This document shows, piece by piece, positions 1 through 64,000 of a DNA stretch of 64,000 bases (position 1 is its first letter; every line of letters begins with the position of its first letter). Position numbers and translations under genes: made by a program. Origin of the DNA: an uncultured Alphaproteobacteria bacterium. GTDB lineage: Bacteria; Pseudomonadota; Alphaproteobacteria; Rhodobacterales; Rhodobacteraceae. Below the pieces are notes generated by a model. The model saw nothing but the letters and a program-made list of their open reading frames with translations. It was not told where the DNA came from and ran no database searches. The stretch covers positions 1-64,000 of the forward strand of contig CACKLF010000004.1 in assembly GCA_902600895.1 (NCBI GenBank). Reading direction: 5' to 3'.

Positions 1-1
1 T

Positions 2-1345
2 CATAGTAAATGGGATAAAGATAGTTGGAGAACTAGATCTCGTATTCAGATGCCAGCATACAATAATCTTGATGCTCTTGAAATGGTTGAAAGGACCTTG
101 AATGGTTACCCTCCGTTGGTTTTTGCAGGAGAAACGAGGAATCTCAAAGCTCAATTAAGTCTAGTAGCTGACGGTAGAGCATTTTTGCTTCAAGGAGGAG
201 ATTGTGCAGAGAGTTTTGAAGAGTTTTCTGCTGACTTAATTAGAGACACATTTAAAGCAATTTTACAAATGGCAGTAGTTCTTACCTTTGGTGCTAAATT
301 GCCTGTTGTTAAGATTGGTCGTATGGCGGGTCAATTTGCAAAACCAAGGTCATCAGATTTTGAGATGATTGATGGCAAAGAGTACCCTTCGTACCGTGGA
401 GATATAATTAATGGTTTAGAGGCTACTATTTCATCTAGGCAACCAGATCCAAAGAGGATGCTAAGTGCATACTCTCAGTCTGCAGCGTCGATTAATCTAT
501 TGAGAGCTTTTAGTCAGGGAGGCTTTGCAAATATTGGCAAGGTCCATTCCTGGACATTGGAGAGCACAAAGGGTTTCAAAGGATATGAGAAATTTGCTGA
601 TCTTGCTAACCGTATAGCTGAGTCAATTGAGTTTATGAAAGCCGCGGGTATAACTTCAGATAACACAGATGCTCTAAATAAAGTAGATTTTTTTACCAGT
701 CATGAGGCTCTTTTGCTAGAGTATGAAGAGGCTTTGTGCAGAATTGATAGTACTACCGGATTACCTTTGGCAGGTTCTGGTCACATGCTTTGGATTGGTG
801 ATAGAACGCGTCAAATCGATGGCGCTCACGTAGAATTTTGTCGAGGTGTTCAGAACCCTTTGGGTTTAAAGTGCGGGCCCACATTAGATGGTTCGGATTT
901 AATCAGGCTAATCGATAAGCTCAATCCGAATAATGATCCAGGTAGATTAACATTGATAGTGCGTTTTGGGGCTGACAAAATTGATAAGTTTTTACCGGGT
1001 TTAATTAAGTCGGTTAATGATGAGGGACGCAGTGTGGTTTGGTCGTGTGATCCCATGCATGGTAACACTATCAAGTCAAACAGTGGCTTTAAGACAAGGC
1101 CATTTGCCAAAGTTCTTAAAGAGGTGCAGCATTTTTTTGAGATTTGTCGAAGTGAGGGATCTTATCCCGGTGGGGTGCACGTAGAAATGACTGGGAAAGA
1201 TGTAACCGAATGTACAGGAGGTAGTCTACCTGTACAGGAGAATCAATTGTCTTATAGATATCATACCGCATGTGACCCAAGACTGAATGCTTCGCAGGCA
1301 TTAGAGCTGGCGTTTCTAGTTGCAGAAGAAATACAAAAAAGCTAA
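2..1345 (+). CDS. 3-deoxy-7-phosphoheptulonate synthase, class II (5' end outside window)
   Basis: Class II DAHP synthase condenses phosphoenolpyruvate and erythrose-4-phosphate, the first step of the shikimate pathway. The sequence has the family blocks [47 protein letters not shown] and, near the end, [18 protein letters not shown]. The first ATG is at 50, but the same frame is open to the window edge and reads [13 protein letters not shown] before that Met, which matches the usual N-terminus of the family (W..K..WR....RIQMPAY). The true start therefore lies left of the window and the gene is only partial here. The plant/Mycobacterium-like class II enzyme is the normal form in Rhodobacterales. 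A 156-bp gap separates it from gmk, so co-transcription is uncertain. Confidence 0.93.
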
Positions 1346-1501
1346 CATTTGATATTTTTTACCATTGATTTAGCGTGATTAAAAATTTGATATTCAAGAT
1401 AGGTAGCATGTTCCGTTTAGATATTGGTTAGTTTAAATTAAATTAACTAAAGGTCGAATGGAGAGCACATGCACTTTTGGTGTGCAGAAAGGCTAGAGTG
1501 A

Positions 1502-2173
1502 ATGCTTTTAGAAAATAAAAAATTTTTGGACTCACCCGGATTGTTAATAATTATCTCCTCACCATCGGGCGCAGGTAAATCCTCATTAGCTAGTAAATTA
1601 GTAAGAACTGACAATAATCTAAGCTTTTCAATATCTTTTACTACTAGAAAGAAACGGCCTGGAGAGCTTGAGGGAAGAGATTACTTTTTTACTGACGTTC
1701 CTAACTTTAAGTCATTAATTAAAGACGGTAAAATGCTTGAATATGCTAAAGTTTTTGATAACTTTTATGGTACTCCAATCGCACCGGTAGAGCGGTCTTT
1801 AAGTAACGGAAAGGATATAGTTTTTGATGTGGATTGGCAGGGTGGAGATCAAATTAGAGCATCAAAATTTTCACCTAACGTAGTTTCTATTTTCATTTTA
1901 CCACCGTCCATTTCAGAGCTAGAAACCCGTCTTCTTGCCCGTAGTCAAGATAGCAAAGAGATAGTATATAATCGTATGTCTCAAGCGAAAAGTGAGATTG
2001 AGAACTGGGCTAAGTATGACTATGTCTTAATAAATAAAGATTTCAGTATCACTTTAGATAATATACGCGCTATTATAAAGTCAAAAAGGCTGGAATTATG
2101 TCGCAATTCTTATCTGCGAACATTCGTCAGTAATTTGAACAATGAATTCAATGAAAGGAAGTACAAGCATTGA
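1502..2173 (+). CDS. gmk: Guanylate kinase
   Basis: Phosphorylates GMP to GDP with ATP in purine nucleotide salvage and synthesis. A P-loop (SSPSGAGKSSL) lies near residue 20, followed by the GMP-binding region FTTRKKRPGELEGRDYFF and the segment FYGTP. At 223 residues it is slightly longer than typical (about 205-215), mainly through a short N-terminal extension before GLLIIISSPSGAG. An AAAGG about 11 nt upstream may act as ribosome-binding site. The stop codon overlaps the TTG start of the next gene (TTGA), so the two are translationally coupled. Confidence 0.95.
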   Translation: MLLENKKFLDSPGLLIIISSPSGAGKSSLASKLVRTDNNLSFSISFTTRKKRPGELEGRDYFFTDVPNFKSLIKDGKMLEYAKVFDNFYGTPIAPVERSLSNGKDIVFDVDWQGGDQIRASKFSPNVVSIFILPPSISELETRLLARSQDSKEIVYNRMSQAKSEIENWAKYDYVLINKDFSITLDNIRAIIKSKRLELCRNSYLRTFVSNLNNEFNERKYKH

Positions 2174-2694
2174 TTTATAGTTTAATGAATTCCAAACCAA
2201 CCTTCCCCCAAAATGGAGATTTTTGGGTTGCGGATTCTGCTAGTATAATAGGTAAGGTTGAGATTCAACAACAGGTTTCGGTCTGGTTTGGTGCAGTTTT
2301 AAGAGGGGATAATGAACTTATTTTTGTTGGCAAGGGTTCGAATGTTCAGGAAAATTGTGTTTTTCATACCGATATGGGCTTTCCATTAACAATAGGTAAT
2401 AACTGCACTATTGGACATGGAGTAATTATTCATGGTGCAAGTATCGAACGAAATTGTCTAATTGGAATGGGAACAATTATATTAAATGGTGCGAAAGTCA
2501 GAGAGAATAGCTTAATAGGTGCTGGTTCTCTGGTTACTGAGAATAAAGAATTTCCTCCCAATGTACTCATTGTTGGTAGGCCAGCAAAGGTAATAAGAGA
2601 ACTGTTACCCAAAGAGATAAATTCTATTCAACAGTCCGCAGTAAGGTATCAAGAAAATAGTAAAAATTTTAAATTAAACTGTCGAAAAATGTAA
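2170..2694 (+). CDS. Gamma carbonic anhydrase family protein (left-handed beta-helix)
   Basis: A 174-residue hexapeptide-repeat protein of the gamma carbonic anhydrase/PaaY group. Imperfect hexapeptides run from about residue 25 to 150 (VWFGAVLRGDN, GNNCTIGHGVIIHG, NCLIGMGTIILNGAKV, NSLIGAGSLVTEN). Three candidate metal-binding His are visible, in VFHTD and GHGVIIHG. The TTG start at 2170 is preferred over ATG 2185, because an AAAGGAAG ribosome-binding site sits about 8 nt upstream and the residues IYSL match the family N-terminus. It overlaps the gmk stop by 4 nt. Actual carbonic anhydrase activity is unproven for many members. Confidence 0.88.
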   Translation: MIYSLMNSKPTFPQNGDFWVADSASIIGKVEIQQQVSVWFGAVLRGDNELIFVGKGSNVQENCVFHTDMGFPLTIGNNCTIGHGVIIHGASIERNCLIGMGTIILNGAKVRENSLIGAGSLVTENKEFPPNVLIVGRPAKVIRELLPKEINSIQQSAVRYQENSKNFKLNCRKM

Positions 2695-2701
2695 AATCTT
2701 A

Positions 2702-3463
2702 ATGTGGCAAAAAAGAAATAGACATTTGATTGCTAAACTAGCCACTGATAGTGACGAAATTATGTCAGCTCTTAAGCTTCGCCATCGCGTATTCATAAGG
2801 GGAAGCCGCCCAGAAAAGAGAAGTTTAGATCAAAATGAAAAGTTTGATTGGGACCAGTATGAGAGAAAAGCACAACACCTAGTACTCATAGATAAAGCCA
2901 GGTTGGTAGCTGGGCGTAATGATTACGTGGTTGGGACTTGTCGTATGATAATTGGTGATTTTACAGTGGGGGCACAGCAATTTTACTCTAATTCTGAATT
3001 TATTTTGGATAATCTATTATGTTCATCCAAGCACTTCCTTGAAGTTGGAAGAGCTTGTATTGACACTGAATACAGAGCTGGTGAGGCACTTTTCTTATTA
3101 TGGAAAGAATTAATTAAATTTTTAAACAATTCAGAAATTGAGGAAGTTTTCGGAGTAGCATCTTTTAAAGGGGTGTCTCCGTCCAAATTTGCTGATGCGC
3201 TAACAATGCTACATTTTAACCATCTTTCAAGGGAAATTATTGTCAATGCCAGACCGGAGGGATTTTTTGACTTGAGACAAATGTCTATAGACCAAGTTAA
3301 TTTTTCCAAAGCGAAAAAGCAATTGCCAGGTTTGCTGAAGGCTTACTTATCATGTGGTGGCTGGGTAGGTGATGGTGGTTTTTTAGATAGAGAATTGCAA
3401 ACATTAGATGTTTTTGTATGCGTCGGTAAAACTCAAATATTGCAGAAATACGGGTTGCCCTAA
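2702..3463 (+). CDS. olsB: L-ornithine N-alpha-acyltransferase (OlsB-like GNAT)
   Basis: GNAT-fold acyltransferase of the OlsB/hemolysin-like group, 253 aa. OlsB transfers a 3-hydroxyacyl chain from acyl-ACP to ornithine, making lyso-ornithine lipid. Family features are the N-terminal RHRVFIRG block, the AQHLVLID segment and the VGTCRMI/LEVGRACIDTEYR core strand pair. The next gene, an acyltransferase that fits OlsA, overlaps its stop by one base (TAATG); this pairing is the strongest support for the ornithine-lipid assignment. Ornithine lipids are common membrane lipids in Rhodobacterales and can replace phospholipids when phosphate is scarce. Substrate specificity is inferred. Confidence 0.8.
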   Translation: MWQKRNRHLIAKLATDSDEIMSALKLRHRVFIRGSRPEKRSLDQNEKFDWDQYERKAQHLVLIDKARLVAGRNDYVVGTCRMIIGDFTVGAQQFYSNSEFILDNLLCSSKHFLEVGRACIDTEYRAGEALFLLWKELIKFLNNSEIEEVFGVASFKGVSPSKFADALTMLHFNHLSREIIVNARPEGFFDLRQMSIDQVNFSKAKKQLPGLLKAYLSCGGWVGDGGFLDRELQTLDVFVCVGKTQILQKYGLP

Positions 3464-4299
3464 TGTCCAAAAGTAGTCCTTATACATGGAAACCAGAGGA
3501 GCAGAATGTGTTATCACCCTTGACTTCAGTTGAATTACTTACTGCGGTTTCCAAACTTTCGATATTTATACTTTTTACAGTTGGCATCTTGATGATATTA
3601 ATCCCAATAGTAGTACTAGGGCTTAAATATCAAAAGTTCTTAATTTTTAGAATATGGGCAAGAACTGCTCTATTTATGTGCTCAATTAAAGTTGAAATAT
3701 CTGGCTCTGCAATTCCAACTGGACTAATAATTTCTAATCACATTTCCTGGATAGATATTTTAGCAATCTTATCAGTAACACGGGGTAGTTTTGTATCTAA
3801 AGCTGAAGTGAAGGGATGGTTTATAGTTGGAAGTTTAGCAAAACTTGCCGACACTATTTTTATAGAGAGAAATCCTCACAAAATAAAGGATCAGATTAAA
3901 GTATTGGGTGAGAGCTTGTCCAATAAAGGTTTAATTATTCTATTTCCAGAAAGTACAAGTAGCGATGGCCAAAGATTATTGCCTTTCCGATCCGGATTGC
4001 TACAGAGTTTATTTCGTAAAGCTTATGAGCATTCGTATAAAATAAAGGCACAATCATTAACACTATATTATAAACCTGAGCATGATTTGGACAAGGATTT
4101 TTTTGCGTGGTATCATTCGCGTACTTTGTTAGGACATATGTTAAAAGTATTAGCGACAACTAATAAATCACAAGTTTACCTAACATTTGATAAAGCTCAC
4201 GACATTGATGAATTCGCAAACCGGAAAGAATTATCAAAATTTATGTTTGAAAATATTTCTAAAAATTTGTTATGCCATTTAGATAGATCTAATATTTAA
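3463..4299 (+). CDS. olsA: 1-acyl-glycerol-3-phosphate / lyso-ornithine lipid O-acyltransferase (PlsC family)
   Basis: PlsC-family acyltransferase of 278 aa. An N-terminal membrane segment (about residues 31-53) is followed by the acyltransferase signature SNHISWIDI (HX4D, about residue 90) and by FPESTSSDG, which corresponds to the usual FPEGT block with Ser in place of Gly. It overlaps the olsB-like gene by one base, which supports a role as OlsA, the O-acyltransferase completing ornithine lipid, although PlsC activity in phosphatidic acid synthesis is equally compatible with the sequence. Its 3' end overlaps the convergent enolase gene by 11 bp, leaving no room for an intergenic terminator. 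Confidence 0.78.
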   Translation: MSKSSPYTWKPEEQNVLSPLTSVELLTAVSKLSIFILFTVGILMILIPIVVLGLKYQKFLIFRIWARTALFMCSIKVEISGSAIPTGLIISNHISWIDILAILSVTRGSFVSKAEVKGWFIVGSLAKLADTIFIERNPHKIKDQIKVLGESLSNKGLIILFPESTSSDGQRLLPFRSGLLQSLFRKAYEHSYKIKAQSLTLYYKPEHDLDKDFFAWYHSRTLLGHMLKVLATTNKSQVYLTFDKAHDIDEFANRKELSKFMFENISKNLLCHLDRSNI

Positions 4300-5575
4300 A
4301 GTTTTTAAATGCTGATGCTCCCAAAAAATTCGCTCTCTTACCCAATGCTTCTTCAATCCTGATGAGTTGGTTGTATTTTGCTAAACGCTCAGAGCGGCTT
4401 AGGGACCCTGTTTTTATTTGACTGCATCCAGTCCCTACGCACAAGTCGGAAATGAAAGTATCTTCTGTATCTCCTGATCTATGAGACACAATACAAGAAA
4501 GTTCATTTTGCTGACTGTAATAAATCGCATCAAGAGTTTCACTCACGGTTCCAATTTGATTTGGTTTGATTAAAACAGAATTAGCACACTTCTTATTTAT
4601 GCCTGTTTTAATTCTTTCATAATTTGTAACAAATAAATCATCACCTACTAGCTGAACTACTCCTCCCAGCGCTTTAGTTAACATGGTCCAACCCTCCCAA
4701 TCGTCTTCTGCCATTCCATCTTCTATAGAAACTATTGGGTACGTGTTACATAATTTAGATAAATATGATACTTTTTCTTCTCTCGATAGTTTTAGGTCTT
4801 CTCCTTCTAAGTTATATATTTCATCTAAGTAATATTCTGTAGAAGCGCAATCCAGTGCGAAGCAAATATCCTTTCCAGCTTTGTACCCTGAACTTTCAAC
4901 TGCATTAACCATAAGGTTTAAGGCGGCTTCACTAGATTTTAATTTGGGCGCAAAGCCACCCTCATCCCCAACAGCAGTGCTAAACCCTTCATTCTCTAAT
5001 ATATTTTTTAAAGAATAAAAAACTTCACAACCCATCCGTATAGCATCATGCATTGATTCTGCTCCTAAAGGGACGATCATGAATTCTTGCACATCAAGAT
5101 CATTATTTGCATGTCTTCCGCCATTAATTACGTTCATTAGTGGCACCGGTAGAGCATAGGATGGGGTTTTTTGAAGATACTCAAAAAGTGGTAACCTCAT
5201 GCATTTAGAAGTAGATCTAGCCGCAGCAATTGATGTAGCAAGTATGGTGTTGGCTCCTAATCTGCTCTTATTTTTTGTCCCGTCTAGTTCGTTGAGTATT
5301 TTGTCAATTGTTTGTTGGGAGTTGGTATCCATACCTACAAGTGCTTTCCTTATTTCGCCATTTACGTATTCGATCGCATTTTTAACACCCTTACCATTAT
5401 AATGTTTTTGATCTCCATCTCTAAGTTCAAATGCCTCAAATGTGCCAGTCGAAGCGCCCGATGGAACCGAGGCTCTGCCAATCTCCCCGTTCTCCATAAG
5501 TAAATCTACCTCTACAGTTGGATAACCTCTACTATCAATGATTTGGCGTCCAATCACGTTCTTAATTATTGTCAT
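4289..5575 (-). CDS. eno: Enolase
   Basis: Interconverts 2-phosphoglycerate and phosphoenolpyruvate in glycolysis and gluconeogenesis. Diagnostic segments are IIDSRGYPTVEVDL at the N-terminus, SGASTGTFEAFELRDGD, the metal-ligand region FALDCASTEY and SIEDGMAEDDW, and the signature VLIKPNQIGTVSETLDAI followed by VSHRSGDTEDTFISDL. ATG at 5575 gives MTIIKNVIGRQIIDSRG, the usual enolase N-terminus, and is preferred over the GTG at 5584. Either start lies inside the last codons of the fur-like gene, so the two overlap by 14 or more bases and are probably coupled. It is the last gene of the fabI-to-eno minus-strand run. Confidence 0.96.
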   Translation of the reverse strand: MTIIKNVIGRQIIDSRGYPTVEVDLLMENGEIGRASVPSGASTGTFEAFELRDGDQKHYNGKGVKNAIEYVNGEIRKALVGMDTNSQQTIDKILNELDGTKNKSRLGANTILATSIAAARSTSKCMRLPLFEYLQKTPSYALPVPLMNVINGGRHANNDLDVQEFMIVPLGAESMHDAIRMGCEVFYSLKNILENEGFSTAVGDEGGFAPKLKSSEAALNLMVNAVESSGYKAGKDICFALDCASTEYYLDEIYNLEGEDLKLSREEKVSYLSKLCNTYPIVSIEDGMAEDDWEGWTMLTKALGGVVQLVGDDLFVTNYERIKTGINKKCANSVLIKPNQIGTVSETLDAIYYSQQNELSCIVSHRSGDTEDTFISDLCVGTGCSQIKTGSLSRSERLAKYNQLIRIEEALGKRANFLGASAFKNFKY

Positions 5576-6014
5576 TGGAGCCACTACATTTTTTATTTCT
5601 TAGCTTTATTCCATAAAGTTCAAGTTTATGTCCAAGTAGTTTGTACCCAAATTTATATGAAATTTTCTCTTGTAATTTTTCAATTTCACTATCAAAAAAC
5701 TCAACTATTTCGCCTGTTTGCAAATCAATTAGATGATCATGGTGATCTCTTTCTGCATCTTCGTACCGTGACTTCCCATCTTTGAACTCCACTCTATCAA
5801 GTATGCCAGCTTCCTCAAATAATTTGACTGTTCTATATACTGTTGCAATTGATATTCTTGAATCTCTTAATACAGCTCGTGAGTAGAGCTGCTCTACGTC
5901 GGGATGATCCGAACTGTCTTGCAGTGTTTGGGCTATAATGCGTCGTTGATCAGTCATTCGAAGTCCAGCATCTTCACACCTAGCTTCTATAGATTGTAAC
6001 TTTGACTGGGTCAT
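5562..6014 (-). CDS. fur: Fur-family metalloregulator (Fur/Mur type)
   Basis: A 150-residue ferric-uptake-regulator protein. The N-terminal winged helix (LRMTDQRRIIAQTLQ, ISIATVYRTVKLFEEAG) is followed by the dimerisation domain with a metal-site cluster RDHHDHLIDLQTGEIVEF. The structural CxxC zinc motifs of classical Fur are absent and the only Cys besides an early one is near the C-terminus, as is usual for the manganese-responsive Mur/Fur proteins of Alphaproteobacteria. Which metal it senses is inferred. Its start overlaps the mazG stop (ATGA) and its end overlaps the enolase start, so it sits inside a metabolic operon rather than next to transport genes. Confidence 0.9.
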   Translation of the reverse strand: MTQSKLQSIEARCEDAGLRMTDQRRIIAQTLQDSSDHPDVEQLYSRAVLRDSRISIATVYRTVKLFEEAGILDRVEFKDGKSRYEDAERDHHDHLIDLQTGEIVEFFDSEIEKLQEKISYKFGYKLLGHKLELYGIKLRNKKCSGSNDNN

Positions 6015-6820
6015 ATATCTTTCTCAGCTTGTTTTATCTTTGCCCACGCTGCATCCATATCTAATTTAGAAGTTTTCGACAATATTTTATTTTGGCTGAG
6101 GAGTTCTAATTCAAGTTTTTCAAACCTCTTTTCAAATTTCTTATTTGCCTTATGTAAGGCTACTTCAGGATCAACATCAATATGTCGAGCTAGATTTACG
6201 ACAGTAAATAATAAGTCGCCTAATTCTTCTTCTGACCTTTTCATTCCCTCAATGTCTATTGCTTTCCTTAGCTCTTGAAGCTCTTCAAGCACTTTTTGGG
6301 TAACTTCGCCCAGATTATTCCAATCAAAACCTACTTTACTTACCTTGTCTTGGATTTTTTTTGATTTTACCAATGGTGGTAAATTTTTTGTTATATTTGA
6401 AAGTAAAGACTTTCTTTTGCCAAAATTTTTCCTTTCCTGTTCCACTTGTTTTATTTTTTCCCAACTTTCTTTTTGCTCTTGGGCGGTACGGAATTCCTTA
6501 TTATCAGAAAATATGTGAGGGTGCCTTTTTATCATTTTTTCGCTTATGGTTTCAACTACGTCTAAAAAAGTGAAATAATTTCTTTCTTCTGCAATCTGAG
6601 AAAAGAAAACCACTTGGAGCAAAAGATCACCCAATTCCTCTTGAATATTATTAATATTGCCTTCATGGACAGCATCACAAACTTCATAAGCTTCCTCAAT
6701 AACATATTGTGATAAACTCTCAAAAGTCTGCTGCAAATCCCACTGGCAGCCAGTTTTGGGATTTCTAAGCTGCTTCATTATTTTAAGTAATCGTTGAATT
6801 TTAATGTCGCTTTTTTTCAA
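6011..6820 (-). CDS. mazG: Nucleoside triphosphate pyrophosphohydrolase MazG
   Basis: Hydrolyses NTPs and dNTPs to the monophosphates and pyrophosphate, a house-cleaning or stringent-response role. Two MazG all-alpha domains are visible in 269 aa: the N-terminal one with GCQWDLQQTFESL and EEAYEVCDAV plus EELGDLLLQVVF, and the C-terminal one with EELQELRKAI and EELGDLLFTVVNLARH. EExxE and ExxD metal-binding patterns are intact in both. The size matches E. coli MazG. It overlaps the fur-like gene by 4 nt and lies 22 bp after the metC-like gene. Confidence 0.94.
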   Translation of the reverse strand: MKKSDIKIQRLLKIMKQLRNPKTGCQWDLQQTFESLSQYVIEEAYEVCDAVHEGNINNIQEELGDLLLQVVFFSQIAEERNYFTFLDVVETISEKMIKRHPHIFSDNKEFRTAQEQKESWEKIKQVEQERKNFGKRKSLLSNITKNLPPLVKSKKIQDKVSKVGFDWNNLGEVTQKVLEELQELRKAIDIEGMKRSEEELGDLLFTVVNLARHIDVDPEVALHKANKKFEKRFEKLELELLSQNKILSKTSKLDMDAAWAKIKQAEKDI

Positions 6821-6842
6821 TATTAGTTAAATTAATTTGCAA

Positions 6843-7997
6843 TCAGCAATAAAGGGCTTGGTCTAGGTCCAAAATTAGGTCGTCAATGTCTTCTAATCCA
6901 ATTGATAGTCTTATAAGTGTATCATCAACAGTGGAGTCGGGTCCTTCAACAACTTTCCTATGCTCTATTAAACTTTCGACACTACCCAAAGAGGTTGCAG
7001 GTATAAAAACCTTAGTATTTTTGACAACGCTTTGGACTTTCCTCACATCGCCATGTAATAATATTGAGAGCATTCCACCGTATCCGTTTCGCATTTGCTT
7101 TTCGGCTATCGTAAATGTTGGATGGCTCTTTAAACCTGGGTATAAGACCTTTTTTACGTTAGAGTTACAGGTAAGGTGCTTTGCTAGTTTCATAGCACTC
7201 TCACTGGATTTTTTGAAACGAATAAACAATGTTTTTAATCCTCTAATGAGCAGCCAAGCATTAAGTGGATTCATAACAGATCCATTATAGTTTCTAGAAA
7301 TAATAATTTTTTTCCAAAACTCATCTTTTTTATTTGTTGATAATGCTCCACCTAACGCATCTGAATGTCCATTTAAATATTTAGTTGTTGACTGAAAACA
7401 TATGTCAGCTCCTAAAGTTAAAGGTTGGGTGGTGCAGCCAGGCGAGCAGGTAGCATCTACAATTAGTTTACAATCAAAAGTGGACGAAATTTCTGATATT
7501 TTAGAAATATCGACATTGATCCAATATGGATTTGAGGGGGTTTCAATCCAAATCAATTTAGTTTTTCCGCTTTTTATATATTTGTCGACTTGATATAGGT
7601 CGGTCACACAAACCTTTGATAACTCTATACCTCTACGCGAGCATATCTCATCAAAATAATTAGCAATTGCGTAGTATATTGAATTTTGTATGATAATGTG
7701 GTTTCCCGTTTGCAGGGTGTCGAGAAGTGTAGTCAAAGCAGACATTCCTGAAGAAAAGAGTAAAGCATCCTCGCTACCGTCGAGGCATTGAACAATTTTT
7801 TCGGCTTCAGAAGTTGTTTGGTTTCCTTCTCTAGAATAAATAAATTTATCGAAAGCTTCATACTGGTTATTTCGTTTAAAGGTAGTCGATAAATCAAGGC
7901 TTGGTATTATTCCTCCAGATTTTTTGTCAAAGAAATGTAACGACTGAGCTAGTTTTGTTTCCACGCAAGTGGTTTTTGAGACTTTTCTTCTATTCAA
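6843..7997 (-). CDS. metC: Cystathionine beta-lyase / trans-sulfuration PLP enzyme
   Basis: Cys/Met-metabolism PLP-dependent enzyme of 384 aa. It has the N-terminal STTFKRNN and YSREGNQTTSEAE segments, the stacking region LLFSSGMSAL, the PLP aspartate region LIVDATCSPG and the Schiff-base lysine in STTKYLNGHSDALGG. The family includes cystathionine gamma-synthase, cystathionine beta-lyase and gamma-lyases, which cannot be separated by eye. Beta-lyase, making homocysteine for methionine, is the usual annotation in this neighbourhood. The start is a TTG directly following the gpt stop (TGATTG) with GTGGGA just upstream; no ATG is available until well inside the conserved domain. Confidence 0.85.
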   Translation of the reverse strand: MNRRKVSKTTCVETKLAQSLHFFDKKSGGIIPSLDLSTTFKRNNQYEAFDKFIYSREGNQTTSEAEKIVQCLDGSEDALLFSSGMSALTTLLDTLQTGNHIIIQNSIYYAIANYFDEICSRRGIELSKVCVTDLYQVDKYIKSGKTKLIWIETPSNPYWINVDISKISEISSTFDCKLIVDATCSPGCTTQPLTLGADICFQSTTKYLNGHSDALGGALSTNKKDEFWKKIIISRNYNGSVMNPLNAWLLIRGLKTLFIRFKKSSESAMKLAKHLTCNSNVKKVLYPGLKSHPTFTIAEKQMRNGYGGMLSILLHGDVRKVQSVVKNTKVFIPATSLGSVESLIEHRKVVEGPDSTVDDTLIRLSIGLEDIDDLILDLDQALYC

Positions 7998-8501
7998 TCA
8001 ATCAGTCCCACTGTAAGGTGCTACATATTGTAAGGCCATGTCCCAAGGGAAGAAGATCCATGTATCTTGAGATACCTCGGTAATGAAAGTATTAACCATT
8101 CCTTTCCCTTTCGGTTTTGCATAAACTGTTGCAAAATGGGCTTTAGGGTAAATCTTCTTTATCAATTTGAGTGTTTTACCGGTATCCACTAAATCATCAA
8201 TAATCAGTATATTTTCTCCAGTTCCAACGAGACTTTGGTCAGGTTTTTTAAGTATTATAGCATCTTTTTGTTTTTGATGATCGTAAGATTTAATACTTAT
8301 TGTATCAACAGTTCTTATATCTAACTCCCTAGAAATTATCATGGCAGGTATCATTCCCCCCCTGGTAACTGCTACGACCCCTTTCCATTCATTTCTACCC
8401 TCTAACCGCCACGCGAGTGCTCTACTATCTCTGTGCATTTGATCCCATGAAATATGGAAACCCTTCTCATGAGGAAGTCTGTCTGGTTGATTTTTTTTCA
8501 T
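7998..8501 (-). CDS. gpt: Xanthine-guanine phosphoribosyltransferase
   Basis: Salvages guanine and xanthine (and hypoxanthine weakly) by transfer of phosphoribosyl from PRPP. The 167-aa protein has the type I PRTase PRPP loop [19 protein letters not shown], the early hood/flexible region [21 protein letters not shown] and the C-terminal WIFFPWD segment typical of Gpt rather than Hpt. It lies 5 bp after fabI and directly abuts the metC-like gene, so it belongs to the same transcription unit. Confidence 0.93.
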
Positions 8502-8506
8502 TTAGA

Positions 8507-9322
8507 TTATTCCTTACGGCCTGTAACTACATCTATATCGGGAGCATCCTCAGCCTTCATTCCTATAACATTGTATCCTGCATCCACATGAAGGACTTCT
8601 CCAGTAACTCCTGAAGCCATATCAGAAAGTAAGTATGTCGCAGAGCTTCCTACTTCGTCTTGAGTAACATTTCTTCTAAGTGGAGAATTTAACTCATTCC
8701 ATTTCATTATATACCTAAAATCTCCTATTCCTGAAGCTGCCAAAGTTTTTATTGTTCCGGCTGATATGGCATTTACTCTGATTCTGGAAGGCCCTAAATC
8801 CATTGCCAAGTATCTGACTGATGCCTCTAGTGCCGCTTTTGCAACACCCATAACGTTATAGTGAGGTAAAACTTTTTCGGCACCATAGTAGGTTAGTGTA
8901 AGAGCAGATCCACCATTTCTCATGAGTTTTTCGGCTCTTTGAATTATCGAAGTGAATGAATAAACGGATATTTGCATTGTGGTAGTGAAATTTTGTAATG
9001 ATGTATCTAAGAATCTTCCTCTTAGTTCGTTCTTATCAGAGAAACCTATCGCGTGAACTAAAAAATCTAATTCACCCCATTTTTTCTCAATTTCCTCAAA
9101 AACCATTGATATGGAACTTTCCTCGCTCACGTCACATGGTAAAACAATTTGAGAGCCTAAGCTTTCTGCTAAAGGCTTAACCCTTTTTCCAAGTGCTTCA
9201 CCTTGGTAAGTAAAAGCCAGATCGGCGCCTTCATTGTTACAGGCTTTGGCAATTCCCCATGCTATAGATCTATCGTTCGCCAGACCCAAAATAAGTCCTC
9301 TTTTACCCCTTAAAATACTCAT
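8507..9322 (-). CDS. fabI: Enoyl-ACP reductase (NADH), FabI type
   Basis: Last reductive step of each fatty-acid elongation cycle. It is an atypical short-chain dehydrogenase: the glycine-rich loop is GLANDRSIAWGIAKAC, and the catalytic pair is the FabI-type Y-x6-K in YNVMGVAK after TLTYYGAEKV. The second Tyr region SAGTIKTLAASGI, which binds substrate or triclosan, is also conserved. Length 271 aa is standard. It is the first gene of the minus-strand run fabI-gpt-metC-mazG-fur-eno, and its upstream 120-bp gap to pdxH should hold divergent promoters. Confidence 0.95.
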   Translation of the reverse strand: MSILRGKRGLILGLANDRSIAWGIAKACNNEGADLAFTYQGEALGKRVKPLAESLGSQIVLPCDVSEESSISMVFEEIEKKWGELDFLVHAIGFSDKNELRGRFLDTSLQNFTTTMQISVYSFTSIIQRAEKLMRNGGSALTLTYYGAEKVLPHYNVMGVAKAALEASVRYLAMDLGPSRIRVNAISAGTIKTLAASGIGDFRYIMKWNELNSPLRRNVTQDEVGSSATYLLSDMASGVTGEVLHVDAGYNVIGMKAEDAPDIDVVTGRKE

Positions 9323-9442
9323 TTAGAATTATCCTACCTTGAAAAAAATTTAAAAAGTTTAAATAAGTGATACGAAAATCTTTTTGCCGCTTCAAGTACA
9401 ATTGGCATGGAAGATTAAGTTTCTTTAACAATTTGAGGGTAA

Positions 9443-10057
9443 TTGACATTGGTTCCTACAAAAAAAAACATATTTGCCGGCAATGATCCATTTGAAATTG
9501 CAAGGCGTTGGTACTTTGAAGCCAGCGAAACGGAATTGAATGACCCCGATGCTGTAGCACTGGCGACAGTAGATGAACGAGGCTTACCCAATGTTAGAAT
9601 GGTGCTAATGCGGTTTATATTAGACGATGCCTTTGTATTTTTCACTAATTACGAATCGGTAAAGGCAGCTGAAATACTGAGTAGTGGCAAAGCTGCATTT
9701 GTCTATCATTGGAAAAGCCTGCGAAGGCAAATTAGAGTGAGAGGAGAAGTTTCCAAAGAAGATTTAAATTTGTCAGATAAGTATTTTGGTGAAAGGTCAA
9801 AACAAAGTCGTTATGGAGCTTGGGCGTCAAAGCAGAGCAAGCCTCTTTTTGATAAAAATGTCCTTTTTGAGAGAATTGAGAAGATTAAAGTTGAGTTGGG
9901 AAATAACCCTCTTAGACCAGATTTCTGGGGAGGCTTTAAACTAATACCGACTGAAATAGAATTCTGGGCAGACGGTGAGTATAGGTTACATGATCGCTTT
10001 AGGTGGAGCAGGCCGGACATAGCAAAGGAATGGGAAGTGAATAGGCTTTATCCGTAG
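9443..10057 (+). CDS. pdxH: Pyridoxamine 5'-phosphate oxidase
   Basis: FMN-dependent oxidation of PNP or PMP to pyridoxal 5'-phosphate. Visible blocks are DPDAVALATVDERGLPNVRMVLMR, the FFTNYESVKAAEI segment, the FMN-binding VYHWKSLRRQIRVRGE, SRYGAWASKQS and the C-terminal substrate region FWADGEYRLHDRFRW. Two TTG codons six bases apart (9443 and 9449) can serve as start. The GAGGG at 9435-9439 is spaced better for 9449, so translation may begin two codons later. Confidence 0.95.
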   Translation: MTLVPTKKNIFAGNDPFEIARRWYFEASETELNDPDAVALATVDERGLPNVRMVLMRFILDDAFVFFTNYESVKAAEILSSGKAAFVYHWKSLRRQIRVRGEVSKEDLNLSDKYFGERSKQSRYGAWASKQSKPLFDKNVLFERIEKIKVELGNNPLRPDFWGGFKLIPTEIEFWADGEYRLHDRFRWSRPDIAKEWEVNRLYP

Positions 10058-10168
10058 GCCTTTAATATCGGATATATATTTGTTAATTCATATTGTTTAA
10101 TTTCATGTACTTGAAATTTTAGATTATTGTTCAGACATCAGTAGGGGCAATACAGGTGTAGGTTTAAA

Positions 10169-10654
10169 ATGGGGCGAAAACTTCTTAAATTTTTCAAATC
10201 GGCACAATTTCTATCTATTTCTCTTTATCTGATTATGCCATGGTCCTCGGTATATGGGGTACCCGTGTGCGATGAAAGTAAAGTTATAATAAATTCAAGA
10301 TATAAGCCGCTGGTTTATCAGATTGAGGTGGCGGATACTTATGACAGTAGAAGAAAAGGCCTGATGTACAGAAAGTACATCGCACTTGATCATGGAATGT
10401 TATTTATTTTTGAAAAAGCAAAGTATGTTCAGATGTGGATGAAAAATACTGAACTAAACCTAGATATTATTTTTGTAAATAATAGTGGGATAATTACTCA
10501 AATTATCCGTAATGCATCTCCAATGAGTGAAAAAATTTATTCAAGTAATATCGAAGTAAAGTATGTTTTAGAGTTTCCTTCCAATGGTAAAGATGTGTCA
10601 TTGATTGAGGTTGGGAATTCAATCTTTCATTGTTCCTTAAGTTACAATATGTGA
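10169..10654 (+). CDS. DUF192 family exported protein
   Basis: A 161-aa protein with an N-terminal signal sequence (about residues 1-30, ending ...SSVYG) and a DUF192 domain. The domain shows the conserved RRKGLMYRKYIALDHGMLFIF start, the MWMKNTELNLDIIFV centre and the GIITQI turn. DUF192 proteins are small beta-barrel-like domains of unknown biochemical role found in many bacteria and archaea. It stands alone and is followed by a clear intrinsic terminator at 10684-10713. Confidence 0.85.
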   Translation: MGRKLLKFFKSAQFLSISLYLIMPWSSVYGVPVCDESKVIINSRYKPLVYQIEVADTYDSRRKGLMYRKYIALDHGMLFIFEKAKYVQMWMKNTELNLDIIFVNNSGIITQIIRNASPMSEKIYSSNIEVKYVLEFPSNGKDVSLIEVGNSIFHCSLSYNM

Positions 10655-10683
10655 GTTTGAGAAGTTTAAATAATAATTATTAA

Positions 10684-10713
10684 TCAATTTTGGTCTTTCC
10701 AAAATTGATTTTT
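10684..10713 (+). terminator. Rho-independent terminator after the DUF192 gene
   Basis: A perfect 10-bp stem, TCAATTTTGG at 10684-10693 and CCAAAATTGA at 10699-10708, encloses a TCTTT loop and is followed by a run of T. It ends the DUF192 transcript just before tRNA-Pro. Confidence 0.85.
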
Positions 10714-10732
10714 CAGGTTAATTACCCTTTGT

Positions 10733-10809
<77 letters not shown>

Positions 10810-10845
10810 CAACTTTTATCTAGTGTTGGGCTTCATATCCAATGT

Positions 10846-11595
10846 TCACCTTATATGATGGCCACCATCTACAATGACTTTTGTGCCAGTTGAAGATGTT
10901 AGGTGGGTTAGACATGCTAAGATCGCCAACGACACATCTGCTGGAGTTATAATTTTTTTCATTGGTGTGCGATCAGCAGTAGTTTTTAAATGCTCCTCTG
11001 TTCGACCTTTTACAAAATTTGTGGCTACTGCCGCAGGGGATACGCACAAAACCCTTATTTCCGGCCCTAAAGCCCTTGCCAATGATATTGTCATTGTATC
11101 TATTGCAGCCTTTGCAGCACAATATGCAATGTTACTGCCCGATCCAGTAAATGCCGACACTGAAGATACATTTATAATTGTAGCACCCGATGTTATCTTT
11201 AGCAACGGAACAAAAGTTCGAATCACATTATATGTTCCCCCCGCATTAGCATTAACAATTTTATTAAACTTTTCGGGGCCTAAAGACACTAGATCAGTGT
11301 GCTTAATGGGTTCGGTGTATCCGGCGGAATTAATTAAATAATCGAGTTTTCCATAGGTATTCTTCACAAATGTTTCTGCTCGCTGAATTAAATCGTGGTC
11401 CTCTAGGCTTATCTGTACACAATTATGACCTGATCCAAATAGTGCTTCTACTAAATTCCCAGCTCTTATTGCTCCAGTATTGTATCCAATCACTACTTTA
11501 CAGCCCTGTTTGGCAAGTACTTTAGCTGTTTCAGCACCGATACCACTGCTTCCTCCCGTCACAAGTGCAACTTTATCTTTTAGCTCTAACTCCAA
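10846..11595 (-). CDS. Short-chain dehydrogenase/reductase
   Basis: Classical SDR of 249 aa. It has the TGGSSGIGAET cofactor loop near residue 14, the NSAG motif (LINSAGY), catalytic Ser in INVSSVSAF, and YCAAK (YxxxK). The C-terminal TSSTGTKVIVDGG is the usual SDR ending. NADP preference is hinted at by the absence of an acidic residue after the second beta strand, but this is weak. It lies 13 bp after the MDR oxidoreductase on the same strand, so the two are probably co-expressed. The substrate is unknown. Confidence 0.85.
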   Translation of the reverse strand: MELELKDKVALVTGGSSGIGAETAKVLAKQGCKVVIGYNTGAIRAGNLVEALFGSGHNCVQISLEDHDLIQRAETFVKNTYGKLDYLINSAGYTEPIKHTDLVSLGPEKFNKIVNANAGGTYNVIRTFVPLLKITSGATIINVSSVSAFTGSGSNIAYCAAKAAIDTMTISLARALGPEIRVLCVSPAAVATNFVKGRTEEHLKTTADRTPMKKIITPADVSLAILACLTHLTSSTGTKVIVDGGHHIR

Positions 11596-11608
11596 GTGTA
11601 AACCTCAA

Positions 11609-12601
11609 TTATAATTCAACGATTGTTTTTCCTGAATTTTTACCGCTTAATAGATTTATCAGTGCTTCAGGGGCGCTTTCAAGGCCACTGTATTTATCAA
11701 TAAAAACTTTTAGAGCTCCAGATCTGTGCCAATTAGAAAGTATCTTTAATGCTTTATTTTTTTTATTATAAAAGTCAGTCACTATAAATCCCTCGAGTTT
11801 AAGTCTTCTTGTAATAATGATACCAGGGATGTTTCTTGGTGGGGTTAAAGAGCCTACATCATATTGACTAATAGCACCACAACAAGTGACCCTACCTTTC
11901 ATTTTCATTAAATAAAGAATTTTTTCTAACAAACTTCCTCCAACATTATCAAAGTACACGTCAAATCCATTCGGGCAAACCTCTTTGAGGTTTTTTGTTA
12001 ATGTGGGATCCTTATAATTTAAGCACTTATCAATACCTAATTTACTTTCAACCCACTCGCATTTATCAGCAGAACCTGATAACCCTAATACCTTGCAGCC
12101 TGTGAGTTTTGCAATTTGGCATGCAAACATTCCAACAGAGCCCGCTGCAGTGGAGATTAGGATTGTATCATTTTCTCTTATTTTGGATATATCCATCAAA
12201 CCATGATATGCCGTCAGTCCAGCAATGCCTGCATAAGTCAAAAGGTCAATCAAATCAGTTGTTTTGTTAACCTTTGTTAAGAATTTGTCTGGCTTTGTTG
12301 CATATTCTGCCCAATTTAGTTCTCCTATCACCAAGTCCCCCTCTGCAAATCTATTACTGTTAGAGGAAATTACTTCTCCAATACCATAAGCTGGCATTAC
12401 AGTACCAGCTGAAACTGCTGATCTATATGTTGCCCCCTGAATCCATGCGCGATTGGCTGCATCAATAGATAAAAGCTTTACTTTGATTAATAATTCACCG
12501 GCACGAGGCAGATTAAGTTTCTCTTCAACCAAAGAAAAGCAGTTCGGGGTAAGTTTATTCTCTGGCTTTTTGATTAATATTATATTTTTATTTTTTTTCA
12601 T
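11609..12601 (-). CDS. NADP-dependent medium-chain oxidoreductase (CurA/PTGR-like, zinc-free)
   Basis: MDR-superfamily reductase of about 330 aa. The nucleotide-binding region reads STAAGSVGMFACQIAKLTG, and a family-typical GLTAYHGLMD and FDVYFDNVGG follow. No zinc-ligand Cys cluster is present, consistent with the prostaglandin/leukotriene reductase-like (YncB/CurA) group of NADPH-dependent double-bond reductases. The start is set at ATG 12601, where AGGGAG lies about 8 nt upstream; a frame extension to 12631 has no such site. The substrate is unknown. A stem-loop lies 36 bp upstream (12637-12661). Confidence 0.85.
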   Translation of the reverse strand: MKKNKNIILIKKPENKLTPNCFSLVEEKLNLPRAGELLIKVKLLSIDAANRAWIQGATYRSAVSAGTVMPAYGIGEVISSNSNRFAEGDLVIGELNWAEYATKPDKFLTKVNKTTDLIDLLTYAGIAGLTAYHGLMDISKIRENDTILISTAAGSVGMFACQIAKLTGCKVLGLSGSADKCEWVESKLGIDKCLNYKDPTLTKNLKEVCPNGFDVYFDNVGGSLLEKILYLMKMKGRVTCCGAISQYDVGSLTPPRNIPGIIITRRLKLEGFIVTDFYNKKNKALKILSNWHRSGALKVFIDKYSGLESAPEALINLLSGKNSGKTIVEL

Positions 12602-12636
12602 TAAATTCACTCCCTTTTTTACTTTATACAAAATAA

Positions 12637-12661
12637 AAGCCGAGTTAAAGTAACCCGGCTT
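12637..12661 (-). promoter_or_regulatory. Stem-loop in the MDR/M24 divergent region
   Basis: AAGCCG-A-GTTA and TAAC-C-CGGCTT form an 11-position stem with one mismatch around a 3-nt loop. Read on the minus strand, it is followed by TTTTATTTTG, so it resembles an intrinsic terminator in the 5' leader of the MDR oxidoreductase. It could be an attenuator or the end of a short transcript. It might also act on the plus strand, ahead of the M24 leader. Confidence 0.45.
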
Positions 12662-12683
12662 AAGTTTTCAGGGAGGTCTAGAA

Positions 12684-12737
12684 ATGAAAGATATTCTTAC
12701 AATTAATAACGGTTCAAACACATATTTGTTTACCTGA
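12684..12737 (+). CDS. 17-codon leader ORF preceding the M24 peptidase
   Basis: ATG at 12684 follows a strong GGGAGG ribosome-binding site at 12671-12676 (7-nt spacing). It encodes 17 residues, MKDILTINNGSNTYLFT, and stops at a TGA immediately followed, in the same frame, by the TTG that starts the peptidase ORF. The peptidase start itself has no good ribosome-binding site. Either the leader feeds ribosomes into the downstream frame by termination-reinitiation, or the TGA interrupts what used to be one N-terminus. Confidence 0.45.
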   Translation: MKDILTINNGSNTYLFT

Positions 12738-13823
12738 TTGAGAAAAAAACTTGAACAAATAAGACAAAGAATGTCAAAAAGTGGGACTGGTCTGTTGATT
12801 ATTGCTCCTGGACCCAATTTCAAATGGTTATTTGATTTTACTCCGCTACCTGACGAAAGGCCATGCTTTGCATGCATAACTTTTACGGATTTAGCTTTTT
12901 TGGTACCTACGTTAAATTTCGAGCAGTTAAGATCATCGTTAGATTATCCTTTTTATGTTTGGAATGATGAAGACGGACCTATTAAGGAATTTAAAAACTT
13001 AGTATCGGGCCTATCAGAAAAGAAAATTGAAAAAGTTGCGGTAGAAGAGTCTATGCGAGTTGATTTCTTCTCTCTAATTCAAAATGAATTTAATAAGGCT
13101 TTGATAGTATTTTCTCAATCAATTGTTGGAAAACTGAGAATGATTAAATCAGATTTGGAAATTGAAAAACTGAAAAAAAGTGCAAGTGTAGCAGACCAGG
13201 TAATGAAGAAGGCTTTGGAGTCTTTCACCGTTAACATGACAGAGTTAAAGCTTAGTTCAAAGATAGATCTAGGCTTTCATCAGCTAGGAGCAAATCCAGC
13301 TTTTTCTTTGGTAGCGTCAGGCGCTAATGGCACATTTCCTCATCATCATAGTAAAAATATGCCTATCCAGAAAGGTTTGCCAACTATTATAGATATTGGG
13401 GCTACCGTGGACGGATATTTTAGTGATATGACTCGTATGGCCCATCTTCATTACCCTTCTGCAAAGTGTACGCTTTTAGTTGGAATTGTCGAGGAGGCTT
13501 TGTCTCATGCTATAGAAGCAGTAATGGTAGGTCAACCTGTTAGTGAAATTGACAAGGTAGCAAGAGACGTAATTGACAAGGCCGGTTTTGGTAATTTTTT
13601 TAATCACCGGACTGGTCATGGGGTTGGACTAGAGATACATGAGCCACCTTTCATCACTAATACGAGTAATTTGATATTAGAAGAGGGTATGGTTTTTACT
13701 ATTGAACCTGGTATTTACTTACCAGGGGAATTTGGCGTGAGATTGGAGGAAGTTGTTGTTGTAACTCGTAATGGAGCTGAGGTGCTATCGAATCAACCAA
13801 GAGACATGTTTGTAGTATCCTAG
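12738..13823 (+). CDS. M24 family metallopeptidase (Xaa-Pro aminopeptidase-like)
   Basis: A 361-aa creatinase/prolidase-type protein. The N-terminal creatinase-like domain starts RKKLEQIRQRMSKSG and the C-terminal pita-bread catalytic domain carries the metal ligands: Asp in TIIDIGATVDGYFSDMTRM, His in FFNHRTGHGVGLEIHE and Glu in FTIEPGIYLPGEFGVRLEE. This set fits a dinuclear-metal Xaa-Pro peptidase. The TTG start directly follows an in-frame TGA; ATG at 12771 is an alternative but would remove the first helix of the domain. Peptide substrate is not predictable from sequence. Confidence 0.88.
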   Translation: MRKKLEQIRQRMSKSGTGLLIIAPGPNFKWLFDFTPLPDERPCFACITFTDLAFLVPTLNFEQLRSSLDYPFYVWNDEDGPIKEFKNLVSGLSEKKIEKVAVEESMRVDFFSLIQNEFNKALIVFSQSIVGKLRMIKSDLEIEKLKKSASVADQVMKKALESFTVNMTELKLSSKIDLGFHQLGANPAFSLVASGANGTFPHHHSKNMPIQKGLPTIIDIGATVDGYFSDMTRMAHLHYPSAKCTLLVGIVEEALSHAIEAVMVGQPVSEIDKVARDVIDKAGFGNFFNHRTGHGVGLEIHEPPFITNTSNLILEEGMVFTIEPGIYLPGEFGVRLEEVVVVTRNGAEVLSNQPRDMFVVS

Positions 13824-14707
13824 GGTTTATTTTGATTATAGTTTACGAGAAAGATACCAAATATGACTAACGTTGCACCAACCCCAAAGTTAATGTCTGT
13901 TGGCTCCTTTAAAATAAATATCCCAAAAAGAATTCCAAAAATAGGTGCTAAAAAGGCAAAACTGGCAACACCAGAAGCCGGGTAAATAGAGAGCAACCAA
14001 AACCAGAAGGCAAAACCTGCCGCTACAACTACAGAGGCTTGGAAAACGAGTATATAAGCATGGTAATATTTAAAATCTCTGATTATTTCGTGGGATGTTA
14101 GTGACATCATTATAAGTATTGGGAACGATATAGCCAGCATCCATAAGAGTTGCATCTCGGTGCTGAGAGTGCCAAATTTTGTTCCCTTGCTGATAATCGC
14201 TATCAATGCCCATAGAATGGATGCTCCCAAAGCACATAAGTCGCCAAATAGAAATCCACCACTCACAGACTTTACACTATGGGTTATGGCCCATACAATT
14301 CCAGATAATGAAAGAATTAATCCAGTACATTTTATTTTCGTTAGTTTATCGTTGGGAAACCAAAAATGTGATATTATGGCAAGCCAGACTGGCATTGAGT
14401 AGAAGATAATTGAACTTCTAATCACTGTAGTAAAGTCCAAAGCAAGATACAGTAGGAAAAACTCAAGGGAAAAAATTATTCCAGTACAAATTCCTAGGAG
14501 GTAGGTTCCTTTTTTTAGATCTAGCGACTTATTGAATAAGATCATCCAGAGTCCGAGAAAGAAAATAGCAATTAGGGAGCGAATACCTGCTGAAAAAATG
14601 GGATCAATCCCCTCATTTGTAATTTTTATCAATACTTGATTGATTCCCAATAGGGCAGAAAAGCTTATTAGTGAAATAGATCCAATCTTATCTATCTTAT
14701 TTTTCAA
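13820..14707 (-). CDS. EamA/DMT family transporter
   Basis: An integral membrane protein of 295 aa with about ten hydrophobic segments forming two EamA repeats, as in drug/metabolite exporters such as RhaT or YdcZ-like permeases. Family hints are the early ...AGIRSLIAIFFLGLW and the final repeat AFLAPIFGILFGIFILKEP. The start codon is TTG with GAGA upstream. Its 3' end overlaps the M24 peptidase stop by 4 bp, convergently. The substrate cannot be predicted. Three further EamA genes occur in the window. Confidence 0.85.
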   Translation of the reverse strand: MKNKIDKIGSISLISFSALLGINQVLIKITNEGIDPIFSAGIRSLIAIFFLGLWMILFNKSLDLKKGTYLLGICTGIIFSLEFFLLYLALDFTTVIRSSIIFYSMPVWLAIISHFWFPNDKLTKIKCTGLILSLSGIVWAITHSVKSVSGGFLFGDLCALGASILWALIAIISKGTKFGTLSTEMQLLWMLAISFPILIMMSLTSHEIIRDFKYYHAYILVFQASVVVAAGFAFWFWLLSIYPASGVASFAFLAPIFGILFGIFILKEPTDINFGVGATLVIFGIFLVNYNQNKP

Positions 14708-15091
14708 AATGATCTCTTTTTCTTTATTATATCATTGCATTATATATTAATCGGTGACTTTTACGGAGTTTTATACAAAACATATCTAATTCAGATGGTT
14801 ATAAAAAAAATTTCAAGCTATGAATCAAAAAATTATTTGCACACAAAAAAAAATTATCAAAGGTCAATAAAAAAAACAAAAAAAAAAAAAATATTTTAAT
14901 TGACCTTTCGCTAAAATTTGCCTCTGATGGTACTTCTACTCCGAATTGGCACAACATATAGCGGACACAATGCTGATTTTCTCGAGTGGCAATAAAAAGC
15001 AGTATAGTGGAATTCAAAGAACACAGCAGTTACAATTAAAATAGATTGCAAAGCCAATTAAGTAAAAGCAGTCAACTAAGAGAGGTAAGAG
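14708..15091. other. Intergenic A-tract region upstream of nrdJ
   Basis: No gene is seen in these 384 bp. The left half is extremely A-rich, with a run of 13-14 A near 14880 bracketed by an inverted repeat, AAAGGTCAAT at 14859-14868 and ATTGACCTTT at 14899-14908. The right half should contain the nrdJ promoter; AGAGAGGTAAG just before 15092 is its ribosome-binding site. An apparent 72-aa minus-strand reading frame here is low-complexity and was not called. Confidence 0.6.
14950..14964 (+). promoter_or_regulatory. Possible NrdR box upstream of nrdJ
   Basis: CACAACATATAGCGG resembles the NrdR operator core (ACxxxATATAGxG type) that controls ribonucleotide reductase genes. Only one box is evident, whereas NrdR sites normally occur as a pair about three helical turns apart, so this is tentative. 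Confidence 0.3.
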
Positions 15092-18000
15092 ATGAAAATT
15101 GCTCGGCAATACACTAAGCAGGCTAGTAAAGCGTATGATAAAATAAACTTTAAAAAAACATCATCTGAAATCCGAAATCCGGACGGGTCTATTGTCTTTT
15201 CCTTAAAGGATTTTGAGGTACCTGAATCTTGGAGTCAGGTGGCCTGCGATGTATTAGCGCAAAAATACTTCAGGAAAGCAGGTGTACCAACAAAAATAAA
15301 ACGGTTACCTGAAAAAGGTGTGCCACAATTTCTTTGGAGGTCGATACCAGATCAAAACGAACTTAATAAACTACCAGAGGAGGAGCGCTTCACTGGAGAA
15401 ACATCATCAAAGCAGGTTTTTAATAGGCTAGCGGGAACTTGGGCTTATTGGGGATGGAAGGGTGGTTATTTTACCACTGAAGAAGATGCTAAAGCATACT
15501 TCGAGGAAATGAGATACATGTTAGCAACTCAGGTAGCAGCGCCCAATTCGCCTCAATGGTTCAATACAGGACTCCATTGGGCCTATGGAATAGATGGCCC
15601 TGGACAGGGACACTATTTCGTAGATTATCAGACTGGAAAGTTAGAGAGTTCTAAAACGGCATACGAGCACCCTCAGCCCCACGCTTGCTTTATACAGTCA
15701 ATAAATGACGATTTGGTAAACAATGGTGGCATTATGGATTTGTGGGTTAGGGAAGCTAGATTGTTTAAATATGGTTCCGGCACAGGTACCAATTTTTCAA
15801 ATTTGAGAGGGGGTGGAGAAAACCTGTCAGGTGGAGGAAATTCCTCTGGGCTAATGTCTTTCTTGAAAATTGGGGATAGAGCGGCAGGTGCAATAAAATC
15901 GGGGGGCACAACCCGAAGGGCTGCAAAAATGGTTATCTGTGATGTAGATCATCCAGATGTGGAAGAGTTCATTAATTGGAAAGTGGTAGAAGAACAAAAA
16001 GTGGCTTCACTAGTTGCGGGGTCAAAAATTCATGAACAAAAACTGAACGAAATATTTTCTGCTATACAATCGTGGGATGGTTCTGAAAAAGATGCGTATG
16101 ATTTAAGAGTAAATGAGAAACTTAAAAAATGCATTAGGTCAGCTAAGAGTGCGTTGATACCCGAGACTTACATTAACCGAATATTACAGTATGCTCAACA
16201 AGGATTCACATCTATCGAGTTTCCAACGTATGATACTGATTGGGACTCAGAGGCTTACATGACGGTATCTGGTCAGAATTCTAATAATTCTGTTCGAGTA
16301 ACCGATGCATTTTTGCAGGCAGTGAAAGACAATTCAGACTGGGAGTTGATACGTAGGACGGATGGAGGAGTGGACAAAAAGGTAAAGGCAGTTGACCTTT
16401 GGAACCAAATAGGGCACGCGGCGTGGGCTTGTGCAGATCCAGGGATACAATTTCATGATACTATCAATGATTGGCATACTTGCCCAGAAAATGGCCAGAT
16501 TAAAGCATCAAACCCCTGTTCTGAATATATGTTCTTGGACGATACTGCCTGTAACTTAGCTTCGTTGAATTTACTAACATTTTTGCAAGATGGTGCATTT
16601 AACGTTAAGAATTTTGAACATGCAACAAGACTGTGGACTTTAACTCTTGAGATATCCGTGTTAATGGCGCAATTTCCGAGTAAAGAGATTGCAGAATTGT
16701 CCTATCGATTTAGAACACTGGGATTGGGCTATGCAAATATCGGTGGTTTGTTAATGAATATGGGTTATGGATATGATAGTGACGAGGGAAGGGCGCTGTG
16801 CGGAGCAATAACCTCAATAATGACAGCAGCATCATATTCTACATCAGCTCTAATGGCAGCGGAGCAGGGACCATTTTCTGGTTATCTTTCTAATAGTGAT
16901 CACATGTTGAGGGTGATAAGAAATCACCGCCGGGCCGCCTTTGGTGAGACTAATGGGTACGAAGGGCTGAGGACGATGCCAGTAAAATTAGACCATGATA
17001 ACTGTCCAGATGGAAAATTAATCAACAAAGCTCATGAGTTATGGAATGAAGCTTTAGAGTTTGGTGAAAAATTTGGCTACAGGAATGCACAAGTTACAGT
17101 TATAGCACCTACCGGTACAATTGGATTAGTAATGGACTGTGATACGACAGGAATAGAGCCTGACTTTGCATTAGTAAAGTTCAAGAAACTAGCTGGCGGT
17201 GGTTATTTTAAAATAATTAACCGCTCAGTACCAAGCGCTTTGACAAATTTAGGCTACAGGGAAGAACAGATTGAAAGGATAATAAATTATGCAGTGGGGC
17301 ACGGGAGTATGGAAAAAGCGCCTCATATAAATCCAAAAGCCCTTATCGGACACGGTTTTGGTAAAACAGAACTTGAAAAAGTAGATGTGGCTTTAAAATC
17401 AGCGTTTGACATCAAGTTTGTTTTTAATCAGTGGACCCTAGGTAATGAATTTTGTACAGGGACATTAGGTGTTCCGGAAGATAAGTTACTTGACCCAGGC
17501 TTTGATCTATTAAAGCACTTAGGTTTTTCAAGAAGTGAAGTAGAGGAAGCAAATAACTTCATATGTGGCACAATGACTCTGGAGGGGGCTCCAGATTTGA
17601 AGGAAAAACATTACAGGGTATTCGATTGTGCAAACCCTTGTGGAAAAATTGGCAAAAGATTCCTGTCAGTTGAAAGCCACATATTGATGATGGCTGCGGC
17701 TCAGAGCTTCATATCAGGAGCTATATCAAAAACAATAAATATGCCTAAGGATGCCTCTATTAATGATTGTAAAGCTGCCTATGAACTAAGCCACTCTTTA
17801 GGGGTAAAAGCTAATGCACTTTATAGGGATGGGTCAAAGCTGTCTCAACCCTTGTCGTCCTCTCTAATAGACGATGATGTAGAAGATGATATAGGCAACA
17901 CTCAGCCCATGAAAGAAGCAGTGCTTGCGGAAAAAGTAGTGGAAAAGGTGATGGCAAATGAGGCAAAGCGTTTGAGAGAAAAGTTACCAGAACGTAGAAA

Positions 18001-18727
18001 AGGATATACCCAGAAAGCAATTGTAGGGGGACATAAGGTATACCTTAGAACTGGAGAATATAATGACGGCTCTCTCGGTGAAATTTTTATTGATATGCAC
18101 AAAGAGGGTGCCGCATTTAGAGCTATGATGAATAATTTTGCAATAGCAATTTCTGTTGGCCTTCAATATGGGGTACCTTTGGAAGAGTTTGTAGAAGCGT
18201 TCACCTTTACTCGGTTTGAGCCGGCTGGGATGGTTCAGGGCAATGATTCAATAAAAAATGCTACCTCCATCCTTGATTATATTTTTAGAGAGTTGGCTAT
18301 TTCGTACTTAGATAGAACAGATTTGGCCCATGTAATACCACAAGGGAAAAGCTTTGATGATATTGGACAAGGTGAAGTTGAAGGAAAAGCTAATCCAGTG
18401 AAAGTCAATTCTGACGAACAGAAAGATTCTATGAATATGATTAGGGAAATATCTTCATCGGGTTATCTGAGAAATAGACTTCCCGGTGACTTAATAGCCA
18501 TGAAAACTGAGACCAGAGATAATGAAAGTAATTTTATAGGTTCCCGGACTGCTAATCATGTTTCTGGAGTGACTGAGTCAGAAGTAACTCTTGATGATGC
18601 TAGATTGAAAGCAAAAATTCAGGGCTATGAAGGTGATCCTTGCGGAGAATGTGGAAATTTCACTCTAGTAAGAAATGGGACGTGCATGAAATGTAATACA
18701 TGCGGGTCTACATCTGGATGTAGTTAA
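15092..18727 (+). CDS. nrdJ: Vitamin B12-dependent (class II) ribonucleotide reductase
   Basis: Reduces ribonucleotides to deoxyribonucleotides using adenosylcobalamin as radical source, independent of oxygen. The 1211-aa chain has the class II hallmarks [30 protein letters not shown], active-site [28 protein letters not shown] and [10 protein letters not shown]. The C-terminal tail [21 protein letters not shown] contains the Cys pairs of a zinc-ribbon or redox tail. Length fits the long alphaproteobacterial form. No class I genes are in the window, so B12 supply may be critical for this organism, but that needs the rest of the genome. Confidence 0.97.
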
Positions 18728-18740
18728 CAGGTTTTTGCGG

Positions 18741-19301
18741 TTAATCACCTCTAGAGAGAGCGGCCACACCGGTTCTCGCAACTTCGCTAAGTCCTAAAGG
18801 TCTCATAAGCTCGCAAAATGCATCTATTTTTTCTGGTGTGCCCTTTATTTCAAAGGTAAAGCTTTTAAGAGTAGAGTCTACTACATTGGCTCTGAATACG
18901 TCTGCCAACCGAAGCGCTTCCACCCTTTTTTCGCCTTTGCCTTTAACCTTTAGTAAAGCAAGCTCTCTTTCTACAGACTTCCCCTCAACAGTTAAATCGT
19001 GAACGGCGTGCACTGGAACCATTCGTTCAAGTTGTGCCTTTATCTGTTCGATTACTGCTGGTGTGCCAGTTGTAACAATCGTTATCCTTGAAAGTTTTCC
19101 AGAATGATCAACTTCAGCTACGGTTAAGCTATCTATGTTGTAACCTCTACCAGAAAAAAGACCAATTACTCTAGCTAATACACCTGACTCATTATCAACT
19201 ATTACTGCAAGTGTATGTGACTCTGTAATTTCACTTAACGGGTCCCTAAGGTTGTAAGCACTTTTCTTATTAGAGCCTTTCTGAATATCGAGATCGGTCA
19301 T
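18741..19301 (-). CDS. ilvH: Acetolactate synthase small (regulatory) subunit
   Basis: Two ACT-like regions in 186 aa. The N-terminal ACT domain reads HTLAVIVDNESGVLARVIGLFSGRGYNIDSLTVAEVD with the Gly and Asn residues that bind valine, and the C-terminal ALS-ss domain contains FRANVVDSTLKSFTFEIKGTPEKIDAF. It activates the catalytic subunit and gives valine feedback inhibition. It follows ilvI by 19 bp on the same strand. Confidence 0.95.
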   Translation of the reverse strand: MTDLDIQKGSNKKSAYNLRDPLSEITESHTLAVIVDNESGVLARVIGLFSGRGYNIDSLTVAEVDHSGKLSRITIVTTGTPAVIEQIKAQLERMVPVHAVHDLTVEGKSVERELALLKVKGKGEKRVEALRLADVFRANVVDSTLKSFTFEIKGTPEKIDAFCELMRPLGLSEVARTGVAALSRGD

Positions 19302-19320
19302 ATTTTTTTCTTATATTATA

Positions 19321-21072
19321 CTACACTAATACTGCCCCAGTAGAGTCTATTGAGTTCTTGTCACCAAACTCTCCAAGGATCATTTCATTATGGGCTTTAC
19401 CTGAAGGTATCATTGGAAAGCAATTTTCATGCTTTTCAACAACGCAGTTAAAAATTACTGGCCCTTGAAAGTTAATCATTTCATTTATTGCATCGTCTAA
19501 ATCATTCGGATTATCACACGTAATACCCTTTACACCATATGCATCGGCTAATTTTTCAAAGTCAGGAAGTGACGCTGACCAGCTGTGTGAATAACGTTCC
19601 CCATGAAGAAGTTCTTGCCATTGTCTAACCATTCCCAAACGCTCATTATTCAAGATGAATTGCTTAACAGGAAGCCCATATTGGACTGCAGTTCCCAGTT
19701 CTTGCATATTCATGAGCCAACTTGCCTCACCAGCTATATTTATAACAAGAGATTGTGGATAAGCAATTTGGACACCTATAGACGCTGGAAACCCATATCC
19801 CATTGTGCCTAATCCTCCAGAAGTCATCCACCTATTAGGCTCTTCAAATTTCATATACTGTGCTGCCCACATCTGGTGTTGGCCAACTTCGGTGGTTATA
19901 TACCGATCGAAATTAGATGTTAGCTTCTCAAGCCTATCAATTGCATATTGTGGTTTTATTGTATTTCCGTATTGCCGATAAGCTAGACATTTGACTTTTT
20001 TCCAGTCATTTATTTTATTCCACCAATTTTTGACCGATTCCCTTTGCGTTTCTTTCCCACATTTTTCCCACTTTTTAATTATTGCCTTCAATGCTAACTC
20101 AATATCAGACACCAGTGGCACATCAACTTGAATATTTTTGTTTATAGAAGATGGGTCTATATCTACGTGAACCTTAAAAGAATTTGGGCTGAAGGCATCT
20201 GTGCGTCCAGTAATTCTGTCATCAAATCTGGCACCAATGCAAAGTAGTAGATCGCAATCATGCATTGCCATATTTGCTTCGTAAGTTCCGTGCATGCCTA
20301 GCATACCCAACCAATTTTCTCCCGATGCTGGGTAACATCCTAAGCCCATTAGTGTAGATGTGATTGGAAAATTTGTTTTGGATACGAGCATTCTGAGTAA
20401 ATTGGAGGCCTTTTTCCCAGAATTTATCACTCCCCCTCCTGAGTAAATAACTGGTTTTTTGGCCATCGTTATAGCATCAACTATCTTTTCAACTGAAGTT
20501 TTTTGAGGTTTAGCTGGCTTTATATGGTATGTTTGCTGTATTTCATTCGGTTCGATGTAAATACCACCAGCGAACTGAACATCTTTTGGAATATCCACTA
20601 ATACTGGGCCTGGTCGCCCTGTCATAGCCACGTGAAAAGCTGTATGAATAGTTTTAGCCAGCTTATTTGTATCCTTAACTAGCCAATTGTGTTTTGTACA
20701 TGGCCTGGTAATTCCTACGGTATCTGCTTCCTGAAAGGCATCATTTCCAATCATGAAGGTGGGTACTTGACCAGTTAATACTACCAATGGAATGCTATCC
20801 ATTAAAGCATCTGTCAAACCAGTTACCGCATTTGTAGCTCCTGGTCCTGATGTGACAAGTACCACCCCTGGCTTTCCAGTTGATCTTGCGTATCCTTCTG
20901 CAGCGTGCACAGCCCCTTGCTCATGTCTCACAAGTATATGATTAATACTTTTTTCTTTAAAAATCTCATCGTAGATTGGTAAAACAGCTCCACCGGGATA
21001 ACCAAATACGGTATCTACCCCTTGAGATATCAGTGCTTTAATTACAATTTCTGCGCCAGTATTAGTTTTCAA
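19321..21072 (-). CDS. ilvI: Acetolactate synthase large (catalytic) subunit
   Basis: Thiamine-diphosphate enzyme making acetolactate from pyruvate, or acetohydroxybutyrate with 2-oxobutyrate, for branched-chain amino acids. The 583 aa include the GYPGGAVLPIYDE and LVRHEQGAVHAAEGYARSTG region with the ThDP-activating Glu, TSGPGATNAVTGL, the FAD-binding middle domain (IGARFDDRITG) and the ThDP site GEASWLMNMQELGTAV...NNERLGMVRQWQ. The signature GDGS is here AGEAS, with Glu in place of the usual metal-binding Asp, which is worth checking. TTG start with AGGGTG about 8 nt upstream. Confidence 0.95.
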   Translation of the reverse strand: MKTNTGAEIVIKALISQGVDTVFGYPGGAVLPIYDEIFKEKSINHILVRHEQGAVHAAEGYARSTGKPGVVLVTSGPGATNAVTGLTDALMDSIPLVVLTGQVPTFMIGNDAFQEADTVGITRPCTKHNWLVKDTNKLAKTIHTAFHVAMTGRPGPVLVDIPKDVQFAGGIYIEPNEIQQTYHIKPAKPQKTSVEKIVDAITMAKKPVIYSGGGVINSGKKASNLLRMLVSKTNFPITSTLMGLGCYPASGENWLGMLGMHGTYEANMAMHDCDLLLCIGARFDDRITGRTDAFSPNSFKVHVDIDPSSINKNIQVDVPLVSDIELALKAIIKKWEKCGKETQRESVKNWWNKINDWKKVKCLAYRQYGNTIKPQYAIDRLEKLTSNFDRYITTEVGQHQMWAAQYMKFEEPNRWMTSGGLGTMGYGFPASIGVQIAYPQSLVINIAGEASWLMNMQELGTAVQYGLPVKQFILNNERLGMVRQWQELLHGERYSHSWSASLPDFEKLADAYGVKGITCDNPNDLDDAINEMINFQGPVIFNCVVEKHENCFPMIPSGKAHNEMILGEFGDKNSIDSTGAVLV

Positions 21073-21315
21073 AATATTACACCCTATAACATAAGTAATT
21101 CATAAATATGATAAAATGAATAATTGATGCTCGTCAATACAATAGATGCAATATATTCCTTAATATTCGAGTAATTTGCTTGGGTGTAATTTATGGTCTT
21201 CCGTGACGGAGTTCACCTATCTGTGATATAGAGCTTGCTATCTTAAAATTTTTTTTATATTTTAAATGATTGTTCCTTTTTTAGGAATGTTCAACAAAAA
21301 CTGAGGGAGAATTAC

Positions 21316-22410
21316 ATGAAACGTCGTGATTTTATTACAAAAGCTGGAATTGGTGGGGCTGGTGCAGTTGCAGCAACTACTCTTGCTGCTCCAGCTGTTG
21401 CACAAGAGCGAATAGAAATGGCAATAGTTGCAACTTGGGGCCGTGACTTTCCAGGGCTTGGAACTGGCGCCCAGCGATATGCCCAAAAAATCCAAGATTT
21501 ATCAGATGGTCGTATCCAAGTGAGCTACTATGCCGCTAATGAGCGAGTAGGAGCTTTTGACAGCTTTGACGAGGTGGCCTCTGGAAATGCTCAAGGTTAT
21601 CATGCAGCTGACTATTATTGGAAAGGCAGACATCCGGGTTGGGCATACTTTACCGCTGTTCCGTTTGGAATGACCTACGATGAGATTAATGCTTGGATTC
21701 GCTATGGTGGCGGTCAAGAATTGTGGGATGAGTTGGCTGCTGAATTTGGCTTAAAGTCAATCATGTGTGGAAATACTGGTACTCAAGCAGGTGGTTGGTT
21801 CAATAAAGAGATAAATTCTCCCGATGATTTTAACGGATTAAAAATGCGTATTCCAGGTTTGGGTGGTGATGTTATCGGAAAACTTGGCGGATCGCCAGTT
21901 ACTGTTCCCGGTGGTCAGATTTATGAAAACTTGGTTTCTGGAGCTATAGATGCCACAGAGTGGGTTGGAGCTTGGAATGATGAAATAATGAAATTTTATG
22001 AAGCTGCCAAATTTTATTACACTGCAGGAATGCATGAGCCAGGTTCTATGATTGCTGCAGGGTTCAATTTAAAATGGTGGTCTGATCTGTCTGACACGGA
22101 TCGAGCAATTATTGAAGCCGCTGCTACAGCAGAAAACGAGATGATGATGAGTGAATACAACGGAAAATCTGGTGCTGCTTTCGCTCGCCTTACAAACGAT
22201 CACGGAGTTAAGGTACGTTCATTTAACGATGATGTTTGGGATGCTATGGCAGAAGCGGCTGACGAAGTATTTGAAGAGGCTAGAGCGCACTCTGATCTGG
22301 CAAATCGCATTCATGAGAGTTTTGAAGCTGGTATGAATGGTATCGGTGGTTGGCTTGGAACCACAACAGGTGAGTATCTCACCCAAAGAAACCGAATTAG
22401 AGGTATCTAG
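21316..22410 (+). CDS. dctP: TRAP transporter solute-binding protein (DctP family), Tat-exported
   Basis: Periplasmic receptor of a tripartite ATP-independent periplasmic transporter, 364 aa. The N-terminus MKRRDFITKAGIGGAGA followed by LAAPAVAQ is a twin-arginine signal with an AxA cleavage site. The mature protein has the DctP blocks FPGLGTGAQRYA, YHAADYYWKGRHPGW and the substrate-helix GLKMRIPGLGGDVIGKLGG, and GAIDATEWVG. This subgroup resembles receptors for 2-oxo/monocarboxylates, but the ligand is inferred only. GAGGGAGA upstream gives a strong ribosome-binding site. The two membrane subunits follow. Confidence 0.93.
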   Translation: MKRRDFITKAGIGGAGAVAATTLAAPAVAQERIEMAIVATWGRDFPGLGTGAQRYAQKIQDLSDGRIQVSYYAANERVGAFDSFDEVASGNAQGYHAADYYWKGRHPGWAYFTAVPFGMTYDEINAWIRYGGGQELWDELAAEFGLKSIMCGNTGTQAGGWFNKEINSPDDFNGLKMRIPGLGGDVIGKLGGSPVTVPGGQIYENLVSGAIDATEWVGAWNDEIMKFYEAAKFYYTAGMHEPGSMIAAGFNLKWWSDLSDTDRAIIEAAATAENEMMMSEYNGKSGAAFARLTNDHGVKVRSFNDDVWDAMAEAADEVFEEARAHSDLANRIHESFEAGMNGIGGWLGTTTGEYLTQRNRIRGI

Positions 22411-22439
22411 TCTAAGATACATCTAATTTTACAGAAACA

Positions 22440-22466
22440 GTGCAGAGCATAACATTAGCTCTGCAC
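22440..22466 (+). promoter_or_regulatory. Stem-loop between dctP and dctQ
   Basis: GTGCAGAGC at 22440-22448 and GCTCTGCAC at 22458-22466 form a perfect 9-bp stem with a 9-nt loop. No T-run follows. A hairpin at this place usually protects or partly terminates the receptor mRNA so that the binding protein is made in excess over the membrane subunits. It also argues against the GTG at 22440 as the dctQ start. Confidence 0.7.
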
Positions 22467-22490
22467 ACCTTAAGACGGTGGTCAGCAAAA

Positions 22491-23489
22491 ATGAAGCCAT
22501 TTCGATCAATGAATATAATACATTATATTGCTTTGGCGAGTGCATTTTTGGGTGCAGTTTTTGTAGGTAATAACTTCCTAACGTACATTTTTGATTTTCC
22601 AGGAGTTTCGGGTACACTCGCTCCAATTGGTTTAAATGTGTATAAACCTGTATCCGAAAGTTATACAGCTGGCGCTTACGTAATTGGAATGATACAAACT
22701 GTCTCTTACATCTTAGCTATTTTATTGCCTTTATTTATCATTTCGAACCGCTTGAAGTGGCGAGATGACAGCTTCACGAATTCGTGTGCTGAGGTAATCG
22801 TGGCTAGTGCCTTTTGGGCTGTAATGTTTATAGGGATTGCTGATGCAATAATTTCCTTTGTCAGAATAGAGGGTATATTACCCTCGATAGTTGGAGACGA
22901 CTTAGCTCTATCCTTGGGGAAACCCGCTTTTAGAGGAACTTTCGTGCACCTACCCCTCTTATTTCTTGGCACAATGATTGCAATTTTCAGAAAAGGCATT
23001 GATTTCATTTGGCTAGCTCTATTAATTGTTCTGGGTGAGCTTCTAATCGTTATAACTAGATTTATTTTTTCATATGAGCAAGCATTCATGGGTGACTTGG
23101 TCAGATTTTGGTATGCTGGGTTATTTTTATTTTCCAGCGCCTATACTCTTGTACATGAAGGACACGTTAGAGTTGACGTGCTCTATGCTAGTTTCACGGA
23201 TAAGAGTAAATCCTACACTAACATACTTGGATCGTTAATACTTGGTATACCTCTATGCTGGGTTGTATTAATTCGCGGTTTATGGAGTGAGTCTTCTCCA
23301 TTTAACTTAGCTTTGCTAAATTTTGAGGTTACACAACAGGGCTTTGGTATGTACGTAAAATATTTAATGTCAGGTTTTTTAATAATTTTTGCCCTTTCAA
23401 TGCTTTTCCAGTTTTGTAGTTATATCATTTATTATATTAATAAACTTGAGCATAATGAAGAGTTAGTCGAAGGTATAGAGGTAAAATAG
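22491..23489 (+). CDS. dctQ: TRAP transporter small permease (DctQ), enlarged form
   Basis: Membrane subunit pairing with DctM. At about 332 aa it is roughly twice the length of a typical four-helix DctQ. The N-terminal half has extra hydrophobic segments (around residues 10-150 of this start) and the DctQ-like domain is the C-terminal half, with LVRFWYAGLFLFSSAYTLVHEGHVRVDVLY, the usual signature. ATG 22491 is chosen because the upstream GTG at 22440 lies in the stem-loop. A gap of 9 bp precedes dctM. Confidence 0.82.
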   Translation: MKPFRSMNIIHYIALASAFLGAVFVGNNFLTYIFDFPGVSGTLAPIGLNVYKPVSESYTAGAYVIGMIQTVSYILAILLPLFIISNRLKWRDDSFTNSCAEVIVASAFWAVMFIGIADAIISFVRIEGILPSIVGDDLALSLGKPAFRGTFVHLPLLFLGTMIAIFRKGIDFIWLALLIVLGELLIVITRFIFSYEQAFMGDLVRFWYAGLFLFSSAYTLVHEGHVRVDVLYASFTDKSKSYTNILGSLILGIPLCWVVLIRGLWSESSPFNLALLNFEVTQQGFGMYVKYLMSGFLIIFALSMLFQFCSYIIYYINKLEHNEELVEGIEVK

Positions 23490-23498
23490 GTCACTGGC

Positions 23499-26141
23499 AT
23501 GGAGCTATATTTTTTAATACTTTTATTTATGGTAATGATGGGCGCGTTGGCATTTGGTTTCCCGGTTGCATTCGCTCTGCCTGGCTCTGCTATTGTGACG
23601 ATTGGGTTAGCAGCAGTAGCTGGTTTATTGTTTTTTGGAGATGTAAAGGCATTTTTTGCCCAAGACGGTCCAGTGGAATGGTTATCAGCAGGAGTTATGA
23701 ACTTCAGGGCGATTTATTATGACTTTGAAAGAGATACACTTATTGCCATCCCTCTATTTATTTTTATGGGCATTATGTTGCAAAGATCTCGCATAGCCGA
23801 AGATCTTTTGATGACAATGGCAGGGCTTTTTGGCCCAGTACCGGGAGGCTTGGGAATATCAGTAGTATTCGTAGGAGCATTGTTAGCAGCTACTACCGGA
23901 ATTGTAGGAGCTACCGTTGTGGCGATGGGGTTAATTTCTTTGCCGTCGATGATGCGTAATAGATATTCTCCATCGTTAGCTTCAGGAACAATTTGTGCTT
24001 CGGGAACGCTAGGTCAAATTATTCCACCTTCTATTGTTCTGATTATATTAGCAGACCAGCTTGGATCAGCTTCAGATCAAGCTTCTGCTATGCGCCAATC
24101 ACAATATAAAACTGCCACTGGCGAATTTACTATGCCTTCAGCGTTAGATGTAACTTCAACATCAGCAGGAGATATGTTTTTAGGAGCATTTTTGCCTGGC
24201 ATTGTGTTAGTTTTAGTATACTTCACCTACATCTTAATTACAGCGCTGATTAGACCTTCAATGGCCCCAGCTGTTCCAAACCCTCTTGGGTTTACCAAAG
24301 AATTTTTGTTTAAGGTATTGTTTTCCTTAGTACCTCCATTGGTGCTTATTTTTTTAGTTTTAGGGTCAATCATTATGGGAATCGCTACCGTTAATCAAGC
24401 TGGTGCGATAGGGGCAGTTGGAGCTACGATAATGGCTGGGTATAAACTATTTGAGGATCGGAAGGGAGCATTGTACCCAGCAGCGCTTGCGCTGGTATCA
24501 ATAATAGGAATTCTGACATTGATTAACTTTTACGATTTAAATGTAAAAAATTTAGCTGTTACTCAAAATCACATACCGGTCCTTTTCGCGGTAGCGCTTA
24601 CTATTGCCATGGTGTTTTCTATAGGATGGTCGATATGGAGAACATTCGTAGCCAACAATACTCTTAAGGAAGTAATGATAGAAACTTCAAAGACTACCTC
24701 AATGGTATTTATCATTTTACTAGGTGCTGCAATGCTGACTGCCGCTTTTAGGGGCTTTGGAGGTGAGGAATATGTGAAGGATTTTTTGCAAAGTCTCCCC
24801 GGTGGTTTTTGGTCACAATTTATAGTGGTGATGGCTGTTATCTTTGTACTGGGCTTTTTCCTGGATTTTATAGAAATTGCCGTTGTCGTAGTTCCTATTG
24901 TAGCGCCTATACTCCTTGCCGATCCTAGTGCAAATATAACAGCAGTTTGGCTTGGAGTAATGATTGGAGTAAATATTCAAACTAGCTTTCTAACACCGCC
25001 GTTTGGTTTTGCCTTGTTTTATCTTCGCGGCGTTGCATCTAAAGCAATAAAGACCATAGATATATATAGAGGCGTGGTTCCATTCATCATTTTGCAACTG
25101 ATCGCACTAGTTATAGTGGGTACGTTTCCTCCTTTGGTAAACTATTTGCCAAACCGCTTTTATTTATCTTCGTTCAATGCTCCACCACCTATGAACCCAC
25201 GATTGCAGTATTGTGTTGAAGAATATTTGGCGGAAGAGTTAGAAAGTAATAAGGATACTATTACAAGTGATATTCAAAATTTATCTGAAATCAACTATCT
25301 GATTATACCAGAAAAAATTCAGGATAAAATCACTCAGGCTCAGGCTGATGCTTTTTCAGTTTTCCCAAAGTTTACAGCTGTCAAAAAAGCTCAAGAAATA
25401 GTAGACAGTGCAACAGTGGCTTACTCTGTTATTCATGGTGAGGTTAGAATAATCCAAAGAGAAATTAGAAAGATAGAGAAAAGAATAAAGCGTTTAAAGC
25501 GGGAAAAACAAGTGACCGACAGCGTAACCGAGCGAGATCATATTCAGAAAGAAATATCAGAGGCTGAGAAGAATATGGCTAAACTGGTGTCTTCTATACC
25601 AAAAGAGTGGGAGAGAGTGTCGGGTGAATATCAGGACAAGCTGAAAGTTTTAACAAAAGCCCAGAGAATGTTCCGACGGGCAATGGATGACTCTTTTGAG
25701 GGCATAACAGACTCCATTTCAATAATATCATCTGGTAATTCTTTGCAGCTTTTTAGAGCTGACTTTAATCAACTGATGAATAGCCTTGAAGGTTTAGACA
25801 ATGAGGCTAAACAAGAGGCAATAAAAGAATTGTCAAAAAAATTAAGTGGAATTGCTGGTGTGAGTGGTATCAAATCGATTTTGAGTAAGGCCCGCAAGCA
25901 ATTCAAAAAAGATAAGAATGAAGAGGCTCTTGAATTGATGGATAAAGCAGGTCTCTCTATCGAAAGTGATATTGCATGGCGTAAAACTGCTGTAGCGGAA
26001 GTACTTCCTTTGCTTGTTAAATTTCAACAAGATACGGCATTTAATATTGGTCTAAGGGGTCAAGAGAGATTACCTAAATTCCTCGTGCCAAGAATATCGC
26101 GATGCAAATCTGGTCATCAAGATATCTCCTTAAGCTTCTGA
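23499..26141 (+). CDS. dctM: TRAP transporter large permease (DctM) with long C-terminal extension
   Basis: The 12-TM substrate-translocating subunit. DctM features include FGFPVAFALPGSAI, LIAIPLFIFMGIMLQRSRIAEDLL, GGLGISVVFVGALLAATTGIVGATVVAMG, and FFLDFIEIAVVVVPI with TSFLTPPFGFALFYLRG near residue 500. The chain is 880 aa, about double the usual 430. Two insertions are evident: a loop after SGTICASGTLGQIIPPS, and a C-terminal tail of over 300 residues (from about 560) that is hydrophilic and strongly coiled-coil (REIRKIEKRIKRLKREKQ and following). The tail's function is unknown; it may be typical of this TRAP subfamily in marine Rhodobacterales. Confidence 0.9.
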   Translation: MELYFLILLFMVMMGALAFGFPVAFALPGSAIVTIGLAAVAGLLFFGDVKAFFAQDGPVEWLSAGVMNFRAIYYDFERDTLIAIPLFIFMGIMLQRSRIAEDLLMTMAGLFGPVPGGLGISVVFVGALLAATTGIVGATVVAMGLISLPSMMRNRYSPSLASGTICASGTLGQIIPPSIVLIILADQLGSASDQASAMRQSQYKTATGEFTMPSALDVTSTSAGDMFLGAFLPGIVLVLVYFTYILITALIRPSMAPAVPNPLGFTKEFLFKVLFSLVPPLVLIFLVLGSIIMGIATVNQAGAIGAVGATIMAGYKLFEDRKGALYPAALALVSIIGILTLINFYDLNVKNLAVTQNHIPVLFAVALTIAMVFSIGWSIWRTFVANNTLKEVMIETSKTTSMVFIILLGAAMLTAAFRGFGGEEYVKDFLQSLPGGFWSQFIVVMAVIFVLGFFLDFIEIAVVVVPIVAPILLADPSANITAVWLGVMIGVNIQTSFLTPPFGFALFYLRGVASKAIKTIDIYRGVVPFIILQLIALVIVGTFPPLVNYLPNRFYLSSFNAPPPMNPRLQYCVEEYLAEELESNKDTITSDIQNLSEINYLIIPEKIQDKITQAQADAFSVFPKFTAVKKAQEIVDSATVAYSVIHGEVRIIQREIRKIEKRIKRLKREKQVTDSVTERDHIQKEISEAEKNMAKLVSSIPKEWERVSGEYQDKLKVLTKAQRMFRRAMDDSFEGITDSISIISSGNSLQLFRADFNQLMNSLEGLDNEAKQEAIKELSKKLSGIAGVSGIKSILSKARKQFKKDKNEEALELMDKAGLSIESDIAWRKTAVAEVLPLLVKFQQDTAFNIGLRGQERLPKFLVPRISRCKSGHQDISLSF

Positions 26142-26157
26142 AAAAGGTTGCCTTTTC
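26136..26157. terminator. Stem-loop at the dctM/bpt convergent junction
   Basis: CTGAAAAAGG and CCTTTTCAG form a 9-bp stem with one bulged A across the dctM stop codon. It sits between two convergent genes, so it may terminate both, but no clear T-run follows on either strand. Confidence 0.4.
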
Positions 26158-26159
26158 AG

Positions 26160-26939
26160 CTAAGGAAGTGATATCGGATTTCTATCAGGTGGAATAAAAG
26201 AATTATTTTTTTTCACTTGTGCCTCATTATTGTATGGGATCCATTTTCCTTTAAAATATTGCTCCAAGGGTGAAAAATGCCGTTTATACTTCATTTTAGG
26301 ACTCTCTTCGATAAGATATCCTAAGTATAAATATCGCAATCCGAGCTCTCTAACAATATTGATATGGTCTAATATCATAAATTTGCCAAGACTACTCTTG
26401 GACAAGTTTATGTCATAAAACGAATAAACCATAGATAGACCATCAGAAATTGTATCTGTAAGGCTTACTGCTACAAGTTTATCCTCCTGATAGTATTCAT
26501 AAACTGTTGTGGATACATTGCTCTCTTCAATCATAGATGAAAATTCATAATTATCCATCTCAGACATTCCTCCACCATAATGCCTGCTTTTTAGATAATT
26601 TTTAAATAAATCAAATTGATCTTCAGTTGCCCAAGGTGCGCAAGCATACCTTTTTACTTCACTGTTCTTACGCAGAATTCTTCTATCAGACTTGGAGAAT
26701 TCATAGTTTTCAACTGGAATTCTTACAGAGCTACATGAATTGCATTTCTGACAATTTGGACGGTAAATGATATTTTGAGATCTTCTAAATCCTTGTTGTG
26801 ATAATTTGTCATTTAATGATTGAGCTTTTTGCCCATTTAGAGTGGTAAACAGTTTCCTCTCCAAAAAACCCTCTCTATAAGGGCATGGCTGATTACCCGT
26901 GATGTAAAATTGGGGTGAAATATTAGGGCTATGTTTCAT
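26160..26939 (-). CDS. bpt: Aspartate/glutamate leucyltransferase (Bpt/Ate-type)
   Basis: Transfers an amino acid from aminoacyl-tRNA to the N-terminus of proteins, marking them for ClpS/ClpAP degradation (N-degron pathway). It has the N-terminal CPYREGFLERKLFTTL with YRPNCQKCNSCSSVRIPV (Cys cluster), then GNAT-like YEYYQEDKLVAVSLTD, SMVYSFYDIN, SLGKFMILDHI and YLYLGYLIEESPKMKYKRHFSP near the end. Length 259 aa is close to the bacterial Bpt norm. Bpt uses Leu-tRNA on Asp/Glu N-termini; that specificity is inferred from the family. Confidence 0.92.
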   Translation of the reverse strand: MKHSPNISPQFYITGNQPCPYREGFLERKLFTTLNGQKAQSLNDKLSQQGFRRSQNIIYRPNCQKCNSCSSVRIPVENYEFSKSDRRILRKNSEVKRYACAPWATEDQFDLFKNYLKSRHYGGGMSEMDNYEFSSMIEESNVSTTVYEYYQEDKLVAVSLTDTISDGLSMVYSFYDINLSKSSLGKFMILDHINIVRELGLRYLYLGYLIEESPKMKYKRHFSPLEQYFKGKWIPYNNEAQVKKNNSFIPPDRNPISLP

Positions 26940-27017
26940 TCGACTAATTTATAATTTAATATTGAGTATTTAATTATGAATATTACTTACATTTTAAATT
27001 AAAGTAAGTAAAAACTA

Positions 27018-27878
27018 TTATTTGCATAGTAGTGAAATTAACAATTGAATAATAAGATTTTTCTTAAAATGGTGTGGCATATGTCCAATTCCTGTTAAGC
27101 GAACTAGTTTTGATGATGATAGTTTTTCGCTTAACTTTTTTGCATGTAGGTCAAATGGAACAATTCTGTCATTTGTGCAATGGATTATTTTTGTAGGAAT
27201 TTTTATTTGTGAATATGTTGAACACATATTACCTAGTGAAAATTTTAATTCTTTTGCATCTCTAATTATCCATTCCAATGACTTTTTTCTCATGGTTAAA
27301 TCAACATTTAGGTCTTTCTTATATGTTTTAGGTACTTCCTTAGGAAAAAAAACATTTGTCAAAGTAGAATCTATAAGTGCTTTTGGTTTTATTATGGAGA
27401 TGAGTTTTGACCCTATACTTGTTAAAAAAGGAAGTCCTAGTGTATCATAAAGAAAACCAAGGCCACCTTCCCAGGGATGAGTAGGAGCAGACAGAAGCAT
27501 TAAACCTTTTACATTTTTTGGATATTTCAAAGCCATTTTAAGAGAGAGGGAACCGCCATAGCTATGTCCAATTAATATAAGGTTTCTTAGTTTCAGTAAA
27601 CTAATACATTGAAATATAAAAGATGCTTGGTCCTCTAGGGATCTCATATCTGAATTTCGATCAGAATGGCCCATACCTGGCCTATCAATTGCGATAGTTC
27701 TGTATCCAAGTAAAGATATATCAGATAATATTGAAGCACCCCAATCCCTCCAATTTGCACTTATTCCATGAATGAGTAAGATAGTTTCTGGCTTCTGGGA
27801 GTTTGGATTCAGCTCCACATAGTTCAAAGAGCCAGTTTTTACTCTTATATTTCTTTCGATAAAATGTAAGGTTGTCAT
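27018..27878 (-). CDS. Alpha/beta hydrolase
   Basis: A 286-aa alpha/beta-fold hydrolase. The oxyanion region is LLIHGISANWRDW, the nucleophile elbow is LIGHSYGGSLSLKMA (Ser near residue 105), the acid is probably Asp in HCTNDRIVPFD, and the catalytic His is in LTGIGHMPHHF. The dehalogenase/haloperoxidase-type layout does not define a substrate. It lies 9 bp after metA and could be in the same unit. No signal peptide is seen, so it should be cytoplasmic. Confidence 0.82.
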   Translation of the reverse strand: MTTLHFIERNIRVKTGSLNYVELNPNSQKPETILLIHGISANWRDWGASILSDISLLGYRTIAIDRPGMGHSDRNSDMRSLEDQASFIFQCISLLKLRNLILIGHSYGGSLSLKMALKYPKNVKGLMLLSAPTHPWEGGLGFLYDTLGLPFLTSIGSKLISIIKPKALIDSTLTNVFFPKEVPKTYKKDLNVDLTMRKKSLEWIIRDAKELKFSLGNMCSTYSQIKIPTKIIHCTNDRIVPFDLHAKKLSEKLSSSKLVRLTGIGHMPHHFKKNLIIQLLISLLCK

Positions 27879-27887
27879 TAAACTTAT

Positions 27888-28811
27888 TTAGGTCAGCAAT
27901 CCAATTTTGGAAATATCATAAGGGGTTTCTTGATATATTTCGTTTATCCAGTTCCCATAGAGCAGATGAGCATGACTTCTCCATCTATTCTCAGGAGACT
28001 TCTGTGGATCATCATTTGGGAAATAGTTTGCTGGCATTTGTACATTTATATTCTCTGAAACATCTCTGAGGTATTCGTTTTTTAGTGTCTTGCTATCATA
28101 TTCGAGGTGGTTAAAAATGTATAAATTATTGGTATTTTTCTCGGATACGAGGCATGGCCCGACCTGGTCTGAAGTTATTAGAAGCTCCAAGTCACTATTG
28201 TTCAAAATATCCTCTGTTTTGATTTCTGTCCATCTGCTTACGGGTACAATAAAATCATCTGAAAAGCCTCTCAAGTAGGGCGAGGTAGGTTTCAAGTTCA
28301 TATGTCGAAAGCAACCAAAAGCTTTTTCACTTAGTTTGTATTTTTCGATACCATGAAAATATTTTACCATGGCCATCGCTCCCCAGCATACTCCCAGTGA
28401 TGAAAAGACATTAGTTTTAGTCCATTCAAAAATTTCAATAAGTTCATCCCAATATTTGACTTCATTGAAATCTAAATGCTCAATTGGAGCTCCAGTAATA
28501 ATCAGTCCATCAAATTTTTCGTTTCGTAGCTCGTCAAAGGTGCGGTAAAACGATGACATATGTTCTTCTGGTGTATTCTTCCCTTTATAGCTGCTCACAT
28601 GTATTAGATTAAATTCAATTTGGAGAGGTGTCGCACCAATAAGACGAGCAAATTGAGTCTCTGTTTGAATTTTCTGCGGCATCAGATTTAGAAGTGCAAT
28701 TTTAAGAGGTCTAATGTCTTGTCTATTTGCATCATGATCTGACATTACCATTACACCTTCATCTTTTAAAACCCTTTTGGCTGGCAAACTGTTTGGTATT
28801 TTAATTGGCAT
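27888..28811 (-). CDS. metA: Homoserine O-acyltransferase, MetA family (acetyl-CoA type)
   Basis: Acylates homoserine for methionine synthesis. Starting at ATG 28811 the protein is 307 aa and begins [15 protein letters not shown] as MetA does. In that numbering the catalytic Cys is C142 in [10 protein letters not shown]. Residue 111, in [10 protein letters not shown], is Glu. In characterised MetA proteins Glu at 111 goes with acetyl-CoA use and Gly with succinyl-CoA, so acetyltransferase activity is predicted. The fit of both residue numbers also supports this start over an upstream frame extension to 28859. The P-loop ATPase gene ends 13 bp upstream. Confidence 0.92.
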
Positions 28812-28824
28812 TTTGGTATCTATT

Positions 28825-29658
28825 TCAATTTTGTGGAAGATAACTTCCAACAAGTTCACTAAAATCTTTTTCTGACTTTATTTTACTTACTTCAGAGGCT
28901 GGTATTTCAATACCCCAATATTGGGCAATGTTTTTATAGATTGGGCTCCTGTGTTTTATCAGTTTATCAAATCCATATATTGAAAATTCCTTTGGGTTTG
29001 CGGTAGTCTCACTAACGTCTTTTTCCCCACAAAATTCTTTCCATGTTTTTTTTAGAAAGTTTTCATTGTAGTACATGGGTTTAGGTGCTTTCTTAAATCT
29101 TTCTTTTAATTTCTCTATGTGACTGTAGGTTTCTTTAATAAATATAATAAGAGTATGTTTGGCAATAGTGGATAAGATTTTGTCATTATGTGATTCTGGA
29201 TAGACAATTTCACATAAAGAACCAGACGAGTCGCACACAAAGTTAGATCTTTGTTCATTAAGGTTTTTCTTTAAAAAGAAGGGAATTTCCAACATTGCTA
29301 ATGTCTCTGCTTTTTTATGCTCTCTTTGCCTTTTTAAGTACTCATTAAAAGGTAGTCCATTATTTTCTATGTTACCAGGATTAGCTAAATACTCTGAAAG
29401 TGCAGATAAATTTTGTATGGAGAATTTATTTGCATCAGAGGACTTGCAACTCCGCACTAAACTCTTTTCAATTGAAGCTTTCATGTATTCAGAACCAATA
29501 ATGTAGTCTACCGAATATTGAAGCCAGCCATGATTTTTATTTAAAATTCTAGCTATATGGGTTTTCCCAACACCAGACATACCTATTAGTGTTACTTTTT
29601 TTGAGTCACTGCTAAGCCACTCTTGTTTATTCTTGTAATATAGAGGGCAAAATTTCAT
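28825..29658 (-). CDS. P-loop ATPase/kinase-like protein of unknown function
   Basis: A 277-aa protein with a Walker A motif GMSGVGKTH at about residues 27-35, right after KKVTLI. A possible Walker B is LIIFIKETY around residue 175. The remainder ([37 protein letters not shown]) is not recognised. The P-loop spacing resembles small nucleotide or shikimate-type kinases and AAA ATPases, but no lid or kinase motif is certain. AAGGTG lies 8 nt before the ATG. It precedes metA on the same strand by 13 bp, which suggests co-expression but does not prove a role in methionine synthesis. Confidence 0.7.
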
Positions 29659-29728
29659 ACTACATCACCTTGGATTTTCAGCGATTGATAGTCAAAAGCC
29701 TTAAAAGTTTCAATAGATTAATTAATTA

Positions 29729-30226
29729 TTAAATTTTCTCTTGTAGTCGGGCCTTTACCAAAGCATTCTCGATCTTTTCTCGCACTTGAACCCTTTCATT
29801 TGGGCTCAAGTACGCGCCCAATTCAACTTCTCTATTATTACCTACAAGGGTTAAGTAATTTTCAACTATTTGCCCGTTTGGGTATAAATTGACCTTCACC
29901 CAGTAATTATTGGCTTTCCAGAATTTTTTTTCCCCATTAGCTCCAAATCTAGTGATCGAAATTTCTCTAGGGCTAATTTTAACAATTTCTTTTATAGTCT
30001 CCGCGGAATAACTCTTTATAAACAATGACCCAAATAAAGCTAAGGTAAATATAGAAAACATTAATATGAAAGTTCCCACTATTGAGCCCAAGAAAGGTAG
30101 AATTGGTAGAATAAGCCCAAAAGAGATAAAACCAAGCAAGAACTTGACATTATCTACCTTGAAGGACCTGTGTGGCCAAAGGGTCATCTCGTAGAAGTTA
30201 TCTTCAGTATCCAATTCATTAGCCAA
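29729..30226 (-). CDS. DUF2244 membrane protein
   Basis: A 165-aa protein with the DUF2244 pattern: an N-terminal FYEMTLWPHRSF segment, two transmembrane helices (about residues 28-68, FLLGFISFGLILPILPFLG and GTFILMFSIFTLALFGSLF), and a C-terminal domain with ISPREISITRFG and VELGAYLSPNERVQVREKIENAL. It follows ctaD by 25 bp on the same strand, the usual location in Alphaproteobacteria. A role in cytochrome oxidase assembly or regulation is a guess from context. Confidence 0.85.
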   Translation of the reverse strand: MANELDTEDNFYEMTLWPHRSFKVDNVKFLLGFISFGLILPILPFLGSIVGTFILMFSIFTLALFGSLFIKSYSAETIKEIVKISPREISITRFGANGEKKFWKANNYWVKVNLYPNGQIVENYLTLVGNNREVELGAYLSPNERVQVREKIENALVKARLQEKI

Positions 30227-30251
30227 GAGAATAAGACTCCCTGATCTTAGT

Positions 30252-31889
30252 TTAATGTTCTGGCTGCTTATCCCACATATCTTGGGTTGGTAAAGTCTCG
30301 AATGTGTGCTCTGGAGGTGGATTAGGAAGCGTCCACTCTAGAGTTTCAGCGTGTTCTCCCCAGTAGGCATGGTTTTCAATTCTTTTACCCCACTTTAATG
30401 TATAAAAAATAATTCCAAAAAAGAACACAAAGGAACCAAAGGAAAGGAATGCCCCAATCGATGAAACGTAATTCCATAAGGCAAATTGTTCAGGGTAATC
30501 AATGTAGCGTCTTGGCATTCCTTGTCTTCCTAAAAAATGCTGTGGGAAAAAAGTTATATTGGACCCTATAAACATTGTCCAGAAATGAAGTTTTCCAGCC
30601 CATTCCGGATATTGTCTGCCAGACATCTTGCCAATCCAGTAATAAATGCCTGCAAAGATACAAAATACCGCCCCAAGGGACATTACGTAGTGAAAATGTG
30701 CTACTACGTAGTAAGTATCGTGATAAGCTCTATCAACGCCAGCTTGTGAGAGGACTATCCCAGTAACACCTCCCACAGTAAAGAGAAATAGAAAACCCAC
30801 GGCCCACAACATAGGAGTTTTAAATTCAATAGATCCTCCCCACATGGTAGCGATCCATGAAAAAATCTTTATCCCTGTAGGCACTGCAATCACCATAGTT
30901 GCTAGCATGAAGTAAGCTTGCTGGGTCACAGACATTCCCACAGTATACATATGGTGAGCCCATACCACAAATCCCAGTGCACCAATGGCAATCATAGCCC
31001 ATACCATCGGCACATATCCAAAAATTGGCTTTCTCGAAAAAGTGGAAATAACATGGCTTATTATACCAAAGCCAGGTACGACAATCATATAGACCTCGGG
31101 GTGGCCAAAAAACCATAAAAGATGTTGGTATAAAACAGGATCACCACCTGCTGAGGCATCAAAAAAAGCTGTACCAAAATTTCTGTCAGTTAAGAGCATT
31201 GTTATGGCGCCAGCCAATACAGGTAAAGATAATAAAATTAAAAAGGCTGTTACCAAAATAGACCAAGGAAATAAAGGAACCTTCATCATAGACATTCCAG
31301 GCGCTCTCATATTAAGAAAAGTGGTAATCATGTTGATTGCACTCAAGATCGATGAAGCTCCTGACAGATGGATTGCAAAAATAGCTAAATCCATTGACAT
31401 GCCAGCCTCCGAAGTAGAGAGAGGGGCATATAAAACCCACCCAACGCCCGAGCCAAGTTGGCCATTGCCGCCTGGAGCTAGGAGGGAGGCTACCGCTAAT
31501 GAAGACCCTGCTACATAAAGCCAGTAAGACAGATTATTCATCCTTGGAAATGCCATATCAGGAGCACCAATCATTAATGGCATAAAATAGTTTCCAAACC
31601 CACCAAAAAGTGCAGGTATGACAACAAAGAACATCATTAATATACCATGCCCTGTGATCATCACATTCCAAAGATGTCCGTTTGGTTCACCATCTATCAG
31701 CATGTACTGAACTCCTGGCTCCATAAGCTCTAGTCTCATGTAGACAGTAAATGCAACCGCTATAAATCCTAGTAATGCCGCCGTAATTATATATAAAATT
31801 CCTATGTCTTTATGGTTGGTAGACATAAACCAACGGGTAAAGAAACCTACTGTGTGGTGCTCATTATGGGAAAGTGTAGCGTCAGCCAT
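30252..31889 (-). CDS. ctaD: Cytochrome c oxidase subunit I (aa3 type)
   Basis: Haem-copper oxidase catalytic subunit, 545 aa from ATG 31889, which has GAGGAG 8 nt upstream; a frame extension to 31904 lacks support. Twelve TM helices carry the metal ligands: haem-a His in [14 protein letters not shown], CuB His in [17 protein letters not shown] (with cross-linked Tyr), HH in AHHMYTVGM, and the haem His pair in [12 protein letters not shown]. The YxxHPExY arrangement fits an A-type oxidase with the K-channel. It is the terminal aerobic respiration enzyme; other subunits lie outside the window. Confidence 0.97.
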
Positions 31890-31970
31890 TAAATTGCTCC
31901 TCAATTCATAAACATACGTCGAGATATAATAGATTTTATAACGACTTTCAATGTGCGAGAAAGCCGCATG

Positions 31971-32597
31971 TCACAATCTTTTAAAAACCTCGTTGAAGGT
32001 CCTCTTTAACTCATTATCGAATTCACTGATAGTTGTAGAAATACCTAAATCAGAAAATGAGGTGATGCCCTGGTCTGAGATACCACACGGAACAATCCCA
32101 CTGTAGTTCGAGAGGTCTGGGTTTAGGTTTACAGACACTCCGTGCGATGCAATCCATTTAGTTATTCGCACCCCAATAGCGGCAATTTTTTTTTCACCAC
32201 CTATCCCGTTGACCCAAACACCAACTCGCCCGTGGTGTCTCCGGCCCTCTATTTTAAATTTGCTAATTGTTTTAATTATCCACTCCTCAAGCAACCATAT
32301 GTAGTATCTGACATCTTTTCTAAGCTTTCGTAGGTCAAGTATCGGATAAATTACTCGCTGCCCAGGTCCGTGATAAGTAAATTGGCCTCCCCTTCTCACC
32401 TTATGAATTGGAAATTGAGCATTCCCCAAAATGTCCTTCTCTTTCGCTGATGTGCCTCCGGTATAAAGTGACTCATATTGAAGCAACCAGATTTGTTCAG
32501 GACTTTTGCCAGAAACAATTTTCTTAACTAAAATTTCCATGTCCTTTATGGAAGTCTCATAGTTGTATAAGCCTTCAAATGTCTTCCACTTAATCAC
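31971..32597 (-). CDS. lipB: Octanoyl-[ACP]:protein N-octanoyltransferase
   Basis: Moves octanoyl from ACP to lipoyl domains, the first step of endogenous lipoate synthesis. Motifs include RRGGQFTYHGPGQRVIYPILDL, the lysine-containing GGEKKIAAIGVRI, SHGVSVNLNPDL and the catalytic Cys in GIVPCGISDQGITS. The length of 208 aa is standard. It reads away from tRNA-Leu and marks the last core gene before the genomic island. Confidence 0.94.
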   Translation of the reverse strand: MIKWKTFEGLYNYETSIKDMEILVKKIVSGKSPEQIWLLQYESLYTGGTSAKEKDILGNAQFPIHKVRRGGQFTYHGPGQRVIYPILDLRKLRKDVRYYIWLLEEWIIKTISKFKIEGRRHHGRVGVWVNGIGGEKKIAAIGVRITKWIASHGVSVNLNPDLSNYSGIVPCGISDQGITSFSDLGISTTISEFDNELKRTFNEVFKRL

Positions 32598-32739
32598 AAA
32601 AAATCCTTACTTTGCTTTAGTAAAAATCTGAACCACATCAACCAACAAAATAATCACAAGAGAGCCAGCTCATAAAATTTACTAAAATGTGTGTTATCAG
32701 CTATACAAACTTATTAGCTGATGTTAAAAAAATCAAGTT

Positions 32740-32826
32740 GCGGCTGTGGCGGAACTGGTAGACGCGCAGCGTTGAGGTCGCTGTGGGATAAAACCCGTGG
32801 AAGTTCGAGTCTTCTCAGCCGCACCA
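32740..32826 (+). tRNA. tRNA-Leu (anticodon GAG)
   Basis: An 87-nt class II tRNA with acceptor stem GCGGCTG/CAGCCGC, a long variable arm (TGGGATAAAACCCG region), T arm and an encoded CCA. The anticodon loop TTGAGGT between CAGCG and CGCTG gives GAG at 32774-32776. Its last 17 bases (32810-32826) are part of a 95-bp inverted repeat, and an integrase lies directly downstream, so this is the island attachment gene. Confidence 0.96.
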
Positions 32827-32904
32827 TATCATGCACTCATTTATGACTAACTCATTGATTTGCAAGCATATTATTTGTAACTCATTGAAGGGTGTAGACC
32901 AAAT
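32810..32904 (+). repeat. Left arm of a perfect 95-bp inverted repeat (contains tRNA-Leu 3' end)
   Basis: Every base of 32810-32904 matches the reverse complement of 34055-34149. The arm starts in the tRNA T-arm/acceptor region and ends in the integrase start codon region, and it contains a GTGTAGACCA site. The tRNA end inside it is the expected integration core. Confidence 0.95.
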
Positions 32905-34053
32905 GGTAGACCAATTAAGTGCTAACTATTTATATAGAAGAAATAATGTGTTTTATTTCACTAAGCGTGTTCCAAAAGACTTATCTAATTTTTATGTGAC
33001 AAATCGTATTGTTGTATCGTTGAAGACCAAATCAAATGTCTCAGCTATGCGTGCAAGCAAATCGTTAACCCAAAAACTAGAGGACTATTGGACTTCTTTG
33101 CGAATAACTAAGTTTGAAGTTCCTGCTCAACATCTCTTATCAAAAGATAAAAGTGTCATAACTTCATCTGAAGCTCCTAAGCTATCAGAGGCTTTATCTC
33201 TGTATCTCAAGTTAAAAGGGATTGGAAAGGATAAGACTTTCGTGAGAGGAGCAAATAGAAATATTAAATATGTCATAGAGTTTCTAGGAGATTATCCAAT
33301 TGATGCGTTTGACAGTAAAGATGCTTCTGCTTTCCGTGACCACTTAATTAGTAAAGGATTGGTAATAGCCTCCGTGAAGCGAGTGTTTTCATCCATTCGT
33401 TCAATCATAAACCTAGCTATCCAAGAAGAGGGGATCTCTTGTAGTAATGCCTTCAGCAGGATCTATATGCCTGAAAGTTTAGATAGTGAAAAAAGGCAAC
33501 CGATACCTAAGTCAGCTATTAATCTTATTCAAAATAAATGCAGAGAGAAGGATGATGAACTGCGATGGCTTTTAGCTTTACTCTCAGATACTGGCATGAT
33601 GCTTGGTGAAGCGGCAGGGTTAGCAATAAAAGATATTCAGATAGATAATAAATTTCCCCATATCAATTTAGTTCCTCATAAATGGCGTAAGTTAAAACTA
33701 AAGGAAGCCAAAGGCAGATACCATTAATTGGATCATCTCTGTGGGCATGTGAGCGAATATTGAACCGAAAAGATGAAAGTATTTTTGCATTTCCTAGATA
33801 TACCACCCACTCCAACTGCAATGCCAATTCAGCAAGTGCAGCTTTAAATAAGTGGCTGAAAGAGCAACTGACCAATCCGTATCAAGTTCATGGATTTAGA
33901 CATAGTCTTCGTGACCGATTGCGAGAGGTTGAATGTCAATTTGACATCATTGATAGGTTAGGGGGATGGCATACTTCTGGCGTAGGGCAGTGATATGGAA
34001 GAGGATATGGCTTAGAGATATTATCTAAATGGATGAAGGAAATTAATTTATAG
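32903..34053 (+). pseudogene. Tyrosine-type site-specific integrase, inactivated
   Basis: Island integrase. The N-terminal domain begins at ATG 32903 with NYLYRRNNVFYFTKRVPKDL, an arm/SAM-like N-terminus, followed by a core-binding domain (KDKTFVRGANRNIKYVIEFLGD). The first frame ends at TAA 33724. The remainder is in another frame from about 33710 (RQIPLIGSSLWACERILN, then HGFRHSLRDRLR and RLGGWHTSGVGQ). A TGA at 33991-33993 then interrupts it just before YGRGYGLEILSKW, which holds the catalytic Tyr. In addition the catalytic Arg of the usual TGMRxxE motif is Met (TGMMLGEAAGL). The gene thus has a frameshift, a nonsense codon and a lost catalytic residue. It lies between the arms of a 95-bp inverted repeat. 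Confidence 0.88.
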
Positions 34054-34054
34054 T

Positions 34055-34149
34055 ATTTGGTCTACACCCTTCAATGAGTTACAAATAATATGCTTGCAAA
34101 TCAATGAGTTAGTCATAAATGAGTGCATGATATGGTGCGGCTGAGAAGA
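34055..34149 (-). repeat. Right arm of the 95-bp inverted repeat (inverted copy of tRNA-Leu 3' end)
   Basis: Exact reverse complement of 32810-32904. It begins two bases after the integrase stop and carries an inverted copy of the last 17 bases of tRNA-Leu with CCA. A normal island would show a direct repeat here at its far end, so the inverted orientation is unusual. Confidence 0.95.
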
Positions 34150-34836
34150 GAAGTAGTCCTTTTGTATGCACCATTCTCAATTCTTCACAAGCAATATCAA
34201 TAACTTAGGTATTTCACTTTCCGTGTCAACAGGCACATGTGGTCTACACTTTGGTCTACACCCCCCATGCGAGGGCCACTGGGCATGCCTACGTAGTATA
34301 TACATCTGATGTGCAACAGATCAGGGTGCAGGCATGTTAACCAGTCGCAGTTAAGGTGGTGTCACTTACCCTGGTACAGTTAGGATGTCACGGCACCTAA
34401 GGTGTGCCTCTAGATGACTCTCAGAGACTTAAAATGGGGTGCTAGAGACTCAATAGATGTGTGTCATAGGGTGATGTCAGTTTAGATGTTTGAGTCTGTG
34501 TGGGCTGTTTTAAGGGGGAGTTTGTTGAATATTAATTGAGGCTACTTATATCATATGTATGATATACACAATATACAGAATACTACAGAACATAGGACAG
34601 TACCATTACCAATACCTTTTACAGGACAAGAAGGTTTTAGTACCTATTAAGGTGGTAAACAATGAGGTTGATAGGGTAATCTCCCATAAGAAATAAGCTA
34701 CTGAACTAGCTTTGCCTGTAGCCTATATATCAGTTTACATCTTGGGGATTATGAAGAAGTAGTGTTTTTCTAAAGACAATGTATCTGAAGCTCCCCAATA
34801 CAGCTAAAATGGTTCAGTCAGGGTGATGCAGTTTGG
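34150..34836. other. Gene-poor island segment with candidate integrase-binding sites and repeat copy A
   Basis: No intact gene is seen. Two TGGTCTACA sites occur at 34240-34248 and 34252-34260, matching those in the inverted repeat. Repeat copy A occupies 34396-34518. From about 34580 to 34770, coding-like words appear in shifting frames (for example TVPLPIPFTGQEGFSTY, then EVDRVISHKK after a stop), which suggests a decayed reading frame of unknown origin. A small palindrome TATCATATGTATGATA lies near 34548. Confidence 0.5.
34396..34518 (+). repeat. Dispersed island repeat, copy A
   Basis: About 123 bp running from CCTAAGG through GACTCTCAGAGACTT, TGCTAGAGACTCAATAG and GATGTGTGTCATAGG to TTTGAGTCTGTGTGGGCTG and a final AAGGGGG. 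Copies B (38.3 kb), C (41.3 kb) and D (42.4 kb) align along it. It has no coding capacity. Confidence 0.8.
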
Positions 34837-35274
34837 CTATTTGCATAAACCCTTCCTAGTATTATCAGACCAGTCATACCTACTATCCGTGAAGTAAAAA
34901 CTCCACTGCTTTGTCTCAAAATCTATTATCCATCGGAAAGCTTTTTCAAAAGATTCACCATCAGATGTCTTTCCGTTAGGAAACTCATATCCGACTATGG
35001 CTGACTTATCCTGTATATCACATTCAGTAAGCACTTTTTTTCCCGAATCTCCCAACCCATCAACTATAGTTTGGTGGTATGTTTGCAAGCCATCACATAT
35101 ATCAATCCACCGCCCATTAACCCTAGTATATGCTTTATCTTTCATCAAAGTCCTTTCAGCATATTTGAAATACCAAACAGCACTTGGTAACTCACACTCC
35201 ATCTTTATCTCTGCACCAAACGCAGATGTGCCAAGAAGGATAAGGGCTAGTGTTGTTGCTAAGAGTTTTTTCAT
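34837..35274 (-). CDS. Small secreted cysteine-containing protein, family 1
   Basis: A 145-aa protein with a clear Sec signal (MKKLLATTLALILLGTSAFGA). The mature part has Cys in KMECELPS, DICDGLQT, LTECDIQD and at the C-terminus (GLCK), so two disulfides are possible in the periplasm or outside. It shares a pattern with the protein at 56871-57401: M.CE at the mature N-terminus, then DKAY, GWI/RWI with a Cys two residues on, TIVDGL/TLVDSL, and a Cys. The function is unknown. It is the last gene of a minus-strand row of four small secreted proteins and follows its neighbour by 12 bp. Confidence 0.7.
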   Translation of the reverse strand: MKKLLATTLALILLGTSAFGAEIKMECELPSAVWYFKYAERTLMKDKAYTRVNGRWIDICDGLQTYHQTIVDGLGDSGKKVLTECDIQDKSAIVGYEFPNGKTSDGESFEKAFRWIIDFETKQWSFYFTDSRYDWSDNTRKGLCK

Positions 35275-35286
35275 TTTATGTGTTCA

Positions 35287-35664
35287 TTATATCCTGTCAC
35301 AAATTCCATAAGCATCAGCGTTCATACCTGTTAATGAGCCACCTACAGATGTATTATGGTAATGAACATTTTTGGGATTTTCAGTGACGACCATTGTAAT
35401 TACACTTTCAAAACTGCTACCCACTTCAACAAATACTTTTAATGTATTTTTCTTACCACTGTATACCTCAACGTAGTCATCATAAAAACTACTCCCTAGG
35501 TATTTTGATTGAAGCTTACCTTTGGATATTTTTAAAACCAACTCGTCTTTTGAGCCATCTCCATAATTTTTATATTTGCATACAAATGTACCTACTAAGG
35601 TATTTGCGTATGCAGGACACGAGAACAGTATTGTAAATAATATTGTTGCTAGAAGTTGTTTCAT
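35287..35664 (-). CDS. Small secreted protein, unknown function
   Basis: A 125-aa protein with a Sec signal (MKQLLATILFTILFSCPAYA). The mature chain is beta-rich, with VGTFVCKYKNYGDGSKDE at the start and GICDRI at the end; the two Cys could pair. No known domain is recognised. Its start overlaps the stop of the upstream gene (ATGA at 35661-35664) and it lies 12 bp before the next gene, so translation is coupled within a small operon. Confidence 0.65.
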   Translation of the reverse strand: MKQLLATILFTILFSCPAYANTLVGTFVCKYKNYGDGSKDELVLKISKGKLQSKYLGSSFYDDYVEVYSGKKNTLKVFVEVGSSFESVITMVVTENPKNVHYHNTSVGGSLTGMNADAYGICDRI

Positions 35665-36023
35665 TTGATTTTCTTCACATCAAACACAAAACTTACGCAT
35701 CTCCATTGCTGAACAATTGTAGTATTATCTGAAGCGTAATTATTCCAAACCCTTCTCTTATGATAGCCAACTTGCTCCATCACAGATGAAGTTCCACTGC
35801 CTAACTTATCTTCCATCAGCCATTTTTCACACTCTTCAATGGTTTTAGAAACAGTGCCACCCATATAATGATGCACTCTTTCTGGATGGTTCACTCTCAT
35901 TTTACCTGAATTATCCTTTCCCCACTGCATAATTATTTCAATAGGGAGAGCTACCGTTTCAGCACGAACAGGATAACAGGCTACGATTGTCATAATAACT
36001 GCTGTGGTTAGTGTCTTATACAT
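35661..36023 (-). CDS. Small secreted protein, unknown function
   Basis: A 120-aa protein with a Sec signal (MYKTLTTAVIMTIVACYPVRAE). The mature part has KTIEECEKWL and, near the end, VQQWRCVSF. Spacing of these Cys and the residues between them weakly resemble the protein at 53416-53853 (QKSCESVL and NAFQCMKIF). The function is unknown. It is coupled to the next gene by a 4-nt overlap. Confidence 0.65.
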   Translation of the reverse strand: MYKTLTTAVIMTIVACYPVRAETVALPIEIIMQWGKDNSGKMRVNHPERVHHYMGGTVSKTIEECEKWLMEDKLGSGTSSVMEQVGYHKRRVWNNYASDNTTIVQQWRCVSFVFDVKKIK

Positions 36024-36053
36024 TTACAATCTCCTACTCTGGCCTATCAATTA

Positions 36054-36203
36054 CTAACAATCGCCAGATGCACCTTCATCACAAAGTGGTGTTCCTTTGT
36101 CATACTGTCCATAGTTATCATTTATAATACGTGACGAATTGTTATTACTAGTAAATAAGTAAATCAGGACTATGCCTATACCAAGTATCAATAATAGTCT
36201 CAT
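36054..36203 (-). CDS. 49-residue single-pass membrane or lipoprotein-like peptide
   Basis: ATG 36203 with GGAG 8 nt upstream opens a 49-codon frame. It has a hydrophobic N-terminus (MRLLLILGIGIVLIYLF), a polar Asn-rich stretch and two Cys at the C-terminus (PLCDEGASGDC). It lies 30 bp upstream of the secreted gene at 36023 in the same direction and fits the cluster of small exported cysteine proteins. No family is recognised. Confidence 0.5.
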   Translation of the reverse strand: MRLLLILGIGIVLIYLFTSNNNSSRIINDNYGQYDKGTPLCDEGASGDC

Positions 36204-36243
36204 TACGTTATCTCCATGCTGTGAGTGGTGTGTTAGTCCTTTA

Positions 36244-36597
36244 TTAAAATTTTCTGTCTTTTTGTTTACACATGTATTTTAATGGTAAACTGTCTCCAAA
36301 ATGGCTTATCATTTTTCCTGTGTATCTGTTAAGTGTATGTTTATTTGGAACAAAACCATCATCAAATCTTATTGAATAAGTTGAATCTGAAATATCAAGA
36401 GTTCCCTTTCTAGGTTCGTCATTTTCGGTAGTATGTGCCTCTGCTATTCCAACTCTTATATCAAGTAATAAATAATACCTGAAATCTGAAGACAACTGTG
36501 AGGATTTACATTCCAAAAACAAAGCCTCCGAACCCCAACTAGGTAGTACTAGGAATGATAGTGTTAGAGTGAAAGTTAATCCTTTGAGTAATTTCAT
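36244..36597 (-). CDS. Small secreted protein with conserved Cys pair, unknown function
   Basis: From ATG 36597 the protein is 117 aa with a Sec signal (MKLLKGLTFTLTLSFLVLPSWGS). Mature features are LFLECKSS at the start, STYSIRFDDG, the LNRYTGKM turn and KYMCKQKDR at the end, giving two Cys. The RxTG-type segment before a final Cys is seen in many small exported proteins of marine Alphaproteobacteria whose role is unknown. A GTG at 36612 is the alternative start. It heads the minus-strand secreted-protein row. Confidence 0.6.
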   Translation of the reverse strand: MKLLKGLTFTLTLSFLVLPSWGSEALFLECKSSQLSSDFRYYLLLDIRVGIAEAHTTENDEPRKGTLDISDSTYSIRFDDGFVPNKHTLNRYTGKMISHFGDSLPLKYMCKQKDRKF

Positions 36598-36704
36598 TCT
36601 ATCTACTCTCACTTCTTATTCTCAGCCTAATGTAACCAACATGCGTGAAGGCATACATAGACTGCTAAGCATATGACTTTTATTAGGTCAGGGTGCATTT
36701 ACTT

Positions 36705-37028
36705 TTAAGGCAATTCTACTCTCGTTATCATTGAACTCCATGCTTTTCCATCCTTCAAATGAGTTGTATTTATTGACATCATAGGATTGCCATCTAATTC
36801 AAAAGTTTGGTTGAAAATGCACAAATATTCATTCTCTAAAGTAAGAAAAGGGATGCTGATGAATGGTTCGGGCTTTTTAAATTCTTCTTTTACCCATTTG
36901 AGCCAATCCTATTTTGTCATAAAATCATAATCTAGAATAAACATATAATCTCCATACAAAAATAAACTTAAAGCTTCGATATCCTTTGACTCACATAAAG
37001 CCACCAATGTATTTAAAGCCTGACCCAT
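36705..37028 (-). pseudogene. NTF2/SnoaL-like small protein interrupted by a TAG codon
   Basis: A 107-codon frame from ATG 37028 to TAA 36705-36707 is broken only by TAG at 36909-36911 (codon 40). Before the stop it reads LVALCESKDIEALSLFLYGD and after it DWLKWVKEEF to HLKDGKAWSSMITRVELP. The layout, an N-terminal helix, then ending in DGKxW..M.TR, is that of SnoaL/NTF2-like proteins and resembles the intact gene at 55783-56085. Either a fresh pseudogene or a sequence error. Confidence 0.65.
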
Positions 37029-37076
37029 CACACTGTCTCCTTATTTATATTCCTATCCAAATCAGTACGTAAATCT

Positions 37077-37475
37077 TTAATCAACTTCGCTTTCAGCTTG
37101 AGAAGCAAAGTAGAATAAAACCATAATAAGTGTTAAGACAGCAATCATGATATAAAAACTTGGATCAATTTCAAAGTAGCCAAATAAGGCGTGATATATG
37201 GGCATTAAAATTAATATTGCTTGTACTGCTAATCCCAATACTGAGACTTTTCTCAGATCCTTTATGCTAATTAAGTTTGGCAGGAACCAAAAAAATATGC
37301 TTATGCAGATTAATGTTGATCCATGATGTTCAGCCATAGCCGCGAATCCCATTGAATACGACCAACTATTTTGATCTGCTATGTTTTGCCCTCCAAATAA
37401 AAAAAATAATCCTTGAAGTAAGTGAATTATAGCAATGACACGGTACAAAATTGGTAAATTGAGAAGCCTTTTCAT
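37077..37475 (-). CDS. Four-helix membrane protein, unknown function
   Basis: A 132-aa protein with four hydrophobic segments (about residues 8-28, 40-66, 75-97 and 105-125) and acidic C-terminal residues. A conserved-looking MAEHHGSTL in the second helix region could bind a metal or act in transport. The pattern resembles small DoxX- or DUF4345-like membrane proteins, but the assignment is not firm. It reads in the same direction as the NTF2-like pseudogene, 48 bp upstream. Confidence 0.55.
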   Translation of the reverse strand: MKRLLNLPILYRVIAIIHLLQGLFFLFGGQNIADQNSWSYSMGFAAMAEHHGSTLICISIFFWFLPNLISIKDLRKVSVLGLAVQAILILMPIYHALFGYFEIDPSFYIMIAVLTLIMVLFYFASQAESEVD

Positions 37476-37677
37476 AATTTCCCCCCTTTGCTAGTGTCTA
37501 TTATAAGCTTTTCATATTTATGTTTAAAAGTTGATAAAAAAATTTGCAAGGGATGAAATAAGTTACCTTGGGTGAACATGCCTAAAATTCTTACAGCTTT
37601 AGAGTGAATAAAAAATTATATAAATTTAATAATTTAATAAAGAATAAGGATATTTTTTTGAGAGGGAAAAGATAATA

Positions 37678-38022
37678 ATGAAATTTATTGAAATGGAAAA
37701 AAACGAAATCTTAGGGATTGTAGAACCTATGATGGACAACTGCCTGAATGGTTCTAATGAAAATAATCATGCTAAGCATACTAGAGATTTTACTGAAAGA
37801 ATGAGAAAAATTGTAACGCCTGAAAATCTAGAATTGCAGTTATCAAAAGAACCTCGTGCTGTATTTACTGAAAGAAAATTTATTTGTCTTTTTAGGAGAC
37901 AAAGTTCAATTGGTATCATTTGGAAGCAATATATTTCTACATCAAATGACGAACTAATGAATCAGGCAATACTCGTAGAAAGAAATAAAAAAATTCTTAT
38001 TGACCATTGCATGATATGTTAA
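37678..38022 (+). CDS. Hypothetical 114-residue protein
   Basis: ATG 37678 is preceded by GAGAGGG. The protein is soluble, starts with a helix (MKFIEMEKNEILGIVEPMMDNC) and ends in LVERNKKILIDHCMIC. The segment EPRAVFTERKFICLFRRQSSIGIIWKQY looks like a beta-rich core. The overall shape could be NTF2-like but no signature is certain. A frame remnant of another family follows it within 40 bp. Confidence 0.5.
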   Translation: MKFIEMEKNEILGIVEPMMDNCLNGSNENNHAKHTRDFTERMRKIVTPENLELQLSKEPRAVFTERKFICLFRRQSSIGIIWKQYISTSNDELMNQAILVERNKKILIDHCMIC

Positions 38023-38061
38023 AAATTGAAATTTATATTGTGCGCATAAAAGATTTGATAA

Positions 38062-38208
38062 TGGATTCTACTCTGGAAAGACGAAAAAGCATTTATAGAA
38101 TGTCAAAATTTATTTAGAGAAGAAGAAAAAAAATTTGACCAAAAAACACAAATCGCGGTTAAGGATTTCTCAAACCGTGGCATAATCCTTTATGATGTCG
38201 TTTTATAA
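38062..38208 (+). pseudogene. C-terminal remnant of a small ferredoxin-fold protein
   Basis: An open stretch without a start codon encodes WILLWKDEKAFIECQNLF, a Lys/Glu helix, then FSNRGIILYDVVL. This aligns by eye with the C-terminal third of the protein at 52452-52814 (FEYDSKEGYEKCQNII ... NNRGVVISEY). The N-terminal part is missing or out of frame, so this is a decayed copy. Confidence 0.45.
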
Positions 38209-38727
38209 TGTTGACCATTTCATTTGAGATTTTTTTTCTCATTATCAGGATTTAGAGTTATCGGAACTTCATGTAATTCACTAGAAGAGTAAATATTAAA
38301 AGATTTCAGCTCCCCTTTAATAACAGCCCATACAGACTCAAAACGGTGTGCTAGAGACTCAATAGATGTGTATCATAAGGTAAGGCAGTCAGTTTGAGTG
38401 TTTTTGAGTCTGTATGGGCTGTTTAAGGAGGTTCTATATTGAATTTAAGCCCAGGCTATACATATCTATATCACACAATATGCGTATGTATCTCCCGTCA
38501 AAATACAACTTCATACCATCACGCGAACCTTTTATAGTTTAAGAGCTTTAAAGCATTTGAGAAAGTGGTTTACGCTAAAATTAGAAGGTCATTTCCCGCA
38601 CAGGTAGAGTGTTATAATTTCTTTCATCCCTCAAAAATATCATGTTACAATTTACTGTTCTTTTAGCTTAGTTACTCTAATGAGATCTCAGTTTCGTGGT
38701 ATCAGTGATCTCTATCAATTTTCGAAC
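38209..38727. other. Non-coding island segment with repeat copy B
   Basis: These 519 bp contain repeat copy B (38311-38431) with its 20-bp inverted repeat. The rest is AT-rich with no supported gene; an apparent 26-codon frame near 38500 on the minus strand has no ribosome-binding site. Promoter elements for neighbouring genes could be present but none is clear. Confidence 0.5.
38311..38431 (+). repeat. Dispersed island repeat, copy B, with 20-bp terminal inverted repeat
   Basis: The centre and 3' end match copies A and C (GTGCTAGAGACTCAATAGATGTGT ... GAGTCTGTATGGGCTG, given here in part). The 5' end is replaced by an inverted copy of the 3' end: 38324-38343 is the exact reverse complement of 38402-38421. 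The copy could fold into a long hairpin. Confidence 0.8.
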
Positions 38728-39246
38728 CTAGGCCAATTCTAGCACAACTTTTCCATTAGAAATGTTCAATCTATGCTCTGGAACTATCATACGGTCCCCT
38801 GAAGATTTACCTGCAACCCCCATTCCATTGGCATCAAACTCGCTTGAATGATATCTGCCACGATCCGTACAAGCGAATGGTACTTTTGGATCACCTGTAA
38901 GACCGATCGCTTTTCCCTTATGCGGGCAGGTCAATTCAACAATTAGGTAGTCTGTATCTCTACATAAGGCAGCAATAAACTGTGTTTGGCCAGTTGCCGC
39001 ATAATCCCAACGATTATTTGGCCGGGCAATTACCGTGACATCTCCCGGTTTCAGTTCTGATATATCCACACTCGCAGGCCCAGTAGAGAGACGCAAAATT
39101 TGTTTGAGTCCTGCAGGACTATCAGTTGGGATATTATCCCAAGAACTTAAATCTGCATTAGTAGCTGCATTTAGCACGGACGGGCAAATAAATGCGGTAC
39201 TGCTTGCTAGTGTCACTATGACGTGTCGGCGGGTAATTTTTTCCAT
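38728..39246 (-). CDS. Tat-exported Rieske-like protein with altered cluster motif
   Basis: A 172-aa protein with an N-terminal ITRRHVIVTLASST twin-arginine-type signal. Residues 105-140 resemble a Rieske domain: C107-P-H109-K-G matches the CxHxG box, and C126...H133-SSEFD matches the second box. There, however, six residues (TDRGRY) separate Cys and His, where the canonical CxxH has two. A [2Fe-2S] cluster is therefore uncertain. A cytochrome b561 gene lies 7 bp upstream in the same direction, so the pair may form a periplasmic electron-transfer unit. It may also be a substrate-carrying redox protein of unknown partner. Confidence 0.65.
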   Translation of the reverse strand: MEKITRRHVIVTLASSTAFICPSVLNAATNADLSSWDNIPTDSPAGLKQILRLSTGPASVDISELKPGDVTVIARPNNRWDYAATGQTQFIAALCRDTDYLIVELTCPHKGKAIGLTGDPKVPFACTDRGRYHSSEFDANGMGVAGKSSGDRMIVPEHRLNISNGKVVLELA

Positions 39247-39253
39247 ATTTAAA

Positions 39254-39763
39254 TTATCCTTTTTTTGTTATCCATATATTTCTAAAGGTGTCGTCACGGT
39301 CTATCAAACTGTGCTTAAGAGTGCCAATGACATGGAGAGAGAGCACAACGAGCAAGGCCCATTTTAATGCAATGTGAATTTCAAGGAATAAATCTCCGGC
39401 ATCAGATCTGGCAAAAGCAACATTAATGGGGAACACTAATTCGGTACTTCTGAGACCCGAAGCTGTAACATAGCCGGACACAACGTAAGCAACAAGAAGC
39501 AAATAGAGGGCACCTTTAACTAAGGCTGCCAGCATCTTCTCCCACCACCCATGGTCAGGATTGCGTGGGCCTAATCGGAAAACCAACCTTGTCCCAATCC
39601 ATATGAAAACAAGTATCATCAGAAGCTGTCCGCCCCATTGGTGAAAGATCAATGCGTTAGAACCGACAATTTGGTAGCTATATAATAGACCAGAGATGGC
39701 CAAAGCGACCATTAGAGCGGCAGTTGTCCAATGTAATAATATTAAGGTATATGGATATCTCAT
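39254..39763 (-). CDS. Cytochrome b561-like membrane protein
   Basis: A 169-aa four-helix protein. Candidate haem-ligand His are in LLHWTTA (helix 1), LIFHQWGG (helix 2), EIHIALKW and SLHVIGTLKH (helices 3 and 4), the pattern of di-haem bacterial b561 proteins that pass electrons from the quinone pool to periplasmic partners. The Rieske-like gene follows at 7 bp and is the probable partner. No other redox enzyme of the set is nearby. Confidence 0.85.
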   Translation of the reverse strand: MRYPYTLILLHWTTAALMVALAISGLLYSYQIVGSNALIFHQWGGQLLMILVFIWIGTRLVFRLGPRNPDHGWWEKMLAALVKGALYLLLVAYVVSGYVTASGLRSTELVFPINVAFARSDAGDLFLEIHIALKWALLVVLSLHVIGTLKHSLIDRDDTFRNIWITKKG

Positions 39764-39846
39764 TTCACGTCATGTCTTATTCAGTTAAATAAAGTTTTTT
39801 AAACCATTAATGGGGTCTCAGTCTCTCAGTTTAATGCCTCTAACGG

Positions 39847-39945
39847 TTAATCATCAGGCCAAACATCATTTTCCATTCGGTTAGACTTTGATGCTATCCC
39901 AGCCACAAATAGGGCACTAGTTGATATTCGTGATGACAGTCTCAT
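39847..39945 (-). CDS. Possible 32-residue peptide or gene remnant upstream of b561
   Basis: An ATG at 39945 opens a 32-codon frame starting MRLSSRISTSALFVAGIA and ending ENDVWPDD. The composition is protein-like, but no ribosome-binding site is obvious and no family is recognised. It lies 83 bp upstream of the b561 gene in the same direction, so it may be a third small member of that unit or a leftover of a decayed gene. Confidence 0.25.
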   Translation of the reverse strand: MRLSSRISTSALFVAGIASKSNRMENDVWPDD

Positions 39946-40062
39946 GCAGGACAAATAGGGTGGAATAGTGAGTTTACAAGAGATTGGCTGACACAATTCA
40001 ATGGTAACCCTATAGTATATCATGAATCTTAAAAATTTATTGGTGATAGAGGATGATAAGCC

Positions 40063-40719
40063 ATGCTAAATAAGGTGTTAATTTTACTTCTTATCCTTTT
40101 AGGGGCTGTAGGTATCGCTTTTTTTTTGTATCAGAGCAATCAGAAGCCATTAGAGAAGGCTTTAAGCCGAATTATTCCTTATCAATCTGGTACGGGTGGA
40201 GAAGCTTGCTTGGCTGATCTTAAAGAGCGAGGCATAGAATTTAAAAGTCTAGGTACGTCTGCTGAAAATGAAATTTGTACTATTTATGATGCAGTAAAGA
40301 TTAGAAAATTCCCTAACACGAAAATGTCTGGTGCAGTAACATTAAATTGTCAAACTGCCATTGATCTTGCTGACTGGTTTGAGGAGATCGGAGCAAAAGA
40401 GGTAAAGCATATGGGAAGCTATAACTGCAGGAAGATTAGAGGTAGTTCGCATTTTTGGAGTCAACATAGCTTTGGTTCTGCCGTTGATATTTCGCATATC
40501 AATGGTGCTTCCCTAAAAGAAGATTGGTTTGAGGATAACGAGAATAGCAAATATTTAAAGCAAGCAGGTAAAGACGCTTGTCATTATTTCTCAAATGTCC
40601 TTACACCAGAGACTAATGCTGCTCATCATGATCATTTTCACCTAGATAATGGTCCTAGATTTGGCTCATGTGGACCTGCGTGGATTAATTTTATTAAAAA
40701 TGCAGCTAATTTTTTTTGA
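40063..40719 (+). CDS. Extensin-like family protein (LAS-type peptidase fold)
   Basis: A 218-aa protein with one N-terminal membrane anchor (about residues 4-22) and an extensin-like C-terminal domain. The zinc-site pattern of the LAS/D-Ala-D-Ala carboxypeptidase fold is visible: SQHSFGSAVDIS (H and D) and, near the end, HHDHFHLD. Four to five Cys (LNC, YNC, DAC, GSCG) suggest disulfides in the periplasm. The likely role is cell-wall peptide hydrolysis or binding. The downstream lipoprotein pseudogene is convergent. Confidence 0.82.
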   Translation: MLNKVLILLLILLGAVGIAFFLYQSNQKPLEKALSRIIPYQSGTGGEACLADLKERGIEFKSLGTSAENEICTIYDAVKIRKFPNTKMSGAVTLNCQTAIDLADWFEEIGAKEVKHMGSYNCRKIRGSSHFWSQHSFGSAVDISHINGASLKEDWFEDNENSKYLKQAGKDACHYFSNVLTPETNAAHHDHFHLDNGPRFGSCGPAWINFIKNAANFF

Positions 40720-40730
40720 ACTGATCTCGT

Positions 40731-41156
40731 TTATTTAAAATACCGGCCGTCATAGCAGACTGTTTTATCAGAAGTAGTGCCTTTGAACATTCTGATGTAA
40801 AGAGTAGTTGTAGGCTTATCTCACTCGATACCATCGTCGCCATAGCAGTTGGTTGTATTGCTGTAGGAGTAACAGTTTACGCTACCAGATGACTTTGTAG
40901 TTTTGATCCTATCAGATCCGTTTTCAACTTAGAAATAATCGTAGCCTCGCTCCAGTGTTAATTCAGCTGCAAGACGGAAAGCATAATCCCTGGCTGTTGA
41001 GGCGCTTGTAAATTCGTTTGCTGCAAAATCTACAACGGCTGTATTCTTTCCAGTCATTTTATCTGTATAGCCTCCTGTAAAACTACTTGATTGATATTCG
41101 GTTGCACATGAAGCTAAAAATATGAATGAAAGAAAAAAATAACTACTTGGTTTCAT
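40731..41156 (-). pseudogene. CC0125-type small lipoprotein broken by two in-frame stops
   Basis: A 141-codon frame from ATG 41156. It starts with a lipoprotein signal (MKPSSYFFLSFIFLASC, lipobox LASC) and then reads SFTGGYTDKM and FRLAAELTLERGYDYF, the conserved motif of a widespread alphaproteobacterial lipoprotein family. TAA at 40929-40931 follows, after which the same frame continues VENGSDRIKTTKSSGS and NTTNCYGDDGIE. A TGA at 40821-40823 then precedes DKPTTTLYIRMFKGT to the natural stop at 40731. The post-stop sequence is still in frame and family-like, so the damage is recent. Confidence 0.75.
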
Positions 41157-41232
41157 AAAACTACCTAACTAATAAATTTTAATCCAATATTATGAATAAT
41201 TGATTTAAATTGGTGCATAAATGATTTTTTAC

Positions 41233-41360
41233 ACCCCCCTAAAAACAGCCCATACAGACTCAAACACCTGAACTGACTCCCTTATCCTATGGCACACATC
41301 TATCGAGTCTCCAGCACTTCATCTTAAGTCTCTAAGAGTTATCTGCAAGTACGCCTAAGG
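41233..41360 (-). repeat. Dispersed island repeat, copy C
   Basis: Read on the minus strand, it runs CCTTAGG, AACTCTTAGAGACTTAAGA, GTGCTGGAGACTCGATAG, GTCAGTTCAGG, TTTGAGTCTGTATGGGCTG and ends AGGGGGG, aligning with copy A over its full length. It lies just downstream of the methyltransferase gene. Confidence 0.8.
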
Positions 41361-41415
41361 GTTCACTCAAAAGAATGAATTGAAGTATTCCAGAGAAGTT
41401 TTTTTATACGTTTCA

Positions 41416-42234
41416 TTAGGTCCAAATTGTTGGATCGCTATACTTACCTTGAATGGGGAATATGATCGAATCTGTTTCAATGTTTTTTTTCGCTAAAACT
41501 TCCAAACACCATTCTAGAGGCAAAAATTTAGGATAGGCACGCAGTAATTCATTTAACATAAATCTGTCTGAAACTGGAAAGCCACTTACAGATATTGTTT
41601 CTGGCAAACCGTTCAGAACAGTTACAGCCTTCATACACATATCTGCAATTTCACATCCATTTTGGTTATAGAAATCAAAGAATAAAGTGGGATTGTAAGA
41701 GTAAAAGCCATGATTGGGCATAATCATTGGACCAGATTGGTAAACATAGCCACCGGTTTTGAGCATTTTTGTAATATTTATAAGTGCCTGAGGAAAATTA
41801 AAAATGTGCTCGCAAGTACCTTTATCAATAATGATATCAAATTTATTAGTAAAGCACTCGGGGATCTCTAAATTAAAATCATGAGCAACTTCACTACCCT
41901 CGTATTGAGTAAAATCAAAAACTGTAAGGCTAAAATTGGACCCTAAAAGATTTTTTAATGCGGATTGAAGTGTTGGAATTTTGCTCACTCTTTTTTCACA
42001 TGGTAATTTATGATCATCAGCCCATCCGTGTATCATTTTAAGTTTTTCGAAATTTTCTCGCTTATCTAGCGAGTTAATACCTATGCCTAGCTTAGACCAT
42101 TGTTCATTTGTAATCATTAAATCGGTATAGCCAATAAAACCAATGTTAATAACATTTGAAGAGATTTTTCCCCTAAGATCTTTGATGAGCTCTAAAATAT
42201 TATTTATCTTTTTAAGTTTTATATCTGCAACCAT
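41416..42234 (-). CDS. SAM-dependent methyltransferase-like protein
   Basis: A 272-aa protein. The N-terminal half has VINIGFIGYTD and a long variable segment. The catalytic half has FDIIIDKGTCEHIFNFPQALINI and KMLKTGGYVYQSGPM, which match the motif IV/post-motif region of class I methyltransferases of the glycan or type-11 kind. Next comes NHGFYSYNPTLFFDFY, a motif frequent in methyltransferases linked to sugar or FkbM-like gene clusters. The glycine-rich motif I is not obvious, so cofactor binding may be degenerate. It stands alone between repeat copies C and D, both in the same orientation as the gene. Confidence 0.65.
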   Translation of the reverse strand: MVADIKLKKINNILELIKDLRGKISSNVINIGFIGYTDLMITNEQWSKLGIGINSLDKRENFEKLKMIHGWADDHKLPCEKRVSKIPTLQSALKNLLGSNFSLTVFDFTQYEGSEVAHDFNLEIPECFTNKFDIIIDKGTCEHIFNFPQALINITKMLKTGGYVYQSGPMIMPNHGFYSYNPTLFFDFYNQNGCEIADMCMKAVTVLNGLPETISVSGFPVSDRFMLNELLRAYPKFLPLEWCLEVLAKKNIETDSIIFPIQGKYSDPTIWT

Positions 42235-42672
42235 CTTAACCCCATTACCTTAAAGTTTCTGGCAAATTTCATACCAAAAGATAACTTTTGATCAAAATCA
42301 CAAATATCATCTTCAATAAATTGAGCTTATTCAAACTCTGAATTTCCTAAAAACTATACCGTTAAAAAGTCTAAGCTGGCTCTCTTAACCTATGAAACAA
42401 ATCTTTCGGCTCTCTACTACACCATTTTGAATCTCTAAGAGTCATCTGGAGTTACACCTAATATGCTAAACTTCTATCACAGAAACATGCAACGCATATC
42501 AACTGATATTATATCTTTCAAATCTGGCGTCGCATTGCCAAAAGTATGCCATTCTTTAAAATTTACTCATTATAATTTCCTTGCACAAGGAATTCATTTT
42601 ATGTACTTAGCTTCGATAGGTCAGATGTTATATCAATTTAATGTAAAAATAAGGTAAAAGTCGGTTATAAGT
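42235..42672. other. Non-coding island segment with repeat copy D
   Basis: Repeat copy D fills 42345-42460. The remaining AT-rich sequence holds no supported gene. A 64-codon frame from 42463 starts at the repeat edge, has no ribosome-binding site and no recognisable domain, so it was not called. Confidence 0.5.
42345..42460 (-). repeat. Dispersed island repeat, copy D (divergent)
   Basis: On the minus strand it starts TAGGTGTAAC, then GATGACTCTTAGAGATTC, AAAATGGTGTAGTAGAGAG, TTTCATAGGTTAAG and ends with TTTTTAGG. It matches copy A in the 5' two-thirds; the conserved GAGTCTGTATGGGCTG 3' end is worn away. Confidence 0.7.
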
Positions 42673-42873
42673 ATGCAAGATCAGCCACATCACAACAAAG
42701 GAGTTTTAGCCGCCTTCATAGGTGTAGCACTATTCTTAATTGGTCTTCCAGTTATAATCTTTATAGTAACTTTTGGTTCTGATTGGTCAGGAACTTTTGT
42801 AGAAATGATTTTTCCAGAAACCTGTGCCTATGAAGATTCAAATCACAACAAAATTGATAACTGTGAAAACTAA
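42673..42873 (+). CDS. Small single-pass membrane protein
   Basis: A 66-aa protein with a polar N-terminus (MQDQPHHNKG), one transmembrane helix (AFIGVALFLIGLPVIIFIV) and an acidic C-terminus with two Cys (ETCAYEDSNHNKIDNCEN), which would face the periplasm. An acidic Cys-flanked tail like this could bind a cation, but no family is recognised. No strong ribosome-binding site is visible. Confidence 0.5.
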   Translation: MQDQPHHNKGVLAAFIGVALFLIGLPVIIFIVTFGSDWSGTFVEMIFPETCAYEDSNHNKIDNCEN

Positions 42874-43008
42874 AATAAGCATATAGTTAGCCGCATTGTT
42901 AAAGGAAAATCCACTTAGGAACATCATCTAGATGAAAAGGCCCGTGATCAAAAGCATTAATGCTAGCATTAATTTCTACTATCTATAGCCCTAAAATGTT
43001 TAGGATAT

Positions 43009-43326
43009 TTATATCGATTGAGATAGTCTTTCTACAAACTCGTCACTGAATTGGTGGTGAAGAACAGGTCCTTCCATGTGCCAAACGTCTTTTACATACT
43101 TTGCAACATGCTCAACAACTTTTTCTCGACCAGGCAATGCAGATTGTGCAACATCATCATTTTCATAAACAGCCACAATCATATAAGAGGTTGATGCGGT
43201 TTGTATACCAGTGCAAGAAATTGGTTCTGGATTAAATGTCTTTCTGATTGCATTAAAAGTCTTTGAAAATTCATCTAACGCTTCTTCTGAATGTAATTCA
43301 ACACTTGTAATTCTTGCTACAGTCAT
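43009..43326 (-). CDS. Small ferredoxin-fold (ABM/stress-responsive-like) protein
   Basis: A 105-aa soluble protein: MTVARITSVELHSEEALDEFSKTF, a central SYMIVAVYENDDVAQSA strand-helix and a C-terminal DVWHMEGPVLHHQFSDEF. This resembles dimeric alpha+beta-barrel proteins (antibiotic-biosynthesis monooxygenase or EthD type) that bind small hydrophobic compounds. It is one of a loose set with 51932-52228, 52452-52799 and 55454-55762. The catalytic role is unknown. Confidence 0.55.
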   Translation of the reverse strand: MTVARITSVELHSEEALDEFSKTFNAIRKTFNPEPISCTGIQTASTSYMIVAVYENDDVAQSALPGREKVVEHVAKYVKDVWHMEGPVLHHQFSDEFVERLSQSI

Positions 43327-43473
43327 TTTGTATGATACTCCATTTAAAAACTAAATATAATTTATTTAAGTAGTATGGTTTGATTTAATGTAAGAGTAGG
43401 ATGTATGATGCTTATGACTTTGTAAATACATTTGCTTTAAAAATATTTTGAATAGGGAAGTACTGAATAGATT

Positions 43474-44652
43474 GTGATAAATAACTTTACACTATTCATA
43501 TTGGCATTAGCTAATGCATCCGTGGTGGTTGGGATGGGACTGCTTACTCCCTCCATTCTCCTGATTAAAAGTCACTTCAGTGCTAACGCCGAGGTCGTTC
43601 AACTCTTACTCACCTATTATATGATTGCTGCTGGTTTAGGGCAGCTCATTTTTGGTACACTATCTGATATTTATGGAAGAAAGCCAATACTAGCTCTTGG
43701 AGGTTTTTTGTTTGCCGCTGCTAGTTTATTATCAATTGTTGCACCAGATCTAATTTATTTACTAATATTGAGAACTCTTCAAGGACTTGGTGCCGCCGCA
43801 TGTATGTCAATGGCTCGTGTTATAATCACAGATAGCTTCAAGAAAGCTGAAGCTGCTGAAAAATTATCGCTTATGACCGCAATAATGGTTATTTTTCCAC
43901 TAATCTCATTGATTCTAGGTGGTTTTATTGCTGAAGCCATTGGTTGGATGGGAGTAATGTATATTTTCGTCATTTTTGGGTTAATAATCTTCACATTTGC
44001 TTTTTTTAAAATTCCAGAGAGTAAGTTAGATAGAGTAAAAAACCTAAGCATCAATCATATATATCTCTCCTATGTAACAGTATTACAGAATTCAAAATTT
44101 TTAAACTTGATGCTTATCAGTTCCATTCAAGTAGGGGTCTTTTTTTCATCTTTTGGATTTATGCCATATGAATTTGATAGATTAGGTATATCTCCTCTTG
44201 AATTCGGTTTTTGGCTATCTTTTACAGGTGTTGGTTATTTTTTTGGAAATATTTTAAATAGACATTATGCATCTATTTTGGGACTAGAAAAGCTTATAAT
44301 TGTTGGGTCTGCCTTTTCAGCCATTTCATATCTTAGTATACTTTTTATGCATTTGAATGATTTTTTGAACCCTTTGTATATTGCATTACCTGTAATGCTA
44401 TTTGGCCTTGGAAATGGATTTACGGTAGCTAACTGCATAATTGGAGCAGTATCTGCGACGGGAAATAACTCTGGAACTGCTACTGGCGTAGCTGGTGCGT
44501 TGCAAATGTCATCAGGTGGAATCATTGGATTGATAATAATCTTTATGGGTGGAGCAAATAGTTTCCTTGTATGCTTAGTAATAATCAACTTGCTGTGTAT
44601 AACAGCATTTGTGTCCTCAGTCATAAATTACAGAGATGGTGTTAGGGTTTAG
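43474..44652 (+). CDS. MFS transporter, Bcr/CflA-type multidrug exporter
   Basis: A 392-aa protein with 12 membrane segments. The MFS motif A is present between TM2 and TM3 as GTLSDIYGRKPILALGG, and motif C-like GGFIAEAIGWMGVMYIF is in TM5. The layout fits the Bcr/CflA drug-resistance family (TM4 LRTLQGLGAAACMSMARVI). The GTG start is preceded by AGGGAAG at a longer than usual distance, and no ATG precedes TM1. Substrate range is not predictable. Confidence 0.88.
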   Translation: MINNFTLFILALANASVVVGMGLLTPSILLIKSHFSANAEVVQLLLTYYMIAAGLGQLIFGTLSDIYGRKPILALGGFLFAAASLLSIVAPDLIYLLILRTLQGLGAAACMSMARVIITDSFKKAEAAEKLSLMTAIMVIFPLISLILGGFIAEAIGWMGVMYIFVIFGLIIFTFAFFKIPESKLDRVKNLSINHIYLSYVTVLQNSKFLNLMLISSIQVGVFFSSFGFMPYEFDRLGISPLEFGFWLSFTGVGYFFGNILNRHYASILGLEKLIIVGSAFSAISYLSILFMHLNDFLNPLYIALPVMLFGLGNGFTVANCIIGAVSATGNNSGTATGVAGALQMSSGGIIGLIIIFMGGANSFLVCLVIINLLCITAFVSSVINYRDGVRV

Positions 44653-44699
44653 GTTTAGGAATCTACTACATAGGAAGATGTGCATTTTAAACGTCTGCT

Positions 44700-44891
44700 C
44701 TACTCGCTTTTGGAGTTTCTTCCTGAAATGACTTTATAGGCAATGTAAATTATCAGCGGTACAGAAAAGAAAGCCCAAGTAGACAAAAACATGATAGCCT
44801 CAAATTCTCCAATGCTATTAGCCTCGCGGAATGCCAGAATAAAGCCGATTGGGAAAAAAATACTAAAGTTAAAAAACAGAGCTTTGTTCAT
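44700..44891 (-). CDS. Small two-helix membrane protein
   Basis: A 63-aa protein with two hydrophobic segments (about residues 5-20 and 36-55, FLSTWAFFSVPLIIYIAYKV) and a short basic C-terminal tail. It reads towards the MFS gene. No family is recognised; it is supported only by length, composition and a plausible ATG. Confidence 0.45.
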   Translation of the reverse strand: MNKALFFNFSIFFPIGFILAFREANSIGEFEAIMFLSTWAFFSVPLIIYIAYKVISGRNSKSE

Positions 44892-44987
44892 TTAGGTACC
44901 TCAAAATAATTATTTATTGGTTTTAAACCTCTAAAAGTCAGTATTAAAATAGTTTAATAGCTAGTTAAGTATCCCAAAAAATAAATA

Positions 44988-46859
44988 TCAATTTTTATCT
45001 AGTCCATAAGGTTCCAGGGTTTTAATTATGTCATTAAGATAAGATTTATCTCGAGCCGTAATATATTCTTTCAAAATGATTTCGCCAGTTTTACCTTTTC
45101 CATCAATCGCTTTTTGTTGCATAAACATTTTCTGAGCTTTCTTTTGATTGCCATTTTTTTCGTATATGTATGCTAGCTGAATAAGTAAGGTTTGGTCTAC
45201 TCCCTTCCAATTTTGCTTTTCTTTTAACTTTTCAATACTAAATTTTTCAGCCTTTTCAAGTTGACCGTCCTCAATGAGAGCGTGCACATACATATAATAT
45301 ATCCAGGCAGCATGGTGAGGGTTGGTTAGCATTATTTTTTCATAGATTTCTATTGCTGAGGACAACTCGCCACATGAATGAATTACCAAGTTAGACATTC
45401 CCAGATCAGATGAATTTTTAGCTTGTCTGAGAAGACTGGGTATTCTATTACAAGCTTTATCATGGTCTCCTAAATATAATTCTATCAACCCTGCAAGTGC
45501 TTTTGGAGTGACCCAGTCATCAAATTCTTCAGATGTTTGAGTCGCAATTTCGTAAGCTTTTATCATATCCTTTTTAGTATCCTTTGAGATTCTCATCGTC
45601 ACTTTTCGCCAGTGAACCCAAGCCATTACAAATGCTAACCTAGGGTTGCCAGGATCCAAAGCAATGGCTTCTTTCCATAGACGCTCCGCTTTTTGGGAGC
45701 CTTCAGCTGTTTTTAGACCGAACGCAGCCCAAGCATTCAGATGCTTCTTGTAGGCTTCTGGGTTTTTGGTAAGAGGCTCATTTTCTATTCCCTCACCTCT
45801 GATTTTGACACTTAATTGCTCCATTATGGATAGACTGATGTTATCTTGTACATCAAATATTTCCTTATTGTCTTCAAATTTAAAGGACTGGGACCAAATA
45901 ACTTCAGCCATATTTAAATCAGTCATTTGAACACTCACTCTATAGGCACCAGCAAGACCTTGAACATCACCTCTTAAGATATATTGAACTCCGTATTTCT
46001 GTTTAATTAAATCATCTGTGAAATTATTATCTTTTGCATACTTTCCAGTGCTACCTGAAGGAACAAATATACTGTCATTTTGTGACAATGTTGTTACTAT
46101 ATTACTAGTAATTCCTGCACCAATGTAATCGTTATCCTTATTACCAGTTTGATTTTCTAAAGGCATGATCAAGATAGATGGTTTGTCTGAAAAAATTATG
46201 CTATTATTAGTATTTTCTGAAAAGTTAAAAGAAAAATAGAAAGCGGTGAAAAGCATTATTGTTAAAATAAATATGATCCCTGCTATGAGACCTGGATTTA
46301 TCTTCCGAGCATTTTTCAGGGAACGCTTTTGGCTAGGATCTAATAACACATCGTAAGCGTGAAATTCATTACTCTTAACTTTTTGAATGCCAAGGTCAAT
46401 GAAAGGCAACTTTAACTTACTATTGACTAAGTCAAAAATTGACTTCGATATTGATAAACCATTTGGTTGACAAAGAGACTCCAATCTAGCTGCAATGTTT
46501 ACGCCATCTCCCAAGAGATTTTTTTTCTCTTCAACAACATCACCCATATTAATTCCAATACGAAATTCGAGGTCTATCTTGGGTTGAATTTTTTCTCTGA
46601 ATTTTGCAAGGTTCTGCTGAAATTCCACACCGCATTCGACCGCTGAGACTGCACTCTTAAATTCTGCAAAAAAAGAGTCACCTCCTGTATTAAAGATCTT
46701 TCCTTCGTGTTTTTTTAAACATTGACTAAATATCTTTTCACATGAACGAAGCGTTTGCACTGCTTCATTTTCATTCTCTTCCATATGCTTGCTGTAACCC
46801 ACCACGTCGGTCGCCAATATTACAGCAATTTTGCGGCTTATTTTTGCAGCCATAGACAC
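44988..46859 (-). CDS. Class III adenylate/guanylate cyclase with TolB-like and TPR domains
   Basis: A 623-aa protein. Residues 10-165 are a class III cyclase domain with both metal-binding Asp (ILATDVVGYS and NTGGDSFFAEF), GINMGDVV and GDGVNIAARLESL. A single TM helix follows near 195-215, placing the C-terminal part on the far side of the membrane. That part contains a FlgO/TolB-like segment (KPSILIMPLENQTGNKDNDYIGAG) and TPR-like repeats to the end. Alphaproteobacteria have many such fusions that may link cAMP production to an extracytoplasmic signal. The second ATG (Met3) could also be used. Confidence 0.87.
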   Translation of the reverse strand: MSMAAKISRKIAVILATDVVGYSKHMEENENEAVQTLRSCEKIFSQCLKKHEGKIFNTGGDSFFAEFKSAVSAVECGVEFQQNLAKFREKIQPKIDLEFRIGINMGDVVEEKKNLLGDGVNIAARLESLCQPNGLSISKSIFDLVNSKLKLPFIDLGIQKVKSNEFHAYDVLLDPSQKRSLKNARKINPGLIAGIIFILTIMLFTAFYFSFNFSENTNNSIIFSDKPSILIMPLENQTGNKDNDYIGAGITSNIVTTLSQNDSIFVPSGSTGKYAKDNNFTDDLIKQKYGVQYILRGDVQGLAGAYRVSVQMTDLNMAEVIWSQSFKFEDNKEIFDVQDNISLSIMEQLSVKIRGEGIENEPLTKNPEAYKKHLNAWAAFGLKTAEGSQKAERLWKEAIALDPGNPRLAFVMAWVHWRKVTMRISKDTKKDMIKAYEIATQTSEEFDDWVTPKALAGLIELYLGDHDKACNRIPSLLRQAKNSSDLGMSNLVIHSCGELSSAIEIYEKIMLTNPHHAAWIYYMYVHALIEDGQLEKAEKFSIEKLKEKQNWKGVDQTLLIQLAYIYEKNGNQKKAQKMFMQQKAIDGKGKTGEIILKEYITARDKSYLNDIIKTLEPYGLDKN

Positions 46860-47016
46860 TCCTTTGTTAGGTTTTAATAATGAACTTAATAAATCTGAAA
46901 GTAAACTCTTTCAATTTGAATTTACTGGCAAGTAAAGATTAATTAAGGCTCTATGTTTTAGGTGTTAGATGGATTTGCATATGGCTCAATCAGATGGAAA
47001 GAAGTAGCATTAGGTT

Positions 47017-47904
47017 TTAAAAAGTTTTAGTCCTTTGCTTTAGTTGCTCAAAGAAGTAGAGAGACAATAAAACGATTACAAAGCCAATTGACTCAGTAAT
47101 TGACAAGATTTGGTTTAAAACTGCCATTGCAATTAGAGTAGCTAGTAAAGGTTCTATAGATGCTAGAACTGATGCCCTCGTTATTCCAATAATTTTTGAA
47201 CCCATAAAAAATAAAGTATAACTTAGGATATAAAAGGTGCCATTTAATATAAGGGCTATAAAGCCCCAGTTATCTTTTGGCAAAGTCAAATCGAACTTAA
47301 AGATGACATATGCAATCAATAAAAATATTACTGCCCAAAAATTAAGGTGAAAATTCAGTAATTGGGAGCCAATATTATCTGCTAATTTACTCGAAGAATA
47401 AATAAATAATATCATTAAGGCTAACGCGAAAAAACTAATTAAAAATCCGTATAAATTTCCTGATAATGTGCCGTCATAAATAAGAAAGATAACACCTAGG
47501 GCAACGCACAAAATACAAAGCCATTGTTTTGGGTAGATAATTGCTTCACCTCTTAAATGAGTGATAAGTGCAATTCCAATTGGAAATGCATATACAATAG
47601 CCATTATTAAACCGATATCTAAAAATAGTACTGCATAAAAAGTAGTTGCTATTAATGCAACATGAACAAAGCTGACCATAAGAAGAGGCCATAGAAACTT
47701 TGCATGGGCTAATATATTTATTTTTTGAATTGTCACTAACGGAATTAATAGCAGGAAACCTATAAGGCATCGCGAGAGCACCACTAAAAACAAGGACGAA
47801 CCATAATCTAAAGAAATCTTAGCGGTAGTGGGCACTATGGCAAAACATAAAGAAGATATTACAACAATTAACAAGCCTGTCCCGTTCTGACCCAATCTAA
47901 GCAA
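47017..47904 (-). CDS. EamA/DMT family transporter
   Basis: A 295-aa protein with about ten TM segments in two EamA repeats (ATTFYAVLFLDIGLIMAIVYAFPIGIALITHL in the first; TLFFMGSKIIGITRASVLASIEPLLATLIAM in the second). The latter has the ASIEPL motif typical of this exporter family. The substrate is unknown. It reads in the same direction as the cyclase, with 157 bp between them. Confidence 0.82.
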   Translation of the reverse strand: MLRLGQNGTGLLIVVISSLCFAIVPTTAKISLDYGSSLFLVVLSRCLIGFLLLIPLVTIQKINILAHAKFLWPLLMVSFVHVALIATTFYAVLFLDIGLIMAIVYAFPIGIALITHLRGEAIIYPKQWLCILCVALGVIFLIYDGTLSGNLYGFLISFFALALMILFIYSSSKLADNIGSQLLNFHLNFWAVIFLLIAYVIFKFDLTLPKDNWGFIALILNGTFYILSYTLFFMGSKIIGITRASVLASIEPLLATLIAMAVLNQILSITESIGFVIVLLSLYFFEQLKQRTKTF

Positions 47905-48024
47905 AAAATATTCCTTTCAGGTGCATTTAAAAAGAGAAACTCGGTATAGTAGTAAACGATTCCAAAGATTAAATTAATTCTTTCGTGGCGTAATACTTTT
48001 TTACTTCCTTGTTTGCTAAATTTG

Positions 48025-49164
48025 CTAACCCAAAAAAATTCGTTCAAAAAACCACCATAAGCCAAAAAGTCCAACAAATAGGGAGCCGGGTATTGTTACA
48101 AAGGTGCGATAGAGTGCGTTTGTTTTGAACGTGTAAGCGAGAATTAAATATCCAGCAAAAAGTAGAAAAAGTTGGCCAAGTTCAACACCGATGTTGAAAC
48201 CGATTAACGCCCATAAAAAATAATCCTTTGGTAGACCAAAGTTTGCTAAGACGCTAGCAAAACCGAGCCCATGTAACAATCCGAAAGCAAATATTGTTAC
48301 TAATCTATATTCGGTAAGTCTGGCCTTGAATATGTTTTCGGCTGCTATAAAGGTTATAGAAAGAGCTATCAATGGTTCGATTATTTTAGCTGATATGCTT
48401 ATGAACCCAGCGGAGCTCAACCCAAGTGTAATTGTGTGAGCTAAGGTGAATATTGAGATTTGAAAAACTAAAGGATATATTCTTGGGCTAAAAAATAATA
48501 AGCCTAAAACGAAGAGAATGTGATCTAGACCTTTAGGGATAATATGGGTAAATCCTACAGGTATGTAATCAGCAAATGTATTGGTCCAGGATGTCTGTGC
48601 TCTCGGATTATTTGAAATTAAGAAACTTTTTTCACCTGTTAATAGATATTGGGTGGTACCATTTTCTACTCCGCCTTGACGTAAAATTATATCTCCCTGC
48701 TTTTTTTTTGCTTGAAAAAAGAACGGCCTCATTTCTTCTACTTTAACAAAAAAATTAACTGTACTCAGGCGAGGCATTTCTAAGTTATCAATATCTTCAG
48801 TTTCGACGGATGAAAGAATAAACTCATTTAATATTTCTCCATCCTCCGTAAAAATGAAAAATGATGATTTAAAATCTTCCCATCTCTCCACAAAAACATC
48901 CTGTAATTCTCCGCTCTTAAGAGCCCTTAGTTTCTCGTAAAATGCTGAGTTGTCATGTTCGCTTGTTTCATCAACTATTGAAAAGTCTACACCACTGATA
49001 TATGCCTCAAGGTTAGTAGTATATTTTATATCTATACGCTCTTTACCTATTTCTATATCTACCATGTTTGGTGTTAACTCGTGTGCAAAAAGAGGTGATG
49101 AAATGAAAATAAAGCAAGCATTAAGCAGGGTGGTAAAAAAGATAAATGCATTAGGTTTTGCCAT
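48025..49164 (-). CDS. HupE/UreJ_2-type membrane protein
   Basis: A 379-aa protein with a signal peptide (residues 1-28, ending SSPLFA|HELTPN), a periplasmic beta-rich domain of about 160 aa, and a C-terminal membrane domain with seven helices. The latter starts with the HupE-like motif FTHIIPKGLDHILFVLGLLFFS and includes FTLAHTITLGLSS and GLLHGLGFASVLANFG, whose His could bind a metal. The family is linked with nickel or cobalt handling, but that is only inferred. The first 62 bp overlap the divergent DUF4198 gene at its 5' end. Confidence 0.85.
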   Translation of the reverse strand: MAKPNAFIFFTTLLNACFIFISSPLFAHELTPNMVDIEIGKERIDIKYTTNLEAYISGVDFSIVDETSEHDNSAFYEKLRALKSGELQDVFVERWEDFKSSFFIFTEDGEILNEFILSSVETEDIDNLEMPRLSTVNFFVKVEEMRPFFFQAKKKQGDIILRQGGVENGTTQYLLTGEKSFLISNNPRAQTSWTNTFADYIPVGFTHIIPKGLDHILFVLGLLFFSPRIYPLVFQISIFTLAHTITLGLSSAGFISISAKIIEPLIALSITFIAAENIFKARLTEYRLVTIFAFGLLHGLGFASVLANFGLPKDYFLWALIGFNIGVELGQLFLLFAGYLILAYTFKTNALYRTFVTIPGSLFVGLFGLWWFFERIFLG

Positions 49165-49963
49165 ATTTTTATTTATTTCATTTGCAGTTTACACTTTTCC
49201 AAATATGTCAGCACATTCCCACGAGATGTGGTTAGAGCCTAAAGAATTTCAGTTAAATACTAATGAACTATTAGAAGTCAATATCAAACTTGGAGAAAAG
49301 CTTCAGGGAATTAACATTCCCTTTATTCCACATTATTTTGAGGAATTCTATTGGAGCCAAGGTGGGGAGAAAGTTAGCGTTGATTCAAGGCTAGGTGATA
49401 GACCGGCTTTTTCCAAAACCATTGATAATGATGGCTTAATGTCAATCGTTTATGTCTCAAAACCCTCAAATTTAACGTACAATGACTTTAAAAAGTTTGA
49501 AAAGTTTGCTGAACATAAGGACCTAGGGCCAGTAAGGCAGCTGCATCAAAGATATGGGTTTTCTTCAAAAACATTTAGTGAAACTTATCGTCGCTTTGCG
49601 AAGGCAATTGTTGGTATTGGTTCGGCTCAGGGAAATGATAGGTATTTTGGATTAACAACTGAATTTATACTTTTGAATAATCCATATGAAGATAATAGTA
49701 AGAATGTTGTGGAGCTAAAATTAGTTTATGAAGAAAAGCCAAGGGGAGATGCACAGGTGGAGGTTTTTGAGCGTTCCCCATCTGGCAAAGTGAAAATTTT
49801 TTTGGTGAAAACTTCAGGAGATGGAGTTGCTGTTATACCTATAAAAAGAGGTTACGAATACCTTTTTGATGCTGTAAAATTAAGAAAAGCAGAACAATCT
49901 CCAGGTCAAACTGCGGTCTGGGAAACTTTGTGGGCTGCATTAATGATAAGAATACCTCAATAA
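49103..49963 (+). CDS. DUF4198 family exported protein
   Basis: From ATG 49103, preceded by AGAGGTGATG, the protein is 286 aa. It has a hydrophobic signal (about residues 15-33) and the DUF4198 hallmark HSHEMWLEPKEFQL, then VKLGEKLQG-like and FILLNNPYED and a final GYEYLFDAVKLRK. DUF4198 proteins are periplasmic and often sit beside metal-uptake membrane proteins, here HupE, so a joint metal-related role is plausible. The reading frame stays open further upstream (to 48950), but the Shine-Dalgarno and signal peptide mark 49103. Confidence 0.82.
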   Translation: MKIKQALSRVVKKINALGFAIFLFISFAVYTFPNMSAHSHEMWLEPKEFQLNTNELLEVNIKLGEKLQGINIPFIPHYFEEFYWSQGGEKVSVDSRLGDRPAFSKTIDNDGLMSIVYVSKPSNLTYNDFKKFEKFAEHKDLGPVRQLHQRYGFSSKTFSETYRRFAKAIVGIGSAQGNDRYFGLTTEFILLNNPYEDNSKNVVELKLVYEEKPRGDAQVEVFERSPSGKVKIFLVKTSGDGVAVIPIKRGYEYLFDAVKLRKAEQSPGQTAVWETLWAALMIRIPQ

Positions 49964-50112
49964 CTAAATTTATTATTAAGAGGGTTTAGGCTTCCATTTT
50001 GAAACATTTAAAATTATTTCATTGGACTATTGGTAACAACTTAAGTCATCTCAATGTTTGAGATTGCCCTTATTGTACTACTTTAACCCGGGAATAAAAT
50101 ACCAGACACAGC

Positions 50113-50427
50113 TTAGATTTTCCTGACTTCACTGATTTTATAAGGGTCGTAAAGAACTGAGGTTTCCACAATAAGGGAACCGTCACTCCTAAGCTGTCTT
50201 GGATTTCTAATCTGAACGTGGGCCTTTATATGTGAAGCCGGCACAATACCATATTCGAAGTCGTTAGTTTTCGCCCACTCCGTTTTATCTCTTAAATCTG
50301 AGGGTTTTATTGGGATTCCTCCTAACAAGGTTAAATGTCTCTCATCCAGCTAAGCTATGGGGAAGTGGAAGAACTCATTTAATCTTACAAATTCATTTCT
50401 AATAAACGCTTCCATGTATTTTTGCAT
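50113..50427 (-). pseudogene. NTF2-like small protein interrupted by a TAG codon
   Basis: A 104-codon frame from ATG 50427 reads MQKYMEAFIRNEFVRLNEFF then HFPIA, meets TAG at 50350-50352 (codon 26), and continues in frame LDERHLTLLGGIPIKPSDL through HIKAHVQIRNPRQL to VLYDPYKISEVRKI. The N-terminal helix followed by a FxFPxxxLD strand is typical of SnoaL/NTF2-like proteins. A shorter product could start at a TTG after the stop, but the in-frame upstream part looks like genuine family sequence. Confidence 0.55.
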
Positions 50428-50615
50428 AAAGTGAAAAGACTCTTTTTTTCGTGTGGAAACATAAAATTTTATCAATTTTCCTCAATAGTACACCATGTGA
50501 GCTAAACTATTTTATCTAGAAATGAAAGACTGGAAATTAAAACGTCTTACAGGTAAAACAAAATATGTAAAATAATGTTGACGAAATGTAAAAAAATATC
50601 TTTTGGGAGAATAAA

Positions 50616-51014
50616 TTGAAAAAAAGAAATTTTATCGCGACACATACCTTTCATTCACAACAGTCAAAAAAACAATTTTTTTCTTTTGTGAAAGAAATTA
50701 AGACTAATTCGGAGTGGTTTGAAGAAACAGACGAAATAAAGAACAGGTTCTTAAAAAGTTTAGTTTCCAGAGATCTAATTAAGGAAGAGGGCTTAGAAAA
50801 TGTGAATACTTCCGATTATGCTTTAATGCTACAAATTTTTGTTGGGAGAGGAGATTTTTTCTTTTGCCACTGGATGGCAGTTGATGAGCAATCAATTATT
50901 GACCGTCTCAGTGCAGATGGTAGTGACGAATTTATGATCACTATGGCAACACCAGTGGAATTCCCAAAGATGAATTTAGATTACCTAGTTCCCATGATAA
51001 AACGTATTAAATAA
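50616..51014 (+). CDS. Hypothetical 132-residue protein
   Basis: A TTG start at 50616 is preceded by GGGAGA. The protein is soluble, with a pattern of strands and helices (FIATHTFHSQQSKKQFFSFV, then DYALMLQIFVGRGDFFFCHWMAVDEQSII, then EFMITMATPVEFPKMNLDYL). This suggests a dimeric alpha/beta-barrel-like fold, but no family is recognised. It converges on the DUF924 gene with a gap of 7 bp. Confidence 0.6.
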   Translation: MKKRNFIATHTFHSQQSKKQFFSFVKEIKTNSEWFEETDEIKNRFLKSLVSRDLIKEEGLENVNTSDYALMLQIFVGRGDFFFCHWMAVDEQSIIDRLSADGSDEFMITMATPVEFPKMNLDYLVPMIKRIK

Positions 51015-51021
51015 CTGACTT

Positions 51022-51753
51022 TCAATCAATCTTTTTATCAAATGAAAGATTTCCTCCTGCCCATGTTGGTAGCTTCTCTTTGTCTGCTAGCCATGCTTTT
51101 TCTTCCCGCGTATTAGTTCTACCTAATTCTGAATTCCTTTGCGGATAACGGCCAAACTTATCCAGAACCTGCCTATGTTGATCTACAGCTTTTTTGTTTA
51201 TTTCAAATAACTTAAAGTGGGGATACTTATCAATAGTAATATCGATGATTTCACAAGCACTATTTAGATCTGTGATGTCCTCAGAATGAGCTAAAGCCCA
51301 TGGCAAGAGATATAGCAGTGCCGGAGGTAATTTAAGGGTATCATCAATCTTATTTTTCTTCATAAGATCTTTGAAAAGCTCTCTCCCTATCTGATCATAG
51401 GAAAAAGCTTCAGCTTTACCTCTAAAACATGATCTTGAAAGCTGATCCGCTAATAATACTCTTGCGGCCTGGCCTTCAATTGTGCCCCAGTTGTCCTCTG
51501 TTAGAGTTGTGGGCTCCGATTTTAATTCTCGAATAACAGGTGAAAATGGCTGACACAGGTGGTCTAGAGCAGTCCCACTTCCAAACCATATACTTAATAA
51601 GGGTTCCACATTGTTGTCAAAATGAAGGGATTTTCTAGCCTTGGTATCTTCTATATTACAGCCGCAAAAGTAGTTTAAAATACTTTGAGGATTTCTTGGA
51701 TTTTGTAGAGCAGCTACGACTGCAGGTATTTTAGCAAATTCTTTTGGTAACAT
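51022..51753 (-). CDS. DUF924 family protein
   Basis: A 243-aa helical protein of the DUF924 family. It has the signatures ILNYFCGCNIEDTKARKSL, LLADQLSRSCFRGKAEAFSYD and FGRYPQRNSELGRTNTREEKAWL, where the family has FGRFPHRN..LGR. DUF924 is TPR-like in fold and common in Proteobacteria, with no known biochemical role. No operon partner is evident. Confidence 0.85.
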   Translation of the reverse strand: MLPKEFAKIPAVVAALQNPRNPQSILNYFCGCNIEDTKARKSLHFDNNVEPLLSIWFGSGTALDHLCQPFSPVIRELKSEPTTLTEDNWGTIEGQAARVLLADQLSRSCFRGKAEAFSYDQIGRELFKDLMKKNKIDDTLKLPPALLYLLPWALAHSEDITDLNSACEIIDITIDKYPHFKLFEINKKAVDQHRQVLDKFGRYPQRNSELGRTNTREEKAWLADKEKLPTWAGGNLSFDKKID

Positions 51754-51931
51754 TACTTTTATTTTCTGATATATTTTTATAAATCAAGTAAAAGAGCAGT
51801 CTATTGAGAGAATGCTCTTCAGGAGAACAATAATATAATTTAGACCCAAGCAGTGTATCAAAATTTAAATAGTGTTAGAAGTGTAAAGTGTATGAGTCAC
51901 AAGTAATTTTTGCTGGATGAGGAGATAATTA

Positions 51932-52228
51932 ATGAGTGTAGCCAATGTTACAATGTTTGAATTCCAGAACTCGCAATCTGTAGAAGAATTTGCATCTTGG
52001 TATAAAGGCCATGGAACTTATCCTAATAATGATATTTCACTTTTTGTCCGTACGGGAGAGACATCAGCCATTGGCATCTCAGTATATCCTACGGAAGAAG
52101 ATAGAAATAATGCTGATAGGTTGAGAAATGAGAGTGCATCAAGTGATTTATCTGATATAGTAAGAGAGATAATACCACTGAGCGGCGATGTCCTAGTCCA
52201 CTTTTTAAAAGGAAAATTAGTAGAGTAG
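51932..52228 (+). CDS. Small ferredoxin-fold-like protein
   Basis: A 98-aa soluble protein preceded by GAGGAG. MSVANVTMFEFQNSQSVEEFASWY is followed by SAIGISVYPTEEDRNNADRL and a C-terminal GDVLVHFLKGKL. The strand-helix-strand order resembles the ABM-like proteins at 43009 and 55454, so it may be part of the same loose paralogous set. No catalytic residue is recognised. Confidence 0.55.
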   Translation: MSVANVTMFEFQNSQSVEEFASWYKGHGTYPNNDISLFVRTGETSAIGISVYPTEEDRNNADRLRNESASSDLSDIVREIIPLSGDVLVHFLKGKLVE

Positions 52229-52303
52229 TAGTGGGAATATGAATAGCTGTGATGGGGTTATACAAAGATAAATTCAAATCCCGCTTTTACAGAGTTAGAG
52301 TTC

Positions 52304-52438
52304 ATGAGTAGATATTATTTTATAGTTGCTAAATTCTTAATACTTATATTCAATCCTGTATGGAAAATTTTTATTGGGTTTTGGCTACAGTATAAATATG
52401 GAATAAAAAGAAAATCAAAAAAAAGAAGAAGAAACTAG
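52304..52438 (+). CDS. 44-residue membrane peptide with strongly basic tail
   Basis: An ATG at 52304 opens a 44-codon frame: a hydrophobic segment (FIVAKFLILIFNPVWKIFIG) and a C-terminus of eleven Lys/Arg in the last fourteen residues. AGAG precedes the start at a plausible distance. No family is recognised. Such a tail would hold the C-terminus on the cytoplasmic face or bind nucleic acid. Support is modest. Confidence 0.35.
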   Translation: MSRYYFIVAKFLILIFNPVWKIFIGFWLQYKYGIKRKSKKRRRN

Positions 52439-52451
52439 AAAAGTAAGATAT

Positions 52452-52799
52452 TTATTTTCTGGAATATTCCGAAATAACAACACCTCTGTTATTTGTAATT
52501 TTGAAGACAAACTTTTTTAAAAACTCGCTTCGCGTTTTTCCAAATTCTTCATCGATAATATTTTGACACTTTTCATAGCCCTCTTTACTGTCATATTCAA
52601 AGACCATGGATACTCGGTATTGCTCTTTGTTCCATACCTTCGATATTACGTGTCTAATTAAACCTGCATTGGAAAGCCGTGCGTAGAGACTTTCTGTCCA
52701 AATTTCTTCAATCGATTTAATAAAAAAATCTCGCTCATTTTCGCTTGTAAAGTCCATATAGAGACTATTCAGAAATACTGTCTCATCATTCTTTTCCAT
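52452..52799 (-). CDS. Small ferredoxin-fold-like protein (ABM/EthD type)
   Basis: From ATG 52799 the protein is 115 aa; a GTG at 52814 would add five residues. It starts EKNDETVFLNSLYMDFTSENE, has VISKVWNKEQYRVSMVFEYDSKEGYEKCQNII and ends NNRGVVISEYSRK. The YxVSMVF strand followed by a YDSKEGYE helix is typical of small dimeric alpha/beta-barrel proteins. A degraded relative of its C-terminus is at 38062-38208. The function is unknown. Confidence 0.6.
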   Translation of the reverse strand: MEKNDETVFLNSLYMDFTSENERDFFIKSIEEIWTESLYARLSNAGLIRHVISKVWNKEQYRVSMVFEYDSKEGYEKCQNIIDEEFGKTRSEFLKKFVFKITNNRGVVISEYSRK

Positions 52800-52934
52800 T
52801 TCTTTTGTACCCACTCATTACAAATCTCATATGGTTATATAATAGTAAAAAAAAATTGAAAGAATTTTGTCTGGGGCCATTGTATATCTGGCTTTTCACA
52901 CCTACGTATCCGCTGTTATCATCGGAGGGATTTT

Positions 52935-53144
52935 ATGGCAAAATTACAGTTAAGTGATAAAGATAAATCAGATCTGCAAGAATCATATGAAAATTTTTTT
53001 GGAAGAAATTCCACTGACTATTCGGAAAAGTCGAAGGCATTAAGCAGAAAGGTGTATATTTACGGCTTCATAATCGCTGCACTGGTTTTGGCGCTTGCAT
53101 TTATCCCGAAATTCCTAGTTGAGAATATCACCCCTATTGTATAG
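52935..53144 (+). CDS. Small C-terminally anchored membrane protein
   Basis: A 69-aa protein preceded by GGAGGG. A soluble helical N-terminus (KLQLSDKDKSDLQESYENFF) is followed by one TM helix (VYIYGFIIAALVLALAFIPKFL) near the C-terminus. No family is recognised. It is the first of four plus-strand genes (52935-54177) with short or overlapping spacings. Confidence 0.55.
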   Translation: MAKLQLSDKDKSDLQESYENFFGRNSTDYSEKSKALSRKVYIYGFIIAALVLALAFIPKFLVENITPIV

Positions 53145-53165
53145 TAATGAAGCTTCAAAACAGAT

Positions 53166-53423
53166 ATGACCGATTATATAACTACTTTTTATGGCTTAAG
53201 CTCGGCCAAATGCGACTGGTGTAAAAGGGTTTATAACCCGCATCCTGACTATTGTGAACCTATACCGGTAAAGCGGATTACGTTGTCAAAAAATTTATCC
53301 ATATATTTATGTTTTTCTTGTTTTGAAACTGAAACTGAAAAATCCAAACTTAATGATAATAATTTGTTAAATCGGATAAAAGAAAAATCAAAGACACTTA
53401 AATTGGTTAATTTAAATGATTAA
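53166..53423 (+). CDS. Small zinc-ribbon-like protein
   Basis: An 85-aa protein with CDWC at residues 16-19, a further Cys near 30 (PDYCEPIPV) and CFSC at residues 49-52. This is a zinc-ribbon-like four-Cys arrangement that could bind Zn or a nucleic acid or protein partner. The C-terminal third is Lys-rich helix. It overlaps the next gene by 8 nt, so the two are translationally coupled. The function is unknown. Confidence 0.55.
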   Translation: MTDYITTFYGLSSAKCDWCKRVYNPHPDYCEPIPVKRITLSKNLSIYLCFSCFETETEKSKLNDNNLLNRIKEKSKTLKLVNLND

Positions 53424-53853
53424 ATCTAAGCATGGAATGTTACAACGCGAGAGCTTTTTCGCTTATATCACCTTTATGACTTTATGTTTATTATTGGTGC
53501 TTAAAGGAAGCTCGGTTGCTTCTACATTAGGATATCAAGAAAAAGAGATATCCAAATGGGTAATCGTTTTTTATCAAGTCGTTTTAGGTAAGGAGAAGGA
53601 CACCATTGAATTTTCTGGGCTTAAACAGGTATCACACTTACCTAATACAGCTGGTCATTCACAGATCTCTGAGACTTATCATACTAATCAAAAATCTTGT
53701 GAGTCAGTTTTGAAGAAGTTCAAGGGAGAGAATAAAATTAAAAAGGTACCCTCATTCTATTCACAGAACGTATATATATTGACAAGTGATTATCTGTTAA
53801 GCAACGAAAGTCGAGTTATAGTTAACGCTTTTCAGTGTATGAAAATTTTTTGA
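53416..53853 (+). CDS. Membrane-anchored or secreted protein, unknown function
   Basis: A 145-aa protein with a hydrophobic N-terminal helix (about residues 14-33, FFAYITFMTLCLLLVLKG) followed by an exported-looking domain. The mature part has two Cys, in QKSCESVLKKF and at the end in NAFQCMKIF, in positions resembling the secreted protein at 35661-36023. It ends exactly where the HNH gene begins (TGA then ATG). The function is unknown. Confidence 0.5.
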   Translation: MIKSKHGMLQRESFFAYITFMTLCLLLVLKGSSVASTLGYQEKEISKWVIVFYQVVLGKEKDTIEFSGLKQVSHLPNTAGHSQISETYHTNQKSCESVLKKFKGENKIKKVPSFYSQNVYILTSDYLLSNESRVIVNAFQCMKIF

Positions 53854-54177
53854 ATGGTAATTATTGCTGGCAATTCTTACGTAAATGATCCGACATGTCC
53901 ACTTTGTGAGAGACCGATCCCGGCAAATGTCCCACAGAGCCGTCATCACCTTATTCCCAAATTAAAAGGTGGAAGGGGATCACCTACAGTATTATTGCAT
54001 CATCAGTGTCACAAAGAAATTCATTCATGTATAAGCGAAGCTGACCTAGCTAGGAAATATTATTCCATTGAGCTTTTGAAGACACATCCAGACCTCAATA
54101 AGTTTCTGTCTTGGGTTGCAAAACGTCCTCCATCTTTTATTTCAAAGTCTAGGCATACAAATCGCAAAAAGTATTGA
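53854..54177 (+). CDS. HNH-family endonuclease-like protein
   Basis: A 107-aa protein. CPLCERPIP (Cys 15 and 18) and HHQCHKEIH supply zinc-binding Cys/His, and SRHHLIPKLKGG has the HH-x14-type catalytic histidines, all as in a widespread small HNH family. Members are usually single, conserved genes in Proteobacteria, not clearly tied to phage. Nuclease activity is inferred from the motif. It directly follows the gene for the secreted protein at 53416 with zero spacing. Confidence 0.78.
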   Translation: MVIIAGNSYVNDPTCPLCERPIPANVPQSRHHLIPKLKGGRGSPTVLLHHQCHKEIHSCISEADLARKYYSIELLKTHPDLNKFLSWVAKRPPSFISKSRHTNRKKY

Positions 54178-54236
54178 ATAAAGTTCTGACCATACCCTTG
54201 TTATTAAAATATTATTATTATTAAAGTTAACGTTTT

Positions 54237-55274
54237 CTATAACCTAAGGTTTTCGAGCGTAATGTTGCCAACTTTTTTACCAGACCAGTTATAGATATCT
54301 CGCATTGCGTAGCGACTGACAGTTTTTGAAATTCGGTAACCTAATGCCTGTAATACCGCACAAAGGGCGACTTCAGCACCTCTCCTGTTGCCATCCCTGG
54401 TTTTAAGGGTCAGCCCATATTTTAATTCATGAAAAGCTGCACAATAGACTCCCTCTGCTCCCACCTTTACCGTAATTTTTTTTCCGTATTCTTTGTTAAT
54501 GTCAGTACATGCACGATTCTTACCGGCAATAAAATAGGACTGGTTTGCAATACTATCTCTAATCTGTAAACAGGCTTCTCTTGTAATATCAGGTAAATTC
54601 CCACCCCCGGCAAAAATAGCATAGGCTTTTGCCCAGTTGATTAGTGGTGCACGATATGCCGGTGCTCCACACCCATCAACTGCAACAACATTACTCAGTA
54701 AGTCCGATCCAGTCATTGCTTGCAATTTATTTAAGATCTTTATTTGCACTTCATGTTTAATATCAGCATATTTTTCTGTAGACGTGCAAAGGAGCTTAGC
54801 CAGAATAAGCATACCAGCATGCTTTCCGCTACAATTATTATGTGTTTTGTTTGGCTTTCTTATAGTTTTTATTTGCTCAATAAATGTCTCCTGCTCCAAA
54901 GACCAATGGGCGCCACAAATTAAGGAATCTATATTCAGATCAAATCTTTTTAATAAGGAAGTAACCAAATTTGTATGACTTTGCTCTCCGTTATGACTCG
55001 CACATATCAAAGCAATCTCTTCCTCAGAAAGTTGATGAAATTTATTGACATGCTTATTTGCTTCAATCAAGGCAATAGTTTGCAGGGGTTTCATCGCCGA
55101 GCGCGGAAATATGTCTTTTTCGTAATCACCCATACCAAGTTTAATATCGCCACTAGCATCACATACGGCAAGATCCACTTCATGGTAGCTTTCTTGGGCT
55201 TCATTGCGATTAATTGAAATGCGTAGAGGTTCTGTTGAGATGAACGGTATTTGTGAGTGAAATAATTTATTCAA
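54237..55274 (-). CDS. L-asparaginase II (Rhizobium-type, thermolabile AnsA family)
   Basis: A 345-aa asparaginase of the Rhizobium etli type, unrelated to the E. coli enzymes. The family motifs are FPRSAMKPLQ (nucleophile Ser region), CASHNGEQSH, NNCSGKHAGML and AVDGCGAPAYRAPL, with the pair of Cys that bind zinc. It hydrolyses asparagine to aspartate and ammonia, presumably for nitrogen use in this marine organism. No signal peptide is seen, so it should be cytoplasmic. Confidence 0.9.
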   Translation of the reverse strand: MNKLFHSQIPFISTEPLRISINRNEAQESYHEVDLAVCDASGDIKLGMGDYEKDIFPRSAMKPLQTIALIEANKHVNKFHQLSEEEIALICASHNGEQSHTNLVTSLLKRFDLNIDSLICGAHWSLEQETFIEQIKTIRKPNKTHNNCSGKHAGMLILAKLLCTSTEKYADIKHEVQIKILNKLQAMTGSDLLSNVVAVDGCGAPAYRAPLINWAKAYAIFAGGGNLPDITREACLQIRDSIANQSYFIAGKNRACTDINKEYGKKITVKVGAEGVYCAAFHELKYGLTLKTRDGNRRGAEVALCAVLQALGYRISKTVSRYAMRDIYNWSGKKVGNITLENLRL

Positions 55275-55453
55275 AAACTTATGCCAGTTTAATCTATAAT
55301 ACCTTAATGTAGGCTAAAGATAAATTAAGTAAATATTAATTAATGGATAATATTTTTAAATGGAATAAAGTTAAAATTTAAATTGAGTTACCTATTGTGA
55401 TAAGGCAAACTTAATAAAAGTGAACAAACTTTCTGTAAAAGTTAAGAGTTTTA

Positions 55454-55762
55454 ATGGAGACCGTGACAATGAAATACATAGTCAATACAACTTGGAAGCA
55501 TGAAAATGAAATTGATTGGAATAAAATGGAGGAAGCCATGGCCACTCTTAGAAGAGAAGGGCAGCCTTCAGAGGAAGTGTATTGGTATGAAATAGACAGT
55601 TACACTCATGGTGCTGTTAGTATTTTTCCGTCGGAAGAAAGTTATAAAAGCCATATTGCGAAATTAACTAAAATGCGAGAGACCTCTTCTAAGAATATGA
55701 AAATTCAAATGGATTTTGAAGCACATGGTCCAGCATTGGTGACCTTAACTGCAAGTGAATAA
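55454..55762 (+). CDS. Small ferredoxin-fold-like protein
   Basis: A 102-aa soluble protein; Met6 (ATG at 55469) is an alternative start. VNTTWKHENEIDWNKMEEAMATLRREG, then YWYEIDSYTHGAVSIFPSEESYKSHI, and IQMDFEAHGPALVTLT at the end. The arrangement resembles the proteins at 43009 and 51932. It lies 20 bp before an NTF2-like gene on the same strand. The function is unknown. Confidence 0.6.
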   Translation: METVTMKYIVNTTWKHENEIDWNKMEEAMATLRREGQPSEEVYWYEIDSYTHGAVSIFPSEESYKSHIAKLTKMRETSSKNMKIQMDFEAHGPALVTLTASE

Positions 55763-55782
55763 AACGAAGTTACCTCTAGCAC

Positions 55783-56085
55783 ATGAGTGATAAATATAGG
55801 AAAGTTATAAGTATTGCAGAAAAAAAGAATCCAGAGCTTTTACGAGATTTTTTACATTCTGATTTTATTTATGTTAGTGAATTTGGGTTACTTACTGCAG
55901 AGGAGTTTATTGAAGACATAAAAAAAAGTATAGAGACAGGCTGGAAGTTAGTAGAGCCTAAGTGTCTGTATGAAAATGAGACCAGTCTCGTGTGGGAGCA
56001 TGTTTCAAATGGTGATTTGGTTACACACGTACAATTGTGGAAAGATGGTAAATTATGGCGGGAAATGGTTAACAGAAATGTATAA
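55783..56085 (+). CDS. SnoaL/NTF2-like protein
   Basis: A 100-aa protein: an N-terminal helix (IAEKKNPELLRDFLHSDFIYVSEFG), TAEEFIEDIKKSI, a strand LYENETSLVWEH and a C-terminal THVQLWKDGKLWREMVNR. This is the cone-shaped NTF2-like fold used by ketosteroid-isomerase-type enzymes and binding proteins. It resembles the pseudogene at 36705-37028. The ligand is unknown. Intact, unlike its two broken relatives in the window. Confidence 0.65.
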   Translation: MSDKYRKVISIAEKKNPELLRDFLHSDFIYVSEFGLLTAEEFIEDIKKSIETGWKLVEPKCLYENETSLVWEHVSNGDLVTHVQLWKDGKLWREMVNRNV

Positions 56086-56356
56086 TGCGACAAAAAGTCT
56101 CAATTTAGATTCAGAAAATTATCATTCTTCTGACAAAGGAGTTTTAACTGCAAAAATATAAGAAATGGCAGATAATTGAATAAAATCAGTAATTAAGATA
56201 GCATTTGTAAAAGAGTGGTTTTTTCCAGTTAAGCATTAAAGTCCCTCAGCTTAAGAATTTTTGCCGTATGGTATGGGCTGGGTTTGTTAACAGCTACTTT
56301 TAATTATACCACGAGCGCATATATAAATTTCCATCGGTATTTTAGGAGTAAATCAC

Positions 56357-56776
56357 ATGGTTTCAACTGTACGTTCTCTGGTGGAGCGCATTCCTGAATT
56401 TTGTATGTCTCACTGGTTATTTCGAATCCCACTTTCGATTATATTCATCCAACAGGCTCTAAGTAAATTTCCTGTAACAGCTGAGGGTGCCGAAAGTTTT
56501 GACCTCCCATTTATCGTATGGTGGTTCGCAGCATACGGTGAACTCGGAGGTGGTCTCGGATTATTGGTTGGAGGAGTTTTAGCCAGCGAACGCTTAATTC
56601 CCTGGCTAGGAGATCTCTTGACCCGGTTTAGCGGCATAACAATATGCTGCATCGTTACCGGTGTCATTTGGGTGAGCGAACCCGAAAGTTTAATGGACGT
56701 TCTATTGTACGATTATGTTCATACGTTACTTTGGGTGGGTGGGCTTTTTTTCGCTTTGAGAGGTAACAGGACTTAG
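56357..56776 (+). CDS. DoxX-like membrane protein
   Basis: A 139-aa protein with four membrane segments. WLFRIPLSIIFIQQALSKFP near the N-terminus and WWFAAYGELGGGLGLLVGG match DoxX-like proteins, which may act with redox or quinone partners. TTTAGGAG lies about 9 nt before the ATG. No partner gene is next to it. The call is by membrane pattern and the Gly-rich helix. Confidence 0.7.
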   Translation: MVSTVRSLVERIPEFCMSHWLFRIPLSIIFIQQALSKFPVTAEGAESFDLPFIVWWFAAYGELGGGLGLLVGGVLASERLIPWLGDLLTRFSGITICCIVTGVIWVSEPESLMDVLLYDYVHTLLWVGGLFFALRGNRT

Positions 56777-56870
56777 CGGGGAAATCTATCCCCTGAAAAT
56801 TTCAGAAAAGTAACGGATTTTGGCGTTACTTCGCACTGAATACCTTGTGCATGGGCTTGAAATTGGTTAA

Positions 56871-57401
56871 ATGCTAGATCGTTATGACCTAACATCTTTC
56901 ATAGCTAAAGGCCTCTCTGTATTGTTAAAGTCTCCACTTTTCTTTTTTTTGCTTCTCTCCACACCTGTAGTGGCTTCTCAAACCATTGAAATGTATTGTG
57001 AACATTCTTTTCAGGGCAATTACAGTGGAGGAAAGCGCCTATTAAAATATGAGCAATCTTTGTTTGGTATAGACAAAGCATATATAAAAACAAAAGACGG
57101 CTGGATAGAGTTGTGTTCTGATATGGATACTCATGACGCAACCTTAGTAGATAGTTTAGTGGTAACTTGTAGTGCATATTTGCCAAATTGGATGAATGGA
57201 AAAAGAAAAAATTTTATTTGGAATTTTAAAACCAAAAAGCTTTTTGTTCAAAATTTAACAAAAATGTTTAATTCCGAAACTGGAAAATATGGTTGGCAGT
57301 GGCGACAATCAATTGGAGAGGTGGGATCTAACACTTGGAGAGTAAATACTGGCTGGGAAGAAATGGGAATGGTTTATTCAATAAAAGATTGCTCCTTTTA
57401 A
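56871..57401 (+). CDS. Small secreted cysteine-containing protein, family 1 (relative of 34837-35274)
   Basis: A 176-aa protein with an N-terminal hydrophobic segment (about residues 17-39, SVLLKSPLFFFLLLSTPVVAS). The mature region starts TIEMYCEHSF and contains DKAYIKTKDGWIELCSDMDT, TLVDSLVVTC and a C-terminal IKDCSF. The order (CE, DKAY, WI.LC, VD.L..C, terminal C) parallels the protein in the tRNA-Leu island, so the two are probable paralogues. The function is unknown. It ends two bases before the convergent ureohydrolase gene. Confidence 0.65.
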   Translation: MLDRYDLTSFIAKGLSVLLKSPLFFFLLLSTPVVASQTIEMYCEHSFQGNYSGGKRLLKYEQSLFGIDKAYIKTKDGWIELCSDMDTHDATLVDSLVVTCSAYLPNWMNGKRKNFIWNFKTKKLFVQNLTKMFNSETGKYGWQWRQSIGEVGSNTWRVNTGWEEMGMVYSIKDCSF

Positions 57402-57403
57402 CG

Positions 57404-58384
57404 TTAATCCATTATACTCTTAGCTTCACTTTTTTTAAAATATCCAGCACGTACAGCATGACCTATAAAGTTGCAAATAAACCTACCTGCAGTTATTGCA
57501 GATAGTCCATTTAAATCTTTTGTTGGGGTAATTTCAACAATGTCCATACCAATAACACGTCCTTTGCTTATCAGCCCCCTGATTAATTGTCTCATTTGTG
57601 AATAATTCACACCACCGGGAGCTGGTCCAGCAACAGCTGGCATTATGGAAGGGTCAATTCCATCAGCATCGACTGTTAAATAATAATTCTGACCATCTGG
57701 TATACGGTTTAGGATATCTTGCATACCAACATCTTGTAACTCTATATCAGAAATGAGCTTCGCTCCATACTTCTTGGCGGCTTCCACTTCCTCCAACCTG
57801 GCACTTCCTGCCGACCTTAGGCCAATTTGAAATATATCATCAATGTGGGACATTTCGGAGGCCCGTCTTATAACACTAGATAGTCCGTACTTCACTCCAT
57901 GGAAAGTATCTCTCCAATCAATATGCGCATCCACCTGAATCAATGTTACAGGAGTATGTTTTTCTAGGGCTCTTAAAACAGGTATTGGAATACTATGATC
58001 TCCTCCAAGAACAATTGGCAATGCGCCTGCATCAAGGATTTTTCTTACTACTGTTTCTGAACGGGCGTGATTTCCTGCCACATCTTGAGGATCCGAAATA
58101 ACGTCACCACAATCCACTACCTTTATGTCTTCACCATTAAAAAGCTCCCCACCTATATCAAAATCATATCTATCTAACCCTCTTAAAGATCTTTCAAAGT
58201 ATTTTCTTACATGATTTGGTGCGAAGGATTGATCATTAGCAACCTCAGCAGTAGAGTATGGATCACCGTAGGGAATACCTAATATTGCAATATCTGCTTC
58301 AAAGTTTTCAAAATTACTGATGATTGGAAAATTATGAAAATTCTCGAATTCTTTTTTTGGAGGATTTGTCAGTAGAGCTGTCAT
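57404..58384 (-). CDS. speB: Agmatinase/arginase-family ureohydrolase
   Basis: A 326-aa ureohydrolase with binuclear manganese ligands: GGDHSIPIPV, VDAHIDWRDT and TVDADGIDPS. The C-terminal APGGVNYSQMRQLIRGL and VVEITP-like VIGMDIVEITP complete the family pattern. It could be an agmatinase, guanidinobutyrase or guanidinopropionase-type enzyme; the substrate loop does not settle this, and the speB symbol is by convention. It is monocistronic as far as visible. Confidence 0.85.
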   Translation of the reverse strand: MTALLTNPPKKEFENFHNFPIISNFENFEADIAILGIPYGDPYSTAEVANDQSFAPNHVRKYFERSLRGLDRYDFDIGGELFNGEDIKVVDCGDVISDPQDVAGNHARSETVVRKILDAGALPIVLGGDHSIPIPVLRALEKHTPVTLIQVDAHIDWRDTFHGVKYGLSSVIRRASEMSHIDDIFQIGLRSAGSARLEEVEAAKKYGAKLISDIELQDVGMQDILNRIPDGQNYYLTVDADGIDPSIMPAVAGPAPGGVNYSQMRQLIRGLISKGRVIGMDIVEITPTKDLNGLSAITAGRFICNFIGHAVRAGYFKKSEAKSIMD

Positions 58385-58525
58385 TTAATTAATCCTATTA
58401 ATTTTATTAAAACACCTTCATACTTTTGCGCACAAATTTTTTGAAGAAGTGTATCTATCTCTTTCATTTATGTTCTCAAAAATACTAATATAATATTAAA
58501 CGTCGTTATAACATAGGGGATAATA

Positions 58526-58891
58526 ATGAAATTTAAGATTTCTAGAGCTAGTGATAGTAAATTTGATTCAGGGTTGAGAGGTTTTTTCCAGTATAGAGAT
58601 TTAGGTATAGAGGAGGCTACAGGTGGTGAATTTGGAGCAAACATCATCAGAGCGGTTCCTGGAGAACATGCAAAGGGTGATTGGCATTACCATGAGCTAG
58701 ACTTTCAAATGGTTATTGTATTGAAGGGATGGGTCACCTTCGAATATGAGGGTGAAGGCACCTTTACGTTTAAAAAAGGAGACTCTGTATACCAGCCGCC
58801 CAAAATATGCCACAGAGAAATAGAACATTCAGACGATTTAGAGTTGGTAGAGGTAACAAAACCGTCTAAATTTGAAACGATAGCAGTTTAA
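58526..58891 (+). CDS. Cupin domain protein
   Basis: A 121-aa single-domain cupin. The first motif is HAKGDWHYHELDFQMVIVLKGW with His-x-His and Glu-like ligands. The second is GDSVYQPPKICHREI with His. A metal site is therefore likely. Substrates in this family are very diverse. It stands alone, with a GGGGAT-type ribosome-binding site before the ATG. Confidence 0.8.
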   Translation: MKFKISRASDSKFDSGLRGFFQYRDLGIEEATGGEFGANIIRAVPGEHAKGDWHYHELDFQMVIVLKGWVTFEYEGEGTFTFKKGDSVYQPPKICHREIEHSDDLELVEVTKPSKFETIAV

Positions 58892-59016
58892 ATTACTTAG
58901 TTCTAAAAAATGGTTTTTTCAGCCTTGCATTGATAATATGCTTGTTAGTTAACTTTTTTTATTAAGTTAGATAATAGTACTTTATTTTACTTCATTCATA
59001 TAGGGGAATAAAAGAA

Positions 59017-59478
59017 TTGGTGCTAGACCAGGCAAAAAAGATATTTATTGACGCTGATGCATGTCCCGTTAAAGAGGAGGTGTATAAGGTGGCCATACGG
59101 AATAATATAGAAGTGTTAGTGGTCTGCAATGGGGGAATTCGTCCTCACAAAAATCCCCTTATTAAGTTAAAGATAGTAAGTGAAGGCCTGGATGAGGCCG
59201 ATAACTGGATTGTCAGTCAGGTGTGCAGAAAAGATTTGGTGATAACTGACGACATTCCACTAGCTGACAGATGCATAAATAACGGAGCAATAGTTATAAA
59301 ATCGAATGGAGCTAGAGTTGATTCTGATAATATTGGATCTATATTGGCTAACAGAAACTTAATGGCTGAAATAAGAAGTTCCAACCCTTTCTTTCAAGGA
59401 ACTGGAAGAGTATATTCAGGAAAGGATAGAGCAAAGTTTTTAAACAGTTTAGATAAAGAGATAACAAGAACTAGATAA
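59017..59478 (+). CDS. YaiI/YqxD family protein (UPF0178, PIN-like NYN fold)
   Basis: A 153-aa protein of the UPF0178 family. The characteristic start is IFIDADACPVKEEVYKVA, with VVCNGGIRPH and the acidic LVITDDIPLADRCI and GARVDSDNIGSILANRNL. The conserved Asp residues suggest a metal-dependent nuclease-like fold, but no activity is established. The TTG start at 59017 has AGGGGA about 10 nt upstream. It is followed by the SMR-like gene with a 1-bp gap. Confidence 0.88.
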   Translation: MVLDQAKKIFIDADACPVKEEVYKVAIRNNIEVLVVCNGGIRPHKNPLIKLKIVSEGLDEADNWIVSQVCRKDLVITDDIPLADRCINNGAIVIKSNGARVDSDNIGSILANRNLMAEIRSSNPFFQGTGRVYSGKDRAKFLNSLDKEITRTR

Positions 59479-59479
59479 A

Positions 59480-59707
59480 TTGAGTTACGTATTTTTAGCA
59501 GCAGCAATCATTTGTGAGGTAATCGGTACATTGCTTTTATCGTTAGCAAATAATTTTACCCGAATATTACCCGTAATTGGTGTAATGCTTGTCGCATTAG
59601 CAAGTTTTTTCTTATTTGGTCAAGCTTTACAATGGCAAGTGCTTTTTGGATTGGTGCTTATTGTTATTGGTGTTATGCTAGTTAATATATACTCAAAAGT
59701 TACCTAA
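59480..59707 (+). CDS. Internally deleted small multidrug resistance (SMR)-like protein
   Basis: A 75-aa protein, versus about 105-110 for EmrE-type SMR. It starts with a typical TM1 (SYVFLAAAIICEVIGTLLLSLANNFTRILP) that keeps the essential Glu of the ExxGT motif, then jumps to a TM4-like end (FFLFGQALQWQVLFGLVLIVIGVMLVN). About 35 residues covering TM2 and TM3 are missing. Such a product would not form the normal four-helix dimer, so it is either a remnant or a short derivative with a different role. The TTG start follows the UPF0178 stop by 1 bp. Confidence 0.7.
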   Translation: MSYVFLAAAIICEVIGTLLLSLANNFTRILPVIGVMLVALASFFLFGQALQWQVLFGLVLIVIGVMLVNIYSKVT

Positions 59708-59714
59708 TAAAATT

Positions 59715-60218
59715 ATGGCAAAAATACTTTTACTCAGTACGTTCGTAACATCGCTAATAGTTCTCAGTATAACTAATTCTTTTGCCACCTCAGGTTCTAA
59801 TAAATTTTCCCTATTGGACGATGAGTGGGACGATCGTATTATTGTAATCCAGAGAAGGTACTTACATGCGTTGGAAGCATACAAAATAAGAAATTATAAA
59901 TTAGCTTTTTCAATTTGGATGCCAATGGCCAACCAAGGATTTTCTTATGCCCAGGCTGACATTGCGGGATTATTTTTTAATGGTTGGGGTGTAAAAAAGG
60001 ACCTTGAACAGGCTTTTATTTGGTATAAAAAAGCAGCATTGAATAAGAACACGTATGCACAATATATGATGGGTAATTTATACTGGAATGGTCATGGTGT
60101 CCAAGTCCAAACTGATACGGCTCAGATTTGGTGGAAGATGGCAGCGGATAAGGGTTACAAAGACGCACAATTTTCGTTACCCTATCAATATTGTTATGTT
60201 AACCATCCAAAGTGTTGA
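59715..60218 (+). CDS. Sel1-repeat exported protein
   Basis: A 167-aa protein with a signal sequence (about residues 1-24, ending SFATS) and two to three Sel1-like repeats: NQGFSYAQADIAGLFFNGWGV, AALNKNTYAQYMMGNLYWNGHGV and MAADKGYKDAQFSL. Sel1 repeats mediate protein contacts. C-terminal Cys (QYCYVNHPKC) may form a disulfide. It lies 7 bp after the SMR-like gene, so the three plus-strand genes from 59017 are probably co-transcribed. A terminator follows at 60269-60292. Confidence 0.78.
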   Translation: MAKILLLSTFVTSLIVLSITNSFATSGSNKFSLLDDEWDDRIIVIQRRYLHALEAYKIRNYKLAFSIWMPMANQGFSYAQADIAGLFFNGWGVKKDLEQAFIWYKKAALNKNTYAQYMMGNLYWNGHGVQVQTDTAQIWWKMAADKGYKDAQFSLPYQYCYVNHPKC

Positions 60219-60268
60219 AGGTCAAGTTTAGTACCAATCATTATAAGTTATAATTTTGTCGTTGCGTT

Positions 60269-60292
60269 GGTCACCCAAAACAATGGGTGACC
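60269..60292. terminator. Bidirectional-type terminator hairpin
   Basis: GGTCACCCA (60269-60277) and TGGGTGACC (60284-60292) form a perfect 9-bp stem with a 6-nt loop between the convergent Sel1 gene and the 60301-60657 gene. GTTTAATTTT follows on the plus strand. Confidence 0.75.
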
Positions 60293-60300
60293 GTTTAATT

Positions 60301-60657
60301 TTAGCTATAGATAGTAATTAATTGAATTATAGCTACGATTGCTACTAATGCGGCAAAGACAAACCGCAAAACTGATATAGGAATAGCTTGCATTTCTTTG
60401 CCCCAATTAGTGGCTGCCGTTTTGGTATCTAACTCATGCATAAGAAGGTGCAAATTTGTCATTACCCTAATAATACCAAACGCTCCAAAAAAACCTGAAA
60501 CAACCACTGTTGCGGAGACTAACAACTCTTTTCCCGTTAAATCGGCAAACAATATTGCCATCATAGTAGTGAGTTGGCTAATTGTGGTTAAACTAAGTAT
60601 TATAAGAAAATAAAAAAATGTACTGCTCTGCAGCATTGCGCGGATATTTTGATCCAT
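60301..60657 (-). CDS. Three-helix membrane protein, unknown function
   Basis: A 118-aa protein with hydrophobic segments at about residues 14-36, 45-66 and 92-115 and a charged middle (HELDTKTAATNWGKEM). No family is recognised. GAGGTA-type sequence precedes the ATG. It stands alone. Confidence 0.6.
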   Translation of the reverse strand: MDQNIRAMLQSSTFFYFLIILSLTTISQLTTMMAILFADLTGKELLVSATVVVSGFFGAFGIIRVMTNLHLLMHELDTKTAATNWGKEMQAIPISVLRFVFAALVAIVAIIQLITIYS

Positions 60658-60927
60658 GTGTTTACCTCTTTTTTATAAGTTTATATAATGAACCTTAACG
60701 TGTTTTTATTTAAAGTAAAGGCAAAGAGGATTGGATCTATTGCCTGTCAAAATTCAATAATAACCTACTGAACATCTATTATGGTATCTTTTTTGCACTA
60801 TTTGGATTGGATAACTGCTTAATAAGTTCGCGCAGATCATGGTCAGTCTGCTTTTTTTTAGTTTAGATCTGTTTAGGTACTCAGTAAAAATATTACTTAT
60901 TTATTCGCCTCTTACAGTTACGTAATT

Positions 60928-61869
60928 TTAACGGAGACTTGTCTTTGTCGCAGTATCCATTTTTCGTATACCTTCTCTGATAAAAATATAAAATCCACTT
61001 AGAAAGATAATCAACATACCCAGTAGTGAAAATAAGTCTGGCACCTCATCAAAAATAAAATATCCTATCAACAAGGCATATATTAGAAAAATGTATTCAC
61101 ATGGTGAATTTGCCGCTGGTGATCCAACTCTGTAGGCAATTATCAGACATAATATCCCTAGCGTTCCAAAGATTGAGATTATAAGCATGAAGAATAGAAA
61201 CAAGTAGTTGGTGAAGTTAAACGGTCTAACTAGGAATTCTAAGCCATCATTAGCTCCAGTGTGCGAGATTAAGTATGGGCCTAACAGTGAGATAATTGCA
61301 GCCAGAACAAAATTACTTATGTAAATATGGCTTGTTTGTTGAAAAGATGTATCCTGATTGCTCGTTAATTTTGCGAGTATCATTGATAATGCATAAGTCG
61401 CTGCACATAATATCGGTAATAGCATGGCCCAATTAAAACTTTCAAAATTAGGCTTAATAATGAATAGAATTCCCAAAAATCCTAAAATTATTGCTCCAAA
61501 CCGATGAAGGCCCACATCATCCTTCAATATAAATTTAGAAAAAATTGTCATAAATAAAGGTGAAATGAAAAATAAACTTGTTGCCTCTGCCAACGGTATA
61601 AGGGTTAACGAAACATAATATGAGGTAAATCCCACGAAAAATAAGACACCTCGAGAAATTGCTATAACAGGATATGATGATGAAAAGTTGATCTTTTTAT
61701 TAGTAAAATAAAAGAACGATGAAAGTAATAAAGTGCCAATAATTCCCCTAAAAAACAGAATCTGCATCAAAGATGCTTCTGGAGCCATACTTTTTATAAG
61801 AACGTCCTGAAAAGCAAATAAGGACATACCCAAAATTATCAAAACAATACCAACTTGATTGCCATTCAT
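60928..61869 (-). CDS. EamA/DMT family transporter
   Basis: A 313-aa protein with ten TM segments. The N-terminal repeat has QDVLIKSMAPEASLMQILFFRG and PLAEATSLFFISPLFMTIFSKFILKDDVG, and the second ends SPCEYIFLIYALLIGYFIFDEVP, characteristic of RhaT/YdcZ-type EamA exporters of Rhodobacterales. The substrate is unknown. A 204-bp gap to the DUF2652 gene holds no supported gene. Confidence 0.88.
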   Translation of the reverse strand: MNGNQVGIVLIILGMSLFAFQDVLIKSMAPEASLMQILFFRGIIGTLLLSSFFYFTNKKINFSSSYPVIAISRGVLFFVGFTSYYVSLTLIPLAEATSLFFISPLFMTIFSKFILKDDVGLHRFGAIILGFLGILFIIKPNFESFNWAMLLPILCAATYALSMILAKLTSNQDTSFQQTSHIYISNFVLAAIISLLGPYLISHTGANDGLEFLVRPFNFTNYLFLFFMLIISIFGTLGILCLIIAYRVGSPAANSPCEYIFLIYALLIGYFIFDEVPDLFSLLGMLIIFLSGFYIFIREGIRKMDTATKTSLR

Positions 61870-62073
61870 TTTTATTTCTCACTGCAAAAATCATCATTCT
61901 GTAGCCATTTAAAGTACTTTAAATCTTATGGTCTAATCACTTAGCGTCAAAAAAGGTGTCGCATTCAGAATTGATAGTTCTCATCTAGATAAAATAAAAA
62001 TTATTAAGTAAGAAAGTCCTGCCTTGTCATCAAACTCATTTTAAATGAGCTACTAGATTTGAGCATGAATGAT

Positions 62074-62799
62074 TCAAATTTTCCTTAATGGACTCCTCAG
62101 GGTATACTTGGTGAAGTAAGAGGCTTGGATGATCCAATTCATTACTCTAGAGCGCTTACTAACTTCAGTATTAACTGGTTCTCCAGAATCAAATTCGCAA
62201 AGTAATAGATTAACTTTCCCAAAATTTTCTATTTTCTGTAATGAAGGAACAAATTTGTTTTTATTATCTTTGTTGAGGTTCTTCGCAAACTCTTTTGTTA
62301 CTAACCAGTACTCGATACTTGGGATGTTGTTCTTTAGTAGCCTATGAGTGAGTATTACATCCTCCCCTGAAATTTCTTCGAAATTTCTGATTTTTTGTGT
62401 CACGCAGGTTCCTTTATGCGCTACAATTTTTAGCTTAAGGTTTTTTGATTGAGAACATGGTTCACACCCACAGGCTTGAACAAAAAGCAAATCTGATGCC
62501 TTACTAGTAAAAGCTTCATTGGCTTTACTCATAGCTAAAAGTATTTTGTCAGCTTGATCAAGTTCTGAATTTTCTTCTGCATAAAAAAACGCAGCGTCTC
62601 CTTCCAGTTTATGTAATTTCATAGTGGGCTCCACAGCTTCAATTACCGATTCTAATAAGTCAGAGATTACTATGGAAGCGTGGTTTTCAAAATTTTTAGC
62701 CATAAACTTTCCAAACAGTGGTTTTTGCTTCAAAGCATGTAACTGCACAAATTCTGTGTAGCCACTTATGTCTGCTATTAAAAAATATCCATTCTGCAT
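62074..62799 (-). CDS. DUF2652 family protein (cyclase-like fold)
   Basis: A 241-aa protein with the DUF2652 signature FLIADISGYTEFVQLHAL, VISDLLESVIEAVEPTMKLHKLEGDAAFFYAEE and CGCEPC in the centre. The first strand with Asp-Ile-Ser-Gly and the GDA motif parallel a class III nucleotide cyclase domain, but catalytic residues are not all evident. It may be a regulatory or degenerate cyclase fold. The C-terminus is basic. Confidence 0.78.
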   Translation of the reverse strand: MQNGYFLIADISGYTEFVQLHALKQKPLFGKFMAKNFENHASIVISDLLESVIEAVEPTMKLHKLEGDAAFFYAEENSELDQADKILLAMSKANEAFTSKASDLLFVQACGCEPCSQSKNLKLKIVAHKGTCVTQKIRNFEEISGEDVILTHRLLKNNIPSIEYWLVTKEFAKNLNKDNKNKFVPSLQKIENFGKVNLLLCEFDSGEPVNTEVSKRSRVMNWIIQASYFTKYTLRSPLRKI

Positions 62800-62963
62800 T
62801 ACAATATGCCTATCTATTAGTTGCCTTGACGAATGCTAATATAAATTAGCGCAAAAAAAATTAAATCTGAATTCTAATTATGATGCTATTAAAAAAGGAA
62901 TTTGAAATCAATTGATGAGTGAAGATATGTCCTTACGTAAAATATATTGCCAATAATTTTTAT

Positions 62964-63701
62964 CTATGTTTTGTATGGACAAACCATGCTCCTTTTCCCA
63001 CTCATGTATTCTTCGATAATTTGAAACATTTTTTCTTTACCAAAGCTTGGTCCATGACCAGCATGAATTGTCCTGATTGGAAACTCCTTGAGACGAAATA
63101 GGCTTTCTTTGAAAACAGTTGGTACAGAGTGATATAAATGGTCATATAAAACACCGTCGTAGAGCGTATCACCTGTAAACATAACGCCAGTTTTTTTCTC
63201 CCATATACCTATAGATCCCGGAGAATGCCCGGGAAAATGAATTATTTGAAAAATCCTATTACCAAGATCAATTATATCGCCCTCCTTGACAGGGTCTGTT
63301 ATTGGTGCAGGTTTCATACACCAGTTATTAATATTAAAATCATCATTGGGCTTTTCAATCAAATGCTCTGCTTTAATCAGTGTTGCCACAGTGGACTCCC
63401 GACTTGGTTTGGCAAAAATATCTAACTCATCAATGTGGCCTGAGCGAACATTGAACTGGTTTAGTCCACCGGCATGATCATGGTGGCTATGAGTGCATAA
63501 TGCGATTATTGGTTTTTTAGAAATCCGGATGATACCATCGGCTAAGGGCCAAAGACCCAGACCTGTATCAATGATCAGATCTTTTTCACTTCCTTGGATA
63601 TGCCAAATGTTGCACCTCCAGTCATCAGATACTTTTTTTTCTAATATCAAAGCAATATCATCTGACACTCTTGTGTAACTATAATCGATAAACTTTTCCA
63701 T
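62964..63701 (-). CDS. MBL-fold metallo-hydrolase
   Basis: A 245-aa metallo-beta-lactamase-fold protein. The HxHxDH motif is at residues 71-76 (CTHSHHDHAGGL). Further ligands are in IHFPGHSPGS, FTGDTLYDG and TIHAGHGPSFG. The layout fits the glyoxalase-II/lactonase-like group of hydrolases. Substrate unknown; it could act on thioesters, lactones or similar. Confidence 0.9.
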   Translation of the reverse strand: MEKFIDYSYTRVSDDIALILEKKVSDDWRCNIWHIQGSEKDLIIDTGLGLWPLADGIIRISKKPIIALCTHSHHDHAGGLNQFNVRSGHIDELDIFAKPSRESTVATLIKAEHLIEKPNDDFNINNWCMKPAPITDPVKEGDIIDLGNRIFQIIHFPGHSPGSIGIWEKKTGVMFTGDTLYDGVLYDHLYHSVPTVFKESLFRLKEFPIRTIHAGHGPSFGKEKMFQIIEEYMSGKRSMVCPYKT

Positions 63702-63844
63702 GTTTCATTTTAAGTCAATTGCAGTCATAAATCTATAAAAGAAAAATAGCTGGTGTGTAAAAAATATTTAAAGATACCAGACTAAAAACTAAATTAATTC
63801 CTTTAATTAAGTGATTTAAGCTTTCTGTTTTGTTACAAATGTGT

Positions 63845-64000
63845 ATGAAAAAATTTTTCCCAATAAGTTTAATGATTTGTGCGTCTTTCTGCTTTGCATG
63901 CGCAAGTATTTTAATAAAAGCCGTAGGTGCAAATTTCTTTGGGGATGGGGTTCATCCTCTTCAAATTACTCATGCTAGATTTTTTTTCTCATCTATAATT
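63845..64000 (+). CDS. EamA/DMT family transporter (3' end outside window)
   Basis: The first 52 codons of a membrane protein: MKKFFPISLMICASFCFACA starts TM1, followed by ILIKAVGA and VHPLQITHARFFFSS, the HPLQI..RFFF motif typical of EamA transporters in this group. ATG 63845 is preferred; an in-frame ATG two codons earlier (63839) is possible. The gene continues past the right edge. Confidence 0.75.
   Translation, partial: MKKFFPISLMICASFCFACASILIKAVGANFFGDGVHPLQITHARFFFSSII

Follow-up and report, generated by a model that had tools for sequence, protein, structure and literature searches.

Tyrosine-integrase elements at alphaproteobacterial tRNA genes carry a third, inverted attachment site and may invert their cargo

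An integrative element is usually defined by a single attP and by direct repeats at its two ends. In a 64,000-nucleotide stretch of DNA from an uncultured Rhodobacteraceae bacterium (GenBank assembly GCA_902600895.1, contig CACKLF010000004.1, positions 1 to 64,000; called the window below), a decayed integrase gene next to a tRNA-Leu gene is instead enclosed by an inverted repeat. A preliminary description of this locus took direct repeats to be the norm at tRNA islands, which we accept, and proposed for this exception an invertible module, the product of two head-to-head integrations, or a cloning or assembly chimera. Why should the end of a tRNA gene be found, inverted, behind an integrase gene?

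Results

An integrase pseudogene between identical inverted arms

A repeat search and a letter-by-letter recheck confirmed that the two arms are identical: they are 95 nt long, 100% complementary and 1150 nt apart, and the match stops exactly at the arm ends on both sides (Table 1). The placement of tRNA-Leu(GAG) by ARAGORN likewise bore out that the arms carry the tRNA 3' end, of which they contain the last 17 nt. The left arm ends within the int start codon (ATG, 32903-32905) and the right arm starts 1 nt past the stop codon (34051-34053), so that the single-copy part coincides very nearly with the coding sequence. Just two copies of the core, TCTTCTCAGCCGCACCA, are present in the window (0.05 expected by chance with three mismatches allowed). 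No direct second core (attR) was found in the window with up to three mismatches allowed; direct attL and attR copies are present in relatives, and we read the missing attR as lost by decay.

The DUF6538 and SAM-like domains of the integrase lie in an open reading frame at 32831-33727 and the catalytic domain in its continuation. A single frameshift near 33.70-33.73 kb and a TGA in frame (33991-33993) leave the gene dead, as had been described. No match to this integrase was found among 50,697 phage records. The idea that another integrase had left remnants on the minus strand (34150-34240) was dropped, as this stretch aligns with the P' regions of the family. With a dead integrase and an attR that escaped detection, the window copy is probably stuck.

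Table 1. Positions of the features at the tRNA-Leu locus, in window coordinates
Feature	Position	Strand	Remarks
tRNA-Leu(GAG)	32740..32826	+	Integration target; 3' end supplied by attL core
Inverted repeat 1, left arm	32810..32904	+	attL core 32810-32826 and P region up to the AT of the int start codon
IHF-like site AATCAATGAGTTA, P region	32848..32860	-	IHF-like sites are enriched in family P regions
Arm-type site pair GTGTAGACCA / TGGTAGACCA	32892..32913	+	12-bp period; the second overlaps the int start, outside the repeat
Tyrosine integrase pseudogene	32903..34053	+	DUF6538, SAM-like and Phage_integrase domains
Inverted repeat 1, right arm	34055..34149	-	P and core of the inverted third site, attI; core 34133-34149
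attI P' region	34150..34263	-	IHF-like site TATCAATAACTTA at 34195-34207; GTCAACAGGCAC motif; family P' alignment
Two arm-type sites in attI P'	34240-34249, 34252-34261	-	Family P' alignment
R, conserved non-coding segment adjoining P'	34262..34518	-	90% identical to G001
R, partial copy	38334..38431	-	
R, partial copy	41235..41360	+	Inverted relative to 34262-34518
R, partial copy	42389..42459	+	More diverged
Variable hotspot	34519..57000	n/a	From tRNA-Leu to the conserved right flank; rest of the cargo and other insertions; no attR core

The inverted layout in relatives of the integrase

Relatives of the integrase were gathered from whole genomes, GTDB contigs and viral contigs; in the scans of viral and genome contigs, single-protein queries gave no matches, while an alignment query did. 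The search for the same arm in related genomes, which had been proposed as a check, was clearly positive. Inverted arms were present in 65 of 83 family loci within a 2.5-kb scan and in three more at longer range, as well as in further genomes; the layout occurs in about 70 loci with this DUF6538 tyrosine-integrase family in Alphaproteobacteria, single-contig replicons included. The hosts are Rhodobacteraceae and their relatives, SAR116, Puniceispirillum and other Alphaproteobacteria. In most relatives a near-perfect inverted copy of the tRNA end and of the region upstream of int sits 3' of int. The arms have a median length of 84 bp (range 41-164) and are 100% identical in 45 of the 65 loci; they usually include 14-17 nt of the tRNA. 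As in the window, the homologs adjoin tRNA genes, and these are many and varied (Leu, Phe, Thr, Ser, Arg, Gly), each arm matching its own tRNA. Loci without an inverted arm mostly terminate too soon past int. Many contigs from other genomes end 60-135 bp beyond the right arm, as expected where an assembler meets this repeat.

No such repeat was found beside other tyrosine recombinases from the relatives (0 of 40; best score 13, against a threshold of 25), nor beside the more distant integrases L255-L259.

About one-quarter of the loci have 0.3-2.3 kb of extra DNA between the int stop codon and the right arm. Genes found there include an Mrr nuclease (L104:11319-12164) and a hemerythrin-like protein (L066:2198-2779), and we regard the genes of these inserts as a second, small cargo compartment.

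Anatomy of the attachment sites

The P' region, which in the window follows the right arm, is conserved across the family as TCCCGTTACAGGCACC, CAGCAAAACAAGG and GGTCAACAGGC, then two arm-type sites with a 12-bp period. The window P' has the same order of motifs, its final part being TGGTCTACAC TT TGGTCTACAC. Matching arm-type sites are present on the P side at the int start. In most loci the repeat ends before or within the second of these, so that attI is left without it. IHF-like sites were called with the IHF consensus, WATCARNNNNTTR: the window has one in each P arm and one in P', and sites agreeing at 8 or more of 9 positions were found in 47 of 65 family P regions, versus 6.7 in shuffles. 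Judged by these motifs, the P'-core-P order with arm-type and IHF-like sites is the layout of a lambda-type attP.

Three cores and two nested inverted repeats

The complete arrangement is seen in four clean islands of 8-9.6 kb each in a single-contig genome, G069. Each has two direct cores, one at the tRNA and one at the far end, and between them an inverted core just behind int; the same three-core pattern was found in L075, L115, L141 and L146. The inverted site directly behind int, attI, has the layout of an attP (P'-core-P), and attL and attR are direct repeats. In all four G069 islands the first base of the core is shared by attI and attR and differs from the tRNA copy, as expected if attI is an attP and the tRNA copy an attL (B-core-P). 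In G069 island B, the inverted core and the far core each have P' arm-type sites at a distance of about 100 bp (431167/431179 and 437744/437756).

As a result of this layout, two inverted repeats are nested: core-P arms, mostly 100% identical, enclose int, and core-P'-R arms (233-3183 bp, 95-100% identical) enclose the cargo. In the G069 islands these arms measure 81-244 bp (100%) and 379-767 bp (95-99%), respectively. In the complete megaplasmid of Ruegeria sp. TM1040, where the island spans 586.1-598.9 kb of the record, they are 85 and 1148 bp, and in G224 88 and 3183 bp, all at 100%. The 1148-bp arm of TM1040 holds a whole BRO-family gene, which is therefore present in two copies. The perfect 3183-bp cargo repeats of L253 (G224:C1:3683000-3698500) far exceed what an att site needs.

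The contig of Ruegeria HKCCA6707 ends with the second P' copy, which again fits an assembler that meets the repeat. About a dozen loci, each with 7-10 kb of downstream sequence, had no third core within it; these may be larger or decayed elements. In our reading, the window locus is the left end of such an integrative element at tRNA-Leu, now decayed to a fossil.

The cargo, not int, is found in both orientations

G069 islands C and D share a cargo in opposite orientations (5073 bp, 89.6% identity). The flip points lie at the att cores: the inverted stretch opens with the base next to the core in C and closes with the base that precedes the core in D. A second inverted pair, again from end to end of the cargo, is L123 and L146 (2455 bp, 86.8%), and the cargo has the same orientation in the pairs B-C, D-L075 and L123-L137. 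Both inversion isomers are thus seen between related elements, not within one strain. The R arms of islands C and D are all equally similar when a flip via the core is compared with one via the R arms. In B, C, D and L075, the gene for a primase-helicase ends in an R arm and the other arm has a second copy of its 3' end, so that the gene is whole in either orientation of the cargo.

The start of int always faces the tRNA, and int was never found flipped. Of the preliminary proposal of an invertible module, invertibility stands as one option, the cargo being found in both orientations; a flip of the integrase segment relative to the tRNA was not seen. The sole apparent exception to the orientation of int, L085 of Planktomarina, is an attI with a complete tRNA-Leu(GAG) gene between the core and the P' arm-type sites (L085:1281-1500). 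The lack of the second P arm-type site in attI may be why only the attP at the int start serves for integration. However, elements in which the attI arm reaches far into int have both P arm-type sites and are still integrated with the int start first, so this explanation is incomplete.

Arm identity is 94-100% within an element and 68-98% between related elements. The arm pairs evolve in concert, and for this the two arms must recombine with, or convert, each other. The perfect arms beside the decayed gene had been taken to indicate recent duplication or gene conversion; the comparison speaks against a fresh duplication and for ongoing homogenisation.

Cargo genes

The islands examined have a single integrase, then attI, then unrelated cargo. 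A primase-helicase of 1074-1091 aa is present in several elements; it matches phrog_16950 (DNA primase, 4e-23) and has weak relatives among plasmid proteins annotated as primase or helicase. Other elements have primase-helicases of the D5_N/P4 type, one of them with a Prim-Pol protein. Many elements contain no recognisable replication gene. Type I restriction-modification systems are part of the cargo in TM1040 and L091, and the Mrr nuclease mentioned above of that in L104.

A protein of 636-655 aa is common to L164 (23613-25523) and L141 (11677-13644). It had no match in Pfam or NCBIfam and no convincing one in the PDB, and is possibly a replication protein of these elements. Protein and structure searches gave no name to the 636-aa and 468-aa cargo proteins. 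A search for free circles in viral records yielded linear fragments only.

Chromosomal context of the window copy

The window is part of a 72-kb contig. The draft has 76 contigs and a size of 1.59 Mb, and is 60% complete. A genome of the same genus, G001, is collinear with the window as far as the tRNA and once more from about 57 kb onwards, with about 70% identity. That the contig resumes the expected right flank speaks against a chimeric join. Between the flanks, at the same tRNA, the content of the two genomes mostly differs, and this stretch is an integration hotspot. G001 has R-P'-core in the opposite orientation relative to the tRNA, compared with the window.

The partial copies of R in the window are dispersed across the hotspot in both orientations (Table 1); the one at 41235-41360 is a possible remnant of the lost attR end. 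The hotspot also contains a 392-aa open reading frame (43474-44652) that matches phrog_2034, a family without assigned function (2e-44); the hotspot of G001 contains a counterpart with 72% nucleotide identity. On G001 contig C8 (L059-L062; reverse complement, 30900-41050), a scrambled version of the arrangement was observed: a remnant int lies at the tRNA, R-P'-core precedes another integrase (34.86 kb), and core-P/P' is repeated in inverted form at 40.87-41.05 kb. This pattern suggests nested islands.

Discussion

From the comparison of integrated copies, we think it likely that a resident inverted attP enables these integrative elements to invert their cargo. In the chromosome, either the integrase or host recombination in the arms would flip the cargo through an attI × attR exchange. 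Alternatively, the inversion would occur on the circle excised by attL × attR recombination, between its two inverted attP sites, which would separate int from the cargo. In most elements, only the attP that adjoins the int start has both P arm-type sites. Integration via this attP would explain that int always points away from the tRNA while the orientation of the cargo varies.

Inversion could also be passive, attI being a by-product on which Int is inactive, with host homologous recombination homogenising the arms and flipping the cargo. Homologous recombination in long arms would yield products identical to those of active inversion, the perfect cargo arms of TM1040 and G224 are long enough for RecA, and arm identity reaches past any att site. 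We nevertheless consider this explanation unlikely, since int arms of only 75-120 bp are kept across many genera and always include the core together with a P region that has an IHF-like site, a pattern that points to selection on the site itself.

A role in RNA is much less probable still. Retroregulation by RNase III is known for int of phage lambda, and an int transcript of the present elements could form a long perfect hairpin to be cut by this enzyme, the third core being incidental. This would fit with arms that, in most loci, begin at the int start and resume at its stop, but not with the insert that separates int from the arm in one-quarter of them. It also leaves unexplained the constant tRNA end in the arm, the full P' with its arm-type sites, the second inverted repeat, which encloses the cargo, and the inversions of the cargo itself.

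Two head-to-head integrations, or a foldback duplication, that happened by chance in the window genome are very improbable: tandem and nested islands do exist (for instance in G001 and G069 C2), but the layout is shared by some 70 loci with integrases of this family, which adjoin many different tRNA genes and whose arms match their own tRNA; this refutes an accident as a general explanation. The chance of an assembly or amplification chimera is close to nil, even in an incomplete draft, given the collinearity with G001 on both flanks; for the family it is refuted by the same layout in the single contig of G069 and in the complete TM1040 replicon.

Returning to inversion through the resident attP, a bolder and rather doubtful proposal is that circles in which the integrase drives inversion during their own primase-helicase replication would undergo double rolling-circle amplification. 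They would then be a bacterial counterpart of the 2-micron plasmid that also integrates into tRNA genes.

The arrangement, DUF6538, and elements with an invertible or double attP were sought in the open-access literature, the sole literature searched, and no description was found there. The elements are thus apparently a widespread, undescribed kind of bacterial mobile island, their novelty being provisional. An inverted second attP that is retained in the integrated state, together with a cargo that probably flips, breaks the rule of one attP and two direct repeats. The inverted attP would give each element two isomers, and it hides the right boundary in short-read assemblies. The family also suggests that integration is linked to recombination-driven replication, which is known mainly from yeast.

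Like tRNA islands with a lambda-type integrase, these elements have attL at the tRNA 3' end, a direct attR, int beside attL, and arm-type and IHF-like sites around the core. They differ in that the integrated element retains a third att site, inverted and attP-like, and has two nested inverted repeats and a cargo in either orientation. In shufflons (Rci, plasmid R64), a tyrosine recombinase acts on inverted sites to flip segments that encode pilus tips. Shufflons do not integrate into the chromosome, and the whole cargo block, rather than pilus-tip segments, flips here.

The strand-biased circularizing integrative elements (SEs), described from Gammaproteobacteria, have a core of intA, CDS2, intB and CDS4 (PMC10214605), and tRNA is not mentioned in the text of that report. 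Both kinds are tyrosine-recombinase integrative elements of marine bacteria studied by their att junctions; unlike SEs, the present elements encode one integrase, target tRNA genes and possess a third att site in inverted orientation.

In the yeast 2-micron plasmid, inversion mediated by Flp feeds double rolling-circle replication (PMC3147054, PMC7710549). Like this FLP/FRT system, the circle predicted here, deduced from integrated elements, would have two inverted sites in long inverted repeats, a recombinase half and a cargo half, inversion isomers, and an expected replication gene or origin. Unlike it, the present elements are bacterial, integrate into tRNA genes and have a lambda-type integrase with arm-type sites. 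Because of these arm-type sites and of chromosomal integration, they are not members of the 2-micron group.
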